DNA of 64,000 bases. Origin: Candidatus Chloroploca asiatica. Its GTDB lineage: Bacteria > Chloroflexota > Chloroflexia > Chloroflexales > Chloroflexaceae. The stretch covers positions 1-64,000 of the forward strand of contig NZ_LYXE01000083.1 in NCBI RefSeq assembly GCF_002532075.1, in the 5' to 3' direction. The notes beneath the pieces were generated by a model. It was not told where the DNA came from, did not search any database, and saw only the letters and a list, made by a program, of their open reading frames with translations. Numbering within the stretch: position 1 is the first letter of the stretch; every line of letters starts with the position of its first letter. Shown one piece after another: positions 1-64,000 of the stretch. The position numbers were made by a program, and so were the translations under genes.

Positions 1-60
1 GAGCCAGAAGATGTGCTGTGGGCTGGCAACAAAACGCCGAAGCGTGAGCGCTGCTGTCAT
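1..60 (-). CDS. N-terminal fragment of a gene cut by the window edge
   Basis: An ATG at 60-58 overlaps the TGA of the DUF1616 gene (ATGA), the coupling seen at many junctions of this cluster. The frame stays open for 20 codons to base 1 and reads MTAALTLRRFVASPQHIFWL. The fragment is too short to assign a family. The overlap and strand suggest it continues the polysaccharide operon downstream. Confidence 0.5.
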   Translation of the reverse strand, partial: MTAALTLRRFVASPQHIFWL

Positions 61-941
61 GGCTGGCCTCGTACATCTAGCCAGAGCCGCAATTGGCGAT
101 ATGGCTCTGGATCTTCATGCGTAAAGAGCAGGATATCAATCGCTTGATCATTGCCAGGGGTAGGTACCGCAAAAGTGATGGCTTCGGTCCATGCCATGCC
201 ATCAGCGATTTCAAATGGGCCAACGCTTGCCAAACTCTCTTCGCTGCTTTGCACTTCGATGCGGTAGGTACGGGTGGCCCCCTCTTCATTGTTGATGCCA
301 AGGGTGACCGTCACTGGTTCGCCCACCACCGCTACCCGCGGATAGTCTTCGGCCAACCCGCCAGCCCCAAGCGCATAAAACTCGGTGAAGCGGGTTGGCG
401 TCGTCAGAATGACGGTATAGACGATCGTTGCCCACACTACCACGACGATGAGCGCCCCCACAGCGGCCATGCCCGCTGGCGTCATGCGCCAGGTTCGCAG
501 CCGCAGTTCTTCATAGGGCACCATTTTATAGGGGTCGCGATGCAGATGACGGCGTACCCCGGCAATCACGCAAAAGGTACAGGTCATCACCGCAAGCCCG
601 ATCGCAATCGGCATTGGCCGGATGCCCCAGGGTAGCCAGTCGAGCACCAGCGCCAGCGGGGGGATCAGCGCGACACTTAGCCCTATGCTCAGGCCCGCCC
701 GCTCGATGCCATCGAGATCCTCGCGCCCAACAAAAAGTGCAGCCGTGAGCGCGTAGCCCGGTGCCAGCAGGACCGCAAAGATGCCAAGCGGAATGCGTAG
801 CCAGGGCCATGGCAAAAAGAGCAACCCTGGCAACAGGATCATTAGTTCCGCCACAAGAATCAGATCAGCGACCTGCCAGGGCCAGATCGTACTGCGCAAT
901 TCTGGTGGGGCTTCGTTGGTCTCATAGCTTACCGTGCTCAT
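57..941 (-). CDS. DUF1616 family membrane protein
   Basis: A 294-residue membrane protein. Roughly residues 20-130 contain four hydrophobic segments (including LILVAELMILLPGLLFLPW and IFAVLLAPGYALTAALF), another lies near 155-180, and a soluble extracytoplasmic domain of about 100 residues follows. This order (LLPGxxL, LAPGYAL, then a beta-rich tail on the outer face) is that of DUF1616 proteins, which occur in archaeal and Chloroflexota surface-glycan clusters and have no proven activity. The ATG overlaps the stop of the GT4 gene upstream (938-941), and its own stop overlaps the next start. It probably works at the membrane in assembly of the polysaccharide or of a surface protein, but that rests on context only. 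Confidence 0.7.
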   Translation of the reverse strand: MSTVSYETNEAPPELRSTIWPWQVADLILVAELMILLPGLLFLPWPWLRIPLGIFAVLLAPGYALTAALFVGREDLDGIERAGLSIGLSVALIPPLALVLDWLPWGIRPMPIAIGLAVMTCTFCVIAGVRRHLHRDPYKMVPYEELRLRTWRMTPAGMAAVGALIVVVVWATIVYTVILTTPTRFTEFYALGAGGLAEDYPRVAVVGEPVTVTLGINNEEGATRTYRIEVQSSEESLASVGPFEIADGMAWTEAITFAVPTPGNDQAIDILLFTHEDPEPYRQLRLWLDVRGQP

Positions 942-2098
942 GGGCGGAATGTTCCTGATGGTTGCTTTTCATTGAGACGGTGATAGACGGCCAGGGTCTC
1001 TTCGGCTGTGCGTTCCCAGCTAAACTGAGCTGCACGCGCCAGGCCGCGTGTCCGCAACCGCTCGGCCAGACCTGGCTCCTCTATTATACGCCTGATTGCG
1101 GCTGCAATGGCCGCCGTATCGCATGGATCAACCAGCAACGCCGCATCACCGGCTACCTCGGGCAACGACGACACATTCGACGTCACCACCGGTGCGCCGC
1201 AGGCCATTGCTTCGAGCACGGGCAGGCCAAAGCCCTCGTAGAGCGAAGGAAAGACAAACGCCGTTGCGCCACTATAGAGCAGCGGCACATCAGCGTCAGG
1301 CAGATAGCCCGTAAAGCGCACATACGGCTCCAGTTCATACTGCGCCAGCGCCACTTCAATGCCCTCGGCGCGCCACTGCCGTTTGCCGACGATCACCAGC
1401 GTCAGCGCAGGATGGGCGCGGCGTACCTCGGCAAAAGCCGCCAGCAGCCGCTCGACATTCTTGCGCCCATTGAGGCCACCCAGATAGAGCAGATAGGGCT
1501 GTTGCACGCCCAGTCGCGTAAGCACTGCCGCCACTGCCTCAGGCGACGCCGGCGCAAATTCGGATCCGGCGGCCTCACCAGTGAGATATATCTTATGTTC
1601 GTGCAACCTGAGAAAGTGGGCTAGATCCTGTCGTGCGCTCGCACTCACTGTAATCACCGCATCGGCGCACCGCGCCGCCAGGGGCAACATCATACGAAAG
1701 CGCCAATTGTCGAGGCGATTATGCTGCGCCGGAAAGCGAAAAGGCACCGCATCGTGGATCGTCACCACCCGACGCACCCCCAGCGCAGGCCCGAGAAACG
1801 GCGCAACCCCGTTGGGATCGTGGATCACGTCGAGCCCGAGACGAGCGGCAGCGACGCTGACGGCGGCGTTGCCTGCGGTCATCAGGGCAGGCAGGAGTCG
1901 GCAACCAGGCAAGGCGTACCGCTCGAAGCGCCCCCAGAGCCCGTGGTGATCGGCTTGCTCGGTCGTCAGCAGCACCAGATCAGGCCCATCCGGCAGCGCC
2001 GTCAACGCCTCAAGCAATTGCACCGCATAGCGCCCGATCCCCGTCGGTGCGCGGTCAAGGCCGTAGGTGAGGTAGCCAATGCGCATAGGGTGGGTCAT
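938..2098 (-). CDS. GT4-family glycosyltransferase
   Basis: A 386-residue GT-B fold retaining glycosyltransferase. The N-terminal acceptor domain carries TGIGRY near residue 20. The C-terminal nucleotide-sugar domain has LGGLNGRKN near 207, the usual PRKN-type donor loop, and EGFGLPVLEAMACG near 290, the EX7E motif that holds the donor nucleotide sugar. It should act on the cytoplasmic side and add one sugar to the lipid-linked repeat unit; donor and acceptor cannot be read from the sequence. The ATG at 2098 overlaps the previous stop (ATGA), which favours this start over the internal Met5. Overlaps at both ends indicate tight translational coupling. Confidence 0.85.
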   Translation of the reverse strand: MTHPMRIGYLTYGLDRAPTGIGRYAVQLLEALTALPDGPDLVLLTTEQADHHGLWGRFERYALPGCRLLPALMTAGNAAVSVAAARLGLDVIHDPNGVAPFLGPALGVRRVVTIHDAVPFRFPAQHNRLDNWRFRMMLPLAARCADAVITVSASARQDLAHFLRLHEHKIYLTGEAAGSEFAPASPEAVAAVLTRLGVQQPYLLYLGGLNGRKNVERLLAAFAEVRRAHPALTLVIVGKRQWRAEGIEVALAQYELEPYVRFTGYLPDADVPLLYSGATAFVFPSLYEGFGLPVLEAMACGAPVVTSNVSSLPEVAGDAALLVDPCDTAAIAAAIRRIIEEPGLAERLRTRGLARAAQFSWERTAEETLAVYHRLNEKQPSGTFRP

Positions 2099-3678
2099 TT
2101 CTGGAAGGGTGTGCGTGGCCGCAGCCGATAGAGCTCAGCACTGCCATTGTCGTAGACACGCTGGGCGTCATAGGGGATAGGTAGCGGTTGTTCGAGGCGA
2201 CTGCTGCGCAGGCGGGTTATATCGGTGAGCAGGAAGCTTCGTATAGGCAACGTTGGTTCAGTTACACCGACTCGCATCCTGTTCTGCTGCACAGACCGAT
2301 CGATGCTAGTAGCCCAAGCAACTGATAAACGTTCATCATACTCGATCCAGAGTTGCGTTTGCTGTAAATGGTTTTCACTCCAGGTCAGCGCAATGATCTC
2401 TTCTGGTTGATAGAACATCCACTTATTGCCAACAGCAGGCTCTACGGTGGCTTTCAACACTGATAAGCAAACCACAATACTGATGACTGCCGCAGATGAC
2501 CACTGCACAAGGCGTTGATGCCGTTGAGGTCTCCAATCAGCCAGGGCCGATGCAACAATGGCGACAGCAAGGATCGAAAACGAAGGAAAGATACGGTGCT
2601 GTATGTTGCTTGCTAGTGATCCGCTGAGATCAACAATGATTGACAACCCTCCCTGTAGGGCAAAGGCTGCATAGAGCAACCAGATGAACTGACGGGTGAG
2701 GCCCTGCGGCGGGCGGCCATAACGCAGCCAGCGCCATCCCTGGACTGCCCAGATCATGAAAGATGCCCCTAAAATGATCCAGTTGGCGATGCTCACGAGA
2801 AAATAGACCCACAGATTGATCCAGGCGCCACCAACATATGTATAGGGGTTGACACTGTCCGCCTGCACATCAAACAGCAGTGCCGCAAGACGTGACCATG
2901 TGTCTGTGAAGACGCCGAATTGATGTTGCACTGGTGGGTAGAGGTAGAACATAAAAAGATAGTTCAAGACGATTGAAATGATCAGCACATACGCGAGGCG
3001 TGCAGTGATATGGCTTTGCTGAAGCTTGAATGAAGAAAAGCGGTTGAGTAAGGCCACGAAGCCAAGCGTAGAGGCAATAGCAAAGAGAAAAGAGTGCGCC
3101 AGCAGTGAATTGCTCGCAATGAAAGCATAAGTAGCGAGATAAAACAACGCGATCATTGTAGCGAACAAACCTGGCCGGTGGGTTAGACGAAAACTACGCA
3201 CGAGAAAGAAGAGACAGAGGAACATGAGAATGCGTGTAAATTTTTCGTGGGAGCTGCGTAGAATCACAAAGAGAAACTCTGGTTGCATAAAGAGCAGGAT
3301 CGTCGCAATCACGGCCCCGCGCCCACTACCTGTCACTTCACGATAGAGGATCCACGCTGGAAGGATGACGAGGGCGCTCAGGATTGGGTAGACGAGTTGT
3401 TGAAGCGCCCTGACTTCGAGGCCAGTGATTGCGACAATGAAAGCGGAGATAGCCTGAAACGAGTAGCCATTCGGATAGACCAGGCTGCCCTCTTCCGTTG
3501 GAATGAGACGCCCTGCCTGGCTAACATCACGAATCACACGTGTGAAAACTGCTGAGTCGGTCTCAGCCCAATGTCCCTGATAGCGGAAGACAAAATAGGC
3601 CCCAACGACGATCATAAAGAGGAGCGGGCCAAACCAGAGCCAGGGATTTTGATGAGAAGCGCGATTAGTCTGGATCAT
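2095..3678 (-). CDS. Polytopic membrane protein, GT-C glycosyltransferase-like
   Basis: About 527 residues with around a dozen hydrophobic segments. The first loop after TM1 carries WAETDSAVFTRVIRD, an acidic motif in the place where GT-C enzymes (STT3, ArnT, PMT types) keep their catalytic acid. A later loop has SSHEKFTRILMFL. I chose the ATG at 3678, not the upstream codon at 3717, because GGAG lies eight bases before it and the longer start overlaps the upstream gene more. It overlaps that gene by 14 bp and the GT4 downstream by ATGA. It may transfer a lipid-linked sugar outside the membrane or be the Wzy-type polymerase. The family is inferred from topology and this motif only. Confidence 0.55.
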   Translation of the reverse strand: MIQTNRASHQNPWLWFGPLLFMIVVGAYFVFRYQGHWAETDSAVFTRVIRDVSQAGRLIPTEEGSLVYPNGYSFQAISAFIVAITGLEVRALQQLVYPILSALVILPAWILYREVTGSGRGAVIATILLFMQPEFLFVILRSSHEKFTRILMFLCLFFLVRSFRLTHRPGLFATMIALFYLATYAFIASNSLLAHSFLFAIASTLGFVALLNRFSSFKLQQSHITARLAYVLIISIVLNYLFMFYLYPPVQHQFGVFTDTWSRLAALLFDVQADSVNPYTYVGGAWINLWVYFLVSIANWIILGASFMIWAVQGWRWLRYGRPPQGLTRQFIWLLYAAFALQGGLSIIVDLSGSLASNIQHRIFPSFSILAVAIVASALADWRPQRHQRLVQWSSAAVISIVVCLSVLKATVEPAVGNKWMFYQPEEIIALTWSENHLQQTQLWIEYDERLSVAWATSIDRSVQQNRMRVGVTEPTLPIRSFLLTDITRLRSSRLEQPLPIPYDAQRVYDNGSAELYRLRPRTPFQK

Positions 3679-6181
3679 CGCATTGCTCCAGTCCACGACG
3701 TGACCACTGACTAGCAAAAGCGAACACTGCGAGAATGGTCAATCCAAGCAATCCTACTAGCGTGAAACCCAGCATGGCTGCCGTGCTGCTCGCCTTGAGA
3801 AGGGTTAACGGGTCACTTGCCTCGGTTGGCTGAACTGATACACGAGTTGATGGCAACTCCCAGACTTCATTCCCGCTTGATCGCAGGATAGGCATCAATG
3901 TCCAATCGCCGGCCATTGGAGGTGTCCAACTCAGCAAGAGATCCTGGCTCTGCTGGGACAGTAGTGCGAGGGTGCGCGTCATTACCAGCATTGCAGAGCC
4001 AGATTCTGGGGTGCCCCAGATCTCGATTGTTGCCGCTGGTAGATCTGTGAGCCCATCATTGTGCAGATGTAAGGTCATTGCCCCGGCCTCGTACTGCGTC
4101 AACTCAGTTGTGCTGAGGGTAACTGATGGATTGGGTGGAGTGATCTTCTGTGCTTTGAAGATACCGTCTTGAAACGTTATGCGGTATGAGCCAGATGGAT
4201 CGATTTTGGATATACCCATAACTTCAAGACCTCTATGGTGTGATCCAGGAGTAATCTCGAGTGTGAAACTCGCACGCCCGGCTTGATCCGCTCGGTAATT
4301 ACTCATCTTTGCATACATTGCTGAGATTAGGCGTCCATCGGCAAGATCGAACATTGACTTAAGTGTGCAGGGTAGTAAAGACTGGTCATCAGAGGTGGAC
4401 CCCCGTGTGACGCAGTTCTCGCTTTGGGATGGGGTTGGCGCAGATGCCCTGGCTTCTTGCCAGGAAGCAATGTTGTGTGGCGGTAGAAATGTAATCGTAT
4501 TAGTGCCAGGGACGAGTTGCTTGACGAAGATTTGGTCAGAAGTGCTATACACTAAATGATTTTCTATATGAAATAATTGCTCTTTTTTGCTCTGATCACC
4601 GATTACTTGCCAGCGATTAATACATGAGGAATTGGGATCACGGTAGTAACTTATCGTATATCCGTCATCGACAGCCCATAGGCCAAACTCAGCCTGAAGC
4701 AGATGGACACGCTGATCGATTAGGCTAACGCATAACTCAGGGATAACTCCCCCGAGCATACCAAACTCTCCACGCCAGCCGACTGGAATTTCGTCAAAAT
4801 GCCCAGATGTGAACTCATCTATTCTTCCTGTCAGGAATTGCGTGCCAGTTGGTCGTGCAGACTCCAGAATTGTCCAGATTGCACCAATGCCTTCTGTATT
4901 CTGGATACCTGGCCCTTCCCGTGCGACAAATGTGGTGTAATCCCAGGGCTGTTGCATAACCCAGGCTGGTAGTTTCGAGAAGGGGATCGTATTGGTGGTA
5001 AATGGGCCTAGTGGGTACGTCTCTGTTATTGATACCCGTCCGGCAATACTGAGTCGATAGTCCCAGATTGGTGCAGATGCAGTCACTGGCGTGAAGCGCC
5101 ATGTGTAGTCAATTTGTTGCACCGAAGTAGGTAGATGGTCGTTAATATCATCTGAAAATTCTCCTTGATGGAAATGAGCTATGCGAATTAGTACGTTTGG
5201 GTAGGTACGGCTCTCTTCATCATTGATCCCAGAGAAATTGTAAAAGGCAAACGGATCTTCCCAGTTAGATTTCGATACCACTCCTTCCTCAAGTGGATGG
5301 AATGTGTAAACGAAGAAGTTGCCGGGATTGGTACGTGAGGCGACAAACTCATTCAGCAATTCTATTCGTGCTTCTGCCCAATCAACAATAAGTGGTGGTT
5401 TGCTAGTACCATAATTCTTGGTAAGCTGCCAGCGTTCAGGCGAGATCAAATACCAGGGTCTACCTGGTTCTAAAGGAAACTCGTCATCTTCGGTGTTAAC
5501 AATCACGGTAGTACGAATGACGTTCCAACTTGATGGTACGTTGGGCCTAGACTTTCGCCACTCTATTTCAGGCAATCCATTACGATTATTATCACGAACG
5601 TAGATACGAGTATGTATCGTACTATCTAGAGCTATACGATCCATATAAATTTCGTCAAGCATTGTAGAGGAGACTTGCCCATCGATCTCGATATCTAGAT
5701 TCCAGTTAAATAGATCTTGGTCTTCTAACCAACCATCATGACCATAGATTGTCATCGTAGGTCCTGGCTCCAGGATTTGCACTTGTTCTCCCTCAATCTG
5801 ATAAGCAACTTTTCGATCTCCATTTTGATCATCAAAAATTGCTGCAGCGAGATAGTTCTCGACAAGGCTGAAACTGATTGCCAGTTCAATGTGCTGATCA
5901 TTGCCTGTATCAAACAGGACAGTAGTATTAGGAATACTCTTGGCTCGTTGCAGAACGTCACCGGGGTTCTCCCCATACTGCATAACTCCCGATCCAACGA
6001 TCTGAATGCGGTCAGTCGCAGAGAACCATCCCGGCTGACATAGGGCTGTAAGGGTGCTATGTGTGCGCTGTTGCACGATACAAGCTGTTTCCTGGCTTGC
6101 TAATACAATTCTCGTCTCAGCAAGGCTGGTGGCGATCAGAAACCCAAGCATGATTAGCGGAAAGAGGAATTTGCTAAGCAT
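3665..6181 (-). CDS. Large exported, membrane-anchored protein of unknown function
   Basis: About 838 residues from the ATG at 6181. It begins with MLSKFLFPLIMLGFLIATSLA, a signal peptide. A TTG nine codons upstream also opens the frame, but neither start has a clear ribosome site. The body is a beta-rich extracellular region without repeats I recognise. Roughly residues 690-790 resemble a CARDB-type Ig-like fold (NPSVTLSTTELTQYEAGAM and following). It ends with one TM helix (GFTLVGLLGLTILAVFAFA) and a short basic tail, so it should be anchored with its bulk outside. It is less GC-rich than the flanking glycosyltransferases. Its place between membrane and glycan genes suggests a surface or assembly role, but I do not recognise the family. 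Confidence 0.6.
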   Translation of the reverse strand: MLSKFLFPLIMLGFLIATSLAETRIVLASQETACIVQQRTHSTLTALCQPGWFSATDRIQIVGSGVMQYGENPGDVLQRAKSIPNTTVLFDTGNDQHIELAISFSLVENYLAAAIFDDQNGDRKVAYQIEGEQVQILEPGPTMTIYGHDGWLEDQDLFNWNLDIEIDGQVSSTMLDEIYMDRIALDSTIHTRIYVRDNNRNGLPEIEWRKSRPNVPSSWNVIRTTVIVNTEDDEFPLEPGRPWYLISPERWQLTKNYGTSKPPLIVDWAEARIELLNEFVASRTNPGNFFVYTFHPLEEGVVSKSNWEDPFAFYNFSGINDEESRTYPNVLIRIAHFHQGEFSDDINDHLPTSVQQIDYTWRFTPVTASAPIWDYRLSIAGRVSITETYPLGPFTTNTIPFSKLPAWVMQQPWDYTTFVAREGPGIQNTEGIGAIWTILESARPTGTQFLTGRIDEFTSGHFDEIPVGWRGEFGMLGGVIPELCVSLIDQRVHLLQAEFGLWAVDDGYTISYYRDPNSSCINRWQVIGDQSKKEQLFHIENHLVYSTSDQIFVKQLVPGTNTITFLPPHNIASWQEARASAPTPSQSENCVTRGSTSDDQSLLPCTLKSMFDLADGRLISAMYAKMSNYRADQAGRASFTLEITPGSHHRGLEVMGISKIDPSGSYRITFQDGIFKAQKITPPNPSVTLSTTELTQYEAGAMTLHLHNDGLTDLPAATIEIWGTPESGSAMLVMTRTLALLSQQSQDLLLSWTPPMAGDWTLMPILRSSGNEVWELPSTRVSVQPTEASDPLTLLKASSTAAMLGFTLVGLLGLTILAVFAFASQWSRRGLEQCDDPD

Positions 6182-6275
6182 AGTTCTAAATTCTGTCGGC
6201 TCAAACAAAGAATTTGGAGATACAAGGACGTGTCAGAGTTCGCTTCAGGTTCACTAGGCTACCGAAAGCTAGAAG

Positions 6276-8174
6276 TTAGCTCTGCGCAGGATACCGATCA
6301 AGCCAAGTTGCTAGTGTTGTGAGGGAGATCAGTGTCTGCGTTTCTAGATCGGAGTGCTTTGAGGAATTGAGTTTATCAATCACACGCTGACGATCAATGC
6401 AGCCTAGTTCCACCAACGGTCCATCAATCAGCACACTACGGGCTCGTTGCGCTCCTTCACTGACGCCGTTACTCAATTCATTAAGTAATTCAGATAAATG
6501 AGCATAACTTCCATAACTTCGCTGTCGAATCAAATGTTTGATGCCCATGTGATTAAGAGTCAGACGTATACGTTCACGGTTTGCACGCCAGAACTGTCGC
6601 ACTTGAAGGTGAAACGCTTGGATTAGTGGCGGAGCAAAGAGCGATGCACCTGTGTTGGCATAACGCATCCGAGCCATAGCTGGAGAAAGTTGTTGCAGTG
6701 CCGCACGGTAAACTGGCCCAAGAAAGCGCTGGCGTGGCGTAAGGCGTAGATATGTATCAAGGATCTCGGCATCGAAGAGTGGGGAGCGTTGTCGCGCATG
6801 AGTCCGAATAGACCGGAGCATAGGTTGCGATCGAAAGCGTCCCATTAAACCTGTCAAAACCTTCTCCATTTGTTCGAGAGGATCTTTCCAGTGTATTGAC
6901 ACTTGGCTCACCTGGTTTTCGATCAACTGAGACGCCATGTCCCAGGCTGTGTAGTAGCCTGGAGAGAGATAGCTATTGGCAAAATCACCCATATGACAGT
7001 CAAGGGTCATTAGTAAGTAGTGTTGCGCCTCGGTCTGATTCGCAATCTTAGGAAAGTTATAACTATAAAACTTATGTCCCCAGATGGTGAAATGATGCTT
7101 TGGCATATAGCTTCCTGCTAAGAATGCGTCTATCCCCCAGCCATCAAAAATGGTCGTAAAGCCTATCGCGCTGCTATAGCTTACGGTTTTCCATGTGTGG
7201 GTATGAGCCAAGGAAAACATGCCCTGCAAAGAAGGTAGAACTACCTCAAGTTGCTCCCAGTAATCAGATGCCGATTGCTTGATAAGCTTCCAGGGTAGTT
7301 GCGTCTGTCTAGCCAGGGCCTGCGCTACTTCACCTTCATCAGTTAAGTCTGGCCCAAAGGTCATACAGGTACAGTCGTTGAGATAAGGTGTGATACTAGC
7401 CAGAACCATCCGTGAGTCAACTCCACCGCTGAGCAAAAGCGCACTCCGACCAGCATCGCGGGTAATTCGTTGACCAGCATTTCTAAACGCCGTCACTATA
7501 GCCGCAGTTGCTTCATCATCTGATTCGTATGCCGATCCGGGTTGCATATGCCAGTAGCAATACTTCGCATACTTACCGGTGCGAAGATCGATACTCAGCA
7601 GGCTGGCAGGATCGAGGGTTCGAATTTCCTGGTAAATGGTACGATCATCAATGATCATCTGCAGCCGAATAAATTGTGCGATGCCAACAGGGTCAAGGTG
7701 ATAACGAACACCTGGTAGCGATAGCAGTGCACAAATATCAGTGGCGATCAACAAAAGGCCGGGCAGTTCCGCCAAGTAGAGCGGGCGTGAAGCCAATCGA
7801 TCGGTTGCAGCGATCAAGCGTTGTTCAGCATTGTCCAGCGCCAATAGGATAAATGAACCTGAGAGATTGCGCATGAGAGTAGAGATGTTGCTAGTGAGTG
7901 CAGGTATAACTTTGTCGGGTGCTAGTTCTATGTCTGAGGGGGTTCTATGTAGAGGTTCTACGTAGCCGTCAATGCAAAAAATATGATCCTCAAACTCCAT
8001 AATTGCAATATCACTGGTATTTGGTCGTCGATACAACGCAATTGACGCGTAGGGGGTGGTAAAAAAATCACTGCAAATATGCCCTGATGCTTTATTGATA
8101 CTAGCTAAAATTGATTTTTCTGTTTCCATTGTACAATTCGGAGATGTTTTAATCACGACGATTATCGATTCCAT
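6276..8174 (-). CDS. Asparagine synthase-like protein lacking the glutaminase cysteine
   Basis: A 632-residue protein with the two-domain AsnB layout. Residues 1-200 form a glutaminase-like domain (FIDGY-type turn seen as FCIDGYVEP, then NLSGSFILLALD and DRLASRPLY). After residue 220 comes an ATP-pyrophosphatase synthetase domain with the P-loop LLLSGGVDSRM. The catalytic Cys that follows Met1 in AsnB is absent (the protein starts MESI), so glutamine hydrolysis is not expected. The start is supported by GGAG ten bases before the ATG. In polysaccharide clusters such proteins are proposed to amidate uronic-acid sugars or a carrier; free ammonia or another nucleophile would then be used. Activity on asparagine is unlikely from the context. 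The gene is AT-rich relative to the cluster ends. Confidence 0.75.
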   Translation of the reverse strand: MESIIVVIKTSPNCTMETEKSILASINKASGHICSDFFTTPYASIALYRRPNTSDIAIMEFEDHIFCIDGYVEPLHRTPSDIELAPDKVIPALTSNISTLMRNLSGSFILLALDNAEQRLIAATDRLASRPLYLAELPGLLLIATDICALLSLPGVRYHLDPVGIAQFIRLQMIIDDRTIYQEIRTLDPASLLSIDLRTGKYAKYCYWHMQPGSAYESDDEATAAIVTAFRNAGQRITRDAGRSALLLSGGVDSRMVLASITPYLNDCTCMTFGPDLTDEGEVAQALARQTQLPWKLIKQSASDYWEQLEVVLPSLQGMFSLAHTHTWKTVSYSSAIGFTTIFDGWGIDAFLAGSYMPKHHFTIWGHKFYSYNFPKIANQTEAQHYLLMTLDCHMGDFANSYLSPGYYTAWDMASQLIENQVSQVSIHWKDPLEQMEKVLTGLMGRFRSQPMLRSIRTHARQRSPLFDAEILDTYLRLTPRQRFLGPVYRAALQQLSPAMARMRYANTGASLFAPPLIQAFHLQVRQFWRANRERIRLTLNHMGIKHLIRQRSYGSYAHLSELLNELSNGVSEGAQRARSVLIDGPLVELGCIDRQRVIDKLNSSKHSDLETQTLISLTTLATWLDRYPAQS

Positions 8175-8213
8175 GTATTTCTCCGGAGATATTATAATGG
8201 GCCTTGTGCTAAA

Positions 8214-9740
8214 TTATGAACGACCTTGAAAAGAAACAAGCGCATGTTGCGCCATAGCAAGTATTTGGTTAAGTTCGGTGCGTGGAAGCACTAGTCCAAT
8301 AATACCTCCATAGATCCCAATCGTAATCAGTGCCGACACGATGATGATTGACAGTGAACTCAACTTTAGTAAGGAAACAATGATAATAAAGATTATTAAC
8401 CCCACACTACCTACAGCTAGTGTCCGAATAATTGTGCTCAGTAACTCTTGACTATGTTTAGACAACAATTGGGGCAAAATCTGGCCGGTGCGCCAGAACA
8501 GGTATATGGCGCTCATCATAAGACTGCCTACGTAAATAAGCAGTAGACCAGCAAGTGATACCACGTTGGAGGTGAGCAGGGCCATGCTTCCTATGAATAG
8601 ACCGATAATATGTAAAGCCATCGCAACAGAGTTGTGGTTGCTATAACCAGTGCCCCAACAAATACGCCATGGGATCATGGTCAGTGCTCGGGTTGTGAAC
8701 GCAATGACTAAGATCTGTATAGAAAGCACGACTTCTGGGTAGGGCTGACCAAGCCAGACTTCAACCAGATCGTGTGCAACAAGGCATAGCATCAAACTCG
8801 GTGGGACGATGAGATAGATAACGTAACGCAGATACTGTGCAGCTAGACTCGCAATCTCGTCATGACGGTTTTGACTGTGGAGCCTGGCTATTGCCGGAAA
8901 GAGCGCAGCTACCATTGATTGGGCCAACGAGTTTGGTATAGCTGCCAGGGAACTGCTAATTTGCACTGTTCCAACACTAGCTGATCCAAGCCCAGCACCA
9001 ATGAAACTGCGGAGCAGTGGCTCTGAGATACTCTGGCCCAGGCTTGCACCCTGTGAATTTAAACTATAGCGAATGATCGGACGAATCTTCTGTCTTGATA
9101 TCCCAAAACGGAATCTCCAGGCAGGATATATAAGATAAAGACCTATTGCCATCATCACAACTCGCAGGAATCCTACGCCAAGGCTAACAGTTGCAACGCC
9201 AACTACACTAGCTTCATCATCAATGACAATCCAGAGTGTCAACCCCCACACAAACATTCCTACTATGTCAATCAGATAACGCAAATCAACGTATTGTAAT
9301 GCATCAAGTGCGGCAGCTAGGGTTCGGGCGATAACCATAACCAACAAAGTAAATAGGGTAAGATCAAAGGCTTGGTTGGCTAGAGGTAGAAGTTCATAGG
9401 GAACCTTGAACAATTGACCTAACAACCACTCTTGTTGCCAGACAAGTACTAGGATAAAGCAAAGTGTAAGTCCGGTATTTATCAAAATACCAGTATTGAT
9501 CAAGCGAAGACGCTCATCGTCGTCACTACTCTGATTGACAAACATAACAATCGCCGTAGTAATACCTAGATCGCTCAAGCTCTCATATGCAATGATTACG
9601 TTAAGCGTTGCCCAAATCCCAAACTGATCAACGCCAAGTTGTCGTAGTAGCAGTGGAGTTAGCAAAAATCCAATGGTAACGGTGACAATTTGGGCTATCA
9701 GACCAAGCATAGCCACAAAGATGTGCTTTTGTGTTGTCAT
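8214..9740 (-). CDS. Wzx-type polysaccharide flippase (MOP superfamily)
   Basis: A 508-residue protein with about 14 hydrophobic segments. It opens with the usual MOP start (VAMLGLIAQIVTVTIGFLLTPLLLRQLG, read here in parts), in which LLLRQLGVDQFGIWA matches the TM1-TM2 signature of Wzx and related flippases. An amphipathic SQGASLGQSISEPLLR segment follows mid-protein. It would move the undecaprenyl-linked repeat unit from the cytoplasmic to the outer face of the membrane, where a polymerase would act. No ribosome site is obvious before the ATG. The 137 bp to the next gene downstream is one of the longer gaps in the cluster. Confidence 0.85.
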   Translation of the reverse strand: MTTQKHIFVAMLGLIAQIVTVTIGFLLTPLLLRQLGVDQFGIWATLNVIIAYESLSDLGITTAIVMFVNQSSDDDERLRLINTGILINTGLTLCFILVLVWQQEWLLGQLFKVPYELLPLANQAFDLTLFTLLVMVIARTLAAALDALQYVDLRYLIDIVGMFVWGLTLWIVIDDEASVVGVATVSLGVGFLRVVMMAIGLYLIYPAWRFRFGISRQKIRPIIRYSLNSQGASLGQSISEPLLRSFIGAGLGSASVGTVQISSSLAAIPNSLAQSMVAALFPAIARLHSQNRHDEIASLAAQYLRYVIYLIVPPSLMLCLVAHDLVEVWLGQPYPEVVLSIQILVIAFTTRALTMIPWRICWGTGYSNHNSVAMALHIIGLFIGSMALLTSNVVSLAGLLLIYVGSLMMSAIYLFWRTGQILPQLLSKHSQELLSTIIRTLAVGSVGLIIFIIIVSLLKLSSLSIIIVSALITIGIYGGIIGLVLPRTELNQILAMAQHALVSFQGRS

Positions 9741-9877
9741 TGAATATCGGCAATCAATGTGATCATCATGTACTAGTTTCGATTGTTGTGTTTTAGATCA
9801 TGACGGCGCAGTGGCAGAAATCGAGTGTTAACGCCGCTGACTATCAGCAGGGGGCTTGTGCAACTTTAACCTTTTCA

Positions 9878-11068
9878 CTATTCATCCCCGTTCGCCAAAC
9901 AACTGAGTGTTTCAGCAACGTACTTGATCTCTCTCTCAGTCAATAAAGCTGAAGAAGGTATGTTTATACCTCGTGCTGCTACTGTTTCGGCAACTGGGAA
10001 GACACGTTTGTTGGATAAATGCTGATAAGGCGGCAATATATGCATCGGATAGAAAAAGGGACGTGTTTCAATGCCCTGCTGAGACAGTTTTTCCATTGCT
10101 GTATCACGATTATATGGAAAGTTCTCATTAAAAACAATACTATTCATCCAGTATACATTTTTACAACCTGGCAATTCCGGTTGCAGGACAAAGCTCAGAT
10201 GATTGCCCAGATTATCCCGGTATAATTGGGCATTCGCACAGCGCTGTGCAATATGCCAATCAACTCGCTCCATCTGTGCAAGTCCAATTGCAGCCTGAAT
10301 ATTTGTCATGCGATAGTTATAGCCGATGATAGGAAACCAATAACGACGCTTGAAGTCCTGCCCCTGGCCTTTGAGTTGACGCATACGTGAGGCAAGATTT
10401 GCATCATTAGTCACAGTCATACCACCCTCGCCAGATGTGATGATTTTGTTGCCGAAAAAGCTGAAAGTTCCGATATGACCAATACTGCCCACTCGACGCC
10501 CCTTATATTCGGCTCCATGCGCTTCAGCAGCATCCTCTACGACAAACAGGTTGTATCGCGCTGCGATCTCCATGATCGGATCCATATCAGCGGGATGCCC
10601 AAAGAGGTGAACCGCAATGATTCCCTTTGTGCGAGGCGTAATCAGCGCCTCGATTGCTGCTGGATCCATATTCCATGTCGTTGGTTCGGAGTCGACAAAA
10701 ATTGGTGTTGCGCCACAGTAAGAGACAGCATTTGCCGTAGCAACAAAGGTCAGGGTTGGTACGATTACCTCATCACCGGAGCCTACGTCAAGTGCCAATA
10801 GCGCGATATGAAGTGCTGCGGTGCCATTACAACAGGAGATAGCATGACTTGTTCCACAGAAATCTGCAAACTTTTGTTCAAACTGCTCGATGTACTTTCC
10901 AGATGAAGAGATCCAAGTTGAGGAAAGGGCTTCATTGACATAGGCGATTTCATTGCCTACGAGTGCAGGTTCGGCGACTGGCAAGAAGCGGCGTGATGCA
11001 AGCGTGCTGTCTTCGGTATGAAATGCAGACGATGTACTCTGGAATAACTTCGGATCTCTAGTCATCAT
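9878..11068 (-). CDS. DegT/DnrJ/EryC1/StrS sugar aminotransferase
   Basis: About 396 residues, a PLP-dependent fold-type I sugar aminotransferase. Visible landmarks are CNGTAALHIALLAL near 80 (cofactor phosphate site), VEDAAEAHGAEYKGRRVG with the PLP-binding Asp, and FSFFGNKIITSGEGG, where the Lys forms the internal aldimine. The family moves an amino group from glutamate to a keto-sugar nucleotide; the nearest types are perosamine (C4) synthases and PglE/LegC-like enzymes. GAGG just before the ATG pair at 11068/11065 fixes the start, rather than the GTG at 11077. The acetyltransferase gene lies 21 bp upstream, so the product is probably acetylated at the new amine. Confidence 0.88.
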   Translation of the reverse strand: MMTRDPKLFQSTSSAFHTEDSTLASRRFLPVAEPALVGNEIAYVNEALSSTWISSSGKYIEQFEQKFADFCGTSHAISCCNGTAALHIALLALDVGSGDEVIVPTLTFVATANAVSYCGATPIFVDSEPTTWNMDPAAIEALITPRTKGIIAVHLFGHPADMDPIMEIAARYNLFVVEDAAEAHGAEYKGRRVGSIGHIGTFSFFGNKIITSGEGGMTVTNDANLASRMRQLKGQGQDFKRRYWFPIIGYNYRMTNIQAAIGLAQMERVDWHIAQRCANAQLYRDNLGNHLSFVLQPELPGCKNVYWMNSIVFNENFPYNRDTAMEKLSQQGIETRPFFYPMHILPPYQHLSNKRVFPVAETVAARGINIPSSALLTEREIKYVAETLSCLANGDE

Positions 11069-11089
11069 GATCCTCACAGTTCAGTGTAT

Positions 11090-11689
11090 TTAGCTTCGCC
11101 ATACAGCCGGAACCCCTGTTGCGATAGCGTTATCTGGTACATTTTTGACGACTACCGCACCCATACCAATAACGGCATCATCACCTATCTGAAGGCGCTC
11201 TCGAATAAGTGCGCCAGCGCCGACGTAGGCAGCCGACCCAACCCGACACCACCCACCCACGGCAGCCCCTGGTCCAATTACTGCGAGAGTCTCAACCAAG
11301 GTGTCATGACCAATGGTCGCGTTGTAGTTGACAAGCACCATTGCGCTGAGCCGTGCATTCGGTGCAACCACAGCCCCAGGCGCAATCACACATCCCGGTC
11401 CGATTGACCCAAGCACCACCGCACTAGGGTGGATAATGGTGGCGAATGGGGGACGGATCTCATGCATCATTCTTCGGCGAATAGCACCACTTCCAGCACC
11501 GATGACAGTTTCTCCTGGCGATATCTTGTTCGCTTCGTAGTATGCTTCGAGGCTGATAATATCCTCTCCCTGGTTGTGTGGATCTACATACACAATCCGT
11601 CGTGTAGGGTCGGAGATTTGTGCATAGGCAGCAACTTCACGAGCGTGTCCAGATGAGCCAAAAATATATAGTGGTCTTGTGTTGCTCAT
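11090..11689 (-). CDS. NeuD/PglD-type sugar acetyltransferase
   Basis: A 199-residue protein. Residues 1-85 form a small Rossmann-like domain (PLYIFGSSGHAREVAAYA) that in PglD binds the UDP-sugar. A left-handed beta-helix of hexapeptide repeats follows (VIAPGAVVAPNARL, NYNATIGHDTLVE, IGPGAAVGGWCRVG, IGMGAVVVKNV). His in NATIGHDT is the expected general base. PglD, PerB and NeuD use acetyl-CoA to acetylate an amino- or hydroxyl-sugar. Partnership with the adjacent aminotransferase implies N-acetylation of a 4-amino sugar. The ATG overlaps the stop of the upstream GT4 gene by four bases. Confidence 0.85.
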   Translation of the reverse strand: MSNTRPLYIFGSSGHAREVAAYAQISDPTRRIVYVDPHNQGEDIISLEAYYEANKISPGETVIGAGSGAIRRRMMHEIRPPFATIIHPSAVVLGSIGPGCVIAPGAVVAPNARLSAMVLVNYNATIGHDTLVETLAVIGPGAAVGGWCRVGSAAYVGAGALIRERLQIGDDAVIGMGAVVVKNVPDNAIATGVPAVWRS

Positions 11690-12783
11690 AACGACTCTTT
11701 GGCGATGATAGCGTACAGTTGCAGTAATTCACGGATTGTGCGAGACCAGTCGTAATTGCCGATGACGTTTAACCCATGCTGACCCATCTGCCGACGCAAC
11801 TCACTGTTATCAAGGCATGTGGCAATCGCATCGGTAAGCGCTTCTCGATTACGTGTTGGTACTACGCTTACCGCAGGTCGCGCATCGTCGGGTATTGCTG
11901 CAGCCGTTGTTGCTACAACGGGCCTCTCACAAGCGAGTGCCTCCATGACCATCCACGCGAAGCCACCTTCCAAAAGTGTAGCAGTCACACACAAATCGGC
12001 GATGTTGTAAAAAAGAGGTAAATCTTCCTCTGGTACCACATCGAAAAAGATAACCGCATCCTCAAGTTTGAGGCGCACAATCTGTTCGATCAGAAGATCT
12101 CGCCAGCGTTGCCCTCCTGGGGAGCCTACTTTAAGCAAGCGGACGGGATAGCCCCTAGCTCGCAAGATAGCAAGGGACTCGATAATCATGCCGACATTCT
12201 TTCGTGGTAACTCACTACCTACGTAGAGAAGATTGAATCGTTCATCAAGGGAATGTAGTCCGTAGGTTGCGGCGAGACGGCTATGTGCATCAGGGATAAC
12301 ACGAAAGTGTTCAATATCCACACCAAGTTGCACATGATGGATGCGCCTCTCGTCAATGCCAAGTCGCTCAATAAGATCATCGCGGGTTTGAATTGAATTA
12401 ACCGCGTAGTAATTCATCTTGCGAAGACCAGCAAGTTGAACTGATAAGACACGACGACTGATAGGGTTGTGTAAAGGGCTGTCCTCAGGACACACAAGCA
12501 CACCAAGATCATGGACAGTTGCAATCGCTGGCCGAAAAGGACGCCAAAGCATCTGGGCACAGCCCATGATTTGCGTGAAATGTACAATACTGCCCGGCTG
12601 GTGTTGTGAAAGACCAACCGGAAAGTGACGAAGTACTTCGAATCGATCTGCTAACGGTAGATTTACAGGGTGGACGATTCTCACGGCTATACATTGCTGA
12701 AGATGAGCGTATAATTCTCGCACATAGCGTCCTATCCCACTCACGGAATGAATCGGATTGTGAGCTACAAGTTCAACTTGCAT
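11686..12783 (-). CDS. GT4-family glycosyltransferase with unusual EX8E spacing
   Basis: About 365 residues from the ATG at 12783 (MQVELVAHNPIHSVSGIGRY), 13 bp after the previous stop. An ATG at 12831 would overlap that gene, and neither has a strong ribosome site. SVSGIGRYVREL and YVGSELPRKNVGM are standard GT4 acceptor and donor loops. The donor-binding glutamates appear in LLEGGFAWMVMEALACE, with eight residues between them instead of seven and a Glu where most members have Gly after Cys. The site may still work with a shifted loop. Substrate unknown; it belongs to the assembly line of this cluster. Confidence 0.82.
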   Translation of the reverse strand: MQVELVAHNPIHSVSGIGRYVRELYAHLQQCIAVRIVHPVNLPLADRFEVLRHFPVGLSQHQPGSIVHFTQIMGCAQMLWRPFRPAIATVHDLGVLVCPEDSPLHNPISRRVLSVQLAGLRKMNYYAVNSIQTRDDLIERLGIDERRIHHVQLGVDIEHFRVIPDAHSRLAATYGLHSLDERFNLLYVGSELPRKNVGMIIESLAILRARGYPVRLLKVGSPGGQRWRDLLIEQIVRLKLEDAVIFFDVVPEEDLPLFYNIADLCVTATLLEGGFAWMVMEALACERPVVATTAAAIPDDARPAVSVVPTRNREALTDAIATCLDNSELRRQMGQHGLNVIGNYDWSRTIRELLQLYAIIAKESL

Positions 12784-12796
12784 GTGGGATTGATCT

Positions 12797-13981
12797 CTAG
12801 ACCGCTTGAACGTGTGTTGCTGGTCGCTCATACAGTTCTTTCTGATACAACGCGGTGGTTTCAGCAACGGTGCGCTCCCAGGTATACATGGCGGCTCGCT
12901 TCGGTCCAGCAAGGCAGACCCATTCTCGGAGCAGAGCGCCATCAAGGACGGAACCAAGCGCATCGGCAAGTCCCTTTACGTCGGTCGGATCGATCAACAC
13001 CCCCGCATCCCCCACCAATTCCGGCAGCGAGGCAGCGTTGGCTGCCACCACCGGCGTTCCACATGCCATGGCCTCCAGCACTGGAAAGCCAAAGCCCTCG
13101 TAGAGTGAGGGCATCACACAGAGATCGGCCAGGCTGTAGAGGGCCGGCAGATCCTCCTCTGGCACCTCGTCGAGCCAGTGGATGGCGGTGCTGATGCCTA
13201 GCTCCTCGGCGAGTGTAACCAATCGTTGGCGTTCAGCCATGAAGTGGGCGCGTCCCACCTTGATCAACTCCACTTCGGGGTGTTGCCTCCGCACAATGGA
13301 CAGGGCCTGGAGCAGGGTGCCAAGATTCTTGCGAGGATCTTCCGAGCCAACATAGATTAGATACCGTTGTCCTGACGGTAGGCCATAGTGTATCCGTAGT
13401 TCTTCTGTTACGACCCGGGGCTGAAAGCGCTCATGGTCAATCCCCAGGTGAACCACGCTGATCCGCTCCGGTGCCAGGCCCAGGTGTTCAATGAGAGTCT
13501 GCTTTGTATAGTGCGAGTCAGCCACAAGGTGGTCGGCGCGGTGCAAACCTCGCATTGCCAACCAATCAAAAAGCCGGTCGGCAAAGGTGCGGTAGGTACT
13601 GAGTTGCGGGTTGTTGCGCAGCATGTAAGGGATGATGTCGTGAACGGTCACGATCACTCGTCCAGGGGGTCGACGAAAGAGCAGCAGTGTGGCCAGATTC
13701 TGGCTGGTCAGGTGATACACATCAGCGGACGGATAATCTGCCCAGACCGGGTAATTCATCAGGAAAGTTCGCACATCTGCCCCAAGTCGCCGTAAGGCAA
13801 AGTAGACCATGGAGGGCAACGGCGGTGCAATTGGTGCCACACGGCTTACGCGAAGCCCTTCCGCCTCCAGGCCATGCTGCAGCATCTGCACATAGCGTCC
13901 TACGCCAGTCTGCGGGCCACCAGGCTTGGCGATCAGTGCAATGGTGCCGTGCCACTGACTATGACTAGTAGGCTGTTTCAT
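12797..13981 (-). CDS. GT4-family glycosyltransferase (intact parent of the 14.8 kb remnant)
   Basis: A 394-residue GT-B retaining glycosyltransferase. The acceptor domain shows PGGPQTGVGRYVQMLQ. The donor domain shows YVGSEDPRKNLGTLLQAL and SLYEGFGFPVLEAMACGTP with a regular EX7E. Its first 70 codons are closely matched by a decayed copy at 14779-14978, so this is the surviving copy or a replacement. It is more GC-rich than the methyltransferase gene 10 bp upstream. It should add one residue to the lipid-linked oligosaccharide in the cytoplasm; the sugar is not predictable. Confidence 0.87.
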   Translation of the reverse strand: MKQPTSHSQWHGTIALIAKPGGPQTGVGRYVQMLQHGLEAEGLRVSRVAPIAPPLPSMVYFALRRLGADVRTFLMNYPVWADYPSADVYHLTSQNLATLLLFRRPPGRVIVTVHDIIPYMLRNNPQLSTYRTFADRLFDWLAMRGLHRADHLVADSHYTKQTLIEHLGLAPERISVVHLGIDHERFQPRVVTEELRIHYGLPSGQRYLIYVGSEDPRKNLGTLLQALSIVRRQHPEVELIKVGRAHFMAERQRLVTLAEELGISTAIHWLDEVPEEDLPALYSLADLCVMPSLYEGFGFPVLEAMACGTPVVAANAASLPELVGDAGVLIDPTDVKGLADALGSVLDGALLREWVCLAGPKRAAMYTWERTVAETTALYQKELYERPATHVQAV

Positions 13982-13991
13982 GATGACGGTG

Positions 13992-14747
13992 CTAAGATTT
14001 TACAGCAACAACGCCTATACCACCAGGTCTACCAAAGCAAAAAAACTTTTCTATACTAGAAATCATCCGAAGTATTAACCCAACCATTAGTGACACTCCT
14101 ATAAAGCGGCCTATGGCTTTGCTTTCAATGAAAACCTGTATTTCTCTTGCAAAAAGAGTTGGTGTAAAGTAGAAATAAAAGTATTTTTCAATATCAAAAC
14201 CAACGCTTTTTACTAATTCACATAAACCATCTTGAGAATATTCACGTTTATGATCCTCAAAGTTCATCCTTTGAAAATACGAAGGACGATCAGCCAGCAA
14301 AGTCGTTAAAACTAATCTGCTATTTGGAGCAAGCACGCGGTACATCTCTTCTACCATAGCGCGGTCATCAGGTACATGCTCAATGACGTCAATGGCAATA
14401 ATACGTGAGAAGGTATCTCTCAAGAACGGAAGTTGCTCGGCATTCGCTACACCAATGTGAGCTGAGTGTGTTGGATGTAATAAACCACATGGAGCCTTCC
14501 ATGACTTGATATATTTCGTAAATCCTTTGTCTAAATCAATTGCAACAAAGGATCTCGATCGGGGTGTAAAAAATGACGTCCAAAGACCAACTCCACACCC
14601 GATCTCAAGAACATGATCACGAGATGAGATTTGTACCCCTTCAATTACTTGTTTGGCTCTGGCTTGCCAATACATCGAAAGACTGCGATTTTCTAAGTAT
14701 GAGTAGAGTCCAGATAGACGCTTCATCAGATAATCCAAAGTTATCAT
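13992..14747 (-). CDS. Class I SAM-dependent methyltransferase
   Basis: About 251 residues from the ATG at 14747, which has GGGAG eight bases before it; the longer frame to 14792 runs into the glycosyltransferase remnant. Motif I is VLEIGCGVGLWTSFF with the glycine-rich SAM loop, motif II FVAIDLDKGF, and motif IV IIAIDVIEHVPDD. This is a Methyltransf_11-type domain. The C-terminal half ends in a hydrophobic stretch (FIGVSLMVGLILRMISSIEK), which suggests membrane contact. It probably methylates a sugar hydroxyl or a lipid-linked glycan. The gene is AT-rich and bracketed by two copies of the same glycosyltransferase 5' end, which marks it as a late arrival. Confidence 0.82.
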   Translation of the reverse strand: MITLDYLMKRLSGLYSYLENRSLSMYWQARAKQVIEGVQISSRDHVLEIGCGVGLWTSFFTPRSRSFVAIDLDKGFTKYIKSWKAPCGLLHPTHSAHIGVANAEQLPFLRDTFSRIIAIDVIEHVPDDRAMVEEMYRVLAPNSRLVLTTLLADRPSYFQRMNFEDHKREYSQDGLCELVKSVGFDIEKYFYFYFTPTLFAREIQVFIESKAIGRFIGVSLMVGLILRMISSIEKFFCFGRPGGIGVVAVKS

Positions 14748-14778
14748 TGATAATACTCCCTTTACAACAATGCATGAA

Positions 14779-14978
14779 GAATGTGCAAACATCCATACCT
14801 AGACGCTGTAGGGCAAAGTCCGCCATTGTCGGCAGCGGTGGTGACGCAGGGGCCACACGGGCCACATATATTCCTCGGCCTCCAGGCCACTCTGCAGCAT
14901 CTGCACATAGCGCCCTACGCCAGTATGCGGGCCACCAGGCTTGGCGATCAGAGCAACGGTGCCATGCCGCTGCTTCAA
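14779..14978 (-). pseudogene. Decayed 5' fragment of a GT4 glycosyltransferase gene
   Basis: Reading the minus strand, this stretch gives HGTVALIAKPGGPHTGVGRY, then a one-base deletion near 14870 shifts the frame, and the homology resumes as VARVAPASPPLPTMADFALQ and RLGMDVCTFFMH. The intact gene at 12797-13981 has HGTIALIAKPGGPQTGVGRY, then APIAPPLPSMVYFALRRLGA and DVRTFLMN. The match covers about 200 bases in the same orientation and stops where the methyltransferase leader begins. It cannot make a functional enzyme. It sits directly after the GT2 stop codon. Confidence 0.85.
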
Positions 14979-14983
14979 TGGCA

Positions 14984-16138
14984 TTACCACCGGCTTCTTC
15001 TCGCACTATCAATGAGATCAAGTAAAGGCATCGACCAGACGACAACATCAGCCATGGTTAGGGCTGGTATTGCCGCAAACAACATGGCTGGTACCGGGTG
15101 CCCACTTAGTCGTGTACTAAAGCTAGCGTAGCGGAGCCGAGCCAACATACCGTGAGAAAGCAGTAGGAACCAGAGCAGCAGCACTGGTCTCAGGCGTAAC
15201 CCAACCACTGGCAGTAGCAGCATCCCGAGCCCGATCGCAAGCGTACGTCGTGTAGCGGCTACATCTTTCCATGCCTCGTAGACTGGACCATAGATCAGCA
15301 GGTTGCGCAACCATCGCGATTGCTTGCGCTGGTAGGTGATGAAGGTTTCTGGGTACCCGGTAGACACAACACTCTCACGGACAAACCGGATCGTCAAACC
15401 TATCTGCAACAATCGCTTGGCAAGTTGGTAGTCGGTGCCGGTTGGAGCTTGATAGTTCAGTCCTCCAATGTGTGCGATGGCGTTCCGTGTCAGGGCTGCA
15501 TTCCTGCCCAGTAGTCCGTCGCTGATCGTCGAGCGGTGCGCATCGCTGACCATTTCTGCAGCCCATAGATGGCGCGGCAAGATCTGTTCCATCTGCTCAT
15601 CAAGCAGGCGTGAACTACCGGTTGCAACCTGCTCGCCCTCGTTCACCAGCGGGGCCAACAGGCGAGTCAGCGCCTCATCATCAAACAGGCAGTCAGCATC
15701 AGTCAGGTAAACAATCTCGCCAGTTGCATATTCGAGGCAACGGGCCAGGGCGCGCTGTTTGCCCTCACCAGGTTGCTGCTCGATGACGGTCACATGTGGC
15801 CCGGCGTAGCGCAGCGCCCGTACATAGGTCTCATCAGTGCCACCAGCGCAGAGGATCAGTTCAATGTCGGGGTACGTCAGTTCCAGAAACGAACGCAGGT
15901 GAGCCTCGATCTGTGAACCCTCGTTCCAGGCCGCTACGAGTGTACTAACCTTTGGCGTGCGGATTAGTGTCGGTACAGGTGGGTGCTCGGCGCGCAACCG
16001 GTCGGCCAGCGCCCGATCTTGTTGCCAGAGCCGCCAGTTATGAATAACAACGCCTGTCAAGCCCATCAGGAGCAACGCAGCATGCATATTGGAGAGGTTG
16101 GGCTTTAGTTTATTAAACATGTGTTTTGTGGAACTCAC
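14984..16138 (-). CDS. GT2-family membrane glycosyltransferase (processive type)
   Basis: A 384-residue inverting glycosyltransferase. One N-terminal TM helix (AALLLMGLTGVVIHNW) precedes a GT-A domain with VSTLVAAWNEGSQIEAHL, the metal-binding DAD of VYLTDADCLFDD, GTDYQLAKRLL, and KQSRWLRN matching the QxxRW signature of cellulose- and hyaluronan-synthase-like enzymes. Three or so C-terminal helices follow. QxxRW suggests chain extension or transfer to a lipid at the membrane. The start is a GTG at 16138 or the ATG at 16120; no strong ribosome site separates them. It is GC-rich, unlike the gene upstream. Confidence 0.83.
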   Translation of the reverse strand: MSSTKHMFNKLKPNLSNMHAALLLMGLTGVVIHNWRLWQQDRALADRLRAEHPPVPTLIRTPKVSTLVAAWNEGSQIEAHLRSFLELTYPDIELILCAGGTDETYVRALRYAGPHVTVIEQQPGEGKQRALARCLEYATGEIVYLTDADCLFDDEALTRLLAPLVNEGEQVATGSSRLLDEQMEQILPRHLWAAEMVSDAHRSTISDGLLGRNAALTRNAIAHIGGLNYQAPTGTDYQLAKRLLQIGLTIRFVRESVVSTGYPETFITYQRKQSRWLRNLLIYGPVYEAWKDVAATRRTLAIGLGMLLLPVVGLRLRPVLLLWFLLLSHGMLARLRYASFSTRLSGHPVPAMLFAAIPALTMADVVVWSMPLLDLIDSARRSRW

Positions 16139-16235
16139 TCGATCTTACCGAGGATTGCGCAAACTCGACACGTATCTGCTTGTCAACTTAGTACTTTGAT
16201 TGACCTGAATGACCTTACGGCACATTCAATATCCA

Positions 16236-17825
16236 CTAATTATCAAGAGGTTTAGCTTTCATCACGATCAGATATTTTTCAGCTTGCATTGTGTCATAGG
16301 AATCTGAAAGGATTGATGCCGCATCATAGATATTGCTACTGCATCCAAAGAGAAATATATAATTTGATCTAGGGGGGTGATTTTGAATTTGAATCAGGTT
16401 TTCTCGAGTAAATTTTTGCAGCAAATTAAATTTTAGTGTGGGGTCAATTTCTTCAAATTTTAGTGCTGGTTCAATTTCTTTTTGCAAAGTTAAAGCTGCT
16501 GTACTAAACGTATGTACAGGCATCGGTTTTCCATAAATAACACTATAGACAGAAAACCATTGCAACGGAAATATACCATTACCTATATTCAAGTAGTCCT
16601 GTTGTGAGCAGTTACCATAGATGGGTGGTTGCCGTATCGACAGGGAATAGACACTTTCCCCGGAAGGCACAGCCTGGATAGATTCGTACATTGCAGAGAG
16701 TTGTCTGTCAGATGCTTGAAATATTACCCCATGTGCGCTAATGAAGGCCATGATAATTGCCAAAACAGTATAATTTACAGTACGTGAAACAGTCGTTGTT
16801 TTAAATCCCAGAGCTAACACTATCATGGCTATGAAGCCGAAACGCTGGTCAACCGCACCCATGCCCATGAAAAATGTGAAAGGCATTGCGATTGCAATTA
16901 CAAAAAGAATTATCGATGTCAAAACCAACTCTTTATTTTTAATAATGGATTTATTATAAAAGGAGTAAATCAACATGATAATCAAGATAATCGCATACAA
17001 TATATTAAGAATAGAGATAGGGAGAGGACTTGGGAAGGGATCAATGCGTTGAAAAGACAGTAAAGGAAGTATTAAAGATGCTAATTTATTTAAAACCGAT
17101 TCGTAATATACTATCCCAGATGAACCATGATGACCTGCGATTCGAGATATAGTATACCACAATAACATCGCTATCACAGGAATTTGTGTCATAGCTACAT
17201 GCCATGGCTGTATTCTTCTTGTCCATAAGGTAATAGCGACAAAGATAATCAGAGGAATATAAATAAATAAGTGACACAAATAACACAGCATCGAGATAAT
17301 AGTTAATGCGGCTAAATGTGTAGTATGTAAAAAACTTCCAAATTTATTTACAACATATATTCCGTAAACTAGTAATGGAATTCCGATTGTGAAGCTTAAA
17401 AATCCATTATAAAGAAAATAGTTATAAGCAAAAAACACACCTAACCATGAAGCAGGCGTTGATTTTTTAACAAAATCAACATTTGTTTTGGCAAAAACCA
17501 GAATCATTGCTATGATATACATGGATATTACAATTTTAGATCCTATTTCTGCATTGAAAAAACTTGTTGTTGCCAGCGAAAAAAGAGTGCTTCCAAGATT
17601 TGGGGTTGGCGCAAAGGATACGGAATAAAAATTTTTGTATTGATCATAATTTTGTAATACGTGTGCTTGGAACACCCACTGATGATAGTCATAAAAAGGC
17701 AAAAATCGAACCGACCATATTGGTATAAGTGAAGCTATTATAATAATCAAAAGTGCTATTTTATCAAAATCGAATTTTAATATTTTTACATGAATGTTGG
17801 TCACGAAATGGGTAATTCTTTGCAT
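16236..17825 (-). CDS. AT-rich polytopic membrane protein, possible polymerase or GT-C enzyme
   Basis: A 529-residue protein with about eleven TM segments and a soluble C-terminal domain of about 130 residues. TM1 is followed by RFLPFYDYHQWVFQAHVLQN, with an acidic residue in the first outer loop, as in GT-C transferases. The family is not recognised. Base composition is strikingly AT-rich (long runs of A and T, many Ile, Lys, Asn and Phe codons) compared with GC-rich neighbours on both sides, which suggests transfer from another genome. The cluster has a flippase but no clear Wzy polymerase, and this protein or the one at 2095-3678 could fill that role. Confidence 0.6.
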   Translation of the reverse strand: MQRITHFVTNIHVKILKFDFDKIALLIIIIASLIPIWSVRFLPFYDYHQWVFQAHVLQNYDQYKNFYSVSFAPTPNLGSTLFSLATTSFFNAEIGSKIVISMYIIAMILVFAKTNVDFVKKSTPASWLGVFFAYNYFLYNGFLSFTIGIPLLVYGIYVVNKFGSFLHTTHLAALTIISMLCYLCHLFIYIPLIIFVAITLWTRRIQPWHVAMTQIPVIAMLLWYTISRIAGHHGSSGIVYYESVLNKLASLILPLLSFQRIDPFPSPLPISILNILYAIILIIMLIYSFYNKSIIKNKELVLTSIILFVIAIAMPFTFFMGMGAVDQRFGFIAMIVLALGFKTTTVSRTVNYTVLAIIMAFISAHGVIFQASDRQLSAMYESIQAVPSGESVYSLSIRQPPIYGNCSQQDYLNIGNGIFPLQWFSVYSVIYGKPMPVHTFSTAALTLQKEIEPALKFEEIDPTLKFNLLQKFTRENLIQIQNHPPRSNYIFLFGCSSNIYDAASILSDSYDTMQAEKYLIVMKAKPLDN

Positions 17826-17872
17826 GATCTGAATCTTCTTATCTTCGTTTATGCTGATTTCAGCGTTGCGAG

Positions 17873-19183
17873 TTACCTTACCCAGAATTCTTCACGGGCA
17901 ACCTCGGGTCGGGATGCGCTTTTGAACCAGCGATAGCGAGGCTCTTGTCCGTTGCAGGCTTCAATGAGATCCGGGGTCTCACGGTAGTGGAGGCATCGCC
18001 CGCCAAAGGTGCATTCGGTTTCATAGGTGGCGCTTGTCACCACTGGAAGTTCGCCGGTCACGCAGCTTGCCAGGTAGCGGAAGGCTTTGTGGCACCAACC
18101 TGCTACCGGCAGCAGATCGCGGAAGTCGGGGATCTGGCTTGGGCGTTTGTTCGCCTGGCCGGCAAAGCCAGTCGCAGTTGCAATGCCACCTGTCGGTGAT
18201 TGACCAGCGAGCAGACGTGCTTCGATGGCGGTGGTGGCAAGTATTAGTCCATGGGGGCGCAGCAACGTGATGACATAGAGCACATCGCCCAATGGTGCTA
18301 TCCAGCTTGGGTGGTGTGATTTGTGTCCGTTGGCGTAGATTGCGGTGGGCAAAGCTCCGGTGACATCGACCTGGCGCAGAACAAAGAGCAAAGCCCGGAT
18401 TGCTGCATCCAGGTAGCGCTCCTGGCGCGTGTAGGTGAAGCCGCGTAACAGCGCCGGTACACAGCGCACAATGTAGACTGGGAAATATTTGTCGACGACC
18501 CGTTCCCCAAAGCTATTCTGGGCAATCGCGCCATCGTACGAACCGCCGCGTACCTGGTGCGCCAGGATGCGATCAAGGTTTGGCAGGGCGTACTGCTCAA
18601 TCCAGTGCGCTTCACCGCTCAGTTCGGCCTGCAGGAAGAGCGTCTCGCAGGCAGTAGCCGCCTTGTTGGGTACGAAGGAAGGGACAAGCGGGCTGTCGCG
18701 GAAGCTGCGTGCTGCCTTGTCCCAGAGTTGGCCAAGGTAAAATTGCTCCAGGTTATGTTGGGCAGCCGTGGCATATACGTGCCATCCCTCCCGTTTGGCC
18801 TGGCGTAGTGCGAGGGCCAGCAGCAGCAATGCGCCAGCGCATGCGGCCTCGTGGGGGGTGCCAGCGCTGGCCGGGTTAATCTCGAAGGCTGAGGCGACAA
18901 AGTGCCCGTTGGGAAGTTGGCCTGCCACCAGATCGTCACCAGCCCGCCTGGCTTTTGCCAACCACTGCTCAGCCCCTGTCCGTTCCCAGAGGGTCAGGTA
19001 TCCAGAGATAATGCCCTCATAGCGCCAGTCCAGGCCTGCTCCAGTGTAGAGCAAGCTCTGTTGCCACCAGTGTGCGACCGGGCCTCCATAGCCCCCAGGT
19101 CCGCGCATCGTTTCAAACCACGCGTCCAATTTGGCTACAGCGTGTGCAATTGTGACATCGGGTTTGACGGGTGTGCTGATCAT
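17873..19183 (-). CDS. Putative alpha/alpha-barrel protein of unknown function
   Basis: About 436 residues. The ATG at 19183 overlaps the stop of the upstream gene (ATGA), so it is preferred over the ATG at 19204. The sequence is a series of helical hairpins with aromatic and Gly-rich turns: WRYEGIISGYLTLWERTG, EAACAGALLLLALALRQA, KAATACETLFLQAELSG and RYLDAAIRALLFVLRQ. This is the look of a six-hairpin (alpha/alpha)6 barrel such as glycan epimerases, unsaturated glucuronyl hydrolases or terpene-cyclase-like folds. There is no signal peptide. It may modify or sense a sugar intermediate, but no catalytic motif is certain. Confidence 0.55.
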   Translation of the reverse strand: MISTPVKPDVTIAHAVAKLDAWFETMRGPGGYGGPVAHWWQQSLLYTGAGLDWRYEGIISGYLTLWERTGAEQWLAKARRAGDDLVAGQLPNGHFVASAFEINPASAGTPHEAACAGALLLLALALRQAKREGWHVYATAAQHNLEQFYLGQLWDKAARSFRDSPLVPSFVPNKAATACETLFLQAELSGEAHWIEQYALPNLDRILAHQVRGGSYDGAIAQNSFGERVVDKYFPVYIVRCVPALLRGFTYTRQERYLDAAIRALLFVLRQVDVTGALPTAIYANGHKSHHPSWIAPLGDVLYVITLLRPHGLILATTAIEARLLAGQSPTGGIATATGFAGQANKRPSQIPDFRDLLPVAGWCHKAFRYLASCVTGELPVVTSATYETECTFGGRCLHYRETPDLIEACNGQEPRYRWFKSASRPEVAREEFWVR

Positions 19184-19779
19184 ACTACTGTTGCTTTTTT
19201 GCATGCTAGTACGAGTGCCACGGTGGCCAGAGGCATTGCGACGCCGTGCGTCATATAACCGAGTCGCGCAGCGAACTCCAGGCGATCACGCAGATCTGCA
19301 CGTCCAATTCGCGTCATAAGCCCGCCCAGGCTGTTCAGGCCAATGGCGTATACGCTGTGGATACCGTATTTCGCCTGAACATAGAACCCTGCACGTCGGA
19401 GGCCGTTACCCAGTCGGGTGATGCCTCCAGGCTTGATTCCGATTGGGACGCCTCGCCAGGTTTGACGATCGGGAAGCAGGCGAGCGAGAGGTTGCGAGGC
19501 AATGATTGCCAGCTGTGTCCCCGGTGGAAGGGTCGTGGCTAACGTATTGAGCACCTGCTGCCAGTTTACTTGCTGTGGCTCGATCCAGAGTGCTGCCGAA
19601 GGATAGATGGTGTGTTGCATATAATCCGAGACCGGCAAACGTTGAGCCAACTCGGCGTCCAATTCCGGCTGTTCACAACGAACCAGGGGCCTCACATTAC
19701 CCAGCAGCGCCAGCGCTCCATCAATGGCATAGCGGTAGTCGAGTGGTGCAAGTTGGCTGACGGGTAGAGAGCTGATCAA
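19180..19779 (-). CDS. Small protein resembling a truncated methyltransferase
   Basis: A 199-residue protein coupled by ATGA overlaps on both sides. LPPGTQLAIIASQ near 95 and LRRAGFYVQAKYGIHSVYA near 130 resemble the late strands of a class I methyltransferase, but the N-terminal SAM-binding glycine motif is missing. The C-terminus ends in a hydrophobic helix (GVAMPLATVALVLACKK). It could be a degenerate methyltransferase acting as a partner protein, or an unrelated family. Retention of an open frame and tight coupling to the barrel protein downstream suggest that the two work together. Confidence 0.45.
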   Translation of the reverse strand: MISSLPVSQLAPLDYRYAIDGALALLGNVRPLVRCEQPELDAELAQRLPVSDYMQHTIYPSAALWIEPQQVNWQQVLNTLATTLPPGTQLAIIASQPLARLLPDRQTWRGVPIGIKPGGITRLGNGLRRAGFYVQAKYGIHSVYAIGLNSLGGLMTRIGRADLRDRLEFAARLGYMTHGVAMPLATVALVLACKKATVV

Positions 19780-20960
19780 GATCTATCTCCAGCCGTGTTT
19801 TTGACTATGGATCTGTAGCCTCCCAGCACCTCGGCATAGATCTGCTCGAGCCGTGTCCCAATCATCGGCCAGGCATAGTTGGCAATCACCTTGGCTCGGC
19901 CCTGCACGCCCATCGCCTGGCGGCGTTTTGTGTCACACAACAGTGCGTCAAGCGCTTTTGCCAGGGTGGTGGCATCACCTGGGGGAACCAGCAACCCATC
20001 GTCGCCGTGGGTGACGACGGTGCGCACACCTGGCAGATCGCTGGCGATCACCGGGGTGCCACAGGCTAACGCTTCAACGAGGACGAGACCAAAGGCTTCG
20101 CCCATGGTGGTTGAAGGCAGCACAGCCAGATCGGCTGCCCGATAATAGCCTGGCAACTCGGCGTCGCTTACTCGTCCTGCAAAATGTACGCGCTCTGCAA
20201 GGCCCAGATCTGCTGCCGATGTCTCATACACGGGCCTCAGGTCGCCGTCGCCGACAATCACAGCCCGTACATTGGGTGGCAGCGACGCAAGGGCTGTCAG
20301 CAAAACTTCCACTCCCTTGAAGTAGTGCGCACGGTCAAGTCCAGCTACGAGCAGGATCATCTTCTCGTCAGGCGTCAGCCCCAGGTGCTCACGTAGCTCA
20401 CCGCCATCACCGGGTTGGAACATCTTTACATCGACACCGTTCGGCAACGCGCCGATGTATGCCTCGCGCCCGTGCAGCAGTGGGCGTATATGTGAAGCGC
20501 GGCCGTAATCGTCTGAGGAAAAGAGTACCCGTGCTGCTGAGCGCAGAGTCAGGCGCCCAAAGCTATGGTTCAACACATAGGCTAGAACGCCTAACGAACC
20601 ATTCAACAGGACGTCGTGCTGATAGGTTACTACCAGTGGCGTACGTGTAGCCAGAGCGGACAGCGCAGCCATCTCGCCGCCAAAGAACGGATAGTGCAAA
20701 TGCACGATGTCAAACCCGCGCAGCGCCGCAAACAGCCCTGGCAGCAATGGGGCATTGCCAATGCGCACCAGGGGCCGTAAGCGCCGCACTACAAACCCGT
20801 CGCGTTCTTCATAGGCAGCCGCATTTGCTGCCGCAGCGGTGAGCACCGTAACCTGGTGGCCGCGTCGCGCAAGCTCGCGGGCGTTGTGCAGGCAGACGTT
20901 GCCTGTGCCGCCCCGGTAGGGTGGAAAGGTGGCGGTGACGTGGGCGATGCGTAGAGCCAT
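19776..20960 (-). CDS. GT4-family glycosyltransferase
   Basis: A 394-residue GT-B enzyme. The acceptor domain starts RIAHVTATFPPYRGGTGNVC with the Gly-rich loop. The donor domain has LVAGLDRAHYFKGVEVLL and EAFGLVLVEALACGTPV (EX7E). The overall style matches the PimA/PimB-like branch with a YFKG donor loop instead of PRKN. It adds a sugar to the lipid-linked intermediate in the cytoplasm. It lies 4 bp after the GT2 gene and overlaps the next gene by ATGA, so the products are probably made in fixed proportion. Confidence 0.86.
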   Translation of the reverse strand: MALRIAHVTATFPPYRGGTGNVCLHNARELARRGHQVTVLTAAAANAAAYEERDGFVVRRLRPLVRIGNAPLLPGLFAALRGFDIVHLHYPFFGGEMAALSALATRTPLVVTYQHDVLLNGSLGVLAYVLNHSFGRLTLRSAARVLFSSDDYGRASHIRPLLHGREAYIGALPNGVDVKMFQPGDGGELREHLGLTPDEKMILLVAGLDRAHYFKGVEVLLTALASLPPNVRAVIVGDGDLRPVYETSAADLGLAERVHFAGRVSDAELPGYYRAADLAVLPSTTMGEAFGLVLVEALACGTPVIASDLPGVRTVVTHGDDGLLVPPGDATTLAKALDALLCDTKRRQAMGVQGRAKVIANYAWPMIGTRLEQIYAEVLGGYRSIVKNTAGDRS

Positions 20961-20964
20961 GTTG

Positions 20965-22002
20965 TTACGCTGTGCTCCTGTTTCTCGGGATGGGGCGCAT
21001 CAGACGATAGATCGGATTGAAGATGCGGCTCGATAGGCTGGCGAGCCAGTGCGATGCGACTTGCTCAAACTCCAGGTGATCGCTCATCGAAGCAAGGACA
21101 GTCTCGTCCGACTGTCGGCGTAGGGTCGCTACGTGTTTGCGCGATCGCGTGATTGCCCAGCGGTTGCGCCAGAGCCAGGCATAAACCCGTGGTTTGACCG
21201 TCCAGTACGCTGGCCCGCGCATGAGCAGGTAGCCACCTGTGACCAGTTCACTCAGCAGAAGCCCAGGGAGGAGCCGGATGTAGGTCGGCCAGTGGAGATT
21301 CTTCAGCAGCATCAGGTGCCGGTTGCGCTCTAGGTAAAAAGCCTTGGATGGGCTGTACTTCATGGTGTAGTGATGTTCGACCAAGGCTTCGGGCACATAA
21401 CGAATGCGGTACCCTGCGATCCGTGCCCTCAATGAGAGGTCGCTGTCTTCAACATACATAAAGAAGCGCTCATCCAGGCCGCCCAACGCGCAAAAGAGTT
21501 CGCGCCGTATGGCAAAAGCTGCGCCCGAGATGGCGTCAACATCGGCAGGCCTGGTGTATGCGGTTCTCGCTTGCCCCGCCCCACGGCAATAGGTTAATCC
21601 GGTGTAATGCATCGTATTGCCACAGGCATTGATTGTCTCGGGTTGGTCGCCGAGCAACAGGCATGCGGTGGTTAGCCCCACGTCTGGTTCATGCTTTAGC
21701 GGTGCAAGCAGTGCGGCAAGCGCGCCTGATCGCACCACTGTATCAGGATTAAGAAAGACCAGATAGGTGCCGTTGGCGGCGTTGGCTCCTCGATTATTGC
21801 CCCCTGCATAGCCCGTGTTAGGGCCGCAGATCAACCGTGCCGAGGGGAATTGGGCCGCAACCAGGGCCACACTGCCATCAGATGAGCCATTGTCCACAAC
21901 GATCAACTCATCTTCGGGGCCAAGCTGGGCGCAGATCGCCTCTAGGCATGCCGCTAGATAGGGGCGGCTGTTGTAGCTCACCACGATCACGCTGGTGCTC
22001 AT
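20965..22002 (-). CDS. GT2-family glycosyltransferase (rhamnosyltransferase-like)
   Basis: About 345 residues. The ATG at 22002 overlaps the upstream stop (ATGA), and the protein then begins MSTSVIVVSYNSRPYLAACL; the longer frame to 22119 runs inside the neighbouring gene. The GT-A core shows LIVVDNGSSDGSVAL, NPDTVV in the DXD position, SGAAFAIRRELF and VEDSDLSLRARIAGY. This pattern is that of the WbbL/RfbF rhamnosyltransferase-like branch, although the donor is not certain. The C-terminal 90 residues include one amphipathic or membrane-associated helix (LLPGLLLSELVTGGYLL). Likely peripheral membrane. Confidence 0.86.
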   Translation of the reverse strand: MSTSVIVVSYNSRPYLAACLEAICAQLGPEDELIVVDNGSSDGSVALVAAQFPSARLICGPNTGYAGGNNRGANAANGTYLVFLNPDTVVRSGALAALLAPLKHEPDVGLTTACLLLGDQPETINACGNTMHYTGLTYCRGAGQARTAYTRPADVDAISGAAFAIRRELFCALGGLDERFFMYVEDSDLSLRARIAGYRIRYVPEALVEHHYTMKYSPSKAFYLERNRHLMLLKNLHWPTYIRLLPGLLLSELVTGGYLLMRGPAYWTVKPRVYAWLWRNRWAITRSRKHVATLRRQSDETVLASMSDHLEFEQVASHWLASLSSRIFNPIYRLMRPIPRNRSTA

Positions 22003-22973
22003 CGTTTCTTGCCTTCGCGAAGCATGCGGTTGAGCAGTGACTGTTGCATATCGAGCAGCATGCCACGCGTCGAGTGCAGGATGATCCCGGCAAAAATAAG
22101 CAGTACGCCAACGACACAACAGATGACCGTGATCAGCCCGTACCCAATCGCAAGCTCGTTGGTGTCAACATAAATGTGGATGATATAAGAGCCCAGGACG
22201 AACCCTACCAACAGTACTAGCAGGCCAGCAGAGGTAAAGAAGAGCAAGGGGCGACTCTGGCCGACGAGTTGCAGGATGCAGTTGATGACCTGCATGCCGT
22301 GGCTCACAGGGTTGCGCTTGGGAGGCTCGGCGTACGTGACATTGATGGGTACTTCGACGACCCGTAGTTGATGGTCACGCAACAGGAATTGCATCTCAGA
22401 CTCAATCGCAAACCCACTCTGCCGGAAAGAGAGTTGCTCGATGGCTGTGCGCGAAAACGCCCGAAACCCGCTCTGGGTATCACTGAGCGAGACACCAGAG
22501 GTCAGGTTCGTGACGACGTTCAGCCCATGCTGGCCGAACTGTCGATAGATGGGAATGTCGTTTTTGACTTCCAGAAAGCGCGAGCCAACAACCACATCAG
22601 CCTGATCTTCCAGGACTGGTGCCAGCACAGCCGGAATATCGGTTGCACAATGTTGACCGTCGCCATCCAGCATAACCAGCGCAGCAGGATCATACTGTAG
22701 GGCGTGCGTAAAGCCTGTATTCACTGCGGTGGTTTTGCCCTGATTGAATTCATGCTTGACCACGACTGCACCAGCACGGCGTGCGAGTTCGGCTGTTCGA
22801 TCAGTCGAGCCATCATCAACAACGATGACCATGTCAACCAGAGGTAGCACCGCAAGCACAAGGCTTCCGATGAAGCGGGCCTCGTTGTAGGCAGGAATGA
22901 GCGCAATGACGGGTTGCTCTTCGGAATTATTCGGCCTCTCGTCGTAATTCGCAACGGGTACTAACTGGCGCAT
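21999..22973 (-). CDS. GT2-family glycosyltransferase, dolichol-phosphate-mannose-synthase type
   Basis: A 324-residue protein with a GT-A domain (VIALIPAYNEARFIGSLV, VVDDGSTDRTAEL, the metal-binding MLDGDGQH) and two C-terminal TM helices (LFFTSAGLLVLLVGFVLGS and YGLITVICCVVGVLLIFAG). SDTQSGFRAFSR is the signature loop of DPM1/DPG-type enzymes. These transfer a sugar from a nucleotide to polyprenyl phosphate, so this enzyme may supply the lipid-linked sugar used by the GT-C candidates in the cluster. It is the second gene of the transcription unit, 77 bp after the DUF4012 gene. Confidence 0.87.
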   Translation of the reverse strand: MRQLVPVANYDERPNNSEEQPVIALIPAYNEARFIGSLVLAVLPLVDMVIVVDDGSTDRTAELARRAGAVVVKHEFNQGKTTAVNTGFTHALQYDPAALVMLDGDGQHCATDIPAVLAPVLEDQADVVVGSRFLEVKNDIPIYRQFGQHGLNVVTNLTSGVSLSDTQSGFRAFSRTAIEQLSFRQSGFAIESEMQFLLRDHQLRVVEVPINVTYAEPPKRNPVSHGMQVINCILQLVGQSRPLLFFTSAGLLVLLVGFVLGSYIIHIYVDTNELAIGYGLITVICCVVGVLLIFAGIILHSTRGMLLDMQQSLLNRMLREGKKR

Positions 22974-23050
22974 CGCTCTCCCCTTTCGCAGTGGGATGAT
23001 GGATCATGTTGCTGTTCTGACAGAAGCGGAGCTTGCAAGTGTCATTGGTC

Positions 23051-25015
23051 TCAAGAAGAATGATGAAAATGCACCGCGATGGTTGTATCGCGCTCTAATT
23101 CAATCAGGATTGACACGGTATCATCGGCAAAGGTGGCCTGGCTGGGCAGATATTCAAGCTGAGCCGCAGGTGGCAAGATCAGGTGTACGCGCAAGGTCAA
23201 CGGGCTTGCCCCAGCCTGCCGCTGCAGGTGCAACTGATACTGCCAGTGGTCGTTTGCATTGGTTACAACCTGAGCAGGCAATGCATAGTGCAATTGAGTG
23301 GTGCGCTGCCCATTGGTCGGCACAACCACCATCGTCGCAAATTCACGACTGCCGTTTGGCCCGTGATCAACCGTTACCTCTCCGTCCTCAAAGCGTCCAG
23401 CCCACATCCACTCTCCAGGGGTAGGTGTTGTCGCATAATCAAGCAGCCTGCTGGCCCTTGGTACGAGCACCCGGAGATAATTCCAATAACAGGCCCGGGT
23501 CATATCGGCATAATCGCCGGTCAGAAAAACCACCTGGCTTACACAGGGGAGCGTTTCGGTCAGCGTATGGTGATGCACGAGCTCTAGGAAGGCATCGGGT
23601 TGCGCCGGGTCACGCAGATCAACCACATAGGTACCAGTCCGCTCAATATGCAAACTTGCCTTGTTGTAGCCGACATTGGCATCAACCACCATAAGAAAAT
23701 CGGATCGACCTGGCTGAACTGCCCCGTTCCAGTGATACTGTGCCAGCAGTGCTGCCCCCACAGGATGCACCAGGCTTAGCTGAAGATCGCGTGTGTGCAG
23801 CGCCTGCAGCACAAGCGGGCCAAGGCGTTCTGCGCTCGCCAGATCGAGGTTAAACAAGCCCGCCTTGAGGCTTGCCGCCAGATCATTGAGCGCTGCCGCC
23901 TTGCGCTCGGCCCACGACGCATTGAGCGTCGTAGCAGGATCCCAGGTAGAGCGTAGATACTCAAACACCTCATCGGCATCAAGGGCCGGATCATGATCGG
24001 CTAGCGACAATGAACCAGTTGTCTCAATCAACACCCGCACCATCTGGGGCGTAATTGCCAGCACCCCATCCGGCGCTTCATAGCCTGCCAGCATCCAGAG
24101 CTGGGAAGCCTGCGCGGCAGCAGCAGGAAAGTCAGGTGACCAGTTGCTATCCCGCAACACCCAGGGGGCCAGGCCCATGTAACGGCTCAAGGGCATTGGT
24201 GCTGGTGGATACGCGACCACATCAAAATGATCAACCATGGCCGAGTCGTATATATGTAATGCCTGCAGGCGACCAGATTCCACCGTAAGCGAGCCAACTG
24301 CCGTGATAAAGCCGCCGGTAGGGCGCAACTCGTCAGGGTTCTGGATCAAGATCAGATAATGTTGCGCTTGCTCAGCCCCCAACAGATCAGGGAGCAGCAA
24401 TGCCGCCTGGATCAGATCGCCAGCCGGTGCCAGCAGCGGCTCGATGCGGGCCAGTGCTGCCGCAATGTCTGGCCTGAGGCTCGCCGGTTCTAGTGACGCA
24501 TAGTGCTGACGCGCTCGCCCGAGCGCAGCCTCGGCAGCGCGCAAATGGTGCTGTTGATCCTTGAACTCGGCTACGATGCGCTCGGGCAGTGGGACGGCAT
24601 CAGGCGCAACCAGCGCAAGAACAACAGTTGTCACCTCATTGCCCGCCAGGGCCAGATCTTCGGCCAGCGCAAGCAACGCAGGAGCCGCAACGAGATCGGG
24701 GCCAACCCCCGGAACCCAGCCCAGATACGCTGTCAGCGGCAAGACGAGTGCAACCTCGTTACGCAGCGCCTGAAGATCTGCCTGCATACGGGTCAGACTC
24801 ACCTGCAGGGTTGGCAGATCGACCGTCTGCGGCTGACTCGCCACAATAACAGCCTCAAGATCACCCGAAAGCGCCTGAGCCAACCCATTGACCCGCCAGA
24901 GCTTGAACCCCACCCAGGCCAGGGCAACCACCAGCAGCATAACAACGCCATAGACAAACTTCAACTGCCATGGTCTTGCGCGTCGATGCAGATTTTGATG
25001 GTGCAAATCAAACAT
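23051..25015 (-). CDS. DUF4012 family membrane-anchored protein
   Basis: About 654 residues from the ATG at 25015. A basic N-terminus and one TM helix (FVYGVVMLLVVALAWVGFKLW) are followed by a helical stretch to about residue 200. The DUF4012 core comes next, with YLILIQNPDELRPTGGFI, LRDSNWSPDFPAAAAQAS and DGVLAITPQMVRVLIETTG. The bulk should be outside the membrane. DUF4012 proteins occur in Chloroflexota, Actinobacteria and other bacteria near polysaccharide genes. Their activity is unproven; a distant relation to LytR-CpsA-Psr ligases, which attach glycans to the wall, has been considered. It is the first gene after the promoter at 25136-25163, which fits a core role. Confidence 0.85.
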   Translation of the reverse strand: MFDLHHQNLHRRARPWQLKFVYGVVMLLVVALAWVGFKLWRVNGLAQALSGDLEAVIVASQPQTVDLPTLQVSLTRMQADLQALRNEVALVLPLTAYLGWVPGVGPDLVAAPALLALAEDLALAGNEVTTVVLALVAPDAVPLPERIVAEFKDQQHHLRAAEAALGRARQHYASLEPASLRPDIAAALARIEPLLAPAGDLIQAALLLPDLLGAEQAQHYLILIQNPDELRPTGGFITAVGSLTVESGRLQALHIYDSAMVDHFDVVAYPPAPMPLSRYMGLAPWVLRDSNWSPDFPAAAAQASQLWMLAGYEAPDGVLAITPQMVRVLIETTGSLSLADHDPALDADEVFEYLRSTWDPATTLNASWAERKAAALNDLAASLKAGLFNLDLASAERLGPLVLQALHTRDLQLSLVHPVGAALLAQYHWNGAVQPGRSDFLMVVDANVGYNKASLHIERTGTYVVDLRDPAQPDAFLELVHHHTLTETLPCVSQVVFLTGDYADMTRACYWNYLRVLVPRASRLLDYATTPTPGEWMWAGRFEDGEVTVDHGPNGSREFATMVVVPTNGQRTTQLHYALPAQVVTNANDHWQYQLHLQRQAGASPLTLRVHLILPPAAQLEYLPSQATFADDTVSILIELERDTTIAVHFHHSS

Positions 25016-25135
25016 GATTGCATAGCCTGTGTTGAAACAGAACGTGTATCCCGAAGCGATATCATCTAGCCTCACACCTCTGGGCACGCTCCGCCATTGC
25101 GACATACGTAGCACTCAGCGACGCTCGCCATTTCT

Positions 25136-25163
25136 AGTATAAGGACTGCTCCGTTTTTGTCAA
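25136..25163 (-). promoter_or_regulatory. Sigma-70-type promoter of the polysaccharide cluster
   Basis: On the minus strand, TTGACA (25163-25158) and TATACT (25141-25136) are 16 bases apart. The start of transcription would fall near 25129 and leave a leader of about 110 bases before the DUF4012 ATG. Few gaps downstream could hold another promoter, so it may drive much of the 25 kb cluster. Confidence 0.75.
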
Positions 25164-25681
25164 TCTAAAAATTCGTTAAAAGACGTTTGTGTAGGGTTAG
25201 GAAAAAACTACTCATTTAAGAATCAAAAGAAGAATCTTACTTAATATTTTATTAATGAATGTCATATTGAAACAAAAAAGAGCCAAAGCCAAGGTTTCAG
25301 GGGCGGGTGAAGCGGGTCAAGTGGGTCTTAAACGCAATGCATAGCCCTGAACGATCAAGTAGCCTGGAATCCTCGCTACTATCTATTTCTACTTTGATAA
25401 GTGCCAGAAGTGATCGTTTGACTCTTGCCAATTTGCTGCTATCTTCTAGTACCAAAGTCCTCTTTTCAGATAGTACCCCCCAGCCTTCCCTCGCCGCTGC
25501 GCCTACGGGCAAGGCATCGATCCCTTCGATCTGCCAGGAGTGCGCCGCCACGATCCAAGAGGTACCGGAGGAATATCCCCGCGCCCACCCGTGTCATGCT
25601 GAGCAGAGCGAAGCATCTCCCCCGCGCCCGGGAAAGACCCTTCGCGTGCGCTCCTAAGCAACAGACGCTCCGTGCGCCATA
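25164..25681. other. Intergenic stretch without a supported gene
   Basis: The first 110 bases are AT-rich upstream sequence for the minus-strand cluster promoter. Short open frames over 25297-25681 have no family signature and no ribosome site. Around 25590-25615 lies a stretch reading TCATGCTGAGCAGAGCGAAG, close to a short interspersed repeat that I recall from many Chloroflexota genomes. A diverged partner in the opposite orientation may be at 25780-25795 (CTCAGGGTGACAC). Confidence 0.5.
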
Positions 25682-25733
25682 GTAGCGCGGGCTTCCAGCC
25701 CGCGTGGGGTTGCGGGCTGGAAGCCCGCGCTAC
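25682..25733. repeat. Inverted repeat with nested palindromes (REP-like)
   Basis: Perfect arms of 22 bases (25682-25703 and 25712-25733) flank the 8-base spacer GTGGGGTT. Each arm itself contains GCGGGCT-TCC-AGCCCGC, a smaller palindrome, so the site can fold as one long stem or as two small hairpins. This is typical of mobile REP elements; no transposase of the TnpA-REP kind is in the window. Confidence 0.85.
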
Positions 25734-25866
25734 CATGGGCGGCTGTTGCTCACGGCATCACTGGCCTGCGGGCCATTTCGTACTCAGGGTGACACACCGC
25801 CGTGTGAGATGGCTCCTGTTCGCCCATCCCGGCACATATAGGGCTGATTGCAACGTCATCCTGATT

Positions 25867-25925
25867 GTCCGCAGATTACGCAGATGCGGAAACTATAATC
25901 TGCGTAATCTGCGTAATCTGCGGAC
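25867..25925. repeat. 19-bp inverted repeat with internal direct repeats
   Basis: Arms 25867-25885 and 25907-25925 are perfect inverted copies. Within them the word TCTGCGTAA is repeated at short spacing. It lies 40 bases upstream of the UbiA ribosome site and could shape transcript ends, but no T-run follows. Confidence 0.8.
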
Positions 25926-25975
25926 GCTATATAGTGAACGTGTGAATTTGGTATCATACCCGTCAAGGAGGGCCT

Positions 25976-26845
25976 ATGCGATCGTCGGTAACACTTGGGC
26001 AAAAAATGAAGGGCGCCCTGCAATTGTTTCGCCCTGAGCTTCCGCTGGCGGCAGGGCTGTGTGTGGTCATTGGGCAGGTCGTTGCGTTGGGCAGTCTGCC
26101 TGCTCTGTCGCTTGTTGGCCTCGGCTTTGGGTGTGGTTTCTTGCTCTCAGCTTCGGCGTTGATCACCAATGACTACTTTGATCTCGAAGTTGATCGCATC
26201 AATGCGCCCCAGCGTCCGCTGCCGTCTGGTCTACTTACCCCGTTTGAGGTGATGGCGCTTGGCCTTGCGACGGCTCTGCTGGGCCTTGGCGCAGCGTGGA
26301 TCTTGGGCGCGGTGGCGTTTGGCGTAAGTGTCTTGATCTGGTTGCTTGGCTTTGCGTATAACGCAAAGTTTAAGGCGACCGGGCTGTGGGGCAATCTGAT
26401 GGTTAGTACATCAGTGGGCAGCACGTTTCTCCTCGGCGGGATCAGCGTCGGTCAGATGTGGCATCCAGCGATCTGGGTGCTCGCGGGCATTACGTTTTGC
26501 TTTGATCTCGCCGAAGAGATCGCCGGTGATGCGATGGATGCCGAGGGCGATCAGTCCCTCGGTTCCCGCTCGATCGCCCTCGTCTATGGCCGCGCCACTG
26601 CGCTGCGCGTTGCGGCGATGCTCTTCGGTGTTGTCGTGGTGGTGACCTTGCTCGTCGTGGTGCTCGGTAATCTGTTGCTTCAGCAAGTCCTGACGATCCT
26701 TGTCACGAATCTGCTGATCATCTTTTTTGTCGTCAGACTCCTCCGCAGTCAAACCCCCGCCGAGGGCCGTCAGGCTATGCGCGGCCTCTATCTCAGTGGC
26801 TCGCTCGGCTTGTTTGTCTTTTTGCTCGCGATGGTGTTTGTCTGA
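25976..26845 (+). CDS. UbiA-family prenyltransferase
   Basis: A 289-residue protein with eight or nine TM helices and both Asp-rich motifs of the UbiA superfamily: NDYFDLEVDRINAPQRPLPSG near 64-84 (read in parts) and DLAEEIAGDAMDAEGDQSLG near 173-192. These bind the prenyl diphosphate through magnesium. The second motif resembles archaeal-type geranylgeranylglyceryl phosphate prenyltransferases as well as chlorophyll synthase BchG, so the acceptor (chlorin, quinone head or glycerol phosphate) is not settled. AAGGAGG at 25965-25971, five bases before the ATG, is a near-ideal ribosome site and fixes the start. It is isolated, convergent with the GntP gene, and not in an operon here. Confidence 0.85.
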   Translation: MRSSVTLGQKMKGALQLFRPELPLAAGLCVVIGQVVALGSLPALSLVGLGFGCGFLLSASALITNDYFDLEVDRINAPQRPLPSGLLTPFEVMALGLATALLGLGAAWILGAVAFGVSVLIWLLGFAYNAKFKATGLWGNLMVSTSVGSTFLLGGISVGQMWHPAIWVLAGITFCFDLAEEIAGDAMDAEGDQSLGSRSIALVYGRATALRVAAMLFGVVVVVTLLVVVLGNLLLQQVLTILVTNLLIIFFVVRLLRSQTPAEGRQAMRGLYLSGSLGLFVFLLAMVFV

Positions 26846-26893
26846 GGCCGCCTGGCTCGTGCCTCTTTCTTTTTTTCGTTGGCAAAGGCTGCC

Positions 26894-28354
26894 TTAAAAT
26901 GAGCCAAACATGCTGCCAAGTACTAATAAGACCAGCAGCGCGATCAACGGCATGACAATCGCAGCCATAAAGAGATCAAAATAGGCTTCACGGTGGGTCA
27001 GGCCACTGATCGCGAGCAGCGTGATCACCGCCCCGCTGTGCGGTAACGAGTCGATGCTCCCCGCGGCCACAACGGTGACGCGGTGCATCAGGTCAAGCGA
27101 GATGTTCGCCGCTTCCGCTTGTTCAATGAAGGTGCTGCCCAGTGTCTCCAGCACAATGCTCATCCCGCCCGAGGCCGAGCCGGTTAGGCCAGCCAGTAGC
27201 CCGACGGAGAGGGCGAGTGAAACGAGGGGATTGTCGCCTCCCAGTTGCAAAACGGCATCGCGGATCAAGAGAAAGGCCGGCAAGGCGGCGATGACTGCTC
27301 CAAAGCCAACTTGCGAGGCGGTGTTGAAGATGGGCAAGACTGAAGCGGCGGCACCCTGATCCAGGCTTCCATTCAGGTTGGTAAAGCGACGGTAGTTGAG
27401 CCCGATCAATAGTAGGATCGCGACCGTCAGGGCGATGATGACTGCCCAGAGCCCGCCCACAGCAGCAAGGCTGGTGCTCCCAAATAGGGGCAGTTCCAGG
27501 TAACTGGTATCCAGGCGCGGCAAGACGAGACTCACCAGGACGAGGTTGACCACGATCACCACGACGAGTGGCGCAAGCGCGATGGCAAAGGAAGGCAATC
27601 GTTCCTCCTTCTCGTCAGCGCGTCCCTCGCCAAGCTCATTAATGTCAAATCCGCGCCCAAGCGCCTGTTCGCGCAACTCCGGGGTGCGCTGCAACGCAAC
27701 CTCAGGCGCTTCGCCATACCCCTCGTTGGCCGCATGAGCCTGGGCTACCCGCCAGTTGAGCCATACGAGACTCAGCCCAAGCATGATCGCTCCGGTAATG
27801 ATCCCCAGTCCTGGTGCGGCAAAGAGGGTCGTACCAAAAAAGGGCATCGGGATCGCATTCTGGATCGAAGGTGTGCCAGGGAGGGCCGTCATCGTGAAGG
27901 TGAAGGCCCCGACCGCAATCGTGGCCGGGATCAGCCGCTTGGGAATGTTGCCCTCGCGAAAGAGTTGCACCGCCAGTGGATAGACTGCAAATGCGACGAC
28001 AAAGAGTGAAACACCACCATAGGTCAGAATGGCACACGCCAGAATGACGGCCAGTACCGCGCGTTGACTCCCAAGCCGTGCGACGATTTTGCGTGAGAGG
28101 GCCTGGGCCGCCCCGCTATCCTCCATTAGTTTGCCAAAGATCGCCCCCAGCATAAAGAGGGGGAAATACTGGATGATAAACGAGCCAAGCGCGGGCATAA
28201 AGATCTGCGTATAGCTCGCCATCAACGGCATGTCGCCCGCAAAGATGACCGCAATCAGCGCTGTAAGGGGTGAAATGATCAAAATGCTAAAGCCACGATA
28301 GGCCAGGGCAATCAACAACCCAAGTGCAATGATGACGCCGAGAATACCAAGCAT
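26894..28354 (-). CDS. GntP-family permease
   Basis: A 486-residue protein with around 12 to 14 TM segments. The N-terminus matches GntP/DsdX/CitMHS-like transporters (VIIALGLLIALAYRGFSILI, FPLFMLGAIFGKLMEDSGAA). TYGGVSLFVVAFAVYPLAV and TGSASGGMSIVLETLGS are the two inverted re-entrant regions that line the substrate path. GntP members import gluconate, serine or related hydroxy acids with protons. A longer cytoplasmic loop with charged residues (NELGEGRADEKEERLP) sits in the middle. There is no catabolic gene beside it, so the substrate is open. It ends convergently with the UbiA gene. Confidence 0.88.
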   Translation of the reverse strand: MLGILGVIIALGLLIALAYRGFSILIISPLTALIAVIFAGDMPLMASYTQIFMPALGSFIIQYFPLFMLGAIFGKLMEDSGAAQALSRKIVARLGSQRAVLAVILACAILTYGGVSLFVVAFAVYPLAVQLFREGNIPKRLIPATIAVGAFTFTMTALPGTPSIQNAIPMPFFGTTLFAAPGLGIITGAIMLGLSLVWLNWRVAQAHAANEGYGEAPEVALQRTPELREQALGRGFDINELGEGRADEKEERLPSFAIALAPLVVVIVVNLVLVSLVLPRLDTSYLELPLFGSTSLAAVGGLWAVIIALTVAILLLIGLNYRRFTNLNGSLDQGAAASVLPIFNTASQVGFGAVIAALPAFLLIRDAVLQLGGDNPLVSLALSVGLLAGLTGSASGGMSIVLETLGSTFIEQAEAANISLDLMHRVTVVAAGSIDSLPHSGAVITLLAISGLTHREAYFDLFMAAIVMPLIALLVLLVLGSMFGSF

Positions 28355-28403
28355 CTGCGTACTCCTTCATGTGTGCTTGCTCAAGCCCGCAGTATAGCAC
28401 CGC

Positions 28404-28431
28404 TTGTCAACTGCCAAAAATCGGCTATAGT
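28404..28431 (+). promoter_or_regulatory. Promoter placing the start of transcription at the ATG
   Basis: TTGTCA (28404-28409) and TATAGT (28426-28431) are separated by 16 bases. Only six bases lie between the -10 box and the ATG at 28438, so transcription would begin at or next to the start codon. No ribosome site is present, which fits a leaderless mRNA. Confidence 0.6.
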
Positions 28432-28437
28432 AGTGTC

Positions 28438-29397
28438 ATGAATGTGCTTATTACTGGCATCAATGGCTTTGTAGGCAGCTATCTGGCTGAATACTTGCTC
28501 GCCCAGGGCAAGGTGCAGATCTGGGGGGTGACCCGTGCGCCCGGTCGCCTGCCGCCCTTTCTCGCTGGGCAGGTCCACGAGATCCATGCCGACCTCACTG
28601 ATGCTGCGGCGACCCTTCGGGCCGTTGAACAGGCCGCGCCTGCGGTGATCTATCATCTCGCCGGCCAGCCTTTTGTGCCTGAGTCGTTCCGCGATCCTGC
28701 CGCGACCCTTCAGACCAATACCCTTGGTGCGTTGCATATCTTTCTGGCCCTGATCGCGCTCCAAGCTTCGCCCCGTGTACTGGTGGTCGGTACCAATGAA
28801 GAATATGGCTTCATTACTCAGGCTGATCTGCCTCTGACCGAGCAGACACCTCTGCGCCCGACCAATCCGTATGGCGTCAGCAAAGCAGCCCAGGGCCTGC
28901 TGGCTTATCAGTATCATCTGAGTCACGGCCTCGATACAATCAGGCTGCGTCCGTTTACCCATATCGGCCCGCGCCAGAACGAGCGTTTTGTCACGGCTGC
29001 CTTTGCGCGCCAGATTGCCCGCATTGAGCACGGCCTTCAACCTGCGACGCTCCAGGTGGGCAATCTCAGCGCCCGTCGTGATTTCACTGATGTCCGTGAC
29101 GTTGTCCGTGCGTATGCGCTCGCTGCTGAAAATGGTGAGGCCGGGGCCGTTTATAATGTGGCTTCGGGTCAGGCCGTCATGATCCGCGACCTGCTCGATA
29201 TGTTGCTCGAAGCCAGTGGCATTGAGATCGAAGTGTGTCAAAATTCCGAGCTAATGCGCCCGATCGATATTCCTCTGGTCGTTGGTGATGCCTCCCGTTT
29301 GCACGAGGCGACAGGTTGGCAACCTCAGATCCCTTTGCGCCAGACCCTCGGTGATATTCTTGACTTCTGGCGTGCTCAGGTCGTGGCGTCATTATGA
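28438..29397 (+). CDS. GDP-mannose 4,6-dehydratase / GDP-4-keto-6-deoxymannose reductase-like enzyme
   Basis: A 319-residue extended SDR enzyme. GINGFVGSYLAEYLL is the NAD(P)-binding GxxGxxG. The catalytic set is GTNEEYG and the YGVSK of the YxxxK pair. GPRQNERFVTAAFARQIARI, VGNLSARRDFTDVRDVVRAY and the late RPIDIPLVVGDASRLHEATGW match the GMD/RMD branch acting on GDP-mannose or its 4-keto product. I start it at 28438, not 28369, since the Rossmann strand begins there and the promoter abuts it. Together with the nucleotidyltransferase 130 bp downstream it could make GDP-6-deoxy sugars, or the 4-keto intermediate used by the DegT aminotransferase at 9878-11068. Confidence 0.83.
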   Translation: MNVLITGINGFVGSYLAEYLLAQGKVQIWGVTRAPGRLPPFLAGQVHEIHADLTDAAATLRAVEQAAPAVIYHLAGQPFVPESFRDPAATLQTNTLGALHIFLALIALQASPRVLVVGTNEEYGFITQADLPLTEQTPLRPTNPYGVSKAAQGLLAYQYHLSHGLDTIRLRPFTHIGPRQNERFVTAAFARQIARIEHGLQPATLQVGNLSARRDFTDVRDVVRAYALAAENGEAGAVYNVASGQAVMIRDLLDMLLEASGIEIEVCQNSELMRPIDIPLVVGDASRLHEATGWQPQIPLRQTLGDILDFWRAQVVASL

Positions 29398-29527
29398 CCC
29401 ATGGCTACCCTCAGATATGCCTCAACAAGGTGTACCCTTGGCATAATCGTACCTTTACTTCGTTTTATTGTTATGTACGTCGGTTCTCTCAGCCCGCATT
29501 AGTCTGCAATGACGCTAAGGAGCACAT

Positions 29528-30640
29528 ATGAAAGCCGTCATCCTCGTTGGTGGTCTTGGCACTCGTCTGCGACCCTTGACCTGCAATACGCCTAAACCGA
29601 TGATCCCGCTCGTGAATCAGCCCTTTATTGAGTGGATGCTCCTGCGTCTGCGTGACCAGGGCATTTCTGAAGTCGTTCTGGCCGTGCAGTATCTGGCCGA
29701 ACGCTTTCGGCATGCCTTTGGTGATGGCTCGCGTCTTGAGATGAAACTGCATATTGTCGAGGAACCCGAACCCCGTGGTACGGCAGGGGCCGTGAAAAAT
29801 GTTGAACATCTGCTCGATGGGCCAACTTTTATCTTCAATGGTGATGTGATGACCGATCTTGATCTGCGGGCGATGCTCGCCTACCATCAAGAAAAGCAGA
29901 GCAAGGTGACAATTGCACTGACACCAGTTGAAGATCCGACCCAGTTTGGCCTGGTGGAGACCGAGCGCGATGATCGGGTCAAGCGTTTTCTCGAGAAGCC
30001 GCGGGTTGAAGATATTACCACCAATTTGATCAATGCCGGTACCTATGTGATCGATCCCGAGGTGCTGCGCTATGTGCCACCCAATCAGTTCTATATGTTT
30101 GAGCGTGGCCTCTTCCCCGTCATCATGCAGATCGGCGATCCAATGTATGGCTATTCAACGCGCGCCTACTGGACGGATATTGGCAAACCGCAGACCTATA
30201 TTGATGTTCACCATGATATTCTCATTGGCAAAGTCAAGTATGATTTTCGTGGCGAGCAGATTGCCGATCGTGTCTGGGTCGAAGGTGATGCGACGATCCA
30301 TCCGTCCGCGCAGATGGTTGGCCCCGTGGTCATCGGCAATGGCACGGTGATCGGGCGCGGCGCACGCATTATTGGCCCGACCGTTATCGGGCCTGGCTGC
30401 CAATTAGGCACTGATGTCTCGCTCGAAGGGGCGATTCTCTGGGAGAAGAACATCCTCGAAGAGGGGGTCACGATTCGCAATAGTGTGCTGGGGGCCAACA
30501 ATACTATTGGGGCCAAAACCTACCTCACCGATGGGGCCATCATAGGTGACGATTGCTCGTTTGGGGCCGAAAATCGCCTCGAGCGCGGCATTCGCATCTG
30601 GCCTGGTACCATCCTTGGTGATAAAGCGATCTCTTTTTAA
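29528..30640 (+). CDS. Mannose-1-phosphate guanylyltransferase-like NDP-sugar pyrophosphorylase
   Basis: A 370-residue protein with a nucleotidyltransferase domain in residues 1-235 and a left-handed beta-helix from about 250. MKAVILVGGLGTRLRPLT and PKPMIPLVNQP are the nucleotide-binding signature. FNGDVMTDLDL supplies a metal-binding Asp and FLEKPR the sugar-phosphate loop. The hexapeptide region (VVIGNGTVIGRGARIIGPTV) fits the GMPPB/RmlA-long class. AAGGAG ends five bases before the ATG. It makes an NDP-sugar, most likely GDP-mannose given the adjacent GMD-like gene, but thymidylyl- and uridylyl-transferases share these motifs. Confidence 0.85.
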   Translation: MKAVILVGGLGTRLRPLTCNTPKPMIPLVNQPFIEWMLLRLRDQGISEVVLAVQYLAERFRHAFGDGSRLEMKLHIVEEPEPRGTAGAVKNVEHLLDGPTFIFNGDVMTDLDLRAMLAYHQEKQSKVTIALTPVEDPTQFGLVETERDDRVKRFLEKPRVEDITTNLINAGTYVIDPEVLRYVPPNQFYMFERGLFPVIMQIGDPMYGYSTRAYWTDIGKPQTYIDVHHDILIGKVKYDFRGEQIADRVWVEGDATIHPSAQMVGPVVIGNGTVIGRGARIIGPTVIGPGCQLGTDVSLEGAILWEKNILEEGVTIRNSVLGANNTIGAKTYLTDGAIIGDDCSFGAENRLERGIRIWPGTILGDKAISF

Positions 30641-30701
30641 TTCTAAATATGTTCTAACACAAAGGCGCAGAGCGCATAAAGTAAAAATACTTCTTGCTCC
30701 C

Positions 30702-30732
30702 TCTGCGTCTCTGCGCCTCTGCGCCTCTGCGT
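30702..30732. repeat. Short tandem repeat, 8-base unit TCTGCGCC
   Basis: Four near-identical units run in a row between convergent genes, with an opposite-strand relative (GGCGCAGAGCGC) about 35 bases before. It can form a hairpin and may help end transcripts of the nucleotidyltransferase gene. Similar words occur at 58828-58855. Confidence 0.65.
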
Positions 30733-30759
30733 TAAAACCCCCGCGCCTCTACGCACACG

Positions 30760-31383
30760 CTAACGCTTGCCAATCGTGCGCTCGATCTTCTCACTCAACC
30801 GGCGATCAGCCTCCGAGAGGCTTGGTGCCTCGGCGACCGACGTCTTGCGTGCCGCCTGATGCTCAAGCCCATTGCGGATCAGTTGCACGAGAATGAAGAG
30901 GATTGTGCTCGCGACCAAGCCCAGCACAAACCAGGGCAACCCGCGGACCAGAAAATCAGCCGGAGCCGCGTCAGCAATCAGTTGGGTCGCGCTGGCCCCC
31001 CAGATCTGTTCGGCATAGCGCAGCAGGTAGCCAAGCAGCAACCCACCATTCACAACGCCGAGTACGACCCCAAAGAGACGGCTGAACAGGCTCACTGATT
31101 GCACCCGTGTCCGCCTGGGACGCAGCAAGTTGCTGCCTCCATAGCCAATCACCCCCGTAATGGTGAGAAACCCCAGCGTAATCAGCAAAAAGAGGGGCCA
31201 TTCAGTCTGGGTGGCTTGAAAGGTTGCGCTAAACCATTCACCGAGTTGCACATGCCACAGGTCAAAGACAATTGCGGCCAGCAATGTCCCCACCAGAGTG
31301 GGCATCGTTCGCCGGATTCCCTGCAACCCACCAATGATCCCGGTCAGAGCCAACAACACCAAAACTGTTATGCTCAGAGCCAT
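30760..31383 (-). CDS. CvpA-like membrane protein
   Basis: A 207-residue protein with four TM segments: LALTGIIGGLQGIRRTMPTL, LFLLITLGFLTITGVIGYG, LFGVVLGVVNGGLLLGYLL and VLGLVASTILFILVQLI. A charged C-terminal tail (SLSEADRRLSEKIERTIGK) follows. GxxGGxxxGxxR in TM1 and the RxxGxxxGxxNG turn (RLFGVVLGVVNGG) are the CvpA/colicin V production protein pattern. CvpA is an inner-membrane protein linked to envelope homeostasis with no known enzyme activity. It stands alone here, divergent from the GAPDH gene. Confidence 0.7.
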   Translation of the reverse strand: MALSITVLVLLALTGIIGGLQGIRRTMPTLVGTLLAAIVFDLWHVQLGEWFSATFQATQTEWPLFLLITLGFLTITGVIGYGGSNLLRPRRTRVQSVSLFSRLFGVVLGVVNGGLLLGYLLRYAEQIWGASATQLIADAAPADFLVRGLPWFVLGLVASTILFILVQLIRNGLEHQAARKTSVAEAPSLSEADRRLSEKIERTIGKR

Positions 31384-31512
31384 GGGGTGCTCCTTAACCT
31401 GATAATTACTACCAATTATAGCATATTTTTTACGCTAGAGATAAACACGGATGCGCTCCTATCCAGGGGCCGTAGGCCCCCAAATCGCGCACCAGCGGCT
31501 TCACTTCATGCG

Positions 31513-31551
31513 TATGTGAACCCGGCCTGCACACCGGGCCGGGTTCACATA
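31513..31551. repeat. Perfect 15-bp inverted repeat
   Basis: Arms TATGTGAACCCGGCC (31513-31527) and its exact reverse complement (31537-31551) flank a 9-base loop. It lies about 40 bases upstream of the GAPDH -10 box. No T-run follows, so it may be a protein site or a mobile REP copy rather than a terminator. Confidence 0.8.
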
Positions 31552-31589
31552 GGAAAAACCAAAACTCCCTGATCTCAGCCCATAAAGCA

Positions 31590-31598
31590 TGCTATAAT
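31590..31598 (+). promoter_or_regulatory. Extended -10 promoter of the GAPDH gene
   Basis: TGCTATAAT is a perfect extended -10. No -35 box is recognisable at 16-18 bases. The transcript would start near 31605 and carry a 105-base leader with AAGGAGG (31695-31701) before the ATG. The same nine bases precede three other genes in the window. Confidence 0.65.
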
Positions 31599-31709
31599 AG
31601 CCCCTATGCCTGATCCATCACTGATTGTCAAGGTAGACAGCTACAAAAAGAGTGGCATCAGTTGGAGGAAAGGCACTGAATAACCGCGAATGGGAAGGAG
31701 GCTCTCTCC

Positions 31710-32735
31710 ATGGTGCGTATCGCGATCAATGGCTTCGGCCGGATCGGTCGGCAGAGCTTCAAAGCAATGCTGGAAAATCATCCCGACGAGTTCGAGATCG
31801 TCGCGATCAATGATTTGACCGACAACGAGACCCTTGCACATCTGCTTCGTTACGACTCGACCTATGGCCCGTTTGATGGCGAGGTGACAGTGACCGAAGA
31901 TCAACTCATCGTGGAGTATGACGATACTCGCTATGAGATTGCAACGCTCGCCGAGCGTGACCCTGCTGCCCTCCCCTGGGCCAAGATGGGTGTTGATATT
32001 GTCATCGAGTCAACTGGGCGCTTTACCGAAGCCGAAAAGGCCAAAGCCCACCTCGACGCAGGGGCCAAAAAGGTGATTATCACCGCGCCTGCCAAGGGTG
32101 AGGATATTACGATCTGTCTGGGCGTCAATGAAACATCATACGACCACGACAACCATCATATCATTTCTAATGCTTCTTGTACGACCAACTGTCTTGCCCC
32201 GGTAGCCAAGGTACTCAATGATCGGTTTGGCATTCAGCGTGGTTTGATGACCACGATCCATGCCTATACGATGGATCAGAACCTGCAGGATAATGTCCAT
32301 AAGGATCTGCGCCGTGCCCGTGCTGCCGCCGTTAATATGGTGCCCACCACCACTGGTGCCGCCAAGGCTGTTGCGCTGGTCATCCCCGAGCTCAAGGGCA
32401 AGTTCCACGGCTATGCGATCCGTGTGCCTACGGCGACCGTTTCGGTGGTCGACTTTGCCGTGATGCTCAATCGCCCGACGAGCGTTGAAGAGATCAATGC
32501 CGCCTTCCGTGAGGCCGCCGAGAGCGAAGAGCTCGAAGGCATTCTTGGCGTCAGCGATCAAGAGCTTGTCAGTAGCGACTTTATCGGTACGACCTTCAGT
32601 ACCGTGGTTGACTTGCCCCTTACCCATAATATGGGCGATGATTTCTTCAAGGTCATCTGCTGGTATGATAACGAGTGGGGCTACTCGGTGCGCATTGCCA
32701 ACCTGACGGCCTATATTGCCGATCACTTCGCCTAA
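31710..32735 (+). CDS. gap: Type I glyceraldehyde-3-phosphate dehydrogenase
   Basis: A 341-residue, full-length enzyme. It oxidises glyceraldehyde 3-phosphate with NAD(P) and phosphate in glycolysis, or works in reverse in gluconeogenesis and carbon fixation. [20 protein letters not shown] is the dinucleotide-binding motif, with NDLTD after the second strand. The active site [17 protein letters not shown] carries the catalytic Cys, and the partner His is in [10 protein letters not shown]. The C-terminus has [11 protein letters not shown]. The start is fixed by AAGGAGG eight bases before the ATG. It is monocistronic, with a strong terminator just downstream. Confidence 0.97.
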
Positions 32736-32756
32736 ACGAGCTTTGTCGGCATAGCG

Positions 32757-32784
32757 AAAACTGCCAGCAAGGCTGGCAGTTTTT
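32757..32784 (+). terminator. Intrinsic terminator after GAPDH
   Basis: CTGCCAGC (32761-32768), loop AAG, GCTGGCAG (32772-32779), then TTTTT. The A-run before the stem extends the pairing, so the hairpin could also stop transcripts arriving from the minus strand. Confidence 0.9.
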
Positions 32785-32789
32785 GTTGT

Positions 32790-33176
32790 TTAAGGCAGCA
32801 GTGTCCAGCGGTAAAATGATGGGTGCCCCGCTAGTTCATTGGGCATGAGCGATGCCTCTAACAGGGTGACTTCGGCGCGACAGTGTGGACAGTACTCGAG
32901 ATGCTGTCTGATGACACTCGCTTCTTCTGGCTCAAGCAACCCTTGACAGTAGTCAACAAGCATCTCGGTTGAAGGGCACTCGAGTCGGTAGAGCCGCTGG
33001 CGTAAGAGGGTTTGCATCCTGCGCAAGCGTGTGACCCACTGGCTACAGTGCGGACATGTGCGTACGTGGGCGAGCGTCGCTTCGTCTGCTTCCCCGTCAG
33101 CTACCGCAAGCAGGTCGATCCCGCTCAGCGCTGGCGAGTCGATGCAGCTTTCGTTCCCATACTCCTCAATGCTCAT
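32790..33176 (-). CDS. Zinc-finger (zf-HC2) anti-sigma-like protein with two finger motifs
   Basis: A 128-residue protein with two copies of the anti-sigma zinc motif: HVRTCPHCSQW near residue 40 and HLEYCPHCRAEV near 90. Each is the HxxxCxxC part of a ZAS/zf-HC2 domain. No TM helix is seen, so the protein is soluble, unlike most such anti-sigma factors. It lies 87 bp downstream of the sigma-like gene at 33264-34055 in the same direction, and should bind and restrain that sigma factor. Loss of zinc or oxidation of the cysteines could release it, as for RsrA (inference by family). Confidence 0.72.
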   Translation of the reverse strand: MSIEEYGNESCIDSPALSGIDLLAVADGEADEATLAHVRTCPHCSQWVTRLRRMQTLLRQRLYRLECPSTEMLVDYCQGLLEPEEASVIRQHLEYCPHCRAEVTLLEASLMPNELAGHPSFYRWTLLP

Positions 33177-33263
33177 ACCTCTGCGCTCCTGGCATTCATG
33201 GCCGGTCTTGCCATCTGTCCTGCATGGTATGAAACGTAACTTGAACCTGGATTTTACCGATTT

Positions 33264-34055
33264 TCACTCGCTGATGAGTTGACGTAGTTGCTGGTTGCGA
33301 CTCAAGCGACCTAGCACATTGCGCTTGACGTTGTAGACGTCGTTGACCGAGTTGAAGAGCTCACCGTGTTGTCCGTAGATTGCTCGTGGGGTAAGACCGA
33401 GCACGAAGGAGCTATAGATGACAATGCGTTCGACGTTGCTCTGCAGTTGCTCGTCAATGAAACGCCAGAATTCCTGTCGGTCAACGCGATTGACGGCCTC
33501 TTCATCAGGTGCCGTCCGGTTTTCGTGATGGTAGATCAGGGTCTCTTCGGGCAGCATCTCTGACCAGGATTGAGCGCGCACGCTATCAATGACGACGCTC
33601 GTCGCACAGAGTTGCAGGTATTGCAGCAGGGCGGCCAGGGTGGGAAATGAGGGAAAGCGCTCGGGCCCAATTGCCCGCCAGAATTTGGTAAAGGCACCGA
33701 CGACAAAATATTCGCTGCTCTCGCCACTGCTGACAAAGGCTCCACTCCGTCGAATCCATCCTTCAACAAGCGCGCTATAGTGCTGATATAACTGTGCCCA
33801 GGCTTGTTCGTCACGCTCAACCAACGCTCGCCGGAAGAGTTCGTAGCTGTACCATGTATTGTGGGTTTGACCCCGATAGAAACGTTCGCTTTCGGTTGCA
33901 CAGCAGCGAACGAGCGTCATCAAGTCCATCTCGGCTAGCAAGGTTGCATCAACCACCGATGGGGTGTCGTGCGGGTGACGCTGCTTTGATGGGGGGCGGG
34001 GGATGGCACTAGTAGCTTTTGGGTGAGCGCACCTCTCGATCGTCTGCGTAATCAT
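33264..34055 (-). CDS. Divergent sigma-70-like (ECF-type) sigma factor
   Basis: About 263 residues from the ATG at 34055, which has AGGAG six bases before it. The region 2-like part is LFRRALVERDEQAWAQLYQH then VVGAFTKFWRAI, and the region 4-like part is FVLGLTPRAIYGQHGELF followed by SVNDVYNVKRNVLGRL. The N-terminus of about 60 residues is an extra, disordered-looking segment, and region 4 lacks the plain ECF helix-turn-helix consensus. The double zinc-finger gene follows, so the two form a sigma/anti-sigma pair. The target promoters are unknown. This type of long, divergent sigma is known from Chloroflexota genomes (recollection, not checked). Confidence 0.65.
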   Translation of the reverse strand: MITQTIERCAHPKATSAIPRPPSKQRHPHDTPSVVDATLLAEMDLMTLVRCCATESERFYRGQTHNTWYSYELFRRALVERDEQAWAQLYQHYSALVEGWIRRSGAFVSSGESSEYFVVGAFTKFWRAIGPERFPSFPTLAALLQYLQLCATSVVIDSVRAQSWSEMLPEETLIYHHENRTAPDEEAVNRVDRQEFWRFIDEQLQSNVERIVIYSSFVLGLTPRAIYGQHGELFNSVNDVYNVKRNVLGRLSRNQQLRQLISE

Positions 34056-34452
34056 GATCTCCTCAACTCTTGCGCTGTGGCTGGCCGTAACCGCAGGGCT
34101 ATGCGCCAGCTCCATCGGCTCTATGCAAGGGGTGCCTAGAGTGGCACCATTGTCGTTCTGCTTCCGATTCTAGAGGCTTGCAGAAAGGCTGAGAAGATCG
34201 TGCGATGATCAAATGATGACAAACGCGCCCAACACAACAGTGTGTCAGACGCGTCTCATTGTTCTGTCATTCAGTAGGCTGTAACGTACGTTACACACTA
34301 ATCAGGGTGGTTTCGGTGAGGCGCAAACCCAGCCTTGCTAGCTTTGGGTCGCGCGCCGCCTGGCAGGGCGATTGCATTTTCCGTGTATGCATCCCACCAG
34401 GGCACCCGCAAGGGGCGCCCGTACACCGGGCCCCGCCCCCGTAGGGGCACCC
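34056..34452. other. Intergenic region with inverted GC-rich words
   Basis: No gene is supported. The stretch has the upstream region of the sigma-like gene and, from 34390, GC-rich inverted words. One of them (GGCACCCGCAAG, 34398-34409) is the reverse complement of the unit of the following tandem array, so a large stem can form across both. Confidence 0.55.
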
Positions 34453-34562
34453 CTTGCGGGTGCCCTTGCGGGTGCCCTTGCGGGCACCCCTTGCGGGTGC
34501 CCTTGCGGGTGCCCTTGCGGGTGCCCTTGCGGGTGCCCCTTGCGGGTGCCCTTGCGGGTGCC
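34453..34562. repeat. 12-bp tandem repeat array, unit CTTGCGGGTGCC
   Basis: Nine units lie head to tail, seven of them perfect and uninterrupted or split by one extra C; the third is a 13-base variant ending GCACCCC. Because the unit is a multiple of three and has no stop codon, all three forward frames and several reverse ones stay open. The long Gly-Ala-Pro frames over this array are therefore not evidence of a gene. Confidence 0.9.
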
Positions 34563-34683
34563 CCGTTGTTGCCGGGTGCTGCCGTTTGCGCCGCTGGTTG
34601 CATGCACATGCTGCCAAAGAGCGCGTATGTTTGTCTCCGGTTTCGAATGATGCAATCGCCCTAGCCCGCATGCTGTGAGGGCT

Positions 34684-35646
34684 TTACAACGAACCAGTAA
34701 GCACTACTGTTGTCCCCGGCGTGATACTGCCGCCATCTGGTTCGACCGTGACCATAACCCGTTGGAACGCATTCACCTCACGCGGTGCCTGCACAACCAG
34801 GCGCGTGATCCCGGTGCTGTCAACCTGGAAGGTTCCTGCGGCTACTTCACTTGAGCCATCAGCGAGCCAGAATTGATAGACCTGGCCCGTCTCAAGGATG
34901 GGGAGCCCACTGAAGAGCACGACGGCATTCGGTTCGCCAGGATACATATACATTTCACCACGTGCGCTCTGGTCGGGGCGTGCAGGGGCTAGTTGGCGGG
35001 TTGCCACTCCGGGCGCACTCACAAAGGTGACGATCTGCTCGTCGTGGGCCAGGCGTGCATTGAGTTGCCCGATCCGGTCTTCACTGGCGAGCAACTGGTT
35101 GCTGATCGCGAGCCACTGTTCCTGGCTATCGGCAAGCTGGCCCGACAGGGTTTCCTGCCGGCCCTGCGTTTCGGACAGGCTCTGTTGCAACTCGGCGATG
35201 GCGGTTGTCAACTCACGGTTGGCCTCATCGAGACGCCGTACAGTGCTCCCCAACGTGAGCGTCAGGTTCCCCAGGGCAAAGACGAGCACGGCCAGGGCGA
35301 CTGCAAAGCCTGGCATGATCCAGTTGCGCAGGGGCCGCCGTACCCGTGGGGCCGCCGCCGATGGTGCGGGGGCCTGTAGCCGGGTGGCGCGATCCGCCTC
35401 GACACGGGCAAAGAGTTGTGCTTTGACGTGGGCTGGCGGTTCAGCGGCAAGAGTTGCATAGGGTAATAGCGCTGTCACCTCGCGCAACTGCCGCAACTCC
35501 TTCTGATGGGCTGGTGAGGTTGCCAGTAAAGCCTCGAGTTCCGCCTGCTCATCAAGGTCGAGTGACCCCAGGGCAAATGCAGCGAGCAAACTATCAGCTT
35601 CATGACCCTCTGCGGACGCATCGTTTATCTGGTCATGTTTGTTCAT
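34684..35646 (-). CDS. RskA-type transmembrane anti-sigma factor
   Basis: A 320-residue single-pass protein. The cytoplasmic N-terminus has the helical anti-sigma domain (LLAAFALGSLDLDEQAELEA) without zinc ligands. Then come a TM helix (IMPGFAVALAVLVFALGNL) and a coiled coil of about 75 residues (RRLDEANRELTTAIAELQQ). The C-terminal RskA domain reads ILETGQVYQFWLADGSSEVA. It should hold the SigK-type sigma factor encoded 15 bp upstream at the membrane and release it by proteolysis on an outside signal. The coiled coil is longer than in mycobacterial RskA. Confidence 0.85.
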   Translation of the reverse strand: MNKHDQINDASAEGHEADSLLAAFALGSLDLDEQAELEALLATSPAHQKELRQLREVTALLPYATLAAEPPAHVKAQLFARVEADRATRLQAPAPSAAAPRVRRPLRNWIMPGFAVALAVLVFALGNLTLTLGSTVRRLDEANRELTTAIAELQQSLSETQGRQETLSGQLADSQEQWLAISNQLLASEDRIGQLNARLAHDEQIVTFVSAPGVATRQLAPARPDQSARGEMYMYPGEPNAVVLFSGLPILETGQVYQFWLADGSSEVAAGTFQVDSTGITRLVVQAPREVNAFQRVMVTVEPDGGSITPGTTVVLTGSL

Positions 35647-35661
35647 GGATGGCTACACATT

Positions 35662-36303
35662 CTAGCGGTCGTCGAGGCTTATGCCTTGATTTTGCAAGGC
35701 TCCTTTGAGTTTCTGCAGGGCCAGCCTGATCCTGGTTTTCACCGTGCCAAGCGGATGTTCAAGGTGATCGGCAATCTCACGTTGTGAGAGACCACCGAAA
35801 TAGGCCATTTCAATCACCTGACGCTGGTCAGAAGGCAATTCACCGAGCGCATGGATGATCAAACGTCGCCGTTCAGCATCCCAGGTCACATCATCCACTG
35901 CGGGTTGAAGATCAGGGATACTCAGCAGGATCTGGTCGTCGTCGCCCCCGGTTGCGGGGCGTGCTTGGCGACGGCGCAACTCATCAATGCACAGGTTACG
36001 TGCAATGCCAAAGAGCCAGGGCAAAAACTGGCTACTTCCCTGTCGAAATGTGCTGGCGCGCCGCCACACACGCCAGAAGGTCTCCTGGACAATATCTTCG
36101 GCCTGTTCGGCATTATTGACAATGCGCACTGCCAGCCCATAGACAACACGACTGTAGCGATGATAGAGTACTTCGAGGGCCTGATTGTCACCTGCTGCTA
36201 CCTTGACAATCAACATTTCATCGCTGATATGGGCCTGTTCAGTTCTTTGTTCCGACGTGCCAGTCACGATCACTCCGTGATCTCTACTCTCTTTACGTAC
36301 CAT
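35662..36303 (-). CDS. ECF sigma factor, SigK type
   Basis: A 213-residue protein with region 2 (ALEVLYHRYSRVVYGLAVRI, then AEDIVQETFWRVWRRAS) and region 4 (LPSDQRQVIEMAYFGGLSQR and EIADHLEHPLGTVKTRIRLA). GLSQREIA is the helix-turn-helix that reads the -35 box. It pairs with the RskA-type gene just downstream. A minus-strand TATAAT at 36361-36356 gives a leader of about 45 bases. No ribosome site is strong, and an internal ATG (MLIVKVAAGD) is a possible later start, but it would cut into region 2. Confidence 0.88.
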   Translation of the reverse strand: MVRKESRDHGVIVTGTSEQRTEQAHISDEMLIVKVAAGDNQALEVLYHRYSRVVYGLAVRIVNNAEQAEDIVQETFWRVWRRASTFRQGSSQFLPWLFGIARNLCIDELRRRQARPATGGDDDQILLSIPDLQPAVDDVTWDAERRRLIIHALGELPSDQRQVIEMAYFGGLSQREIADHLEHPLGTVKTRIRLALQKLKGALQNQGISLDDR

Positions 36304-36471
36304 GCTCTTGCACTGGATGTATCCCAGGACGGTAGATTTTTTTCAAAGTGCGCGTATTATACACGAAGGCACGATCTTCCTGGATCATAGAGACTCAATT
36401 CTGGTAGAATAATGGACAAAGCTTGTGCAAAATACGTACACAGTGCATAATATAAAGACAAAGCTACCAAC

Positions 36472-36499
36472 TTGACAGTTGGTTTGTTCATGTTATACT
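36472..36499 (+). promoter_or_regulatory. Promoter of the polyprenyl synthase gene
   Basis: TTGACA (36472-36477), a 16-base spacer, then TATACT (36494-36499) preceded by TG one base upstream, so both -35 and extended -10 are near consensus. A second extended -10, TGATATAAT, sits at 36508-36516. Transcripts would start near 36506 or 36523, leaving a leader of about 100 bases. Confidence 0.8.
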
Positions 36500-36500
36500 T

Positions 36501-36526
36501 CTGATTGTGATATAATACACAATCAG
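36501..36526. promoter_or_regulatory. Perfect 9-8-9 palindrome, candidate operator
   Basis: CTGATTGTG (36501-36509), spacer ATATAATA, CACAATCAG (36518-36526). The arms are exact inverted copies. The spacer holds the second -10 box, and the left arm covers the start site of the first promoter. A dimeric repressor bound here would shut both. The regulator is unknown. Confidence 0.7.
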
Positions 36527-36623
36527 GCAATGTGCTGTACCAGACACACGACCTGGCCCCGCAGTACAGGCCCTGACAGACGACCGTTCCGGACGCCTGC
36601 AGGCCCGAGAGAGGAACTGCCTG

Positions 36624-37703
36624 ATGGCAATGTATCAATCAACTTCGAGCGGAGCGGACGTCAGTGTGACAGTTGGGCCACGTACCAGCAATGGTGACGG
36701 CTATGCGCAGTTGTCACGTTCCAACTCGGTGAATACTATTGTTGAACTCTTTGAGCGTGTGCAACTCACGGCTGATCTCTCTGCTGTTGAGCAGTTGCTG
36801 CTTGAGCATACCGCTTCACGTTCGTTGTTGATCGCGTCGGCTAGTGCCCATACGATTCGCTCAGGCGGGAAACGTCTGCGGGCGGCGCTGGCGCTGCTTG
36901 CCGCTCGCCTCGGCCAGTACTCGCTGCCCAATGTGATCCATGCGGCTGCCGCCGTTGAGTTGATCCAGGCCGCTTCGCTTGTCCACGATGATCTGGTTGA
37001 CCAGGCGGCACGGCGGCGCGGGCGCATCACGGTGCATGCCCGTTGGGATAATGACGTGGCTTTGATGGTCGGCGACTATTTTTTTGCGCTTGCTGCTGCC
37101 GAAATGGGGCGCAGCCCCGACTCGCGCATTATTGGCTATTATGCCCACGCGGTGCAGACGATTGTTGAAGGTGAACTGAGCCCCGTTACCGTGGTTGAGC
37201 CAACCGAGCTTGCACTTGAGCAATACTATTATAAGACCGGGGCCAAGACAGCCTCGCTCTTTGAGGCTGCCTGTAAGTCTGGGATGGCTGCTGGTGGGGG
37301 AAGTGAGCAGCAGATCGCTGCGCTTGGCCGGTATGGCTTTGACCTCGGGGTCGCTTTTCAGATTATTGATGATGTGCTCGATTTCACTGGCGATGAGCAG
37401 ACGCTGGGCAAGCCGGCTGGCAATGATTTGCGTCAGGGTACGATTACCCTCCCGCTGATTCTGGCGCTCTCCCGTACCAAGAGTCCGACGCTCCGCATGT
37501 TTCTTGAGCACGCGCAACCTTCTGATGCACAGGTCGAGACGGTGATCAGCGAGGTGCTCGCCTCCGGCGGAGTCGATGCGGCGATTGCCGAGGCACGGCG
37601 GTTTATCAGTCAGGCGGTCGCGCAACTGGCCGAGTTTCCTCCCTCGGTGGCCCATCGTGGTCTGGTCGAACTCGCGATGTTTGTCCTTGACCGTAAGGCT
37701 TGA
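36624..37703 (+). CDS. Trans-polyprenyl diphosphate synthase
   Basis: A 359-residue protein of the FPP/GGPP/IspB family. It condenses allylic diphosphate with isopentenyl diphosphate to make a linear polyprenyl chain. The first Asp-rich motif is LVHDDLVDQAARRRG, here DDxxD, preceded by SGGKRLRAALALLAARLG. The second is FQIIDDVLDFTGDEQTLGK. AAMVGDYFFALAAAE-type residues (MVGDYFFALAAAEMG) line the chain pocket; small residues before the first motif suggest a long chain, but product length is not certain. The product could serve quinones, carotenoids or the glycan carrier. It has its own regulated promoter. Confidence 0.9.
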   Translation: MAMYQSTSSGADVSVTVGPRTSNGDGYAQLSRSNSVNTIVELFERVQLTADLSAVEQLLLEHTASRSLLIASASAHTIRSGGKRLRAALALLAARLGQYSLPNVIHAAAAVELIQAASLVHDDLVDQAARRRGRITVHARWDNDVALMVGDYFFALAAAEMGRSPDSRIIGYYAHAVQTIVEGELSPVTVVEPTELALEQYYYKTGAKTASLFEAACKSGMAAGGGSEQQIAALGRYGFDLGVAFQIIDDVLDFTGDEQTLGKPAGNDLRQGTITLPLILALSRTKSPTLRMFLEHAQPSDAQVETVISEVLASGGVDAAIAEARRFISQAVAQLAEFPPSVAHRGLVELAMFVLDRKA

Positions 37704-37770
37704 GCGACCCTGTTACGTCCTCGATGCCATATAAATCCGTTGGAATCGATACCAGGTGACGGGCGGAATA

Positions 37771-37779
37771 TGCTACACT
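37771..37779 (+). promoter_or_regulatory. Extended -10 box abutting the kinase start codon
   Basis: TGCTACACT ends six bases before the ATG at 37786, the same spacing as at 28438. No -35 box and no ribosome site are seen. The geometry suggests a leaderless transcript for the two-component genes, though read-through from the polyprenyl synthase gene is also possible. Confidence 0.45.
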
Positions 37780-37785
37780 ATAGCC

Positions 37786-39795
37786 ATGAATCGCCTGGTA
37801 TCTCAGCACAGAATATCACGTACCCAGGCGTCATACCCACTGGCAGTGCAGGGTGTGGCGCTACTTGCGCTGGCGGCGATCATCATCGCTGCTCTGGGTC
37901 TTGATCTGCCGCCTGTTCGCCTTGGGGCCCTGGCAGGGGTTTGTCTTGCCCACGGTCTTGCGCTTGCGCTGGTGCCCGCTCGTCGTTTACCCCGCTGGGC
38001 CCAGGTGCTCTACCTCTTGGCTCAGGTCGGGATGGCAAGCGTGGCGCAGATGCTTGCCCCTGCTGGACTCACTGGCTTTGTCTACCTTGCCGTTGTGCTT
38101 CAGGCCATGGTGCTCTTTCCCCTCTGGCTCTGGATTCCCTTTGCCCTCAGCATTTATGCCGTCTGGAGCGGCTTGCTTCTGATGGCGACCGCCAGTTTTG
38201 TGACCTGGCTTCAAGGGAATCTGGCCCTCGCTTTTCCTGTAACCTGTGCCATGATTGCCGTTATCCTCTATCTGCGCCAGCAGCGTCGTAGCGAGCAGGT
38301 GCAGCAGATGCTGCTACAAGTTCAGCAGCACTATGATCAGTTGACAAGCAGCCTGCGCGATGTGCAGCAGTATACGATGCTTGAAGAACGACGCCGCCTG
38401 ACTCAGACGATTGTCCAGGAAGTTCAGGTGGCCCTCAGTCGTACCGAGCAGCATGTCAATAGTGCCCTGAATCTGGCCCAGGCGAATCTTTCTCGCTTGG
38501 AGATGATGGTCGGTCAGACCCGTACGTCGGCGTCGCAGGCGGTTGAACGCCTGCGCGGGGCCGTCGCTGCGCTACGTGGCGATGATCCTGTGCAACAACC
38601 TGTCCCGGTTTTGCCCTCGATGCTCTTTGCCAATGATGAACTGGTGCTCAATGGCCGCCCTGCGACCGTGCTGACGTGGATCCTCCCTTCGGTCTTTGTG
38701 GTGATGGCCGCCGGGTTGACCTTGATGCGCCACGGCTTTAGCCTTGTGCTCGTGCTGACCTTGTTGATCGGCTCGCTGCTGCTTTTGTTCGTCTATGTGG
38801 CGACGCAGCGCACCCGCCATACGCTCTTGTTTCAGGTCGGTCTCTTTGTCCAGGTGCTTGTCATTCTTGCGCTGACGACCCTGACCCATACCGTCCCACT
38901 TTTGATCGGGCTTCTGCTGGTGCTCTGGCAACTTTCGTTGCGCCTTGCGCTGGTGCAGGTGCTGCTCTATTTGATCGGTTTGCCGATCATTGCGGCGTTA
39001 CTGGTCGCCCGCCTTGATCCCGTGGAACTGAGCAGCGAAGCCTTGATGATGGGGGTGGTGGCAACGGTCGCTGTTGGTGGGCCGCTGCTGTTGGCTCGCT
39101 CTCAGCTTGATCGGCGCAAGCAGACCGAGTTGCGTCTTTCGTTGCTCAATGCCGAGGTTGAACAACAGATGGCCGAGGTGCGTGCGTTGGCCGTGGCCGC
39201 CGAACGCGCCCGGATGGCCCGTGAAGTTCACGATGAGCTTGGTTCACGGTTGATGCTCGTTAGTCTCCAGTTGCAACTCGCCGAGGCATTTGCCGCTGAA
39301 GATGCCCAGGCGGCCCTTGAACAGTTGCAGATCAGCCGTGAGCATCTGCGTAATGCTTGGTCCAGTGTACGCAGGGTTGCCGACGCCGAGTTGCCTTTTG
39401 CCGCTGGAACCGGCACGCCCTATACGGCCCTGATGGAACTGGTACAATGTTCACATGATGCGATCGCGTTGGTGTGCGAGGGTGAGCTTGATGAGCTGCC
39501 GCTCGCTGTGCTGACGACGATCTATCGCACAGTCCAAGAGGGCCTGACGAATGCCCGTAAGTATGCACCCGGCGCCGCCGTGAGCGTTTCTATCGTTAGC
39601 CTTAACGCATATGTGACCGTGACCCTGACCAATGCGGCGGCAGATACGGCACCGTTGTCGTTCTCGCCCTGGCCTACGGGTGGCGGTTTTGGCCTGGTGG
39701 GTTTGCGTGAGCGGGTCGAAGCCCTTGGTGGTGGCCTTGAAGCTGGGCCAAGCGCCGAGGGAGGTTGGCGTGTACGGGTGGTGCTGCCCGCGTAG
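37786..39795 (+). CDS. Sensor histidine kinase, NarL type (HisKA_3)
   Basis: A 669-residue membrane kinase. Residues 1-165 hold six TM helices, followed by a coiled coil (RRSEQVQQMLLQVQQHYDQL). A second block of TM helices spans about 290-450. Then come the dimerisation box EVHDELGSRLMLVSLQLQLA with the phospho-accepting His, and the HATPase_c domain with EGLTNARKYAPGAAVSVS (N box) and GGGFGLVGLRERVEALGG (G boxes). No periplasmic sensor domain is visible, so the signal is probably in the membrane. The ATG at 37786 is chosen since the hydrophobic region starts there. The response regulator follows 28 bp later. Confidence 0.92.
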   Translation: MNRLVSQHRISRTQASYPLAVQGVALLALAAIIIAALGLDLPPVRLGALAGVCLAHGLALALVPARRLPRWAQVLYLLAQVGMASVAQMLAPAGLTGFVYLAVVLQAMVLFPLWLWIPFALSIYAVWSGLLLMATASFVTWLQGNLALAFPVTCAMIAVILYLRQQRRSEQVQQMLLQVQQHYDQLTSSLRDVQQYTMLEERRRLTQTIVQEVQVALSRTEQHVNSALNLAQANLSRLEMMVGQTRTSASQAVERLRGAVAALRGDDPVQQPVPVLPSMLFANDELVLNGRPATVLTWILPSVFVVMAAGLTLMRHGFSLVLVLTLLIGSLLLLFVYVATQRTRHTLLFQVGLFVQVLVILALTTLTHTVPLLIGLLLVLWQLSLRLALVQVLLYLIGLPIIAALLVARLDPVELSSEALMMGVVATVAVGGPLLLARSQLDRRKQTELRLSLLNAEVEQQMAEVRALAVAAERARMAREVHDELGSRLMLVSLQLQLAEAFAAEDAQAALEQLQISREHLRNAWSSVRRVADAELPFAAGTGTPYTALMELVQCSHDAIALVCEGELDELPLAVLTTIYRTVQEGLTNARKYAPGAAVSVSIVSLNAYVTVTLTNAAADTAPLSFSPWPTGGGFGLVGLRERVEALGGGLEAGPSAEGGWRVRVVLPA

Positions 39796-39823
39796 TTGTG
39801 GGTAGCAGGGACGAGGAACGGCA

Positions 39824-40498
39824 ATGCCCGAGAAAATTCGTGTCCTGATCGTTGATGACCAGGCTTTGATCCGTACCGGGATTGCGACGTTGCTTGCTCG
39901 TAAACCCGATATTGAAGTTGTTGGACAGGCCGGCAATGGGGCCGAGGCACTTGCCCAGGTTGATGCGCTTGATCCTGATGTGGTCTTGATGGATTTGCAA
40001 ATGCCCGGGATGGACGGTATCGAGGCTACCCGTCGTCTGACGGCGGTTGCTCGCCGCCCCGTTGTGCTGATTTTGACGACCTTTCGCGATGATGAGCATA
40101 TCTTGCAAGGGCTTGCCGCCGGGGCTAGGGGCTACCTGCTTAAAGATATGGATCACCGTTCGCTCGCCGAAGCGGTGCGTACGGTCGCGGCTGGTGGCGC
40201 ACTGCTGCATCCCGAGATTACAGCCCAACTCTTGCCCTACCTCGGCAAACTGGTTCCTGCACAACCTGACCCTGCCCGTGAACTTGACCCCAGCGGCCCC
40301 GATCGCCTGGCCCTCTTAACCGAACGCGAACGACGCATCCTTGGCATGCTTGCCCATGGCCTGACGAATCAGGAGATCAGCGATCAACTCACGATTAGCA
40401 TTGGTACCGTCAAAAATCATATCAGTAGCATCCTTAGCAAACTCGCTGTACGTGACCGAACTCAAGCTGCTCTCTGGGCCCGTCAGCATGGTCTGTAG
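39824..40498 (+). CDS. NarL/FixJ-type response regulator
   Basis: A 224-residue protein. The receiver domain (1-120) has RVLIVDDQALIRTG with the acidic pocket, the phospho-acceptor in PDVVLMDLQMPGMDGIEA and the Lys of GYLLKDMD. The GerE/LuxR helix-turn-helix follows: LTERERRILGMLAHGLTNQE and TISIGTVKNHISSILSKL. It is coupled to the kinase upstream, with GAGGAA eight bases before the ATG. Phosphorylation should cause it to bind DNA as a dimer. A candidate target is the palindrome at 36501-36526, but nothing in the sequence proves it. Confidence 0.93.
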   Translation: MPEKIRVLIVDDQALIRTGIATLLARKPDIEVVGQAGNGAEALAQVDALDPDVVLMDLQMPGMDGIEATRRLTAVARRPVVLILTTFRDDEHILQGLAAGARGYLLKDMDHRSLAEAVRTVAAGGALLHPEITAQLLPYLGKLVPAQPDPARELDPSGPDRLALLTERERRILGMLAHGLTNQEISDQLTISIGTVKNHISSILSKLAVRDRTQAALWARQHGL

Positions 40499-40505
40499 CC
40501 GCCAG

Positions 40506-40514
40506 TGCTATAAT
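40506..40514 (+). promoter_or_regulatory. Extended -10 promoter of transketolase
   Basis: TGCTATAAT starts seven bases after the response-regulator stop. No -35 box is seen. The transcript would start near 40521, with GAGGAG nine bases before the ATG at 40557. Confidence 0.65.
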
Positions 40515-40556
40515 CAAGCATAATGTGCGCTGTTCGTCTGACGAGGAGTTATCGAC

Positions 40557-42608
40557 ATGAATGAAGGCAATGCTATGCCTGAGCCCGCCGATGCTGAACT
40601 TGACCGGCTCTGTGCTACGGCTATTCGTGCGCTTGCGATTGATGGTGTGCAACAGGCGAATAGTGGGCACCCTGGGCTGCCGCTCGGAATGGCCGATGCG
40701 GCCTATATTCTCTGGACGCGCTTTCTCAAGCATAATCCTGAAGATCCAACCTGGGTTGACCGTGACCGGTTTGTGCTCTCAGCAGGGCACGGCTCGATGT
40801 TGCTCTATGCGCTTTTGCACCTCACTGGCTACGATCTCTCGCTCGATGAACTGCGCAATTTCCGTCAGTGGGGCACCCGTACACCCGGCCATCCTGAGTA
40901 TCACGATACGCCTGGGGTCGAGACCACTACCGGTCCGCTTGGGCAGGGTCTGGCGACCGCCGTTGGCCTGGCCCTTGCCGAGCGCTGGCTTGCCGAGCAG
41001 TTCAATCGTCCCGGTCTTCCGCTGGTTGACCATGCGACCTATGTGCTCTGTTCGGATGGCGATCTGATGGAGGGTGTCTCGCACGAGGCGGCAAGCCTGG
41101 CCGGTCATCTTAGGCTTGGCAAGCTGATTGTGCTCTATGATGCCAATAAGATTTCGCTTGACGGCGACCTCGACCTCTCCTTCTCTGAAGATGTCCGGCT
41201 TCGCTTCGAGGCGTATGGCTGGCAGGTGCTTGAGGTTGATGGGCATCATATGGGTGAGATCGCGCAAGCACTTGCTGAGGCGAAGGAAGAGACCGGACGC
41301 CCTTCGTTGCTCATCGTCGAAACCCAGATTGGCTTTGGGAGCCCTAATAAAGCAGGAACCCACAAGGCCCACGGTGAGCCACTTGGCGTCGACGAGGTGC
41401 GACTGACCAAGCTGCAACTGGGGTGGCCGACCGAGCCGGCCTTCTTTGTGCCTGAGCAGGTCTATGAGCATATGCAACTCGCGGTTGAAGTCGGCCTTAC
41501 CCGTCAACGTGAGTGGGAGGCGATGGTGGCTCGTTATAAGACTGGCCATCCCGAGCTCTATGCCCGCTGGGAGCAGATGCAAGCCCGAGCGTTGCCTGCT
41601 GTCTGGGAAGAAGTATTGCCGCACTTTGCACCAACCGAGAAAGCCGGTGGCACCCGCGTCGCTGCGGGCAAGACGCTCAATGCGCTCGCCGAGGTGATTC
41701 CCTCGATCATGGGCGGCTCGGCTGATCTCCATAGCTCGAATAATACCTTGCTGGCCGGTTCGCCACCGTTGTCAGGGGCCAGTTTTGCTGGGCGCAATAT
41801 TTACTTTGGGGTGCGCGAGCATGCGATGGGCGCGGCGTTGAACGGTATGGCGCTCCACGGCGGGTTTATTCCCTACGGCGGCACGTTTCTCGTCTTTAGC
41901 GACTATATGCGCCCCGCCATTCGCCTCGCTGCGCTGATGGGCCTCCAGGTGATCTATGTCTTTACCCACGATAGTGTTGGTCTGGGGGAGGATGGCCCGA
42001 CGCATCAACCGGTCGAGCATGTGATGAGTCTGCGGCTCATTCCCAACCTGCATGTCTACCGGCCTGGCGACGCCAATGAAGCAGCGCAGGCCTGGCGTGC
42101 CGCGCTGGAACGGCGTACCGGCCCGACGGCGATCATCTTGTCGCGCCAGAATGTGCCAACGCTTGACCGCAGCAATGGTCTTGCCCCTGCCGACAGAACG
42201 CTGCGGGGGGCCTATGTGCTCCGCGATACCCCCGAGGCCAAAGTCATTCTGCTTGCGAGTGGCTCGGAGTTGCCGCTCGCGGTGCAGGCGGCTGACTTGC
42301 TCGCCGAACGTGGTCTTCCGGCACGGGTGGTAAGCATGCCGTGCTGGGAGGCATTCGAGGCGCAGCCCGAGAGCTACCGCCACGAGGTTTTGCCGCCCCA
42401 GATGCGCGCACGGGTCGCGATGGAGGCCGGACGTACGATGGGCTGGGAGCGTTACGTTGGATCCGAGGGCGTCGTGATTGGGGTTGATCGTTTTGGGGCC
42501 TCGGCCCCCTATCCTGAAATCTTCACCCGCCTCGGGCTTACCGCCGAGGCCATGTGTGAGGCTGCGTTGCACGTGACCAGTCACGTACGCCCTACGCCTG
42601 AAGTGTAG
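40557..42608 (+). CDS. tkt: Transketolase
   Basis: A 683-residue, full-length thiamine-diphosphate enzyme that moves two-carbon ketol units in the pentose-phosphate and Calvin-type pathways. The N-terminal domain has [40 protein letters not shown] and the TPP motif [20 protein letters not shown] with the metal ligands. The pyrimidine domain has the [20 protein letters not shown] stretch with the catalytic Glu, and [20 protein letters not shown] with the substrate His and Asp. An alternative ATG six codons later lacks the GAGGAG spacing. It is probably monocistronic and ends in a long hairpin. Confidence 0.97.
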
Positions 42609-42615
42609 GCCTGCC

Positions 42616-42669
42616 GCAGACGCATGACCTGGTGTAGGGCGCAAGCCCTACACCAGGTCATGCGTCTGC
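42616..42669. terminator. Perfect 25-bp hairpin between convergent genes
   Basis: Arms 42616-42640 and 42645-42669 are exact reverse complements with a GCAA loop, a GNRA tetraloop; AAAAAA follows on the plus strand, so T-runs appear for minus-strand transcripts. It ends transketolase and also encodes the last codons of the alpha/beta hydrolase, whose stop is at 42648. The pairing is far stronger than needed for termination, so a REP-type origin is likely. Confidence 0.85.
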
Positions 42670-43397
42670 AAAAAACGCCTCACCCGCTCGCGGAAGGTGG
42701 ACGGGTTGCGCCAGGCGATCAGATGCCCCGCTTCGGCTTCGTAGACGAGACGTGCGCCCCGGATGCCGGTGACAATCACCCGTGCCTGCGCGTCGGGCAC
42801 AAACGCATCCTTGCCCCCCTGGAAGACGATGGTCGGCACCTTGATTGAGGGCAGGCATGGCGCGACAATTGTCCGCGAAGCCGCCATTAATTCAATCGCA
42901 CGCTCGATCCGGTCATTCAAAACCGGCCACCACGCCTCGCCATGCTGGCGCGCCATATACCGGTGCCACGATGGCGACATGTTGGCGGTGCTGTGGTGAT
43001 GCGCATCAACCGTCGCGGTCGTCACCTGATGAAAGACGCCGTCTAGGATCAGTGCGGCGACCAGGTCGGGCCGGTGGCAGACTGCGTTGAGCGCGGTAAT
43101 GCCCCCGGCGCTCATGCCAAAGAGCGGCACCGGTGTGGCAAAAAGTTGTTCAAGCAGATCGGCTAAGGCTTCGCCCTGCATCGCAAAGTAGCGCGTGCTA
43201 AAGAGCCCCTCGGGACGGGCCGATTGCCCATGCCCAAGCAGATCGACACTAATGACCCGATGCTCGTCGGCAAACCGCGCCGCTAGCCGCTCCTGCGTTG
43301 CCGCACTATAGGTGTTGCCGTGCAGCAGTACCAGTGGCGATCCGCTGCCAACTTCAAGATAATGAAGCGCCCCGTGGCGCGTCGAAGCAACGTTCAC
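42648..43397 (-). CDS. Alpha/beta hydrolase
   Basis: A 249-residue alpha/beta-fold hydrolase. LVLLHGNTYSAATQERLAAR has the oxyanion-hole HG, the nucleophile elbow is GMSAGGITALNA with the Ser, the acid is in FQGGKDAFVPDAQA, and the catalytic His in EAGHLIAWRNP. The cap is short. Substrate is unknown; small esters or lactones are usual. Its last seven codons lie in the 25-bp hairpin, so the C-terminal QTHDLV may have been added by insertion of that element. The secreted TIMP-like gene ends 7 bp upstream, so they are cotranscribed. Confidence 0.88.
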   Translation of the reverse strand: MNVASTRHGALHYLEVGSGSPLVLLHGNTYSAATQERLAARFADEHRVISVDLLGHGQSARPEGLFSTRYFAMQGEALADLLEQLFATPVPLFGMSAGGITALNAVCHRPDLVAALILDGVFHQVTTATVDAHHHSTANMSPSWHRYMARQHGEAWWPVLNDRIERAIELMAASRTIVAPCLPSIKVPTIVFQGGKDAFVPDAQARVIVTGIRGARLVYEAEAGHLIAWRNPSTFRERVRRFLQTHDLV

Positions 43398-43404
43398 CGC
43401 TAAC

Positions 43405-43971
43405 TCACCTTTTTCGCCAGAGGCCGATGGCGATCACAACCCCGATCACCAGTGCGAGCAGACTGAGTCCAATTGGCAACCACGGCGTTTCGAGCGTCAT
43501 CGCTGAAACTGGGACGGCCCCCGAAGAGATGGGGATGCCCGATCCGAGGGCGCGCCGATCTTCGCGGGTCGCATCAAAGCGTGCGGTGCGACTGCACAGG
43601 TCGGTCGTCAACTGGCCATCCGTTGTCTGCGCATAGATCAGGTACTGCTCTCCCTCTTCAAAGGGAAAGCCACATGCCGCACTGCTCCCCGGTGTTGTCA
43701 GGGTCACTTGCCCTTCTAACTCGCTCTTCCAGCGTCGTTCGAGCGCCACAGTGACCAGCAGTTCCTCTTCGTCGCCGACAATGCTTACGACCCGCCCACT
43801 AAAGACCGCTGTTGCTTCTTCAAACGCCTGTCGTGGTGATGGCACCGGCGCACAGGAACAGGCATACGCTACCTGTGGTGCGCCAATGATGCCGAAACTT
43901 GCCAGGGCAACCAGCAAGACCCCGACCAGTGCGAGCCTTCGTCGTACCCACGCTACTATGTTATGCTCCAC
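43405..43971 (-). CDS. Secreted TIMP/NTR-like protein with C-terminal membrane anchor
   Basis: A 188-residue protein with a signal peptide (LALVGVLLVALASFGIIGAP), then CSCAPVPSPRQAFEEATAVF near the mature N-terminus and FSGRVVSI, followed by an OB-like beta-rich body with single Cys residues (AACGFPFEEGEQYLIYA, DLCSRTARFD). A C-terminal TM helix (GLSLLALVIGVVIAIGLW) and RKR end follow. An N-terminal CSC with a later pair of Cys is the TIMP/netrin-like pattern. Bacterial members have no known function. The start overlaps the amylase gene by 16 bp. Confidence 0.65.
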   Translation of the reverse strand: MEHNIVAWVRRRLALVGVLLVALASFGIIGAPQVAYACSCAPVPSPRQAFEEATAVFSGRVVSIVGDEEELLVTVALERRWKSELEGQVTLTTPGSSAACGFPFEEGEQYLIYAQTTDGQLTTDLCSRTARFDATREDRRALGSGIPISSGAVPVSAMTLETPWLPIGLSLLALVIGVVIAIGLWRKR

Positions 43972-45806
43972 ACCATCACTCCCACCGCCGGCAGTCCCGT
44001 CAGCGGGAGCGCACCGGCTTCAACTGTTGTTTCCGTTTCGCCAAGCAGATCGTGAGCCCTGGCACCATCAGGCACCCCGGCATGGCGCACTGGCACGCTC
44101 TGTAACCCATCATCAGCGCGGCGGGCGACAATAATCAAGCGCTCTTCGGCTACCTCGCGTTGATACGCCACTGTATGCCCGCCAGCATAGAGCACCTGAA
44201 AGCCGCCCCGTCGCAACGCCAGACTCGTGCGCCGCAGCCGAATAAGCTGTTGAAAAAAAGCCCGCAATTCGTGGTTCCAGGTTGTTGTATCCCACTCCAT
44301 ACAGCGACGGCAATCGGGGTCAACCAGGCCTTCCAACCCCAGTTCATCGCCGTAATAGATGCACGGAACCCCTGGATAGGTCAGCAACAGGGCGACGGCA
44401 ATCCTGACGAGGCGCAGGTCGCCCCCAAGCAGACTCCGCAACCGGGCCGTATCGTGGCTCCCCAAAAGATTGAATTGCTGGGTCACGATCTGCCATGGAA
44501 TGGCGGCGCGAAAGGCTTGCCATTGGGCAACCATGTGTTCGGTTGACATGGGCAACACATCGGCCCAGGGGCGATCTTGCACCGAGGCAAGCTCGAAGCC
44601 TGCCAACCAGCGCCAGACAGGAAAGGTAAACCCCTGATAATTCATCGAGGCATCAAGTTCTTGCCCTTGCAGATGCGGTGTCCCGTCAAAAAAATGCTCC
44701 CCGAGCAGATAGGCCTCGGGTTGCTCGGCTTTGATCGCCCGACGGATGCCGCGCCCGATCTTATGCCCAAGATTGAGCGGTCCCTGCCGCCCAAGCATGT
44801 TGGCGACATCAATGCGCCAGCCATCAATCGCATAAGGCGGGCGGAGCCAGTGCCGCATAATGGCGTTTTCACCGGCATACATCAACTCACGCAGCCGTTC
44901 ACTCCGGTAATCGAGCTTGGGCAGCGTATCAACGCCTAGCCAGCTCTCATACTCATCAGGATGACGGCGAAAGGTAAAAAACTCAGCTGTGGGTGCAGCG
45001 GGGTCGGCCTGCGCTGCCACAAACCAGGGATGGGTCGCGCCGCAGTGATTCGGCACAATATCGAGGATCAGGCGCATCCCGCGGGCCGTCAGCGCCTCGC
45101 GCAAGGCAACTAACGCATCCTCGCCGCCAAGATGAGGGTCAATCGTTGCATAATCAGCGACGTCATATTTGTGGTTACTGGGGGCCGTAAAGATCGGGTT
45201 TAGATAGACGGCATTGACCCCGAGGTCGGTGAGATAGTCGAGCCGCTGCGTAATCCCCTGCAGATCGCCGCCAAAAAACTCACCCGAGCCATGTTCGCGG
45301 TGCGGCATGTCGCCCCATTGACGTGCGACCACTGGCTTGCCCATGTAGACATACTGCCCATCACGGACATTATTCGTCGGATCACCGTCGGCAAACCGAT
45401 CAGGAAAAATTTGGTAAAAGACAGCGTCTTCTAACCATGCCGGGGCATGATAATCGGCGAGCAGCTTGAAATCATTTGTGTCAGTCGGATAATGCGGCAC
45501 AATTCCCGCCGCGTTATACCAGAGATTGCCACTATGCAGCGTCCGGAGCAAAAAACGATAGCCGGTCGAAAGCATGCGCAACGGCAATTCGATCCGCCAC
45601 CAGCGACAGACGCTATCCGCCCCGGCTGGCTCCATTGGCACAATCGTCTGCTCGCCATCGGGGCAACTGCGCAGATAGACGGCGGTGAGCGGTGCCTCAA
45701 GCGCCACACGCAAACGCAGCGTTGCCGTTGCCCCGAGACGCTGTTCAGCCACCTCGACATAGAGTGGTGAGCCATCGTGATGCACCGACTCAGTCCAATT
45801 GATCAT
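43956..45806 (-). CDS. GH13 alpha-amylase-family enzyme (neopullulanase/cyclomaltodextrinase-like)
   Basis: About 616 residues from the ATG at 45806 with AAAGG upstream. An N-terminal beta-sandwich (CBM34-like, to about 120) is followed by the GH13 barrel. Motif AVYLNPIFTAPSNHKYDVAD sits near its start, MRLILDIVPNHCG is region I, DGWRIDVANML has the nucleophile Asp, LLGEHFFDGTP the acid/base Glu, and LLGSHDTARLRSLLGG the third acid. It lacks a signal peptide, so it probably degrades linear or cyclic maltodextrins inside the cell. It lies 33 bp downstream of gltX. Confidence 0.92.
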   Translation of the reverse strand: MINWTESVHHDGSPLYVEVAEQRLGATATLRLRVALEAPLTAVYLRSCPDGEQTIVPMEPAGADSVCRWWRIELPLRMLSTGYRFLLRTLHSGNLWYNAAGIVPHYPTDTNDFKLLADYHAPAWLEDAVFYQIFPDRFADGDPTNNVRDGQYVYMGKPVVARQWGDMPHREHGSGEFFGGDLQGITQRLDYLTDLGVNAVYLNPIFTAPSNHKYDVADYATIDPHLGGEDALVALREALTARGMRLILDIVPNHCGATHPWFVAAQADPAAPTAEFFTFRRHPDEYESWLGVDTLPKLDYRSERLRELMYAGENAIMRHWLRPPYAIDGWRIDVANMLGRQGPLNLGHKIGRGIRRAIKAEQPEAYLLGEHFFDGTPHLQGQELDASMNYQGFTFPVWRWLAGFELASVQDRPWADVLPMSTEHMVAQWQAFRAAIPWQIVTQQFNLLGSHDTARLRSLLGGDLRLVRIAVALLLTYPGVPCIYYGDELGLEGLVDPDCRRCMEWDTTTWNHELRAFFQQLIRLRRTSLALRRGGFQVLYAGGHTVAYQREVAEERLIIVARRADDGLQSVPVRHAGVPDGARAHDLLGETETTVEAGALPLTGLPAVGVMVWSIT

Positions 45807-45839
45807 ATACAAAGCCTTTCGGCATAGCTCCAAGAACCG

Positions 45840-47345
45840 TTAGCCCAGGGCTGTATAGCCTCGTTCAAGGCGGGCAAGGGTGCGTTCACGGCCCAGGGCC
45901 ACGAGCATCTCAAAGAGGGGAGGGGCCACCGTACGTCCACTGGCAGCGACACGGATCGCGCCAAAGAGCGGCCCAGGTTTCACTTCGAGGCGTGCGACGA
46001 GCGCACGTAACGCCGCTTCCACCTGCTCGATACCCCAGATCTCAACCTGACTCAGCGCTTCATGGGCCGCCCGCAAAAGCTCGGCCGTCTGGGCGGCCTC
46101 CATCTTTTTGGGTACCAGGAGGGCCGGATCATACCCCTCGGGGCCAGGGCTTGGTTCGCGGAAGAAGAATTCGAGCAAGTCCGGCGCTTCGCTCAGTTCG
46201 ACCAACCGCTCGTGGATCAACGGTGTCAAGCTGACCACATAGGCACGCTCGTCGACGGTCGGCGGATCAGTAACTAGGCCAGCCTTGGTCAGATACGGCA
46301 ACAACCGTTCGGCAACCTGCTCGGTCGTCAGGCGCCGGACATAGAGTCCATTCAGATCCTTGAGCTTGTCGGGATTCCAGCGTGCTGGCGAGGGTTGCAC
46401 CCGCTCAATCGTAAAGCGCTCAACAATCTCGTCCCGAGACATCAACTCGGTATGGTCGTCGTAGCTCCACCCTTGCAACGCCAGATAATTGAACATCGCC
46501 TCGGGCAGATAGCCACGTTCCCAGAAACGGTTCGTTGAGACATCATCTTTGCGTTTCGAGAGCTTGCCTTTGCCGTCCTGGCGCAAAATAACGGGCAGGT
46601 GGGCAAAGACGGGCAAATTCCAGCCAAAGGCATGGTAGAGCAGCACATGATAGGGCGTCGAGGGCACCCACTCTTCAGCGCGCATCACGTGGGTAATCTG
46701 CATCAGATGGTCATCAACGAGGTGCGCAAAATGGTAGACGGGCATCCCAGTGGCTTTGATCAAGACAATATCCTGCAACTGGGTATGTTGTACCACAATC
46801 TGATCGCCGCCGCGCACCAGATCCTGAAACCGCGTTTCGCCCTCAAGCGGTGTCTTCAGGCGAATGGTAAAAGGCCGCCCACGGGCCGCCATTTCTTGCT
46901 GCTGTTCGAGGGGCCAAGCGCGCTCGGGACCACGAAAACGAAACGACTTGATGCCCTGCGCTTCGGCAGCGGCGCGCATCTGCGCCAGTTCTTCTTCAGT
47001 TGTAAACGACATATAGGCCAGGCCCGCCTCGAGCAACTGCGTGCTATATGTCGCATAGATGCCCTCGGCGTGACGCTCCGACTGCACATAGGGGCCAAAG
47101 GGTCCGCCTACGTCAGGGCCTTCATCCCAATCAAGGCCAGCCCAACGCAGCGACGCCATAATATCAGCGGCGGCATCATCAACAAAACGCTTCTCGTCCG
47201 TATCCTCGATGCGTAGCACAAACTGGCCCCCGTAATGGCGGGCAAAGAGCCAATTGAAAAGCGCCGTACGCACACCACCAATATGCAGATAACCAGTCGG
47301 ACTCGGGGCAAAACGCACCCGTACCGGGCCAGAAACAACACTCAT
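45840..47345 (-). CDS. gltX: Glutamyl-tRNA synthetase
   Basis: A 501-residue class I aminoacyl-tRNA synthetase. It charges tRNA-Glu (and possibly tRNA-Gln) with glutamate. FAPSPTGYLHIGGVRTALFN has the HIGH motif, IEDTDEKRFVDDA follows, and DGKGKLSKRKDDVS carries the KMSKS loop. Anticodon-binding helices fill the last third. The length is usual for the bacterial form. The start gives MSVVSGPVRVRFAPSPT. A minus-strand TATAAT at 47440-47435 could be its promoter, about 90 bases upstream. The amylase gene follows closely and may be cotranscribed. Confidence 0.96.
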   Translation of the reverse strand: MSVVSGPVRVRFAPSPTGYLHIGGVRTALFNWLFARHYGGQFVLRIEDTDEKRFVDDAAADIMASLRWAGLDWDEGPDVGGPFGPYVQSERHAEGIYATYSTQLLEAGLAYMSFTTEEELAQMRAAAEAQGIKSFRFRGPERAWPLEQQQEMAARGRPFTIRLKTPLEGETRFQDLVRGGDQIVVQHTQLQDIVLIKATGMPVYHFAHLVDDHLMQITHVMRAEEWVPSTPYHVLLYHAFGWNLPVFAHLPVILRQDGKGKLSKRKDDVSTNRFWERGYLPEAMFNYLALQGWSYDDHTELMSRDEIVERFTIERVQPSPARWNPDKLKDLNGLYVRRLTTEQVAERLLPYLTKAGLVTDPPTVDERAYVVSLTPLIHERLVELSEAPDLLEFFFREPSPGPEGYDPALLVPKKMEAAQTAELLRAAHEALSQVEIWGIEQVEAALRALVARLEVKPGPLFGAIRVAASGRTVAPPLFEMLVALGRERTLARLERGYTALG

Positions 47346-47527
47346 AGCGATCTCATTGCTCCTGCATCACCAGCCTAGACGAACCCTGCCAACAAAGCGC
47401 AGGCGTTGCCCCGTAACAGGGCCATACCATACCCATTATACGCCACATAGCCATCAAGGCTATCGCAATGTTGCCCAGGCACCTTTGAGAGTGACCTGAG
47501 CAACCTGGGCGCTCCCAAAAGGATCGC

Positions 47528-48019
47528 TCAAACAGTCGTATCTGGAGCACCGGCAAACAGTTGCGCAACCTCGACCGTGATCGGAAAAAGGAGAGGCGTC
47601 AGGGCTTCTCCAACCCCGACCAGGTGGGTTGCCGTATAGTCGCCAAGCCCGCTATCGGGCGTATGACAAACAAGCACGTCGCGTGTCTCGGGGCGGATGA
47701 TCCAGTACTCGGGCACACCAGCTCGTGCATAGGCATGGCGTTTGACGAGCGTTTCTTGCTCGGCATTATGGGGTGACAGCACTTCGGCGATCAGATCAGG
47801 TACGCCACGGATGCGCCGATTGGTGATAATGTCGGCTCTGGCGCGATGCACCAGCACAAAATCAGGCTGTACCGGATCGCAACCAGGCATAAGCAGGCCA
47901 ATCGGGGCCGTGGCTGCATACGCCAGTCCCTGATGCTCTAGCGGAATGCCAAGTTGTGCATCGAGCCGTCGAATGATCCACTGGTGAAAATAGCTTGGAA
48001 AGATCATTATCTCTGGCAT
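47528..48019 (-). CDS. Uma2-family (DUF820) putative restriction-like endonuclease
   Basis: About 163 residues from the ATG at 48019, with AAGGAG six bases before it; the frame upstream of that has no family match. The PD-(D/E)XK core reads CDPVQPDFVLVHRA, VPDLIAEVLSPHNAEQETLV (with the Glu-X-Val/Leu) and KRHAYARAGVPEYWIIRPET. Uma2 proteins are multi-copy in Chloroflexota and cyanobacteria, and have no proven role. This one starts at the first helix (PEIMIFPSYFHQWIIRRL) and lacks the usual YELIDGE N-terminal strand, so it may be shortened. It is divergent from the Dam gene. Confidence 0.8.
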   Translation of the reverse strand: MPEIMIFPSYFHQWIIRRLDAQLGIPLEHQGLAYAATAPIGLLMPGCDPVQPDFVLVHRARADIITNRRIRGVPDLIAEVLSPHNAEQETLVKRHAYARAGVPEYWIIRPETRDVLVCHTPDSGLGDYTATHLVGVGEALTPLLFPITVEVAQLFAGAPDTTV

Positions 48020-48084
48020 AGCGGCTCCTTTGGCTCCTTGCTGGTGTGCTTCATGATAATTCCGGCCCCGAGTCAAGTCAAATA

Positions 48085-48093
48085 TGCTATAAT
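48085..48093 (+). promoter_or_regulatory. Extended -10 promoter of the Dam-type gene
   Basis: TGCTATAAT, again without a -35 box. The transcript would start near 48100 and have a leader of about 118 bases. Confidence 0.6.
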
Positions 48094-48138
48094 CAACCTT
48101 CGGAACGCTCTGCAACGCGCTGCGAGATTGACGTAATG

Positions 48139-48161
48139 TGCCAGCCTGGCTGGCATCTTTT
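48139..48161 (+). terminator. Terminator-like hairpin in the Dam leader
   Basis: TGCCAGC (48139-48145), loop CTG, GCTGGCA (48149-48155), then TCTTTTGT. A second small stem, GGAGG-TTGTG-CCTCC, follows at 48186-48200. Placed between promoter and GTG start, the first stem could act as an attenuator. Confidence 0.5.
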
Positions 48162-48217
48162 GTCAGTATGCCATGCATTCCTGTAGGAGGTTGTGCCTCC
48201 CCTTCCCGGAGTAAAAA

Positions 48218-49123
48218 GTGCCAGCTCGTCCTTTCCTCAAGTGGGCCGGTGGTAAAGGTCAGTTGCTGGCCGAATTGACGGCACGCTTGCCAATGACGTT
48301 TGAGCGCTACCACGAGCCTTTTGTTGGCGGTGGGGCCTTCTTTTTTCATCTCTGGAACCAAGGCCTGCTGGCCCATGGGGCGGTTTTGAGCGACTCGAAT
48401 CCTGAGTTGATCGATTGTTATGAGGTTGTTCGCGAGCACGTTGAAGACTTGATTGAGCTACTTGTTGCGATGCGGGTTCATTTCGCTGATCGTGACTTCT
48501 TCTACGAAGTCCGGTCGTGGGATCGCCAGCCTCACTTTCATCTCCGCCCCAAAGTTGAACGAGCCGCCCGTACCATCTTTCTCAACCGCACGTGCTATAA
48601 CGGTCTCTATCGGCTCAATAATAAGCGTCAGTTCAATGCTCCCTTTGGACACTACAAAAAGCCTTTGATTGTTGATCCTGATAATATGCGTGAAGTGAGT
48701 CGCGCTTTGCGTGAGGTTGAGCTACGGGTTGAGCACTTTGATGGAGTATTGCAGCGTGCCCGGCCCGATGATTTGATCTATTTCGATCCTCCGTATGTGC
48801 CTGTGAGCCCTACCTCCTCGTTTACGGCCTATACGCATCGTGGTTTCACTGAAGTGGAGCAGCGTGAACTAGCTCATACCTTCTTTGCGCTGGCCGACCG
48901 TGGCTGTGCCGTGATGCTTTCGAATTCGCACACGCCGCTCGTGGCTGAGCTTTATGCGCCTGCGACGACCAACGATATCGTGATGGCGAGCCGCAAGATT
49001 AACTGTGATGGCAAAAAGCGCGGTGAGGTCGCCGAGATGATTGTCTGTAGTTTTCCGGTGGGCCTGGTGCAACCCCGCCGGGTTGCGCTGCTTGCGCAGC
49101 CGGTGGTGCTGACCGGCAAGTAG
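48218..49123 (+). CDS. dam: Dam-type adenine-specific DNA methyltransferase
   Basis: A 301-residue N6-adenine methyltransferase of the D12 class (Dam, DpnM). FLKWAGGKGQLLAELTARLP near residue 7 holds the SAM-binding motif I; FLNRTCYNGLYRLNNKRQFN and GHYKKP follow. The catalytic motif IV is DPPYVPV near 190. HTPLVAELY lies downstream. It starts with GTG, supported by GGAG six bases before. Its target is most likely GATC, as for Dam, but related enzymes differ. No restriction endonuclease gene lies next to it (the Uma2 gene is divergent), so it is an orphan, perhaps for mismatch repair or replication control. The GT4 gene follows 4 bp later. Confidence 0.86.
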   Translation: MPARPFLKWAGGKGQLLAELTARLPMTFERYHEPFVGGGAFFFHLWNQGLLAHGAVLSDSNPELIDCYEVVREHVEDLIELLVAMRVHFADRDFFYEVRSWDRQPHFHLRPKVERAARTIFLNRTCYNGLYRLNNKRQFNAPFGHYKKPLIVDPDNMREVSRALREVELRVEHFDGVLQRARPDDLIYFDPPYVPVSPTSSFTAYTHRGFTEVEQRELAHTFFALADRGCAVMLSNSHTPLVAELYAPATTNDIVMASRKINCDGKKRGEVAEMIVCSFPVGLVQPRRVALLAQPVVLTGK

Positions 49124-49127
49124 CAGT

Positions 49128-50393
49128 ATGCATATTCTGCATCTCAATCAACTCTACAATCCTGCCTCGGGTGCCTCGCGCTATTTTCGTGAAATAGGGG
49201 CGCGCCTCGTCCGTGAAGGGCATCGGGTGACGCTGCTCAGCACGGATGCTCTGGATCTTGAGTATTTCTGGGATGCCCGTTGCCGCCACGTCGAGCCTGG
49301 TGTCACCGAGCAGGATGGGATGCGCATCATTCGCTTCCCTGTGCAGCGGATGCCCGGCCCTTCGCTTGCCTATCAGATCCTCCGTCGGCTGATGGTTGAC
49401 CTGGGGCGTCTGGGACAGCCCGTTGCCCCGCTCTTGATGCGCCTTGCGACCCTGACCCCGCGCCTCCCCGCGCTTGAACATTTCCTGGCAACGGCCCCCG
49501 AACTCGCGGATGTGACCGTGTTGCATACGACAAATATTACGCTCGATTTTGCCGTTATTCCCGCTGCACGCTGGGCCAGGCAGCGGGGCATTCGCCATCT
49601 CTGTACCCCGTTTGTGCATTTGGGCGAGCCGGGCAAGCGCCAGATTGTGCAGTACTATACGATGCCCCACCAGATCGCGTTGCTGCAAGAGTGTGCGGCG
49701 GTGGCAACGATGACGACGCTGGAACGCGACGCGCTGATTGCGTCTGGGGTGCCCGCTGCACAGGTGCATGTTGTTGGTGCCGGCATTGATCCTGCCGAGG
49801 TGGCTGGTGGTGATGGGCAGGTGTTCCGGGCGCGGCATCAGATCAGTGGGCCGATGGTCTTGAGTCTGGGGGCTGCGGCCTACGATAAAGGAACCATTCA
49901 TGTGCTCGAAGCAATGCAGCGCCTCTGGGCCAGTGGGGTCGAGGCAACCTGGGTGCAATGCGGGCCACTGCTTGCCCACTTCGAGCACTATTGCAAGCGC
50001 TTGCCCGCCGAGGCCAGGGCACGGATCCATGTGCTTGGTTATGTTAGCGACGCAACACGCCGCGACGCACTGGCCGCCGCAACGGTCTATGCGCAACCAT
50101 CGCGCACCGACAGCTTTGGCATTAGCTACCTCGAAGCGTGGGCCTACGGTGTACCCGTTATTGGCGCACTGGCCGGCGGCGTACCCGCGGTCATCCGTGA
50201 CGGCCTTGACGGGTTGCTTGTTCCGTTTAGCGACAGCGCCGCACTCGCCGAGGCGCTCAAGCGCTTGATCAGCGATCCCGGATATGCCCGGCAACTCGGC
50301 GCATCCGGCCAGGCGCGGGTCATGCGCGAGTTGACCTGGGAGGCCGCGTATCAGCGGATACGCGGCCTCTACGAAGCTTCGCTGCAACGTTGA
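49128..50393 (+). CDS. GT4-family glycosyltransferase
   Basis: A 421-residue GT-B enzyme. HILHLNQLYNPASGASRYFR opens the acceptor domain, VLSLGAAAYDKGTIHVLEAM is the donor loop, and PSRTDSFGISYLEAWAYGVP carries the EX7E motif, with Asp in place of the first Glu. That change is conservative but unusual. The C-terminus continues GVPAVIRDGLDGLLVPF. It lies 4 bp after the Dam gene and is convergent with the beta-helix gene. It may act on a lipid or a secondary glycan; no polysaccharide gene is next to it. Confidence 0.83.
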   Translation: MHILHLNQLYNPASGASRYFREIGARLVREGHRVTLLSTDALDLEYFWDARCRHVEPGVTEQDGMRIIRFPVQRMPGPSLAYQILRRLMVDLGRLGQPVAPLLMRLATLTPRLPALEHFLATAPELADVTVLHTTNITLDFAVIPAARWARQRGIRHLCTPFVHLGEPGKRQIVQYYTMPHQIALLQECAAVATMTTLERDALIASGVPAAQVHVVGAGIDPAEVAGGDGQVFRARHQISGPMVLSLGAAAYDKGTIHVLEAMQRLWASGVEATWVQCGPLLAHFEHYCKRLPAEARARIHVLGYVSDATRRDALAAATVYAQPSRTDSFGISYLEAWAYGVPVIGALAGGVPAVIRDGLDGLLVPFSDSAALAEALKRLISDPGYARQLGASGQARVMRELTWEAAYQRIRGLYEASLQR

Positions 50394-50401
50394 CTGCGCA
50401 C

Positions 50402-52345
50402 CTAACGGCTGACTAGAGGAAGATAAACCCTCCACTCATCATCTGGTATCACCGTGCCTGTAATATCAATCGTATGCGTCGCAGTGACTTCACTCAATTC
50501 GTTGGCAACATTGACGCCAATCGTCTTTGTGCCACTGGTGGGCCAGCTATACGTAACAGTAACCGTTGAACTTGCCGTGACGAGGGTAACGGGCTCAGCT
50601 ACATCAGTGACTGTGGCCGTATAGGTATAGGGCGCTGTCGCCCCGAGCGGCTCAAGCTCAAAAACAAACGTATAGGTCATCCCTGCGGTGCCTGTGACCG
50701 GCCCGGTGATGCTGAGCTCGCTCAACGGCAGATAGAGCTTTGAGACCTGCGTTGTCGTGCCACTCAGATAGTTGCCAATCACCCCGGCAGATTGCGTGGT
50801 ACTGCTCGTACGAAGGCCCACCCCTGCTTGCAGAGGTGCGCTCAGCGTGACCGTAAAGGCTCCAGTCTCATCCGCAAGCGCCTCACCAAGATAGCTCAGC
50901 GTTTCGGCAATCTCGTCACCATTATCGCTGTAGAGATCGATCAAGCATCCGGGACAGGGACTATCGAGGCCACTGGTTCCCCGGACTGTGGTTCCGGCAA
51001 CGGACGTAACGCGGGCCGGCTGGAAGGTGCGCAGCACTGCGGGTATCCCAGGCCCAAAGGCATAGACTCGCCCGGGGCCGCGTTCGATCAGATTGCGTCG
51101 CACGGTGATTTGTCCAAAGGTCGGCGAGGTGTCGCTGGCAAGGATAGCCGACGATTCATCATCTTCAAACCCGGCGCGACTGCCTGTAATCAGGTTGTCA
51201 ACGATCTGTGTATTGCTTCCCGAAACTTTGATGCCCTGCCCACAGACACCTACGGGATTATCGGCGCTGTCAATGCCAATCACATTGTCGCGCACTTCGT
51301 GGCCGCTGCCAAAGATCTCAATCGCGATAGGTGGCGTATCGTTGAGTGACTGGATGATATGCAACCCCGCAATGCGATTGCCAATGAGCCGATTGTTGCT
51401 GCCACTCAAAGCAATGCCCCAGCCGCCGTACCAGTTTTGCGGATCAAGGCTGAGTGAACGGAGACACTGCGCTGCTACAGGCACCTCAGGTACGGTACCA
51501 TCTGCCCGTGTACCAATCAAATTATTCTGAATCGTATTGTTTGTGCGGCTCCCATCAATATTGATGGCACGGGCAAACGCTCCAGCAATGATGTTATTCT
51601 GGACGAGGTTGTCATTGGAGGTAATGAAAATACCTCCCCCGGCCATACGATTCGGTTGGGCCGGTGTCCGAAAAACGATGGAGGTACCATCGTCGCTCAG
51701 CCCCATCCAGATCTGCTCGACCGTATTGCCATCCTCTTTCAGAAAGATCGCCCCGCCACCCTTAAACGCCAGATGGCGGATCGTATTGCCAGTACTTTCG
51801 ATCTCTAGACTGCGGTCATTCGTGGCAAGAATGATCGGTGGCCCATCCGTGCGACCCCCTGGTTGCGTTGATCCATCAATCGTTACATCGCCGGTCTTAT
51901 CAAGAATTGACTGGGTTCTCAGCGTAGGCAACGCCGCATTAATTGGTAGCGTCCATGTCCCACTTACCTCGCGATCTTTATTCGGATCATCATCAGCTAG
52001 ATTGAAGCGAATTTCGATCGGGCGATCCGCCGGAGGGCGGGCCGCAGCCTCAAGGATCGCACGGCGCAAGGTACATCCATCGGTTGCGGGCACAAAAATA
52101 GCCCCGGAGGTGTAGGTACACGTCTTGCGCGTACTGCTACTATCGAGGTCTTCACTAGTATCAACCACGATCACTGTTGTAGCCTGGCTAGGCTTGCCGA
52201 CAGGCTCTTGATGTTGTAGCGAAGGGGCTTGGGCTCGGCTTGAGGTATGAGCAATGAAGCCAACCACGAAGACAAGCACAGTGATCAACGTCACCCACAG
52301 CGAACGACGACCGGTTCGATCCTCTGGATAATGCATCTGGGGCAC
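50402..52345 (-). CDS. Exported right-handed beta-helix protein ending in YLPLVSR
   Basis: A 647-residue exported protein. The GTG at 52345 has AAAGGAG seven bases before it, so it is chosen over the ATG at 52336. A TM signal (LWVTLITVLVFVVGFIA) is followed by a parallel beta-helix to about residue 430 (repeats like NTIRHLAFKGGGAIFL, NLVQNNIIAGAFARAINI, NTIQNNLIGTRADGT and NRLIGNRIAG). A Big/PKD-like Ig domain is at about 550-630. Such helices bind or cleave sugars, or serve as surface adhesins. The protein ends DDEWRVYLPLVSR; an internal KLYLPLSEL occurs near 530. No catalytic site is visible. Confidence 0.75.
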   Translation of the reverse strand: MPQMHYPEDRTGRRSLWVTLITVLVFVVGFIAHTSSRAQAPSLQHQEPVGKPSQATTVIVVDTSEDLDSSSTRKTCTYTSGAIFVPATDGCTLRRAILEAAARPPADRPIEIRFNLADDDPNKDREVSGTWTLPINAALPTLRTQSILDKTGDVTIDGSTQPGGRTDGPPIILATNDRSLEIESTGNTIRHLAFKGGGAIFLKEDGNTVEQIWMGLSDDGTSIVFRTPAQPNRMAGGGIFITSNDNLVQNNIIAGAFARAINIDGSRTNNTIQNNLIGTRADGTVPEVPVAAQCLRSLSLDPQNWYGGWGIALSGSNNRLIGNRIAGLHIIQSLNDTPPIAIEIFGSGHEVRDNVIGIDSADNPVGVCGQGIKVSGSNTQIVDNLITGSRAGFEDDESSAILASDTSPTFGQITVRRNLIERGPGRVYAFGPGIPAVLRTFQPARVTSVAGTTVRGTSGLDSPCPGCLIDLYSDNGDEIAETLSYLGEALADETGAFTVTLSAPLQAGVGLRTSSTTQSAGVIGNYLSGTTTQVSKLYLPLSELSITGPVTGTAGMTYTFVFELEPLGATAPYTYTATVTDVAEPVTLVTASSTVTVTYSWPTSGTKTIGVNVANELSEVTATHTIDITGTVIPDDEWRVYLPLVSR

Positions 52346-52548
52346 TCTTTGTCTCCTTTGCCTTTACAGGGAACGTATGTCCATGCCTATATGGGGGGAA
52401 GAGTTCAGCGTTGGGTAAGCGCCCCCGGGAGCGAGGGTGTCTCGCTCTCGAACATATGACGAGGGCGAGACGCTTTCGCTCACAGGAGAAAGGGTGAACA
52501 AATTCCTCTGCCGGGCATACAAAGTGGGCGTAGAGGCCTGCTGTGGCT

Positions 52549-53220
52549 CTACCGAGTATCAACCTGAGGTTGCGGCAACGCAACCCCCAATTCTTCACTC
52601 AGTTGTTGGAGGAACTGGGTAAGGAAGAGTGTGCGGCGTTCGGCTTCAGCTTTCCCGGCCGCCGTGGTCATTGTTGCGGCGAGACCGAGCAGCTTGGTGT
52701 AGAAATGATCAATAGCTGAAAGCGTATCATCCGCAGGGCGTTGGGTAGGGAATGGTTCGGCAGGATCGTAGAGTGGGCGTCCAAGCTGTCCGTTGAGCAT
52801 GAGACAGCGGGCGAGACCAATGGCACCAAGGGCATCGAGGCGATCAGCATCCTGAACGACGCGGGCTTCAATGGTCAGCGGGGCAATGTTGGCGCTGAAG
52901 CTGTGCGCCATGATCGCATGGGCAATCGCGGGAATACGAAAAGGCGGATAGCCTGACCAGGTCAGGAACGAACTCGCCGCTGTTGCGGCCATCGTTGAAG
53001 CAAAGGGGCGTTGGAGCGAATCTTTGGGTACACTGACACAATCGTGCAACCAGGCTGCGGGCAACACGACCGTAAGATCAGCGTTTTCGGCAACGGCAAG
53101 GCGGCGTGCATTGGCGACCACCCGCCTGATGTGCTCACGATCATGGGCCGCATCAGGCTGTGCTTCGCGTGAGTCAAGAAAGGCGATAAAGCGTGGTTCC
53201 CAGTAAGCTTCATCAATCAT
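52549..53220 (-). CDS. HD-domain phosphohydrolase
   Basis: About 223 residues from the ATG at 53220. The metal-binding pattern is DAAHDREHIRRVVANARRLA (first His and HD pair) and PAAWLHDCVSV with the next His-Asp, then VQDADRLDALGAIGLARCLM with the last Asp. This is the YedJ-like branch of the HD superfamily; these act on nucleotides or sugar phosphates. It follows the KAS III gene by 81 bp across a double hairpin, so it may have separate transcripts. Substrate unknown. Confidence 0.85.
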   Translation of the reverse strand: MIDEAYWEPRFIAFLDSREAQPDAAHDREHIRRVVANARRLAVAENADLTVVLPAAWLHDCVSVPKDSLQRPFASTMAATAASSFLTWSGYPPFRIPAIAHAIMAHSFSANIAPLTIEARVVQDADRLDALGAIGLARCLMLNGQLGRPLYDPAEPFPTQRPADDTLSAIDHFYTKLLGLAATMTTAAGKAEAERRTLFLTQFLQQLSEELGVALPQPQVDTR

Positions 53221-53250
53221 AGGTTCTTGAACCAACCTGTTCAGTTAAGC

Positions 53251-53300
53251 CTCCGTCCCCGCCTACGCGGGGACGGAGCTTCGGGCCGCAGGCCACGAAG
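53251..53300. repeat. Two adjacent hairpins between KAS III and HD genes
   Basis: CTCCGTCCCCGC (53251-53262), loop CTAC, then its exact reverse complement (53267-53278). A second, imperfect stem GCTTCGGGCC-GCA-GGCCACGAAGC follows (53278-53300). It probably reduces read-through or is a REP copy; there is no T-run. Confidence 0.7.
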
Positions 53301-53301
53301 C

Positions 53302-54321
53302 TTACCAGGTAACACTCATCATCGAACAATTAATTCCAGAGCCGATCCCGAGCAAACCGACGTGATCGCCAGCTTTGATCCGTCCGGCCTCGGCAGCTTG
53401 CGCCAGACTGATCGGGAGTGCCGCAGGCCCGATGTTGCCGAGTACCTGGAAATTCAAGGCAAGCTTCGCCGGCGTCAAGCCAAGGGCTTCGCTGATGGCC
53501 GCCATGTGTCGGCCGCTGACCTGGTGGGGGGCATAGAGCGCGATCTGCTCGTCAGACCAGTTGGGCAACCGCTCCTGGGCGCCTGCCCACGTCTCGGTGG
53601 CAAGCTTGACCCCGGCGACCAGTAGGGCGCTCGCATCGGTCTTCATATAATCAGGACTGCCAATGCAGAGCTCATTGTGTTCGGTGGCTGCCAGTGAGAC
53701 CAGGCCATTGAGCCGGTGTGGCGAGCGGGCGACGCTACTATGTGCAAGCAACATTGCTGCTGCGCCAGAGCCAAGGGTCAACGCGGCAAAGTTATCGCGG
53801 AACTCGATAGCGGTGGTCTCAGGGCGCTTCAAGCGCTCGAGCGTTGCCGTCACAATCTCTTGCGAGCCTTCGCCATTGACGATCAGGGCATACTCGATCT
53901 CCCCCATCTCGATCATCATTGCCCCGACATGCATCCCATTTAAGAAGCCCAGGCAGGCATTGCGCAGATCGTAGTTGATCGCCTTTGGTGCCAGGCCGAG
54001 ACTACGATGGACAAAGCATGCCGTTGAAGGTTCGAGAAAATCCTGACAGACCGAGGTATTGAGCAAAAGCCCGATCCGGCCTGGATCAACCTCGGCCGCC
54101 GCCAGCACTTTGGCCCCGGCCAGCGTTGCTGTGGCACTGGGGCGGGTACCGGCTTCCCAGAAGCGACGTTCCTGAATCCCCGAGAGTTGCTCTAGACGGC
54201 CCTTTGGTACCCCAAGGCGCTCCATGGTCTCACTGATCTGATCTTCAAGCCAGGCCGAACTGATCCGGTGCGGGGCCAACTCATAACCCAGCGCCTCGAT
54301 GGCGACATTCTGAAAGAGCAC
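53302..54321 (-). CDS. Beta-ketoacyl synthase III family enzyme (FabH/OleA-like)
   Basis: About 339 residues from a GTG at 54321, which has GGGAGG six bases before it; the frame further upstream has no homology. Catalytic residues are the Cys of NACLGFLNGMHVGAM, the His of YAPHQVSGRHM and the Asn of LGNIGPAALPI. LNTSVCQDFLEPSTACFVHR contains the Glu seen in OleA, which condenses two fatty acyl-CoA chains for olefin synthesis. FabH enzymes instead start fatty acid chains. No oleB, oleC or oleD lies nearby. The HD gene follows in the same direction. Confidence 0.82.
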   Translation of the reverse strand: MLFQNVAIEALGYELAPHRISSAWLEDQISETMERLGVPKGRLEQLSGIQERRFWEAGTRPSATATLAGAKVLAAAEVDPGRIGLLLNTSVCQDFLEPSTACFVHRSLGLAPKAINYDLRNACLGFLNGMHVGAMMIEMGEIEYALIVNGEGSQEIVTATLERLKRPETTAIEFRDNFAALTLGSGAAAMLLAHSSVARSPHRLNGLVSLAATEHNELCIGSPDYMKTDASALLVAGVKLATETWAGAQERLPNWSDEQIALYAPHQVSGRHMAAISEALGLTPAKLALNFQVLGNIGPAALPISLAQAAEAGRIKAGDHVGLLGIGSGINCSMMSVTW

Positions 54322-54496
54322 GCCAGACCTCCCGATTTGCAAAAGGAACCTTTCCTGAGGTATCGTACCACATTTCTTGTGGGCAGGATGACATCGGCAT
54401 CTCAAATCTATGCTATCCTATGGTAGACTAACCGGCGTGCAAACTGCCGGGCTGCGGGCCGCGTTCGCCTGTAGGCAGGCTTGGTGATACTGAATT

Positions 54497-55612
54497 ATGC
54501 GCGTCGCGATCATTCACGATTATCTGAATCAGTACGGTGGTGCCGAGCGGGTCCTCGAGGCCCTCTGCGAGTTGTTCCCTGATGCGCCTGTCTATACCTC
54601 GATTTATGATGCCGAGGCGATGCCAGGCCACTATCGTACGTGGGATATTCGTACCTCGTTTATGCAACGCCTTCCCGGTTGGCGCAAGCACTTTCGCCGC
54701 TACTTCTTGCTCTATCCCACCGCCTTCGAGAGCTTTGACTTTAGTGAGTATGACCTGCTGATCTCGAGCAGCAGCGCCTATGCCAAAGGGGTCATGCCCC
54801 GGCCTGGGGCCTTGCATATCTGCTATTGCCATACGCCGATGCGTTTTGCGTGGCGAACACGTGAGTACATCGAGCGTGAAGAGATTACTGGGTTGCAACG
54901 GGTGCTGTTGCCGATCGGTTTGACCTATGTTAGACTCTGGGATGTCAGTACGGCGAATCGTGTCGATCGGTTTGTCGCTAATTCATACGAGGTCGCCGGA
55001 CGCATTGCACGTTATTACGGTCGTTCCTCGCAGGTGATCGCCCCGCCGGTGGATCTGCCTCCGTACGAGCCACGGCCGACGGGTGATTTCTATCTGGCGG
55101 GTGGTCGACTTATTCCGTATAAGCGGATCGAGTTGATTATCGAGGCGTTCACGAAATTGCGCCTACCCCTCAAGGTTTTTGGTGACGGTCGCGACCGCCA
55201 GCGTCTCCAGCAACTTGCTGGCCCAAATATCGAGTTTCTTGGCTGGGTGGATGAAGCAACCCGCTGCGATCTCTTTGCTCGCTGCCGTGCGTTTATCTTC
55301 CCCGGTGAAGAAGATTTTGGTATTACTCCGCTCGAAGCAATGGCGGCCGGCCGCCCGGTGATTGCCTATGGTGCCGGTGGTGCGCTCGAAACAGTGATTG
55401 ATGGCGTGACCGGGCGCTTTTTTCATCAGCAGACTGCGGCAGCGGTTGCGGCAGCAGTTGCGGCTTCTCACGCAGACTGGTATGATCAAGCTGCGATCCG
55501 TCGTCACGCCGAGCAGTATCGGCGCGATCTCTTTCTTAGTCGGATGCGCACGTTGATTGATGAGACGCTGCAAGATCATCAACAGCAGCGCCTCCCACAC
55601 GTTCGTTCGTAA
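54497..55612 (+). CDS. GT4-family glycosyltransferase, first gene of the second glycan locus
   Basis: A 371-residue GT-B enzyme of the WbaZ/mannosyltransferase-like branch. MRVAIIHDYLNQYGGAERVL is the acceptor-side Gly-rich start, FYLAGGRLIPYKRIELIIEA the donor loop, and FPGEEDFGITPLEAMAAGRP the EX7E motif. This pattern often uses GDP-mannose. Two -10-like boxes (TGCTATCCT at 54411-54419 and TGGTAGACT at 54421-54429) lie 70-80 bases upstream. Four genes for chain-length and kinase control follow within 50 bp in total, so the locus is one operon. Confidence 0.86.
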   Translation: MRVAIIHDYLNQYGGAERVLEALCELFPDAPVYTSIYDAEAMPGHYRTWDIRTSFMQRLPGWRKHFRRYFLLYPTAFESFDFSEYDLLISSSSAYAKGVMPRPGALHICYCHTPMRFAWRTREYIEREEITGLQRVLLPIGLTYVRLWDVSTANRVDRFVANSYEVAGRIARYYGRSSQVIAPPVDLPPYEPRPTGDFYLAGGRLIPYKRIELIIEAFTKLRLPLKVFGDGRDRQRLQQLAGPNIEFLGWVDEATRCDLFARCRAFIFPGEEDFGITPLEAMAAGRPVIAYGAGGALETVIDGVTGRFFHQQTAAAVAAAVAASHADWYDQAAIRRHAEQYRRDLFLSRMRTLIDETLQDHQQQRLPHVRS

Positions 55613-55616
55613 GCCT

Positions 55617-56306
55617 ATGCATCTTCGTGAATACATTGCGCTGCTGTTGCGTTATTGGCCAGTGCTGGTTGTTTTGCCGTTGCTGACCGCTGGTCTGAGT
55701 ACGCTGACGCTGCTCGGGCGTACTCCAGTTTTCCAGACAACGGTGCGCTTGATGGTGACCCAGGCTCCTGAACCTGATCCGGAGTTGCCGCTGCCGCCCC
55801 TTGATGTCGGTACAACCTGGCTCACAACAGCGTATATCCTTGATGATTTGCCCGCTGTGATCTCCAGCGCGCTCTTTGCTACCGATGTTCAGGCCGCGAT
55901 GGCGGCACAGGGCTATGCCCTTGAGGTGCCTGCGATCCAGGGCGGTTTGCGTGTCGAGACGACCCATCGCTCGGTGCTGCTTAGCGCAACGGCCGCAACT
56001 CCCGAACTGGCTGTTGCGATGGCGCAGGCGGCTGTGACGAGTCTCCATGAGGGTGGGTTGGTCTACTGGGGCCGCTTCCCCGCCGGTGGGTTGCAGGTGC
56101 AAGTGATTGATCCCCCGGGGGCCGCTGCTTCGTCGCAGAGCCTCACCGGACTGGTGCGTGAAGTGGGCCTGCGGGTTGCCCTGGCGCTTGTCGCCGCGGT
56201 GGGCATTGCGCTTGGCCTTGCATATCTTGATGATCGAATCTATCATGCACGTCAGGCCGAACGCTGGACGGGCGCACCTGTGCTTGGCGTGATTCCTGAA
56301 GAATAA
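55617..56306 (+). CDS. Wzz-like chain-length determinant, first copy
   Basis: About 229 residues from the ATG at 55617, four bases after the previous stop. TM1 is LLRYWPVLVVLPLLTAGLST and TM2 is LRVALALVAAVGIALGLAYL. The extracytoplasmic domain between them is about 160 residues. The tail DDRIYHARQAERWTGAPVLG ends in the GV/IP motif (LGVIPEE) found before the kinase domain in fused Wzc proteins. It is an adaptor that sets chain length and activates the BY-kinase. A second, similar gene follows 11 bp later. Confidence 0.85.
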   Translation: MHLREYIALLLRYWPVLVVLPLLTAGLSTLTLLGRTPVFQTTVRLMVTQAPEPDPELPLPPLDVGTTWLTTAYILDDLPAVISSALFATDVQAAMAAQGYALEVPAIQGGLRVETTHRSVLLSATAATPELAVAMAQAAVTSLHEGGLVYWGRFPAGGLQVQVIDPPGAAASSQSLTGLVREVGLRVALALVAAVGIALGLAYLDDRIYHARQAERWTGAPVLGVIPEE

Positions 56307-56317
56307 GTGAGGGTGCG

Positions 56318-56971
56318 ATGCAGTTACGTGATTATGGGCTTGTGCTCGCGAAACGCTGGTGGGTGGTTGTGCTGACCCTCGTTGCTGCGGCAGTGGCGGC
56401 GTATGGGGTCAGCAAGCTGATCCCTCAGACGTTTCGCTCGCAGGCGGTCTATCTGGCCCTGGCGAATCAGGCTGATAATGGCCTGAATATTGTGCTCCGT
56501 AATTCGATGAATAGCTACCGCGAATTGGTGATGCAGCCCGATGTGCTCGACCAGATTAGCCAGGAGATTGGCCTCGATATTAGCGGTGAACGCTGGATGC
56601 GCGATGTTAATATTCAGCCTCGCCCTGATGAGCAGAAGATTATTATTGAGGTGGACGCACCAACGCTCGATCAGTCGATGGCAATGGCCGATGCCGTGGG
56701 CAATCGCCTCGTTGCGGAAGTGAACCGCATTAACGCGACGCTCGAGGGCACCGCCCGGATCAATGTGCAACGTATTCAGCAGGCCCGCCTGACCGCTATT
56801 CAACCCAATACACGTATCAATGTGCTTGCCGGGGCGCTGCTTGGTCTGATGCTCGGGGTGTTGCTGGCCTATGTGCTTGAGTATCTTGATGATACGCTCA
56901 AGAGTAGTAGCGATGTTGAGCGTTTTGTTGGCTTGACGACCTTGGGCGCGATTCCTACCGTTGAGCCATAA
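56318..56971 (+). CDS. Wzz-like chain-length determinant, second copy
   Basis: A 217-residue protein with MQLRDYGLVLAKRWWVVVLT and TLVAAAVAAYGV as TM1, an external domain of about 130 residues (VQRIQQARLTAIQPNTRINV) and TM2 VLAGALLGLMLGVLLAYVL. The cytoplasmic end is EYLDDTLKSSSDVERFVGLT then LGAIPTVEP. The LGAIP motif and DDTLKS match Wzz/Wzc adaptors. It is only weakly similar to the first copy, so the two may form a mixed ring or act at different stages. GAGG lies five bases before the ATG. Confidence 0.88.
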   Translation: MQLRDYGLVLAKRWWVVVLTLVAAAVAAYGVSKLIPQTFRSQAVYLALANQADNGLNIVLRNSMNSYRELVMQPDVLDQISQEIGLDISGERWMRDVNIQPRPDEQKIIIEVDAPTLDQSMAMADAVGNRLVAEVNRINATLEGTARINVQRIQQARLTAIQPNTRINVLAGALLGLMLGVLLAYVLEYLDDTLKSSSDVERFVGLTTLGAIPTVEP

Positions 56972-56986
56972 AACGAGGAGATAGCT

Positions 56987-57655
56987 GTGGGTGCCAATGG
57001 TTCTTCGCCCGAGACGACGTTGATTACGCTGCGCGACCCTGGCTCGCCTGCGGCTGAGGCGTTTCGTACCCTGCGTACCAATCTGCTTTTTTCGAGCCTT
57101 GACCGGCCGCTCCATACGCTGCTGGTCACCAGTACGGCCCCTGATGAGGGCAAGAGTACGACCCTGGCGAATCTGGCTGTGACGATGGCGCAGGCCGAAC
57201 AGCGGGTGCTGATGGTTGATTGTGACCTGCGCCGCCCCAGTTTGCATACGATCTTTGGGGTGCCCAATGAGCGTGGTCTGACCAGTGCCGTGCTTGCGCA
57301 GGACGATGGCCCCTTGCCCATTCAGCCGACGAGTGTCCCCGGTCTCCATGTGCTGACCAGTGGGCCGTTGCCCCCGCGCCCCGCCGATCTGCTTGGCTCA
57401 CGCCGTATGGGTGCCCTGATCGAGCGGATGCGCTCTGAGGCCGAAATTGTGCTCTTTGATACGCCCCCGGTCGTGGCGGTTACCGATGCCGCGACGCTGG
57501 CCCCCCGGGTTGATGGGGTGTTGCTCGTGCTCCATGCTGGGCAGACCCGCCGCGACCGTGCCCGTGAGGCGCGCCGCCTGCTCGAACAGGTCAAGGCCAA
57601 TATCGTTGGGGTGGTGCTCAATGGGGCGAAGGTGGAGCGGGGTTATGCGTATTAG
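56987..57655 (+). CDS. Bacterial tyrosine kinase (BY-kinase), CpsD/CapB type
   Basis: A 222-residue cytoplasmic kinase. It starts with GTG, supported by GAGGAG six bases before. Walker A is STAPDEGKSTTLANLAVTMA, Walker A' LMVDCDLRRPSLHTIFG, and Walker B IVLFDTPPVVAVTDA. The C-terminal tyrosine cluster is short, only GYAY, against four to seven Tyr in CpsD. It needs the Wzz-like adaptor's tail for activity. With CpsB-type phosphatase next to it, it would cycle phosphorylation to control polymer length and export. Confidence 0.9.
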   Translation: MGANGSSPETTLITLRDPGSPAAEAFRTLRTNLLFSSLDRPLHTLLVTSTAPDEGKSTTLANLAVTMAQAEQRVLMVDCDLRRPSLHTIFGVPNERGLTSAVLAQDDGPLPIQPTSVPGLHVLTSGPLPPRPADLLGSRRMGALIERMRSEAEIVLFDTPPVVAVTDAATLAPRVDGVLLVLHAGQTRRDRAREARRLLEQVKANIVGVVLNGAKVERGYAY

Positions 57656-57663
57656 GGGAGCAT

Positions 57664-58443
57664 ATGATTGATCTGCATTCCCATATTCTCCACAATATTG
57701 ATGATGGTACTCGTTCACTGCAAGAGGCCGTTGCCCTTGCGCGGGCTGCCGTTGCTGATGGCGTGACGATCATGGCCGCAACGCCCCACGGTGCTAGTTC
57801 GGTCAGTACCTGGACCCGCTATGAGGTTGACCTTGCACGCAAGCGCCTCGCCGAGGTACGTGCAGCTCTTGCGCACGAGGAGGTGCCGCTTCAGCTTATC
57901 TCAGGTACTGAGATCTATGGTGAGCCGGGTGCGCTTGAACGCTTGCAAGCCGGTGCGCTCTTGCCCTACGAAACAGGTCGTGCTGTACTCGTTGAGTTTC
58001 CGTTGCATATTACCCCGCAGGCTGCCGAGCAGATTATCTTTGGGTTTCAACTCGCGGGCTATCGGGTTGTGCTCGCCCATCCTGAGCGTTATCATTTTGT
58101 GCTGCGCGACCCCAATACCTTGCTTCCAATGATCGAGCGCGGGATCGTGATGCAACTCACCTGCGATGCGTTGCTCGGTGTTCAGGGTTCGCGTATGAAG
58201 ATGCTGGGCGAATTGATGGTGCAGCATGGCCTGGTGCAGATCCTCGCGACCGACGCCCACGGCTTGCACCTCGGGCGCGTACCGAATCTGGGCGCAGCCC
58301 GCATACGTGTCGCGCAACTCGTGAGCGAGCAACTCGCCGATGCCCTCACCCGCCTGCACCCCGAGGCTATTCTCGCTGATGCGCCACTGACGCCCATGCC
58401 TCCCTCGCGCATTCGCAATTGGGACGGCTCTCGCTACGCCTGA
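57664..58443 (+). CDS. CpsB/YwqE-type tyrosine phosphatase (PHP domain)
   Basis: A 259-residue metal-dependent phosphatase. MIDLHSHILHNIDDGTRSLQ is the first metal-binding motif (HxH...D), MAATPHGASS the second, GTEIYGEP the third, VVLAHPERYHF the fourth, and LATDAHGLHLGRVP the fifth. It dephosphorylates the Tyr of the BY-kinase encoded upstream and resets the cycle. The ATG has GGGGAG four bases before it, overlapping the kinase stop, so the two are coupled. It closes the locus. Confidence 0.92.
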   Translation: MIDLHSHILHNIDDGTRSLQEAVALARAAVADGVTIMAATPHGASSVSTWTRYEVDLARKRLAEVRAALAHEEVPLQLISGTEIYGEPGALERLQAGALLPYETGRAVLVEFPLHITPQAAEQIIFGFQLAGYRVVLAHPERYHFVLRDPNTLLPMIERGIVMQLTCDALLGVQGSRMKMLGELMVQHGLVQILATDAHGLHLGRVPNLGAARIRVAQLVSEQLADALTRLHPEAILADAPLTPMPPSRIRNWDGSRYA

Positions 58444-58455
58444 TCGATGGTCTTA

Positions 58456-58776
58456 CTACTCCCAGTTAATCTCAATCCAGATCGCATCGTCACAGATTCG
58501 TACTGGGTAGGTTGCCAGGCGTAACCCCACCGGAGGCACGAGGCTTTTACCTGTGCGTACATCGTAGGCCCATCCGTGCCACGGACATGTGATCGTCGCA
58601 CCGATGAGAACCCCCGCCGAAAGCGGCCCGCCTTCGTGGCGGCAGGCATCACTGAAGGCATAGAGGCTGCCATCCACATTGGCGACCGCAACTGGCAAGC
58701 CTTCGATCGCGGCATAGATCAGTTGCCCCGGTGCCAACTCGTTTGCCTCACCTATCTTCACCCACTCGCCGGCCAT
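58456..58776 (-). CDS. Rieske [2Fe-2S] ferredoxin-like protein
   Basis: About 106 residues from the ATG at 58776, with GGGAG before it. Cluster ligands are the Cys and His of DACRHEGGPLSAGV and of ITCPWHGWAYDVRTG, the CxH-CxxH pattern of soluble Rieske ferredoxins, also seen in NirD and the BphF type. It carries one electron to an oxygenase or reductase partner, which is not in the window. Convergent with the phosphatase gene; a short repeat lies just upstream. Confidence 0.92.
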   Translation of the reverse strand: MAGEWVKIGEANELAPGQLIYAAIEGLPVAVANVDGSLYAFSDACRHEGGPLSAGVLIGATITCPWHGWAYDVRTGKSLVPPVGLRLATYPVRICDDAIWIEINWE

Positions 58777-58827
58777 ACGCGCTTCTCCCTCATCCTCGTT
58801 TGTCAACCAAATTTCCTGGCCTTCCCG

Positions 58828-58855
58828 CGCCTTTGCGCCTTTGCGCCTTTGCGTC
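58828..58855. repeat. Short tandem repeat, 9-base unit GCCTTTGCG
   Basis: Three units in a row between the hydrolase and Rieske genes, followed by CAAAAAA. Similar to the TCTGCGCC array at 30702-30732, so the two may be one repeat family. Confidence 0.65.
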
Positions 58856-58866
58856 AAAAAACCGTC

Positions 58867-59928
58867 TTATTGGAAAAGCACTTCCCTGAGCAGTTCTTCC
58901 AGGATCGTGGCCGTGACCGCATGGTGACGGTACGGTGGGGCGGTGCGCTGCGGGTAGACCCGATTGCTCAACACAACCAGGGCTAGTTGAGCATGTGGTA
59001 CGCCAATGATGGCTGGCCCGGTAAAGCCGGTATGCCCAAAGCTTCCTCTGGGCGCGGACCCCATAAAGTTGGCCCGATCCAACATCCACCCCAACCCGCT
59101 CGGCAGTGCCTGCCCTGCGTCAGTTCGGAGCTCGGCAGTTGCATCACGTAAAGCGAGCGCAACCGTGGCTTCGTGCAGCACCTGCTGATCTGCCCAGGCA
59201 CCACCCTGCAGCCACATGCGCACCAGTCGTTCAAGATCGCGGGCGGTGCTGAAAAGCCCGGCGTGTCCTGCGACCCCTCCCAGCGCATAGGCACTCTCGT
59301 CGTGAACCACGCCATGCACGAGCCTCTGCCGCCACGTATCATCCCATTCTGTTGGTACAATGCGTTCGCGTAAGGCTCCTGAGGGGCAGTAGCCGGTTTC
59401 GCGCATGCCCAGAGGGTCAAGCACAAGTTTCTGGACAGCCTGGTCAAGGGGGATGCCCGCGACGACTGCAACAATCTCGCCAAGCAACAGACTATTGATA
59501 TTGGTATAGGCCAGCTGCGTCCCGGGTGGTTTGACTGGTTCAGCGGCGTAGATTGCAGCCTGAATGCCTGCTGCCCCCTCGTTGCGTAGGGTCGAGAGGC
59601 GCAGAGCCAAGCCCGAGCAATGGGTCAACAGATGGCGTACCGTGACGTGTTGTGCTCGTGCGGCTGGGAGATAGAAAGTGATCCCTCGGTCGAGCGTCAG
59701 TTCACCAAGATCATAGAGGCGCAAGGCCGCTGTCGCCGTCACTACTTTGGTCAGCGAGGCAATGTCAAAGATATCGTCACGCACAATCGATCGCGTGCCC
59801 TCATCTTCGTACATCGTTGTGCCATACGCCTGATCGCGCAACGTTGCTCCGTCACGGGTTGCCAGGATGACCGCCCCCGGAAAGATGCGTGCTGCAATGG
59901 CCTGCTGGATCACAATCGTTTGTCTCAT
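58867..59928 (-). CDS. Serine hydrolase of the beta-lactamase/DD-peptidase family
   Basis: A 353-residue enzyme. The SxxK motif is FDIASLTKVVTATAAL, with the Ser nucleophile; the second motif YxN is LAYTNINSLLLGE; the third is GSFGHTGFTGPAIIG with HTG. The set is typical of class C beta-lactamases, EstB esterases and peptidases such as PBP4*. There is no signal peptide, so an intracellular esterase or lactamase-like function is possible. The ATG overlaps the stop of the lipoprotein gene (59925-59928), which ties its expression to the PP2C-like operon. Confidence 0.9.
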   Translation of the reverse strand: MRQTIVIQQAIAARIFPGAVILATRDGATLRDQAYGTTMYEDEGTRSIVRDDIFDIASLTKVVTATAALRLYDLGELTLDRGITFYLPAARAQHVTVRHLLTHCSGLALRLSTLRNEGAAGIQAAIYAAEPVKPPGTQLAYTNINSLLLGEIVAVVAGIPLDQAVQKLVLDPLGMRETGYCPSGALRERIVPTEWDDTWRQRLVHGVVHDESAYALGGVAGHAGLFSTARDLERLVRMWLQGGAWADQQVLHEATVALALRDATAELRTDAGQALPSGLGWMLDRANFMGSAPRGSFGHTGFTGPAIIGVPHAQLALVVLSNRVYPQRTAPPYRHHAVTATILEELLREVLFQ

Positions 59929-60500
59929 CCCTCGGTCATATACCAGCTACTGCCAACCTGGATGACGGGCAACCCGCCACTCGTTTGCCCAAGCACTCCT
60001 GTCAGGTCACTGGTTCGTTCACGTAGCACGTTGCCCTCTGCATCAAGAAAGACCAGGACAAATGTGCCGTCAACAACATTGACCAGGGCCCGCCCCTCTT
60101 CACGACTCAAGATCTCGACATAGCTGTAGGTGATCGTGAGGGTGACACGGCTTCCCACCACGGGCTGGTTCGAGGTTGTCACAAAGTTGAGCAGCATCTG
60201 GCTCATCGCATTGCGTTGATCGACCCGCTCACTCGGCGCAAAATGGCTCGCCAGCCGTTCGGCCCAACTCCGCCGTACCTCTGGATCAGTCAGGTTCTCT
60301 TCAGCGAGCGCGGTATTCAGATCTTCGATAAAACTTTCAACCACTGCCTGCGGGCTTGACGCACCTGCGCCTGCGACTTCTTGCTCGGCCACCGTGACAC
60401 AGCCGGACAGCAGCAGCAGGACAAGCACCAGGAAGAGTCTCGGCATAGGCCAGGGCACGACGCGAGGTTGCGCGTACCGTATGCTTGGTTCGCCCAACAT
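59925..60500 (-). CDS. Lipoprotein in the PP2C-like operon
   Basis: About 191 residues from the ATG at 60500, one base after the previous stop; an ATG at 60446 would give a shorter signal. LVLVLLLLSGCVTVAEQEVA is a lipobox, so the mature protein begins at Cys and is lipid-anchored on the outer face. The body is helical then beta-rich (SPQAVVESFIEDLNTALAEE, VEILSREEGRALVNVVDGTF), similar in shape to NTF2-like domains, but no family is sure. It is fixed between the PP2C-like gene and the hydrolase and could be the external partner of the propeller. Confidence 0.6.
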   Translation of the reverse strand: MLGEPSIRYAQPRVVPWPMPRLFLVLVLLLLSGCVTVAEQEVAGAGASSPQAVVESFIEDLNTALAEENLTDPEVRRSWAERLASHFAPSERVDQRNAMSQMLLNFVTTSNQPVVGSRVTLTITYSYVEILSREEGRALVNVVDGTFVLVFLDAEGNVLRERTSDLTGVLGQTSGGLPVIQVGSSWYMTEG

Positions 60501-60501
60501 C

Positions 60502-63081
60502 TTATGGTGTCCCCTCGCCACTCTCACGAAATGAACGTGGTGGTGACGGCAGTTCAGCCTGGATGATCTGGTTAGCATTGACGAGATAGAGCTTCGTGCG
60601 GATGCCATCGTTCGTGACCGTCAGATTATTCAACTCATCCAGGCGAAGTGGGCCGTCAGTCCGCACCTTGATCTGTTGAATAATGGTGCCGCTTACCTTT
60701 TCCATCTGGAGAATACGCTCATTCAAGGTGTCAATGAGAAAGAAGTGGCCGTCTTCGGGTGATGTTCCAGTCACAACAAAGCCGCGCACGATCGTCAACG
60801 GAGGATTGATTCCTTCTGGTTTCACTTCACCAACAAATTGGCCCTGACTAAAGACGAGCACAGTGCCATCGGCCCGCAGTAAATAGATGCTCCCATCAAC
60901 AGCCATATCAACCACGGTACTCAGATCGACATCAGCCAGACTATTGACATCAAGCCAGTAATCGGGGGCATCACTATAACTCCCCGAGCGAAAGCGCAGT
61001 ACCTCATTAGCGACTGCGCCCCAGACATAGAGATTGCCGCCATACTCACGCACTCGCAACCGGTCGCGGAGACGCCAGATCTCGCTTGCCCCGAGTTTGG
61101 CGTAGTTCCAGCTTGATCCGGTACGAAAATAGTACCCAAAGCCACTCGCAGCCTCGTCAATCGCGACGACCTGGTCAATGCGCCAGGTCGCTGCCCGCAC
61201 TGGCCCAACCACCGTTGAACCAACCCCCTGCCCAGGGCTGAGAAATGGCTCGGCACGGCCTCCCTCCTGGGGGATGCGGTAGAGCCGACTATTCTGGGTG
61301 TCGATATCAACGGCGTAGATATACTGCAAACGTTCGAGCAGATTTGTATCGGTCACATTGGTCATCACTGGGGGCACAATCACATCGGCAAAGCGCCCGG
61401 TGGCAAGCGGATGTATCGCCACCACCACAGGTTCATCAAGAAAGGTAATGCGCTGCACGGATGCTAGGGCACGTTCGTACTCGCGTTGTAATTCTTGATA
61501 GCGGAGCCAGAGCGTCGGATTCGTCGTTGTAATGAGCGCACTGCTCCGTAGCTCATCAATCGCTTCACGGGCAAACTCCAGCGTCACCAGTGCTTCGTTG
61601 GTGTCTTCGGCGCTCCGCACAGTCGCCAATTGTTCGTCGGCGACCGTGAAGTATTCGAGCACAATCTGCTGATCATTCTGGAAGCTCAAATTCATGCCGT
61701 AGATCACCAGGATGGTGATCATGAGCAATAGACCAAGTAAGAGCGCCCACGAAAAAGGCGGTCCTTTGCGCCGGTACGAAAGCCCTTGGCCTCGATGGAT
61801 CGGACGTTGCGGTTGCACCGTTCGGCGGACGTGACGTTCACGGAAATAGCCATTGATGCTACTGCTCATCCGTTGGAAGGGAAGGGCAAGTCGTTCCCCC
61901 CAGGTTAGATCGACGAGGGGGCGTTCTTCGTAGCGGGGGCGGTATGGTCCGGCACCGCTGATTGTCTCTTCACTACTCAGATCGATGCGACGGCTGCCTG
62001 AAACGGGCACCGTCCCTTCACCGAGAAAGGTTGAAGGGGGTAGGTTTTCGAGCCGGAGCGGTGCGGTGTCGGCCCGTACTTCGCGCAGCCGTGCGTAACG
62101 ATCCCCAATCTCGTCACCAAGATTGATCGGTGTTGCGCGAGGGATTGGCGCCGTCGAGTATCTTGGCTCGTCCGGCATCCGTTGCATCTGATCGATCGGT
62201 TCAGCCTCGGGCTTGTTAGGAACCGCTTGATTGCTTCGTTCGGGTCGCCGCCTCAACGTGCGCTTTAGTTTGTCTACCCATCCACGCATCCCTGCCATCT
62301 GCGCCCCCTGCATCGTGTCGGTCGTGCTCTTGCTGGGGACGACCTGGCGGTTGCGAGGCTTCGCTTCAGGGGTAAACCTGATCACTAGGGCATGGGGATT
62401 GTCGAGTCCATGGGTGTGGGCAAGCTCTTCAAGTCGTTCCAGCATGACCGTGGCGTCATCTTGCCACAGTCTGGCTTCTACCTCGGTGCGGCTCAGCAGT
62501 TGGGCAAAATCACTCGAACAGAGCAAGGCCGCGCCGCCTGTTCCTATGCTTGCACGGTAGAGTTCGGGCTCGACAAAGAGACTTGCGCCCAGGGCCGTGG
62601 CCTGGGCAAAAGGCAGGGCATTGGTGCTGGTAGGATCCCAGACGGCATGGGATGGCAAGGCTCGAATGCGCCCCTCACTCAGGATGTACGCCTGTGCCGG
62701 TTGTACCTGAACAAGAAAGAGATCAGTGTCACGGACGATGGCACACGTTAGCCCAACCAGTACGCGGTTGTCGGTTGCATGCTTGAAATTGTGTTCGTAG
62801 AGCGCCTTGTTGGCGGCGCGGATCGCGGACCGTAGGGCTGACGTGATGCTGGACGAGGAGTCTCGATAAAAGGTGCGCTGGATCACACTGGCAACCAATT
62901 CACAGGCGGCCAGGCTTGCTTTGCCCTGGTCAGTCGCTTCAACAACCAGATAGAGTTGTCCTTTGCGTGCCTCGGGGCCAAAAGGCGAGGCTGGGATGAC
63001 CTCGCTGATTAACGCACGCTGGGCCTGTTTGTTCTCGGGAACTAGCCCGAACTGAGCACTCTGGATCGCAATGCGCGACAT
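60502..63081 (-). CDS. Transmembrane protein with degenerate PP2C-like domain and beta-propeller-like tail
   Basis: About 859 residues from the ATG at 63081 (GGAGGAG upstream). Residues 1-235 align by eye with PP2C: LYLVVEATDQGKASLAACEL where PP2C has VADGxGG, LFLVQVQPAQAYILSEGRIR where it has VGDSRAY, AALLCSSDFAQLLSR where it has LCSDG, and GLDNPHALVIRF where it has DNxT. The metal-binding Asp-Gly, Gly-Asp and Ser-Asp-Gly are replaced, so it should be inactive. A Pro/Arg-rich linker (about 240-420), one TM helix (FSWALLLGLLLMITILVIYG) and a C-terminal beta-propeller-like domain follow. It likely senses outside and signals inside. Confidence 0.7.
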   Translation of the reverse strand: MSRIAIQSAQFGLVPENKQAQRALISEVIPASPFGPEARKGQLYLVVEATDQGKASLAACELVASVIQRTFYRDSSSSITSALRSAIRAANKALYEHNFKHATDNRVLVGLTCAIVRDTDLFLVQVQPAQAYILSEGRIRALPSHAVWDPTSTNALPFAQATALGASLFVEPELYRASIGTGGAALLCSSDFAQLLSRTEVEARLWQDDATVMLERLEELAHTHGLDNPHALVIRFTPEAKPRNRQVVPSKSTTDTMQGAQMAGMRGWVDKLKRTLRRRPERSNQAVPNKPEAEPIDQMQRMPDEPRYSTAPIPRATPINLGDEIGDRYARLREVRADTAPLRLENLPPSTFLGEGTVPVSGSRRIDLSSEETISGAGPYRPRYEERPLVDLTWGERLALPFQRMSSSINGYFRERHVRRTVQPQRPIHRGQGLSYRRKGPPFSWALLLGLLLMITILVIYGMNLSFQNDQQIVLEYFTVADEQLATVRSAEDTNEALVTLEFAREAIDELRSSALITTTNPTLWLRYQELQREYERALASVQRITFLDEPVVVAIHPLATGRFADVIVPPVMTNVTDTNLLERLQYIYAVDIDTQNSRLYRIPQEGGRAEPFLSPGQGVGSTVVGPVRAATWRIDQVVAIDEAASGFGYYFRTGSSWNYAKLGASEIWRLRDRLRVREYGGNLYVWGAVANEVLRFRSGSYSDAPDYWLDVNSLADVDLSTVVDMAVDGSIYLLRADGTVLVFSQGQFVGEVKPEGINPPLTIVRGFVVTGTSPEDGHFFLIDTLNERILQMEKVSGTIIQQIKVRTDGPLRLDELNNLTVTNDGIRTKLYLVNANQIIQAELPSPPRSFRESGEGTP

Positions 63082-63113
63082 AGCTTCTCTCTCCTCCGCC
63101 TTCACTCCTTGCG

Positions 63114-63122
63114 ATTATAGCA
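63114..63122 (-). promoter_or_regulatory. Extended -10 promoter of the PP2C-like operon
   Basis: On the minus strand this reads TGCTATAAT. It lies 4 bases from the -35 box of the opposite-strand promoter, so the two operons share a compact control region. Confidence 0.65.
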
Positions 63123-63125
63123 TGG

Positions 63126-63154
63126 TTGCCCTCAACCCCGGGGCGGACTATAAT
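63126..63154 (+). promoter_or_regulatory. Promoter of the FHA-GAF gene
   Basis: TTGCCC (63126-63131), a 17-base spacer, and TATAAT (63149-63154). The transcript would begin near 63161, giving a leader of about 105 bases before the ATG, with GGAG six bases from it. Confidence 0.6.
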
Positions 63155-63266
63155 AGACCCAGGTTTGTTGCAATGTGCCAGCCGACACTGTGATGCATGC
63201 CATAGGTCTCCAGGATTGATCGGGGCACAACCATGGCTGCCGTCGTTCGCCAGCCCGGAGTCTCGC

Positions 63267-64000
63267 ATGGCCCGCATTACCGTCACCTTACATGATGAAC
63301 TTCGTACCTTTGCCGTTGCCCCCGGCGGACTCTCGATTGGTCGCCAGTTAGATAATGCCATTGTCCTGAATCATCCGATCGTTTCCCGAAAGCATGCACG
63401 CATCGAGTGGCGAGGGCGTCAGGTCTGGGTCAAAGATCTCGATAGCCGCAATGGGGTGACGGTTAATCGCCTTCGGGTCAAGGAAGAGCAACTCACCGAT
63501 GGCGATATCATTGGCATGGGCCCTTTTGAACTTCAGTTTGAAGATCGGGCCGTCCAGAGTGTCTTCCTCGACGATCAGCGTTATTATCCCCTTGCGTCGG
63601 ATGGCCGTACGGTTAGAGCCCACGAAATTCCCCTTGAACCTGCCGATCTCCAGACCGTTTATATGATCGGGATCAGGTTGAACCAGGTGCTCGATTTTCG
63701 CGAGTTGCTTGATCTGGTGATGGAAGAGGTGCTCCAGGTTGTTCCGGCTGAACGCGGTCTGCTTTTACTGCGCAAAGATGATGAATTGGTGCCCAGGGTT
63801 GTGTTACCTGTCGGTACAGGTGATGTCGCTATTTCCAGTACGATTGTCCGTAAGGCGATTGATGCCCGCGAGGCGATTTTGACCCGTGACGCCCGGCTTG
63901 ATTTTGCCGAGGCCGATAGCATTATCAGTGCCAATATGCGCTCGGCTATCTGTGCGCCCCTCTTGCTCCAGGGACGTGCCATAGGCATCATTTTACTTGA
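63267..64000 (+). CDS. FHA-GAF signalling protein (3' part beyond the window)
   Basis: The frame from the ATG at 63267 stays open to the last base, 244 codons. Residues 1-95 form an FHA domain: GGLSIGRQLDNAIVLNHPIV with the GR, SRKHARIEW with the SxxH, and DLDSRNGVTVNRLRV with the NG motif that reads phosphothreonine. From about 128 a GAF domain begins (LNQVLDFRELLDLVMEEVLQ, ERGLLLLRKDDELVPRVV, SAICAPLLLQGRAIGIILL). The missing C-terminus probably carries a cyclase, kinase, phosphatase or DNA-binding domain. It is divergent from the PP2C-like operon with back-to-back promoters. Confidence 0.88.
   Translation, partial: MARITVTLHDELRTFAVAPGGLSIGRQLDNAIVLNHPIVSRKHARIEWRGRQVWVKDLDSRNGVTVNRLRVKEEQLTDGDIIGMGPFELQFEDRAVQSVFLDDQRYYPLASDGRTVRAHEIPLEPADLQTVYMIGIRLNQVLDFRELLDLVMEEVLQVVPAERGLLLLRKDDELVPRVVLPVGTGDVAISSTIVRKAIDAREAILTRDARLDFAEADSIISANMRSAICAPLLLQGRAIGIILL

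Follow-up and report, generated by a model that had tools for sequence, protein, structure and literature searches.

Within a surface-polysaccharide cluster of the 64,000-nucleotide stretch of DNA analysed here (the window), the minus strand carries, in this order, a GT2 glycosyltransferase gene, the dead front piece of a GT4 glycosyltransferase gene (the stub), a methyltransferase gene and an intact GT4 gene (table 1). The intact enzyme is matched over both GT-B halves (Glyco_transf_4 and Glycos_transf_1), and its relatives are 58-63% identical to it. Two of its residues, E295 and E303, which we take to be the glutamates of the E-x7-E motif, are invariant among seven aligned proteins. The stub starts at GTG 14990 or at ATG 14984, overlapping the GT2 stop codon.

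Table 1.— Features of the GT2/GT4 locus, with coordinates in the window.
Feature	Coordinates	Strand	Basis and remarks
GT2 glycosyltransferase	14984..16138	-	Pfam Glyco_tranf_2_3 and Glycos_transf_2; conserved upstream neighbour of the GT4 place
Dead GT4 front piece (stub)	14769..14990	-	Alignment; 14972-14769 corresponds to codons 9-76 of the intact GT4
Stub segment 1	14876..14972	-	9 differences in 97 bases against intact 13861-13957; read as recently exchanged
Stub segment 2	14769..14875	-	38 differences in 107 bases against intact 13753-13859; divergence as to other genera
AT-rich class I SAM methyltransferase (cargo)	13992..14747	-	Pfam Methyltransf_23 and Methyltransf_11; GC3 0.317
Intact GT4 glycosyltransferase	12797..13981	-	Pfam Glycos_transf_1 and Glyco_transf_4

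A direct repeat and the gene it encloses

The preliminary description of this DNA had reported a repeat of 14779-14978 and 13755-13960 in the same orientation, with the frame of one copy broken by a single base, and had proposed a pairwise alignment as a check. In our alignment, positions 14972-14769 of the stub match positions 13957-13753 of the intact gene in the same orientation over 205 bases, at 77% identity and with one single-base gap, so that the earlier coordinates are right within about 10 bases; the frame break is located near 14876. Of the 204 aligned bases 47 differ, and the alignment score is 169, far above the best score of 28 obtained when the stub region was shuffled 300 times by single bases. 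Within its own genome the stub has no other DNA match than the intact GT4 (E 1e-36). At the protein level, stub and intact GT4 share 83% identity over 35 residues; the intact protein shares 40% with the next full-length GT4 of the genome, and a chance likeness within the large GT4 family was rejected. The homology stops at codon 76, 21 bases short of the methyltransferase start; thus, the stub would fall short of a whole gene even with the frame break put down to a sequencing error.

The gene between the two copies encodes a methyltransferase domain above the curated cut-offs (PF13489, 60 bits against 27; PF08241, 57.8 bits against 21.2). As a named equivalog, none of the NCBIfam models listed reaches its cut-off, the best being the DVU_1556 family with 42.1 bits against 155, and it is therefore from context only that we infer a decorating role, O-methylation of a polysaccharide sugar. 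Translation likely starts at 14747, after a ribosome-binding-like GGGAG (identified by eye), and not at the ATG 14792 inside the stub. The gene is AT-rich, as first described, with a GC content of 39% and a GC3 that is the second lowest among the 41 window genes of at least 700 bases (mean 0.592), and this composition marks it as foreign. A match at E 1e-20 occurs in one of the 81 other genomes of the order, a congener (38% identity), and one at E 1e-30 in one of the 399 other genomes of the phylum sample, the same congener. Fourteen plasmid records match the gene, at no more than about 37% over part of the query and none covering 80% of it, and a plasmid source was rejected. Signs of a mobile element were looked for and not found: the methyltransferase is not flanked by inverted repeats, and none of the ten genes in 6276-19204 matches a transposase or integrase family.

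Composition varies along the cluster. The GT2, the intact GT4 (GC3 0.633) and the ORF 17873-19204 form a core class with GC3 of 0.60-0.64. Between that ORF and the GT2, which are adjacent to each other in two related loci (L032 and L033), lies the AT-rich ORF 16236-17825, of 529 residues and with the lowest GC3 of the 41 genes (0.304). Searches assigned it to no Pfam or NCBIfam family and found no relative in 99 other genomes; it is a second insert in the same cluster. Near its end, at 16428-16480, is an imperfect direct repeat of 26 bases with a spacing of 27. A block of six genes (3665-12783; GC3 0.43-0.46) makes up a third compositional class beside the core and the AT-rich inserts. The existence of three such classes indicates that the cluster was assembled from blocks of differing composition.

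Related loci and the ancestral place of the GT4 gene

We counted 15 distinct related loci in which a single contig carries a GT2 relative together with a GT4 relative; L069-L072, which by their identical lengths and mirror-image coordinates are the same contigs as other sampled loci, were counted once, and L035 (in which no GT2 relative was seen) and L036 (which ends behind GT2) stand outside the count. Only relatives with a GT4 near enough to be caught entered, so the 15 are no random sample. The alignment scan of named genomes retained 80 of the 160 confirmed loci; a scan of genome contigs with one protein alone yielded no confirmed locus. A full-length GT4 directly follows GT2 in eight of the 15 loci (L032, L033, L065, L067, L073, L074, L075 and L077), and a truncated one in two (L108 and L114); other DNA separates the genes in three (L034, L064 and L066), and GT4 is elsewhere on the contig in two (L076 and L080). 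In L032 and L033 the GT2 that directly precedes GT4 is 55-56% identical to that of the window. At thresholds of E 1e-15 and 1e-12, none of the 15 loci has a relative of the window's methyltransferase between its GT2 and its GT4. The preliminary description had predicted that related strains would show GT2 and then a single GT4 with no methyltransferase between them, and this is seen in related loci, here from other genera. In L077 a methyltransferase 32% identical to that of the window (5487-6143) is found directly after GT4, not before it.

The junction itself is informative. In L032, L033, L065 and L067 the two genes overlap at their stop and start: the bases of the last Trp codon and the stop of GT2 also supply the ATG or GTG of GT4 and its following codon. 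The window retains, as judged by eye, such an overlap between GT2 and the stub (GTGGTAA, 14990-14984), and it is missing before the intact GT4, which begins 10 bases after the methyltransferase. Thus, the stub occupies the old place of GT4, and the ancestral order, as read from these junctions, appears to be GT2-GT4 with overlapping stop and start codons.

Among the seven relatives tested, none has a second GT4 front piece, and in the search for truncated GT4 genes within the class all nine other genomes matching the front 165 residues have open frames of at least 390. The truncated GT4 genes of L108 (8995-9468) and L114 (7446-7922) have only about 157 codons, lie directly behind GT2 and are followed by unrelated genes, in L114 by a sulfotransferase-like gene; they are 58% identical to each other and have nearly the same end point. 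In L108, an ORF of 219 residues (3996-4655) contains only the C-terminal half of a GT4, in the same cluster as an N-terminal half, and the two are perhaps a split enzyme or two wrecks.

Mosaic structure and polarity of the exchange

Identity between stub and intact GT4 is uneven, at 91% over the first 97 bases (segment 1) and 64% over the remaining 107 (segment 2). Where both copies encode the same residue, 4 of 28 codons differ synonymously in segment 1 and 13 of 22 in segment 2 (Fisher p 0.002). The max-chi break falls at gene base 125, with the alignment gap at 122, and none of 3000 permutations produced one as strong. Some other pairs, too, are better conserved at the front end (the synonymous divergence of the intact gene from its relatives is 0.44-0.67 for segment 1 and 0.65-0.83 for segment 2), and the mosaic test was therefore repeated by simulation, with per-site rates taken from 28 pairs formed by the intact gene and seven relatives. 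The differences expected were 21.4 and 25.6, those observed 9 and 38, and none of 20000 simulations was as extreme. The synonymous fraction of segment 1 (0.15) is lower than any value obtained when the intact gene was compared with five relatives in stretches of 32 codons (lowest 0.28), and that of segment 2 (0.65) equals the values of the intact GT4 against other genera (0.65-0.83). An RNA element as the cause of the high identity of segment 1 was rejected, with no Rfam match in 12500-16500.

The mosaic border, situated at the frame break, is direct evidence of recombination between two copies. By codon position, the differences between stub and intact gene number 16:7:24, with third positions enriched (p 0.003); this pattern, together with the divergence of the segments, indicates that the stub was once a working, long-diverged allele that exchanged about 100 bases with the other copy. 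Two different GT4 alleles met here, one of them was truncated, and the methyltransferase came to lie between them. A close source of the stub within the order was rejected: besides its own genome, only one of 81 genomes has a match, over 45 bases.

The locus is probably a recombination scar in a surface-polysaccharide cluster. The foreign methyltransferase gene, most likely travelling with a diverged second allele of the same GT4, would have entered the GT2-GT4 junction; the GT4 beside GT2 would have been cut at about codon 76, its front piece remaining as a dead stub; and the exchange of some 100 front-end bases, at entry or later, would have produced the mosaic with its border at the frame break. 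That the intact GT4 arrived together with the methyltransferase, and that events took this order, is inferred. Insertion or replacement through homologous recombination at the glycosyltransferase gene had been put forward in the preliminary description. Such an event finds support in the mosaic border, in the position of the stub where GT4 ancestrally lay, and in the methyltransferase, which is foreign in composition and missing between GT2 and GT4 in the related loci; yet no homology was seen at the outer borders (the stub end and both sides of the methyltransferase), so that at least one join was probably non-homologous. Counted against the scar are the shortness of the segments (97 and 107 bases) and the lack of a stub in the seven relatives tested.

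A congener, G002, bears on the polarity of the exchange. In its version of the locus one flank is conserved (87% for 21999-22973) and the interior differs. At the far edge (L062, 6309-7625) it carries a full-length DUF1616 gene, 49% identical to the window gene 57-941; adjoining this gene is a 3' stub, which forms part of 260 bases that match window positions 1-260 at 91.5% identity. This pair is a further scar made up of an intact copy and a stub, and it lies at the opposite edge of the locus. In G002 the 3' stub has the look of resident backbone, and the full-length gene seems to belong to the new interior. Reasoning from this parallel, we favour, short of proof, the stub of the window as the resident GT4.

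The opposite polarity is possible, although we regard it as doubtful. The intact GT4 would then be the resident, and a circle or fragment with a foreign GT4 front and the methyltransferase would have integrated by crossover in segment 1. A single crossover there yields exactly the order seen and explains the high identity of that segment, and the core-like GC3 of the intact GT4 counts against its foreign origin, so that the stub may instead be what came in, beside a resident intact gene. Nevertheless, the far-edge stub in G002 seems to belong to the resident backbone, and no donor was found that joins a GT4 front piece to such a methyltransferase, whose matches in the order and in the phylum sample (one genome in each) come from the same congener. 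A tandem duplication, in which the resident GT4 doubled in place, its upstream copy took up the methyltransferase or was largely replaced by it, and that copy then decayed, would be the simplest account of a direct repeat and would suit the 91% identity of segment 1. Decay predicts, however, differences spread evenly along the length and over codon positions, and third positions are enriched; since the repeat is a mosaic and segment 2 is as diverged as other genera, this was no fresh duplication that decayed, and duplication in place is improbable and already strongly disfavoured. An assembly artefact, whether by merging of two related genomes or by a base-calling error at the frame break, is very improbable: the genome is a draft of 199 contigs and the break is a single base, but the GT2/stub junction retains the ancestral overlap, the listed completeness is 100 and contamination 0.98, the end of homology at codon 76 is independent of frame, and two copies differing at 47 of 204 bases are not one sequence assembled twice.

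Precedents and a possible docking site

Gene-swapping scars of this kind are already known from other bacteria, and the window adds a new example. The closest precedent found for the recombination scar proposed here is that of galE1 and galE2 in Neisseria meningitidis, where Regions D and D' of the cps island carry an intact galE1 and a truncated galE2; the latter marks the original recipient gene, and the authors of that study propose illegitimate recombination into the resident galE (PMC5349592). There, as in the window, the acquired polysaccharide genes are flanked by an intact and a truncated copy of the same sugar gene, the two being different alleles. The meningococcal repeat, on the other hand, is inverted and that of the window direct; galE2 is without its front 402 nucleotides, whereas our stub is front only; and the cargo is a whole capsule island, as against one methyltransferase gene, perhaps with the GT4 (PMC5349592). 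In the galactose-initiated O-antigen clusters of Salmonella, remnants of wzy and of the H-repeat are found; as in the window, what is left of polysaccharide genes at the edges of modules testifies to earlier replacement, and the degree of divergence shifts abruptly across recombination borders (PMC3715488). Those remnants derive from a polymerase gene, wzy, and the H-repeat element, whereas that of the window derives from a glycosyltransferase, with no mobile element seen. A literature search found no paper on the present locus, which says little given its open-licence scope.

How a cell-surface polysaccharide locus acquires a decorating enzyme can be read here at a single site, in which cargo, stub, mosaic border and ancestral order are all visible. 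Taking the window together with the truncated GT4 genes of L108 and L114 and the other DNA at the junction in L034, L064 and L066, one may tentatively hypothesize that the GT2/GT4 junction, whose stop/start overlap is conserved, is a recurrent docking site for module exchange in polysaccharide clusters of Chloroflexota, with GT2 and the GT4 front serving as a shared homologous arm and exchange repeatedly leaving a truncated GT4, a proposal we consider less likely than not. Only in this repeated use of one junction may there be anything new. If different genomes do indeed reuse it, the junction would provide a marker for finding such exchanges in bulk.

Follow-up and report, generated by a model that had tools for sequence, protein, structure and literature searches.

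In this study we analysed a stretch of 64,000 nucleotides from Candidatus Chloroploca asiatica (contig NZ_LYXE01000083.1, positions 1 to 64,000; hereafter the window) and describe a gene near its end, borne by a genome of 5.84 Mb, together with its neighbours (Table 1). The stop codon TAA of this main gene ends at 60502 and an in-frame ATG of the lipoprotein gene lies at 60500, leaving one base between them; the start shared with homologous lipoproteins is probably the one at 60446 rather than that at 60500. The reading frames of lipoprotein and hydrolase overlap by 4 bases. Hence the coupling within 1-4 bases that an initial annotation of this DNA had noted is correct when counted from the ATG at 60500. 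The same annotation had described a divergent FHA-GAF gene. Orientation and domains were right, but the gene is cut by the end of the window, and the full protein of 511 amino acids is an FHA-GAF-class III nucleotidyl cyclase (PF00211, 1.7e-30), which raises the possibility of a cAMP/cGMP link. The gene after it, at contig position 64856, appears by sequence to encode a PSP1/RicT homologue. An exopolysaccharide cluster lies at 55557-58443 of the window, with Wzz-like chain-length and tyrosine-kinase-like genes (both by eye) and CpsB/CapC genes (Pfam).

Table 1. Genes and protein features at the locus (positions in the window; residue numbers refer to the product of the main gene)
Feature	Position	Strand	Remarks
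Main gene, whole	60502..63081	minus	859 aa from ATG; pseudo-PP2C, linker, TM helix, helical stalk, propeller
PP2C-fold domain without catalytic aspartates, residues 1-241	62359..63081	minus	Profile, AlphaFold, Foldseek
Linker, residues 242-427	61801..62358	minus	Poor conservation, probably flexible
Linker island LPPSxFLGE...IDL, residues 346-372	61966..62046	minus	Conserved short motif
Single TM helix, residues 443-463	61693..61755	minus	Conserved basic stretch before helix
Three-helix stalk, residues 470-543	61453..61674	minus	Structure prediction; predicted outside
Beta-propeller, NHL/SMP-30-like, residues 545-848	60538..61449	minus	Predicted fold; predicted outside
Lipoprotein	59925..60446	minus	173 aa, LLSGC lipobox; adjoins main gene in 24 loci of same family
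Serine hydrolase, beta-lactamase fold	58867..59928	minus	Neighbour only in genus Chloroploca
FHA-GAF-nucleotidyl cyclase	63270..64000, on to contig position 64802	plus	Next to main gene and divergent in 14 of 49 loci

The main gene encodes two folded parts joined through one membrane helix. Seven lysine and arginine residues stand before the helix and none after it, and the charge bias has the same direction in the relatives that we sampled. By the positive-inside rule the N-terminus is therefore probably cytoplasmic and the propeller outside. For stalk and propeller (residues 470-850) AlphaFold gave a model with a pLDDT of 91.3, and in fold comparisons it resembled NHL, SMP-30 and YCF48-type propellers as well as the outer domain of PknD. 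The hydrophobic helix, the charge bias and this model support the proposal that one TM helix joins the N-terminal domain to an outside propeller. PP2C domain and propeller are equally conserved (majority identity 0.58 and 0.59), whereas the linker reaches only 0.36-0.48 outside its island and 0.36 in its first part; the phosphatase-like domain has therefore been kept by selection. In this otherwise variable linker the island might serve as a docking or modification site.

Searches of Pfam and the PDB with the single 859-residue sequence were empty, so that profiles were needed. Across 41 members of the family Pfam gave weak, scattered propeller and PP2C_2 matches and nothing else, and no Hanks kinase domain was found within the 859-residue protein; no domain of the family is annotated above any curated cut-off. 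The NCBIfam model Stp1_PP2C (NF033484) matched the single protein at residues 58-142 with an E-value of 1.8e-7 and 30.9 bits, below its cut-off of 230 bits. An N-domain profile built from 41 relatives found tPphA in the PDB at 1.2e-10 over residues 35-231 and PstP of Mycobacterium at 4e-5. AlphaFold, run on residues 1-241 with 49 sequences, returned a model with a pLDDT of 86.3 and a pTM of 0.86, for which the leading Foldseek matches were PstP, PppA and tPphA (E about 1e-12, TM 0.68-0.75), with PstP as the best of them (E 1.1e-12, TM 0.71-0.74). The profile match to tPphA and the Foldseek match to PstP rule out a chance resemblance to PP2C. An alignment that had originally been made by eye is thus now backed by statistical homology and by fold, and structure prediction, which had been proposed for residues 1-235 and 500-859, yielded a PP2C fold and a propeller respectively.

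The active site differs markedly from that of the PPM/PP2C Ser/Thr phosphatases (PstP, tPphA, Stp1, PppA) with which the domain shares its fold and significant profile similarity. At the places of D18, D34, G35, D119 and D193 of tPphA the window protein has A, E, A, P and S, so the residues of the binuclear metal centre are not retained. The alignment maps D34, G35, D119 and D193 to E48, A49, P128 and S190. D18, which the profile alignment does not reach, was assigned less surely to A23 from the motif and the predicted strands, and a counterpart of D231 was not surely placed. Among 64 close relatives position 128 is always Pro, position 190 is Ser in 63 and Thr in one, and position 48 is Glu in 60 and Asp in four. 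At the D18 place 40 of the 64 retain Asp, and D or E is common near D231. In view of D34, D18 and the uncertain D231, the claim that each metal-binding motif was lost is slightly too strong. A set of 38 distant relatives was found through the C-terminal half and so was not selected on the state of the active site. Here too Asp is absent from position 128 (Pro in 32 of 38) and rare at position 190 (two of 38, with gaps in four). A Q-x-x-P-x-Q motif occupies the place of GDSR in active enzymes, and E48, Q125, P128, Q130 and S190, all invariant or nearly so, fall, when mapped on tPphA, in the loops that bear the PP2C catalytic motifs; S78, R84, N91, N98 and W148 are conserved as well. With Pro and Ser for the catalytic D119 and D193 and Ala for G35, no activity would be expected. 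We thus find the features that define a pseudophosphatase, namely a PP2C fold, lost metal ligands and retention of the domain by selection, and judged from its sequence the N-terminal domain is apparently an inactive phosphatase.

The protein is an old, usually single-copy and mostly vertically inherited family that is widespread in Chloroflexota. Its nearest named relatives, in Candidatus Chloroploca sp. Khr17 and Ca. Chloroploca mongolica, share 92-94% identity with it along its length. Of 61 genomes from the genus, family and order, 60 have it, nearly always as one reading frame, and within the class a C-terminal profile matched in 133 of 158 genomes. Across the phylum at least 171 of 400 Chloroflexota genomes carry a match, nearly always in single copy; few candidates per genome were scored, so that this figure is a lower bound and absences are uncertain. 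The N-domain accompanies the C-terminal half at 38 of 40 distant loci. Beyond Chloroflexota the search was a pattern-based scan of genome contigs, and none of the loci that it gave has a record naming a different phylum. In a tree, 49 pseudo-domains were separated from 32 canonical Chloroflexota PP2Cs by one branch with 100/100 support, and the split persisted with the motif columns left out (SH-aLRT 99). All pseudo members stand on one side of this single branch. The metal site was therefore probably lost just once and long ago, and on the same ground we reject the idea that activity disappeared several times independently.

The initial annotation had taken the four genes together for an envelope signalling set. 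This did not survive a survey of 49 loci in the order, for some of which the contig stops before the neighbours are reached. The lipoprotein gene lies directly downstream in 24 of the 49 loci, in Chloroflexaceae and relatives including Chloroflexus, and follows the main gene throughout the family. The hydrolase gene adjoins in two loci, both of the same genus, and is rejected as part of a conserved unit; the FHA gene, divergent from the main gene, does so in 14, none of them in Chloroflexus, Roseiflexus or Herpetosiphon. The loci of other families have different neighbours, among them SurE, YchF, Zwf (in some loci), ClpC, TsaD and a TPR protein (names other than TPR assigned by eye). Clustering of the neighbourhoods of 60 loci gave no phylum-wide partner. 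In one group of the class, ten related loci have the TPR protein, of about 700 amino acids, encoded immediately upstream in the same orientation. TsaD is directly downstream in five of 40 distant loci; in five distant Chloroflexota families tsaD comes after the main gene at a distance of at most 10 bases or overlaps it, an operon-like link to tRNA modification that recurs. In another family (three loci) a secreted protein of about 300 amino acids follows the main gene, with a small lipoprotein too in two of them; one of these has a MecA_N/NTF2-like match, and the small lipoproteins are perhaps analogues of the window lipoprotein.

Could the dead domain bind phospho-Ser/Thr proteins and, possibly with the FHA-GAF-cyclase, relay the state of the envelope? 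Such signalling through phosphoprotein binding, as originally proposed, agrees with the PP2C homology and with the divergent FHA-GAF-cyclase gene in the 14 loci. The genome of the window and most holders of the gene possess Hanks kinases, and gene and kinase co-occur weakly (odds ratio 1.9, p 0.017, without phylogenetic correction). However, the FHA gene is missing beside the main gene in the three genera named above, and the domain has lost the metal ligands by which a substrate phosphate is usually held. More telling are 24 Chloroflexota genomes chosen for having the gene and no Hanks kinase at 1e-20, of which 21 carry the N-domain too. In a search covering Hanks-type kinases, 22 of the 24 contained no Hanks-type Ser/Thr kinase at E<=0.01, and in 15 of these 22 there was not a single candidate. 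One of the 24, a single-contig genome (G179), has neither a Hanks kinase nor a canonical PP2C (PP2C_2) match. This genome and others of its family measure 3-4 Mb and have no detectable Hanks-type kinase, which is unusual for Chloroflexota. Most of the kinase-less genomes that keep the gene, G179 among them, have one SpoIIE-type phosphatase, so serine phosphorylation is not absent there. Retention of the gene in the 22 genomes without Hanks kinases argues against phosphoprotein reading as the core job and is the main argument for docking that is independent of phosphate, even if other phosphorylated partners could occur. We therefore consider phosphoprotein reading unlikely as a general explanation; it could still operate where kinases exist, as in the genome of the window.

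The other alternatives turn on the former active site. If this site bound a small molecule or an ion in the cytoplasm, the protein might be a receptor that signals outward to the propeller. The invariant and nearly invariant residues in the loops of the PP2C catalytic motifs would suit such a pocket, yet we found neither a ligand nor a homologous case of ligand binding, and the conserved S78, R84, N91, N98 and W148 elsewhere in the domain would be left unexplained; we regard this reading as improbable. Still less can be said for an enzyme with an altered metal site, holding for example one metal by E48 and D23. The Glu for D34 in 60 of 64 close relatives, the Asp at the D18 place in 40 and the acidic residues near D231 would fit it, but D119 and the metal ligand D193 are lost in all 64 and the window protein itself has Ala at the D18 place, which makes it very improbable. 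Hardly any credence is due to the idea that the protein merely anchors the propeller while its N-terminal domain does nothing specific: a mostly housekeeping and variable gene context would agree with it, but the PP2C domain equals the propeller in conservation and has its own set of invariant positions.

We put the chances at about even that the protein acts in the Chloroflexota envelope as a single-pass receptor or anchor, with its dead phosphatase domain serving to dock a cytoplasmic partner. Outside the membrane, the propeller would bind an envelope ligand or protein, and in Chloroflexaceae the co-oriented lipoprotein would be its likely partner. On the inside, the former catalytic cleft, fixed around Q-x-x-P-x-Q, E48 and S190, might form the docking surface for a cytoplasmic protein. 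Docking of this kind would work without enzymatic removal of phosphate and mostly without reading it. Against this explanation counts that the gene neighbourhoods outside Chloroflexaceae differ and give no function. Tentatively, at a little under even chances, we put forward a wider idea: these pseudophosphatase receptors had a single origin close to the base of Chloroflexota and work without Hanks kinases, their PP2C fold having become a kinase-independent docking domain that is coupled across the membrane to a propeller. They would possibly be the first bacterial PP2C pseudophosphatase family to be described. We found no description of a bacterial PP2C pseudophosphatase among the open-access papers searched, and nobody seems to have described this protein family. 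As a single-copy, phylum-wide family it is a candidate core component of the Chloroflexota envelope, the biology of which is poorly known, and the species that keep the gene without kinases make the phospho-reading and scaffold ideas separable by experiment.

Among known systems PknD of Mycobacterium tuberculosis has a similar plan: a cytoplasmic kinase, one TM helix and an outside NHL propeller. Its outer domain (1rwl) is a top fold match of our propeller (E 1.6e-7, TM 0.45/0.64). The likeness of an NHL-like propeller after the TM helix is one of fold alone; in sequence the two propellers show no significant similarity (E 0.89). The two proteins differ in that the inner domain of PknD is a kinase and not a dead phosphatase fold, and in the three-helix stalk that precedes the propeller here. 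TAB1 and PHLPP2 are PP2C pseudophosphatases of eukaryotes, which likewise keep a PP2C fold with diverged metal ligands for non-catalytic roles (PMC12002173). The Chloroflexota pseudo-PP2Cs form a branch of their own with respect to the Chloroflexota PP2Cs, in a tree that covered Chloroflexota sequences. Whereas TAB1 and PHLPP2 are eukaryotic and have other domain partners, the Chloroflexota family is bacterial, anchored in the membrane and joined to a propeller.
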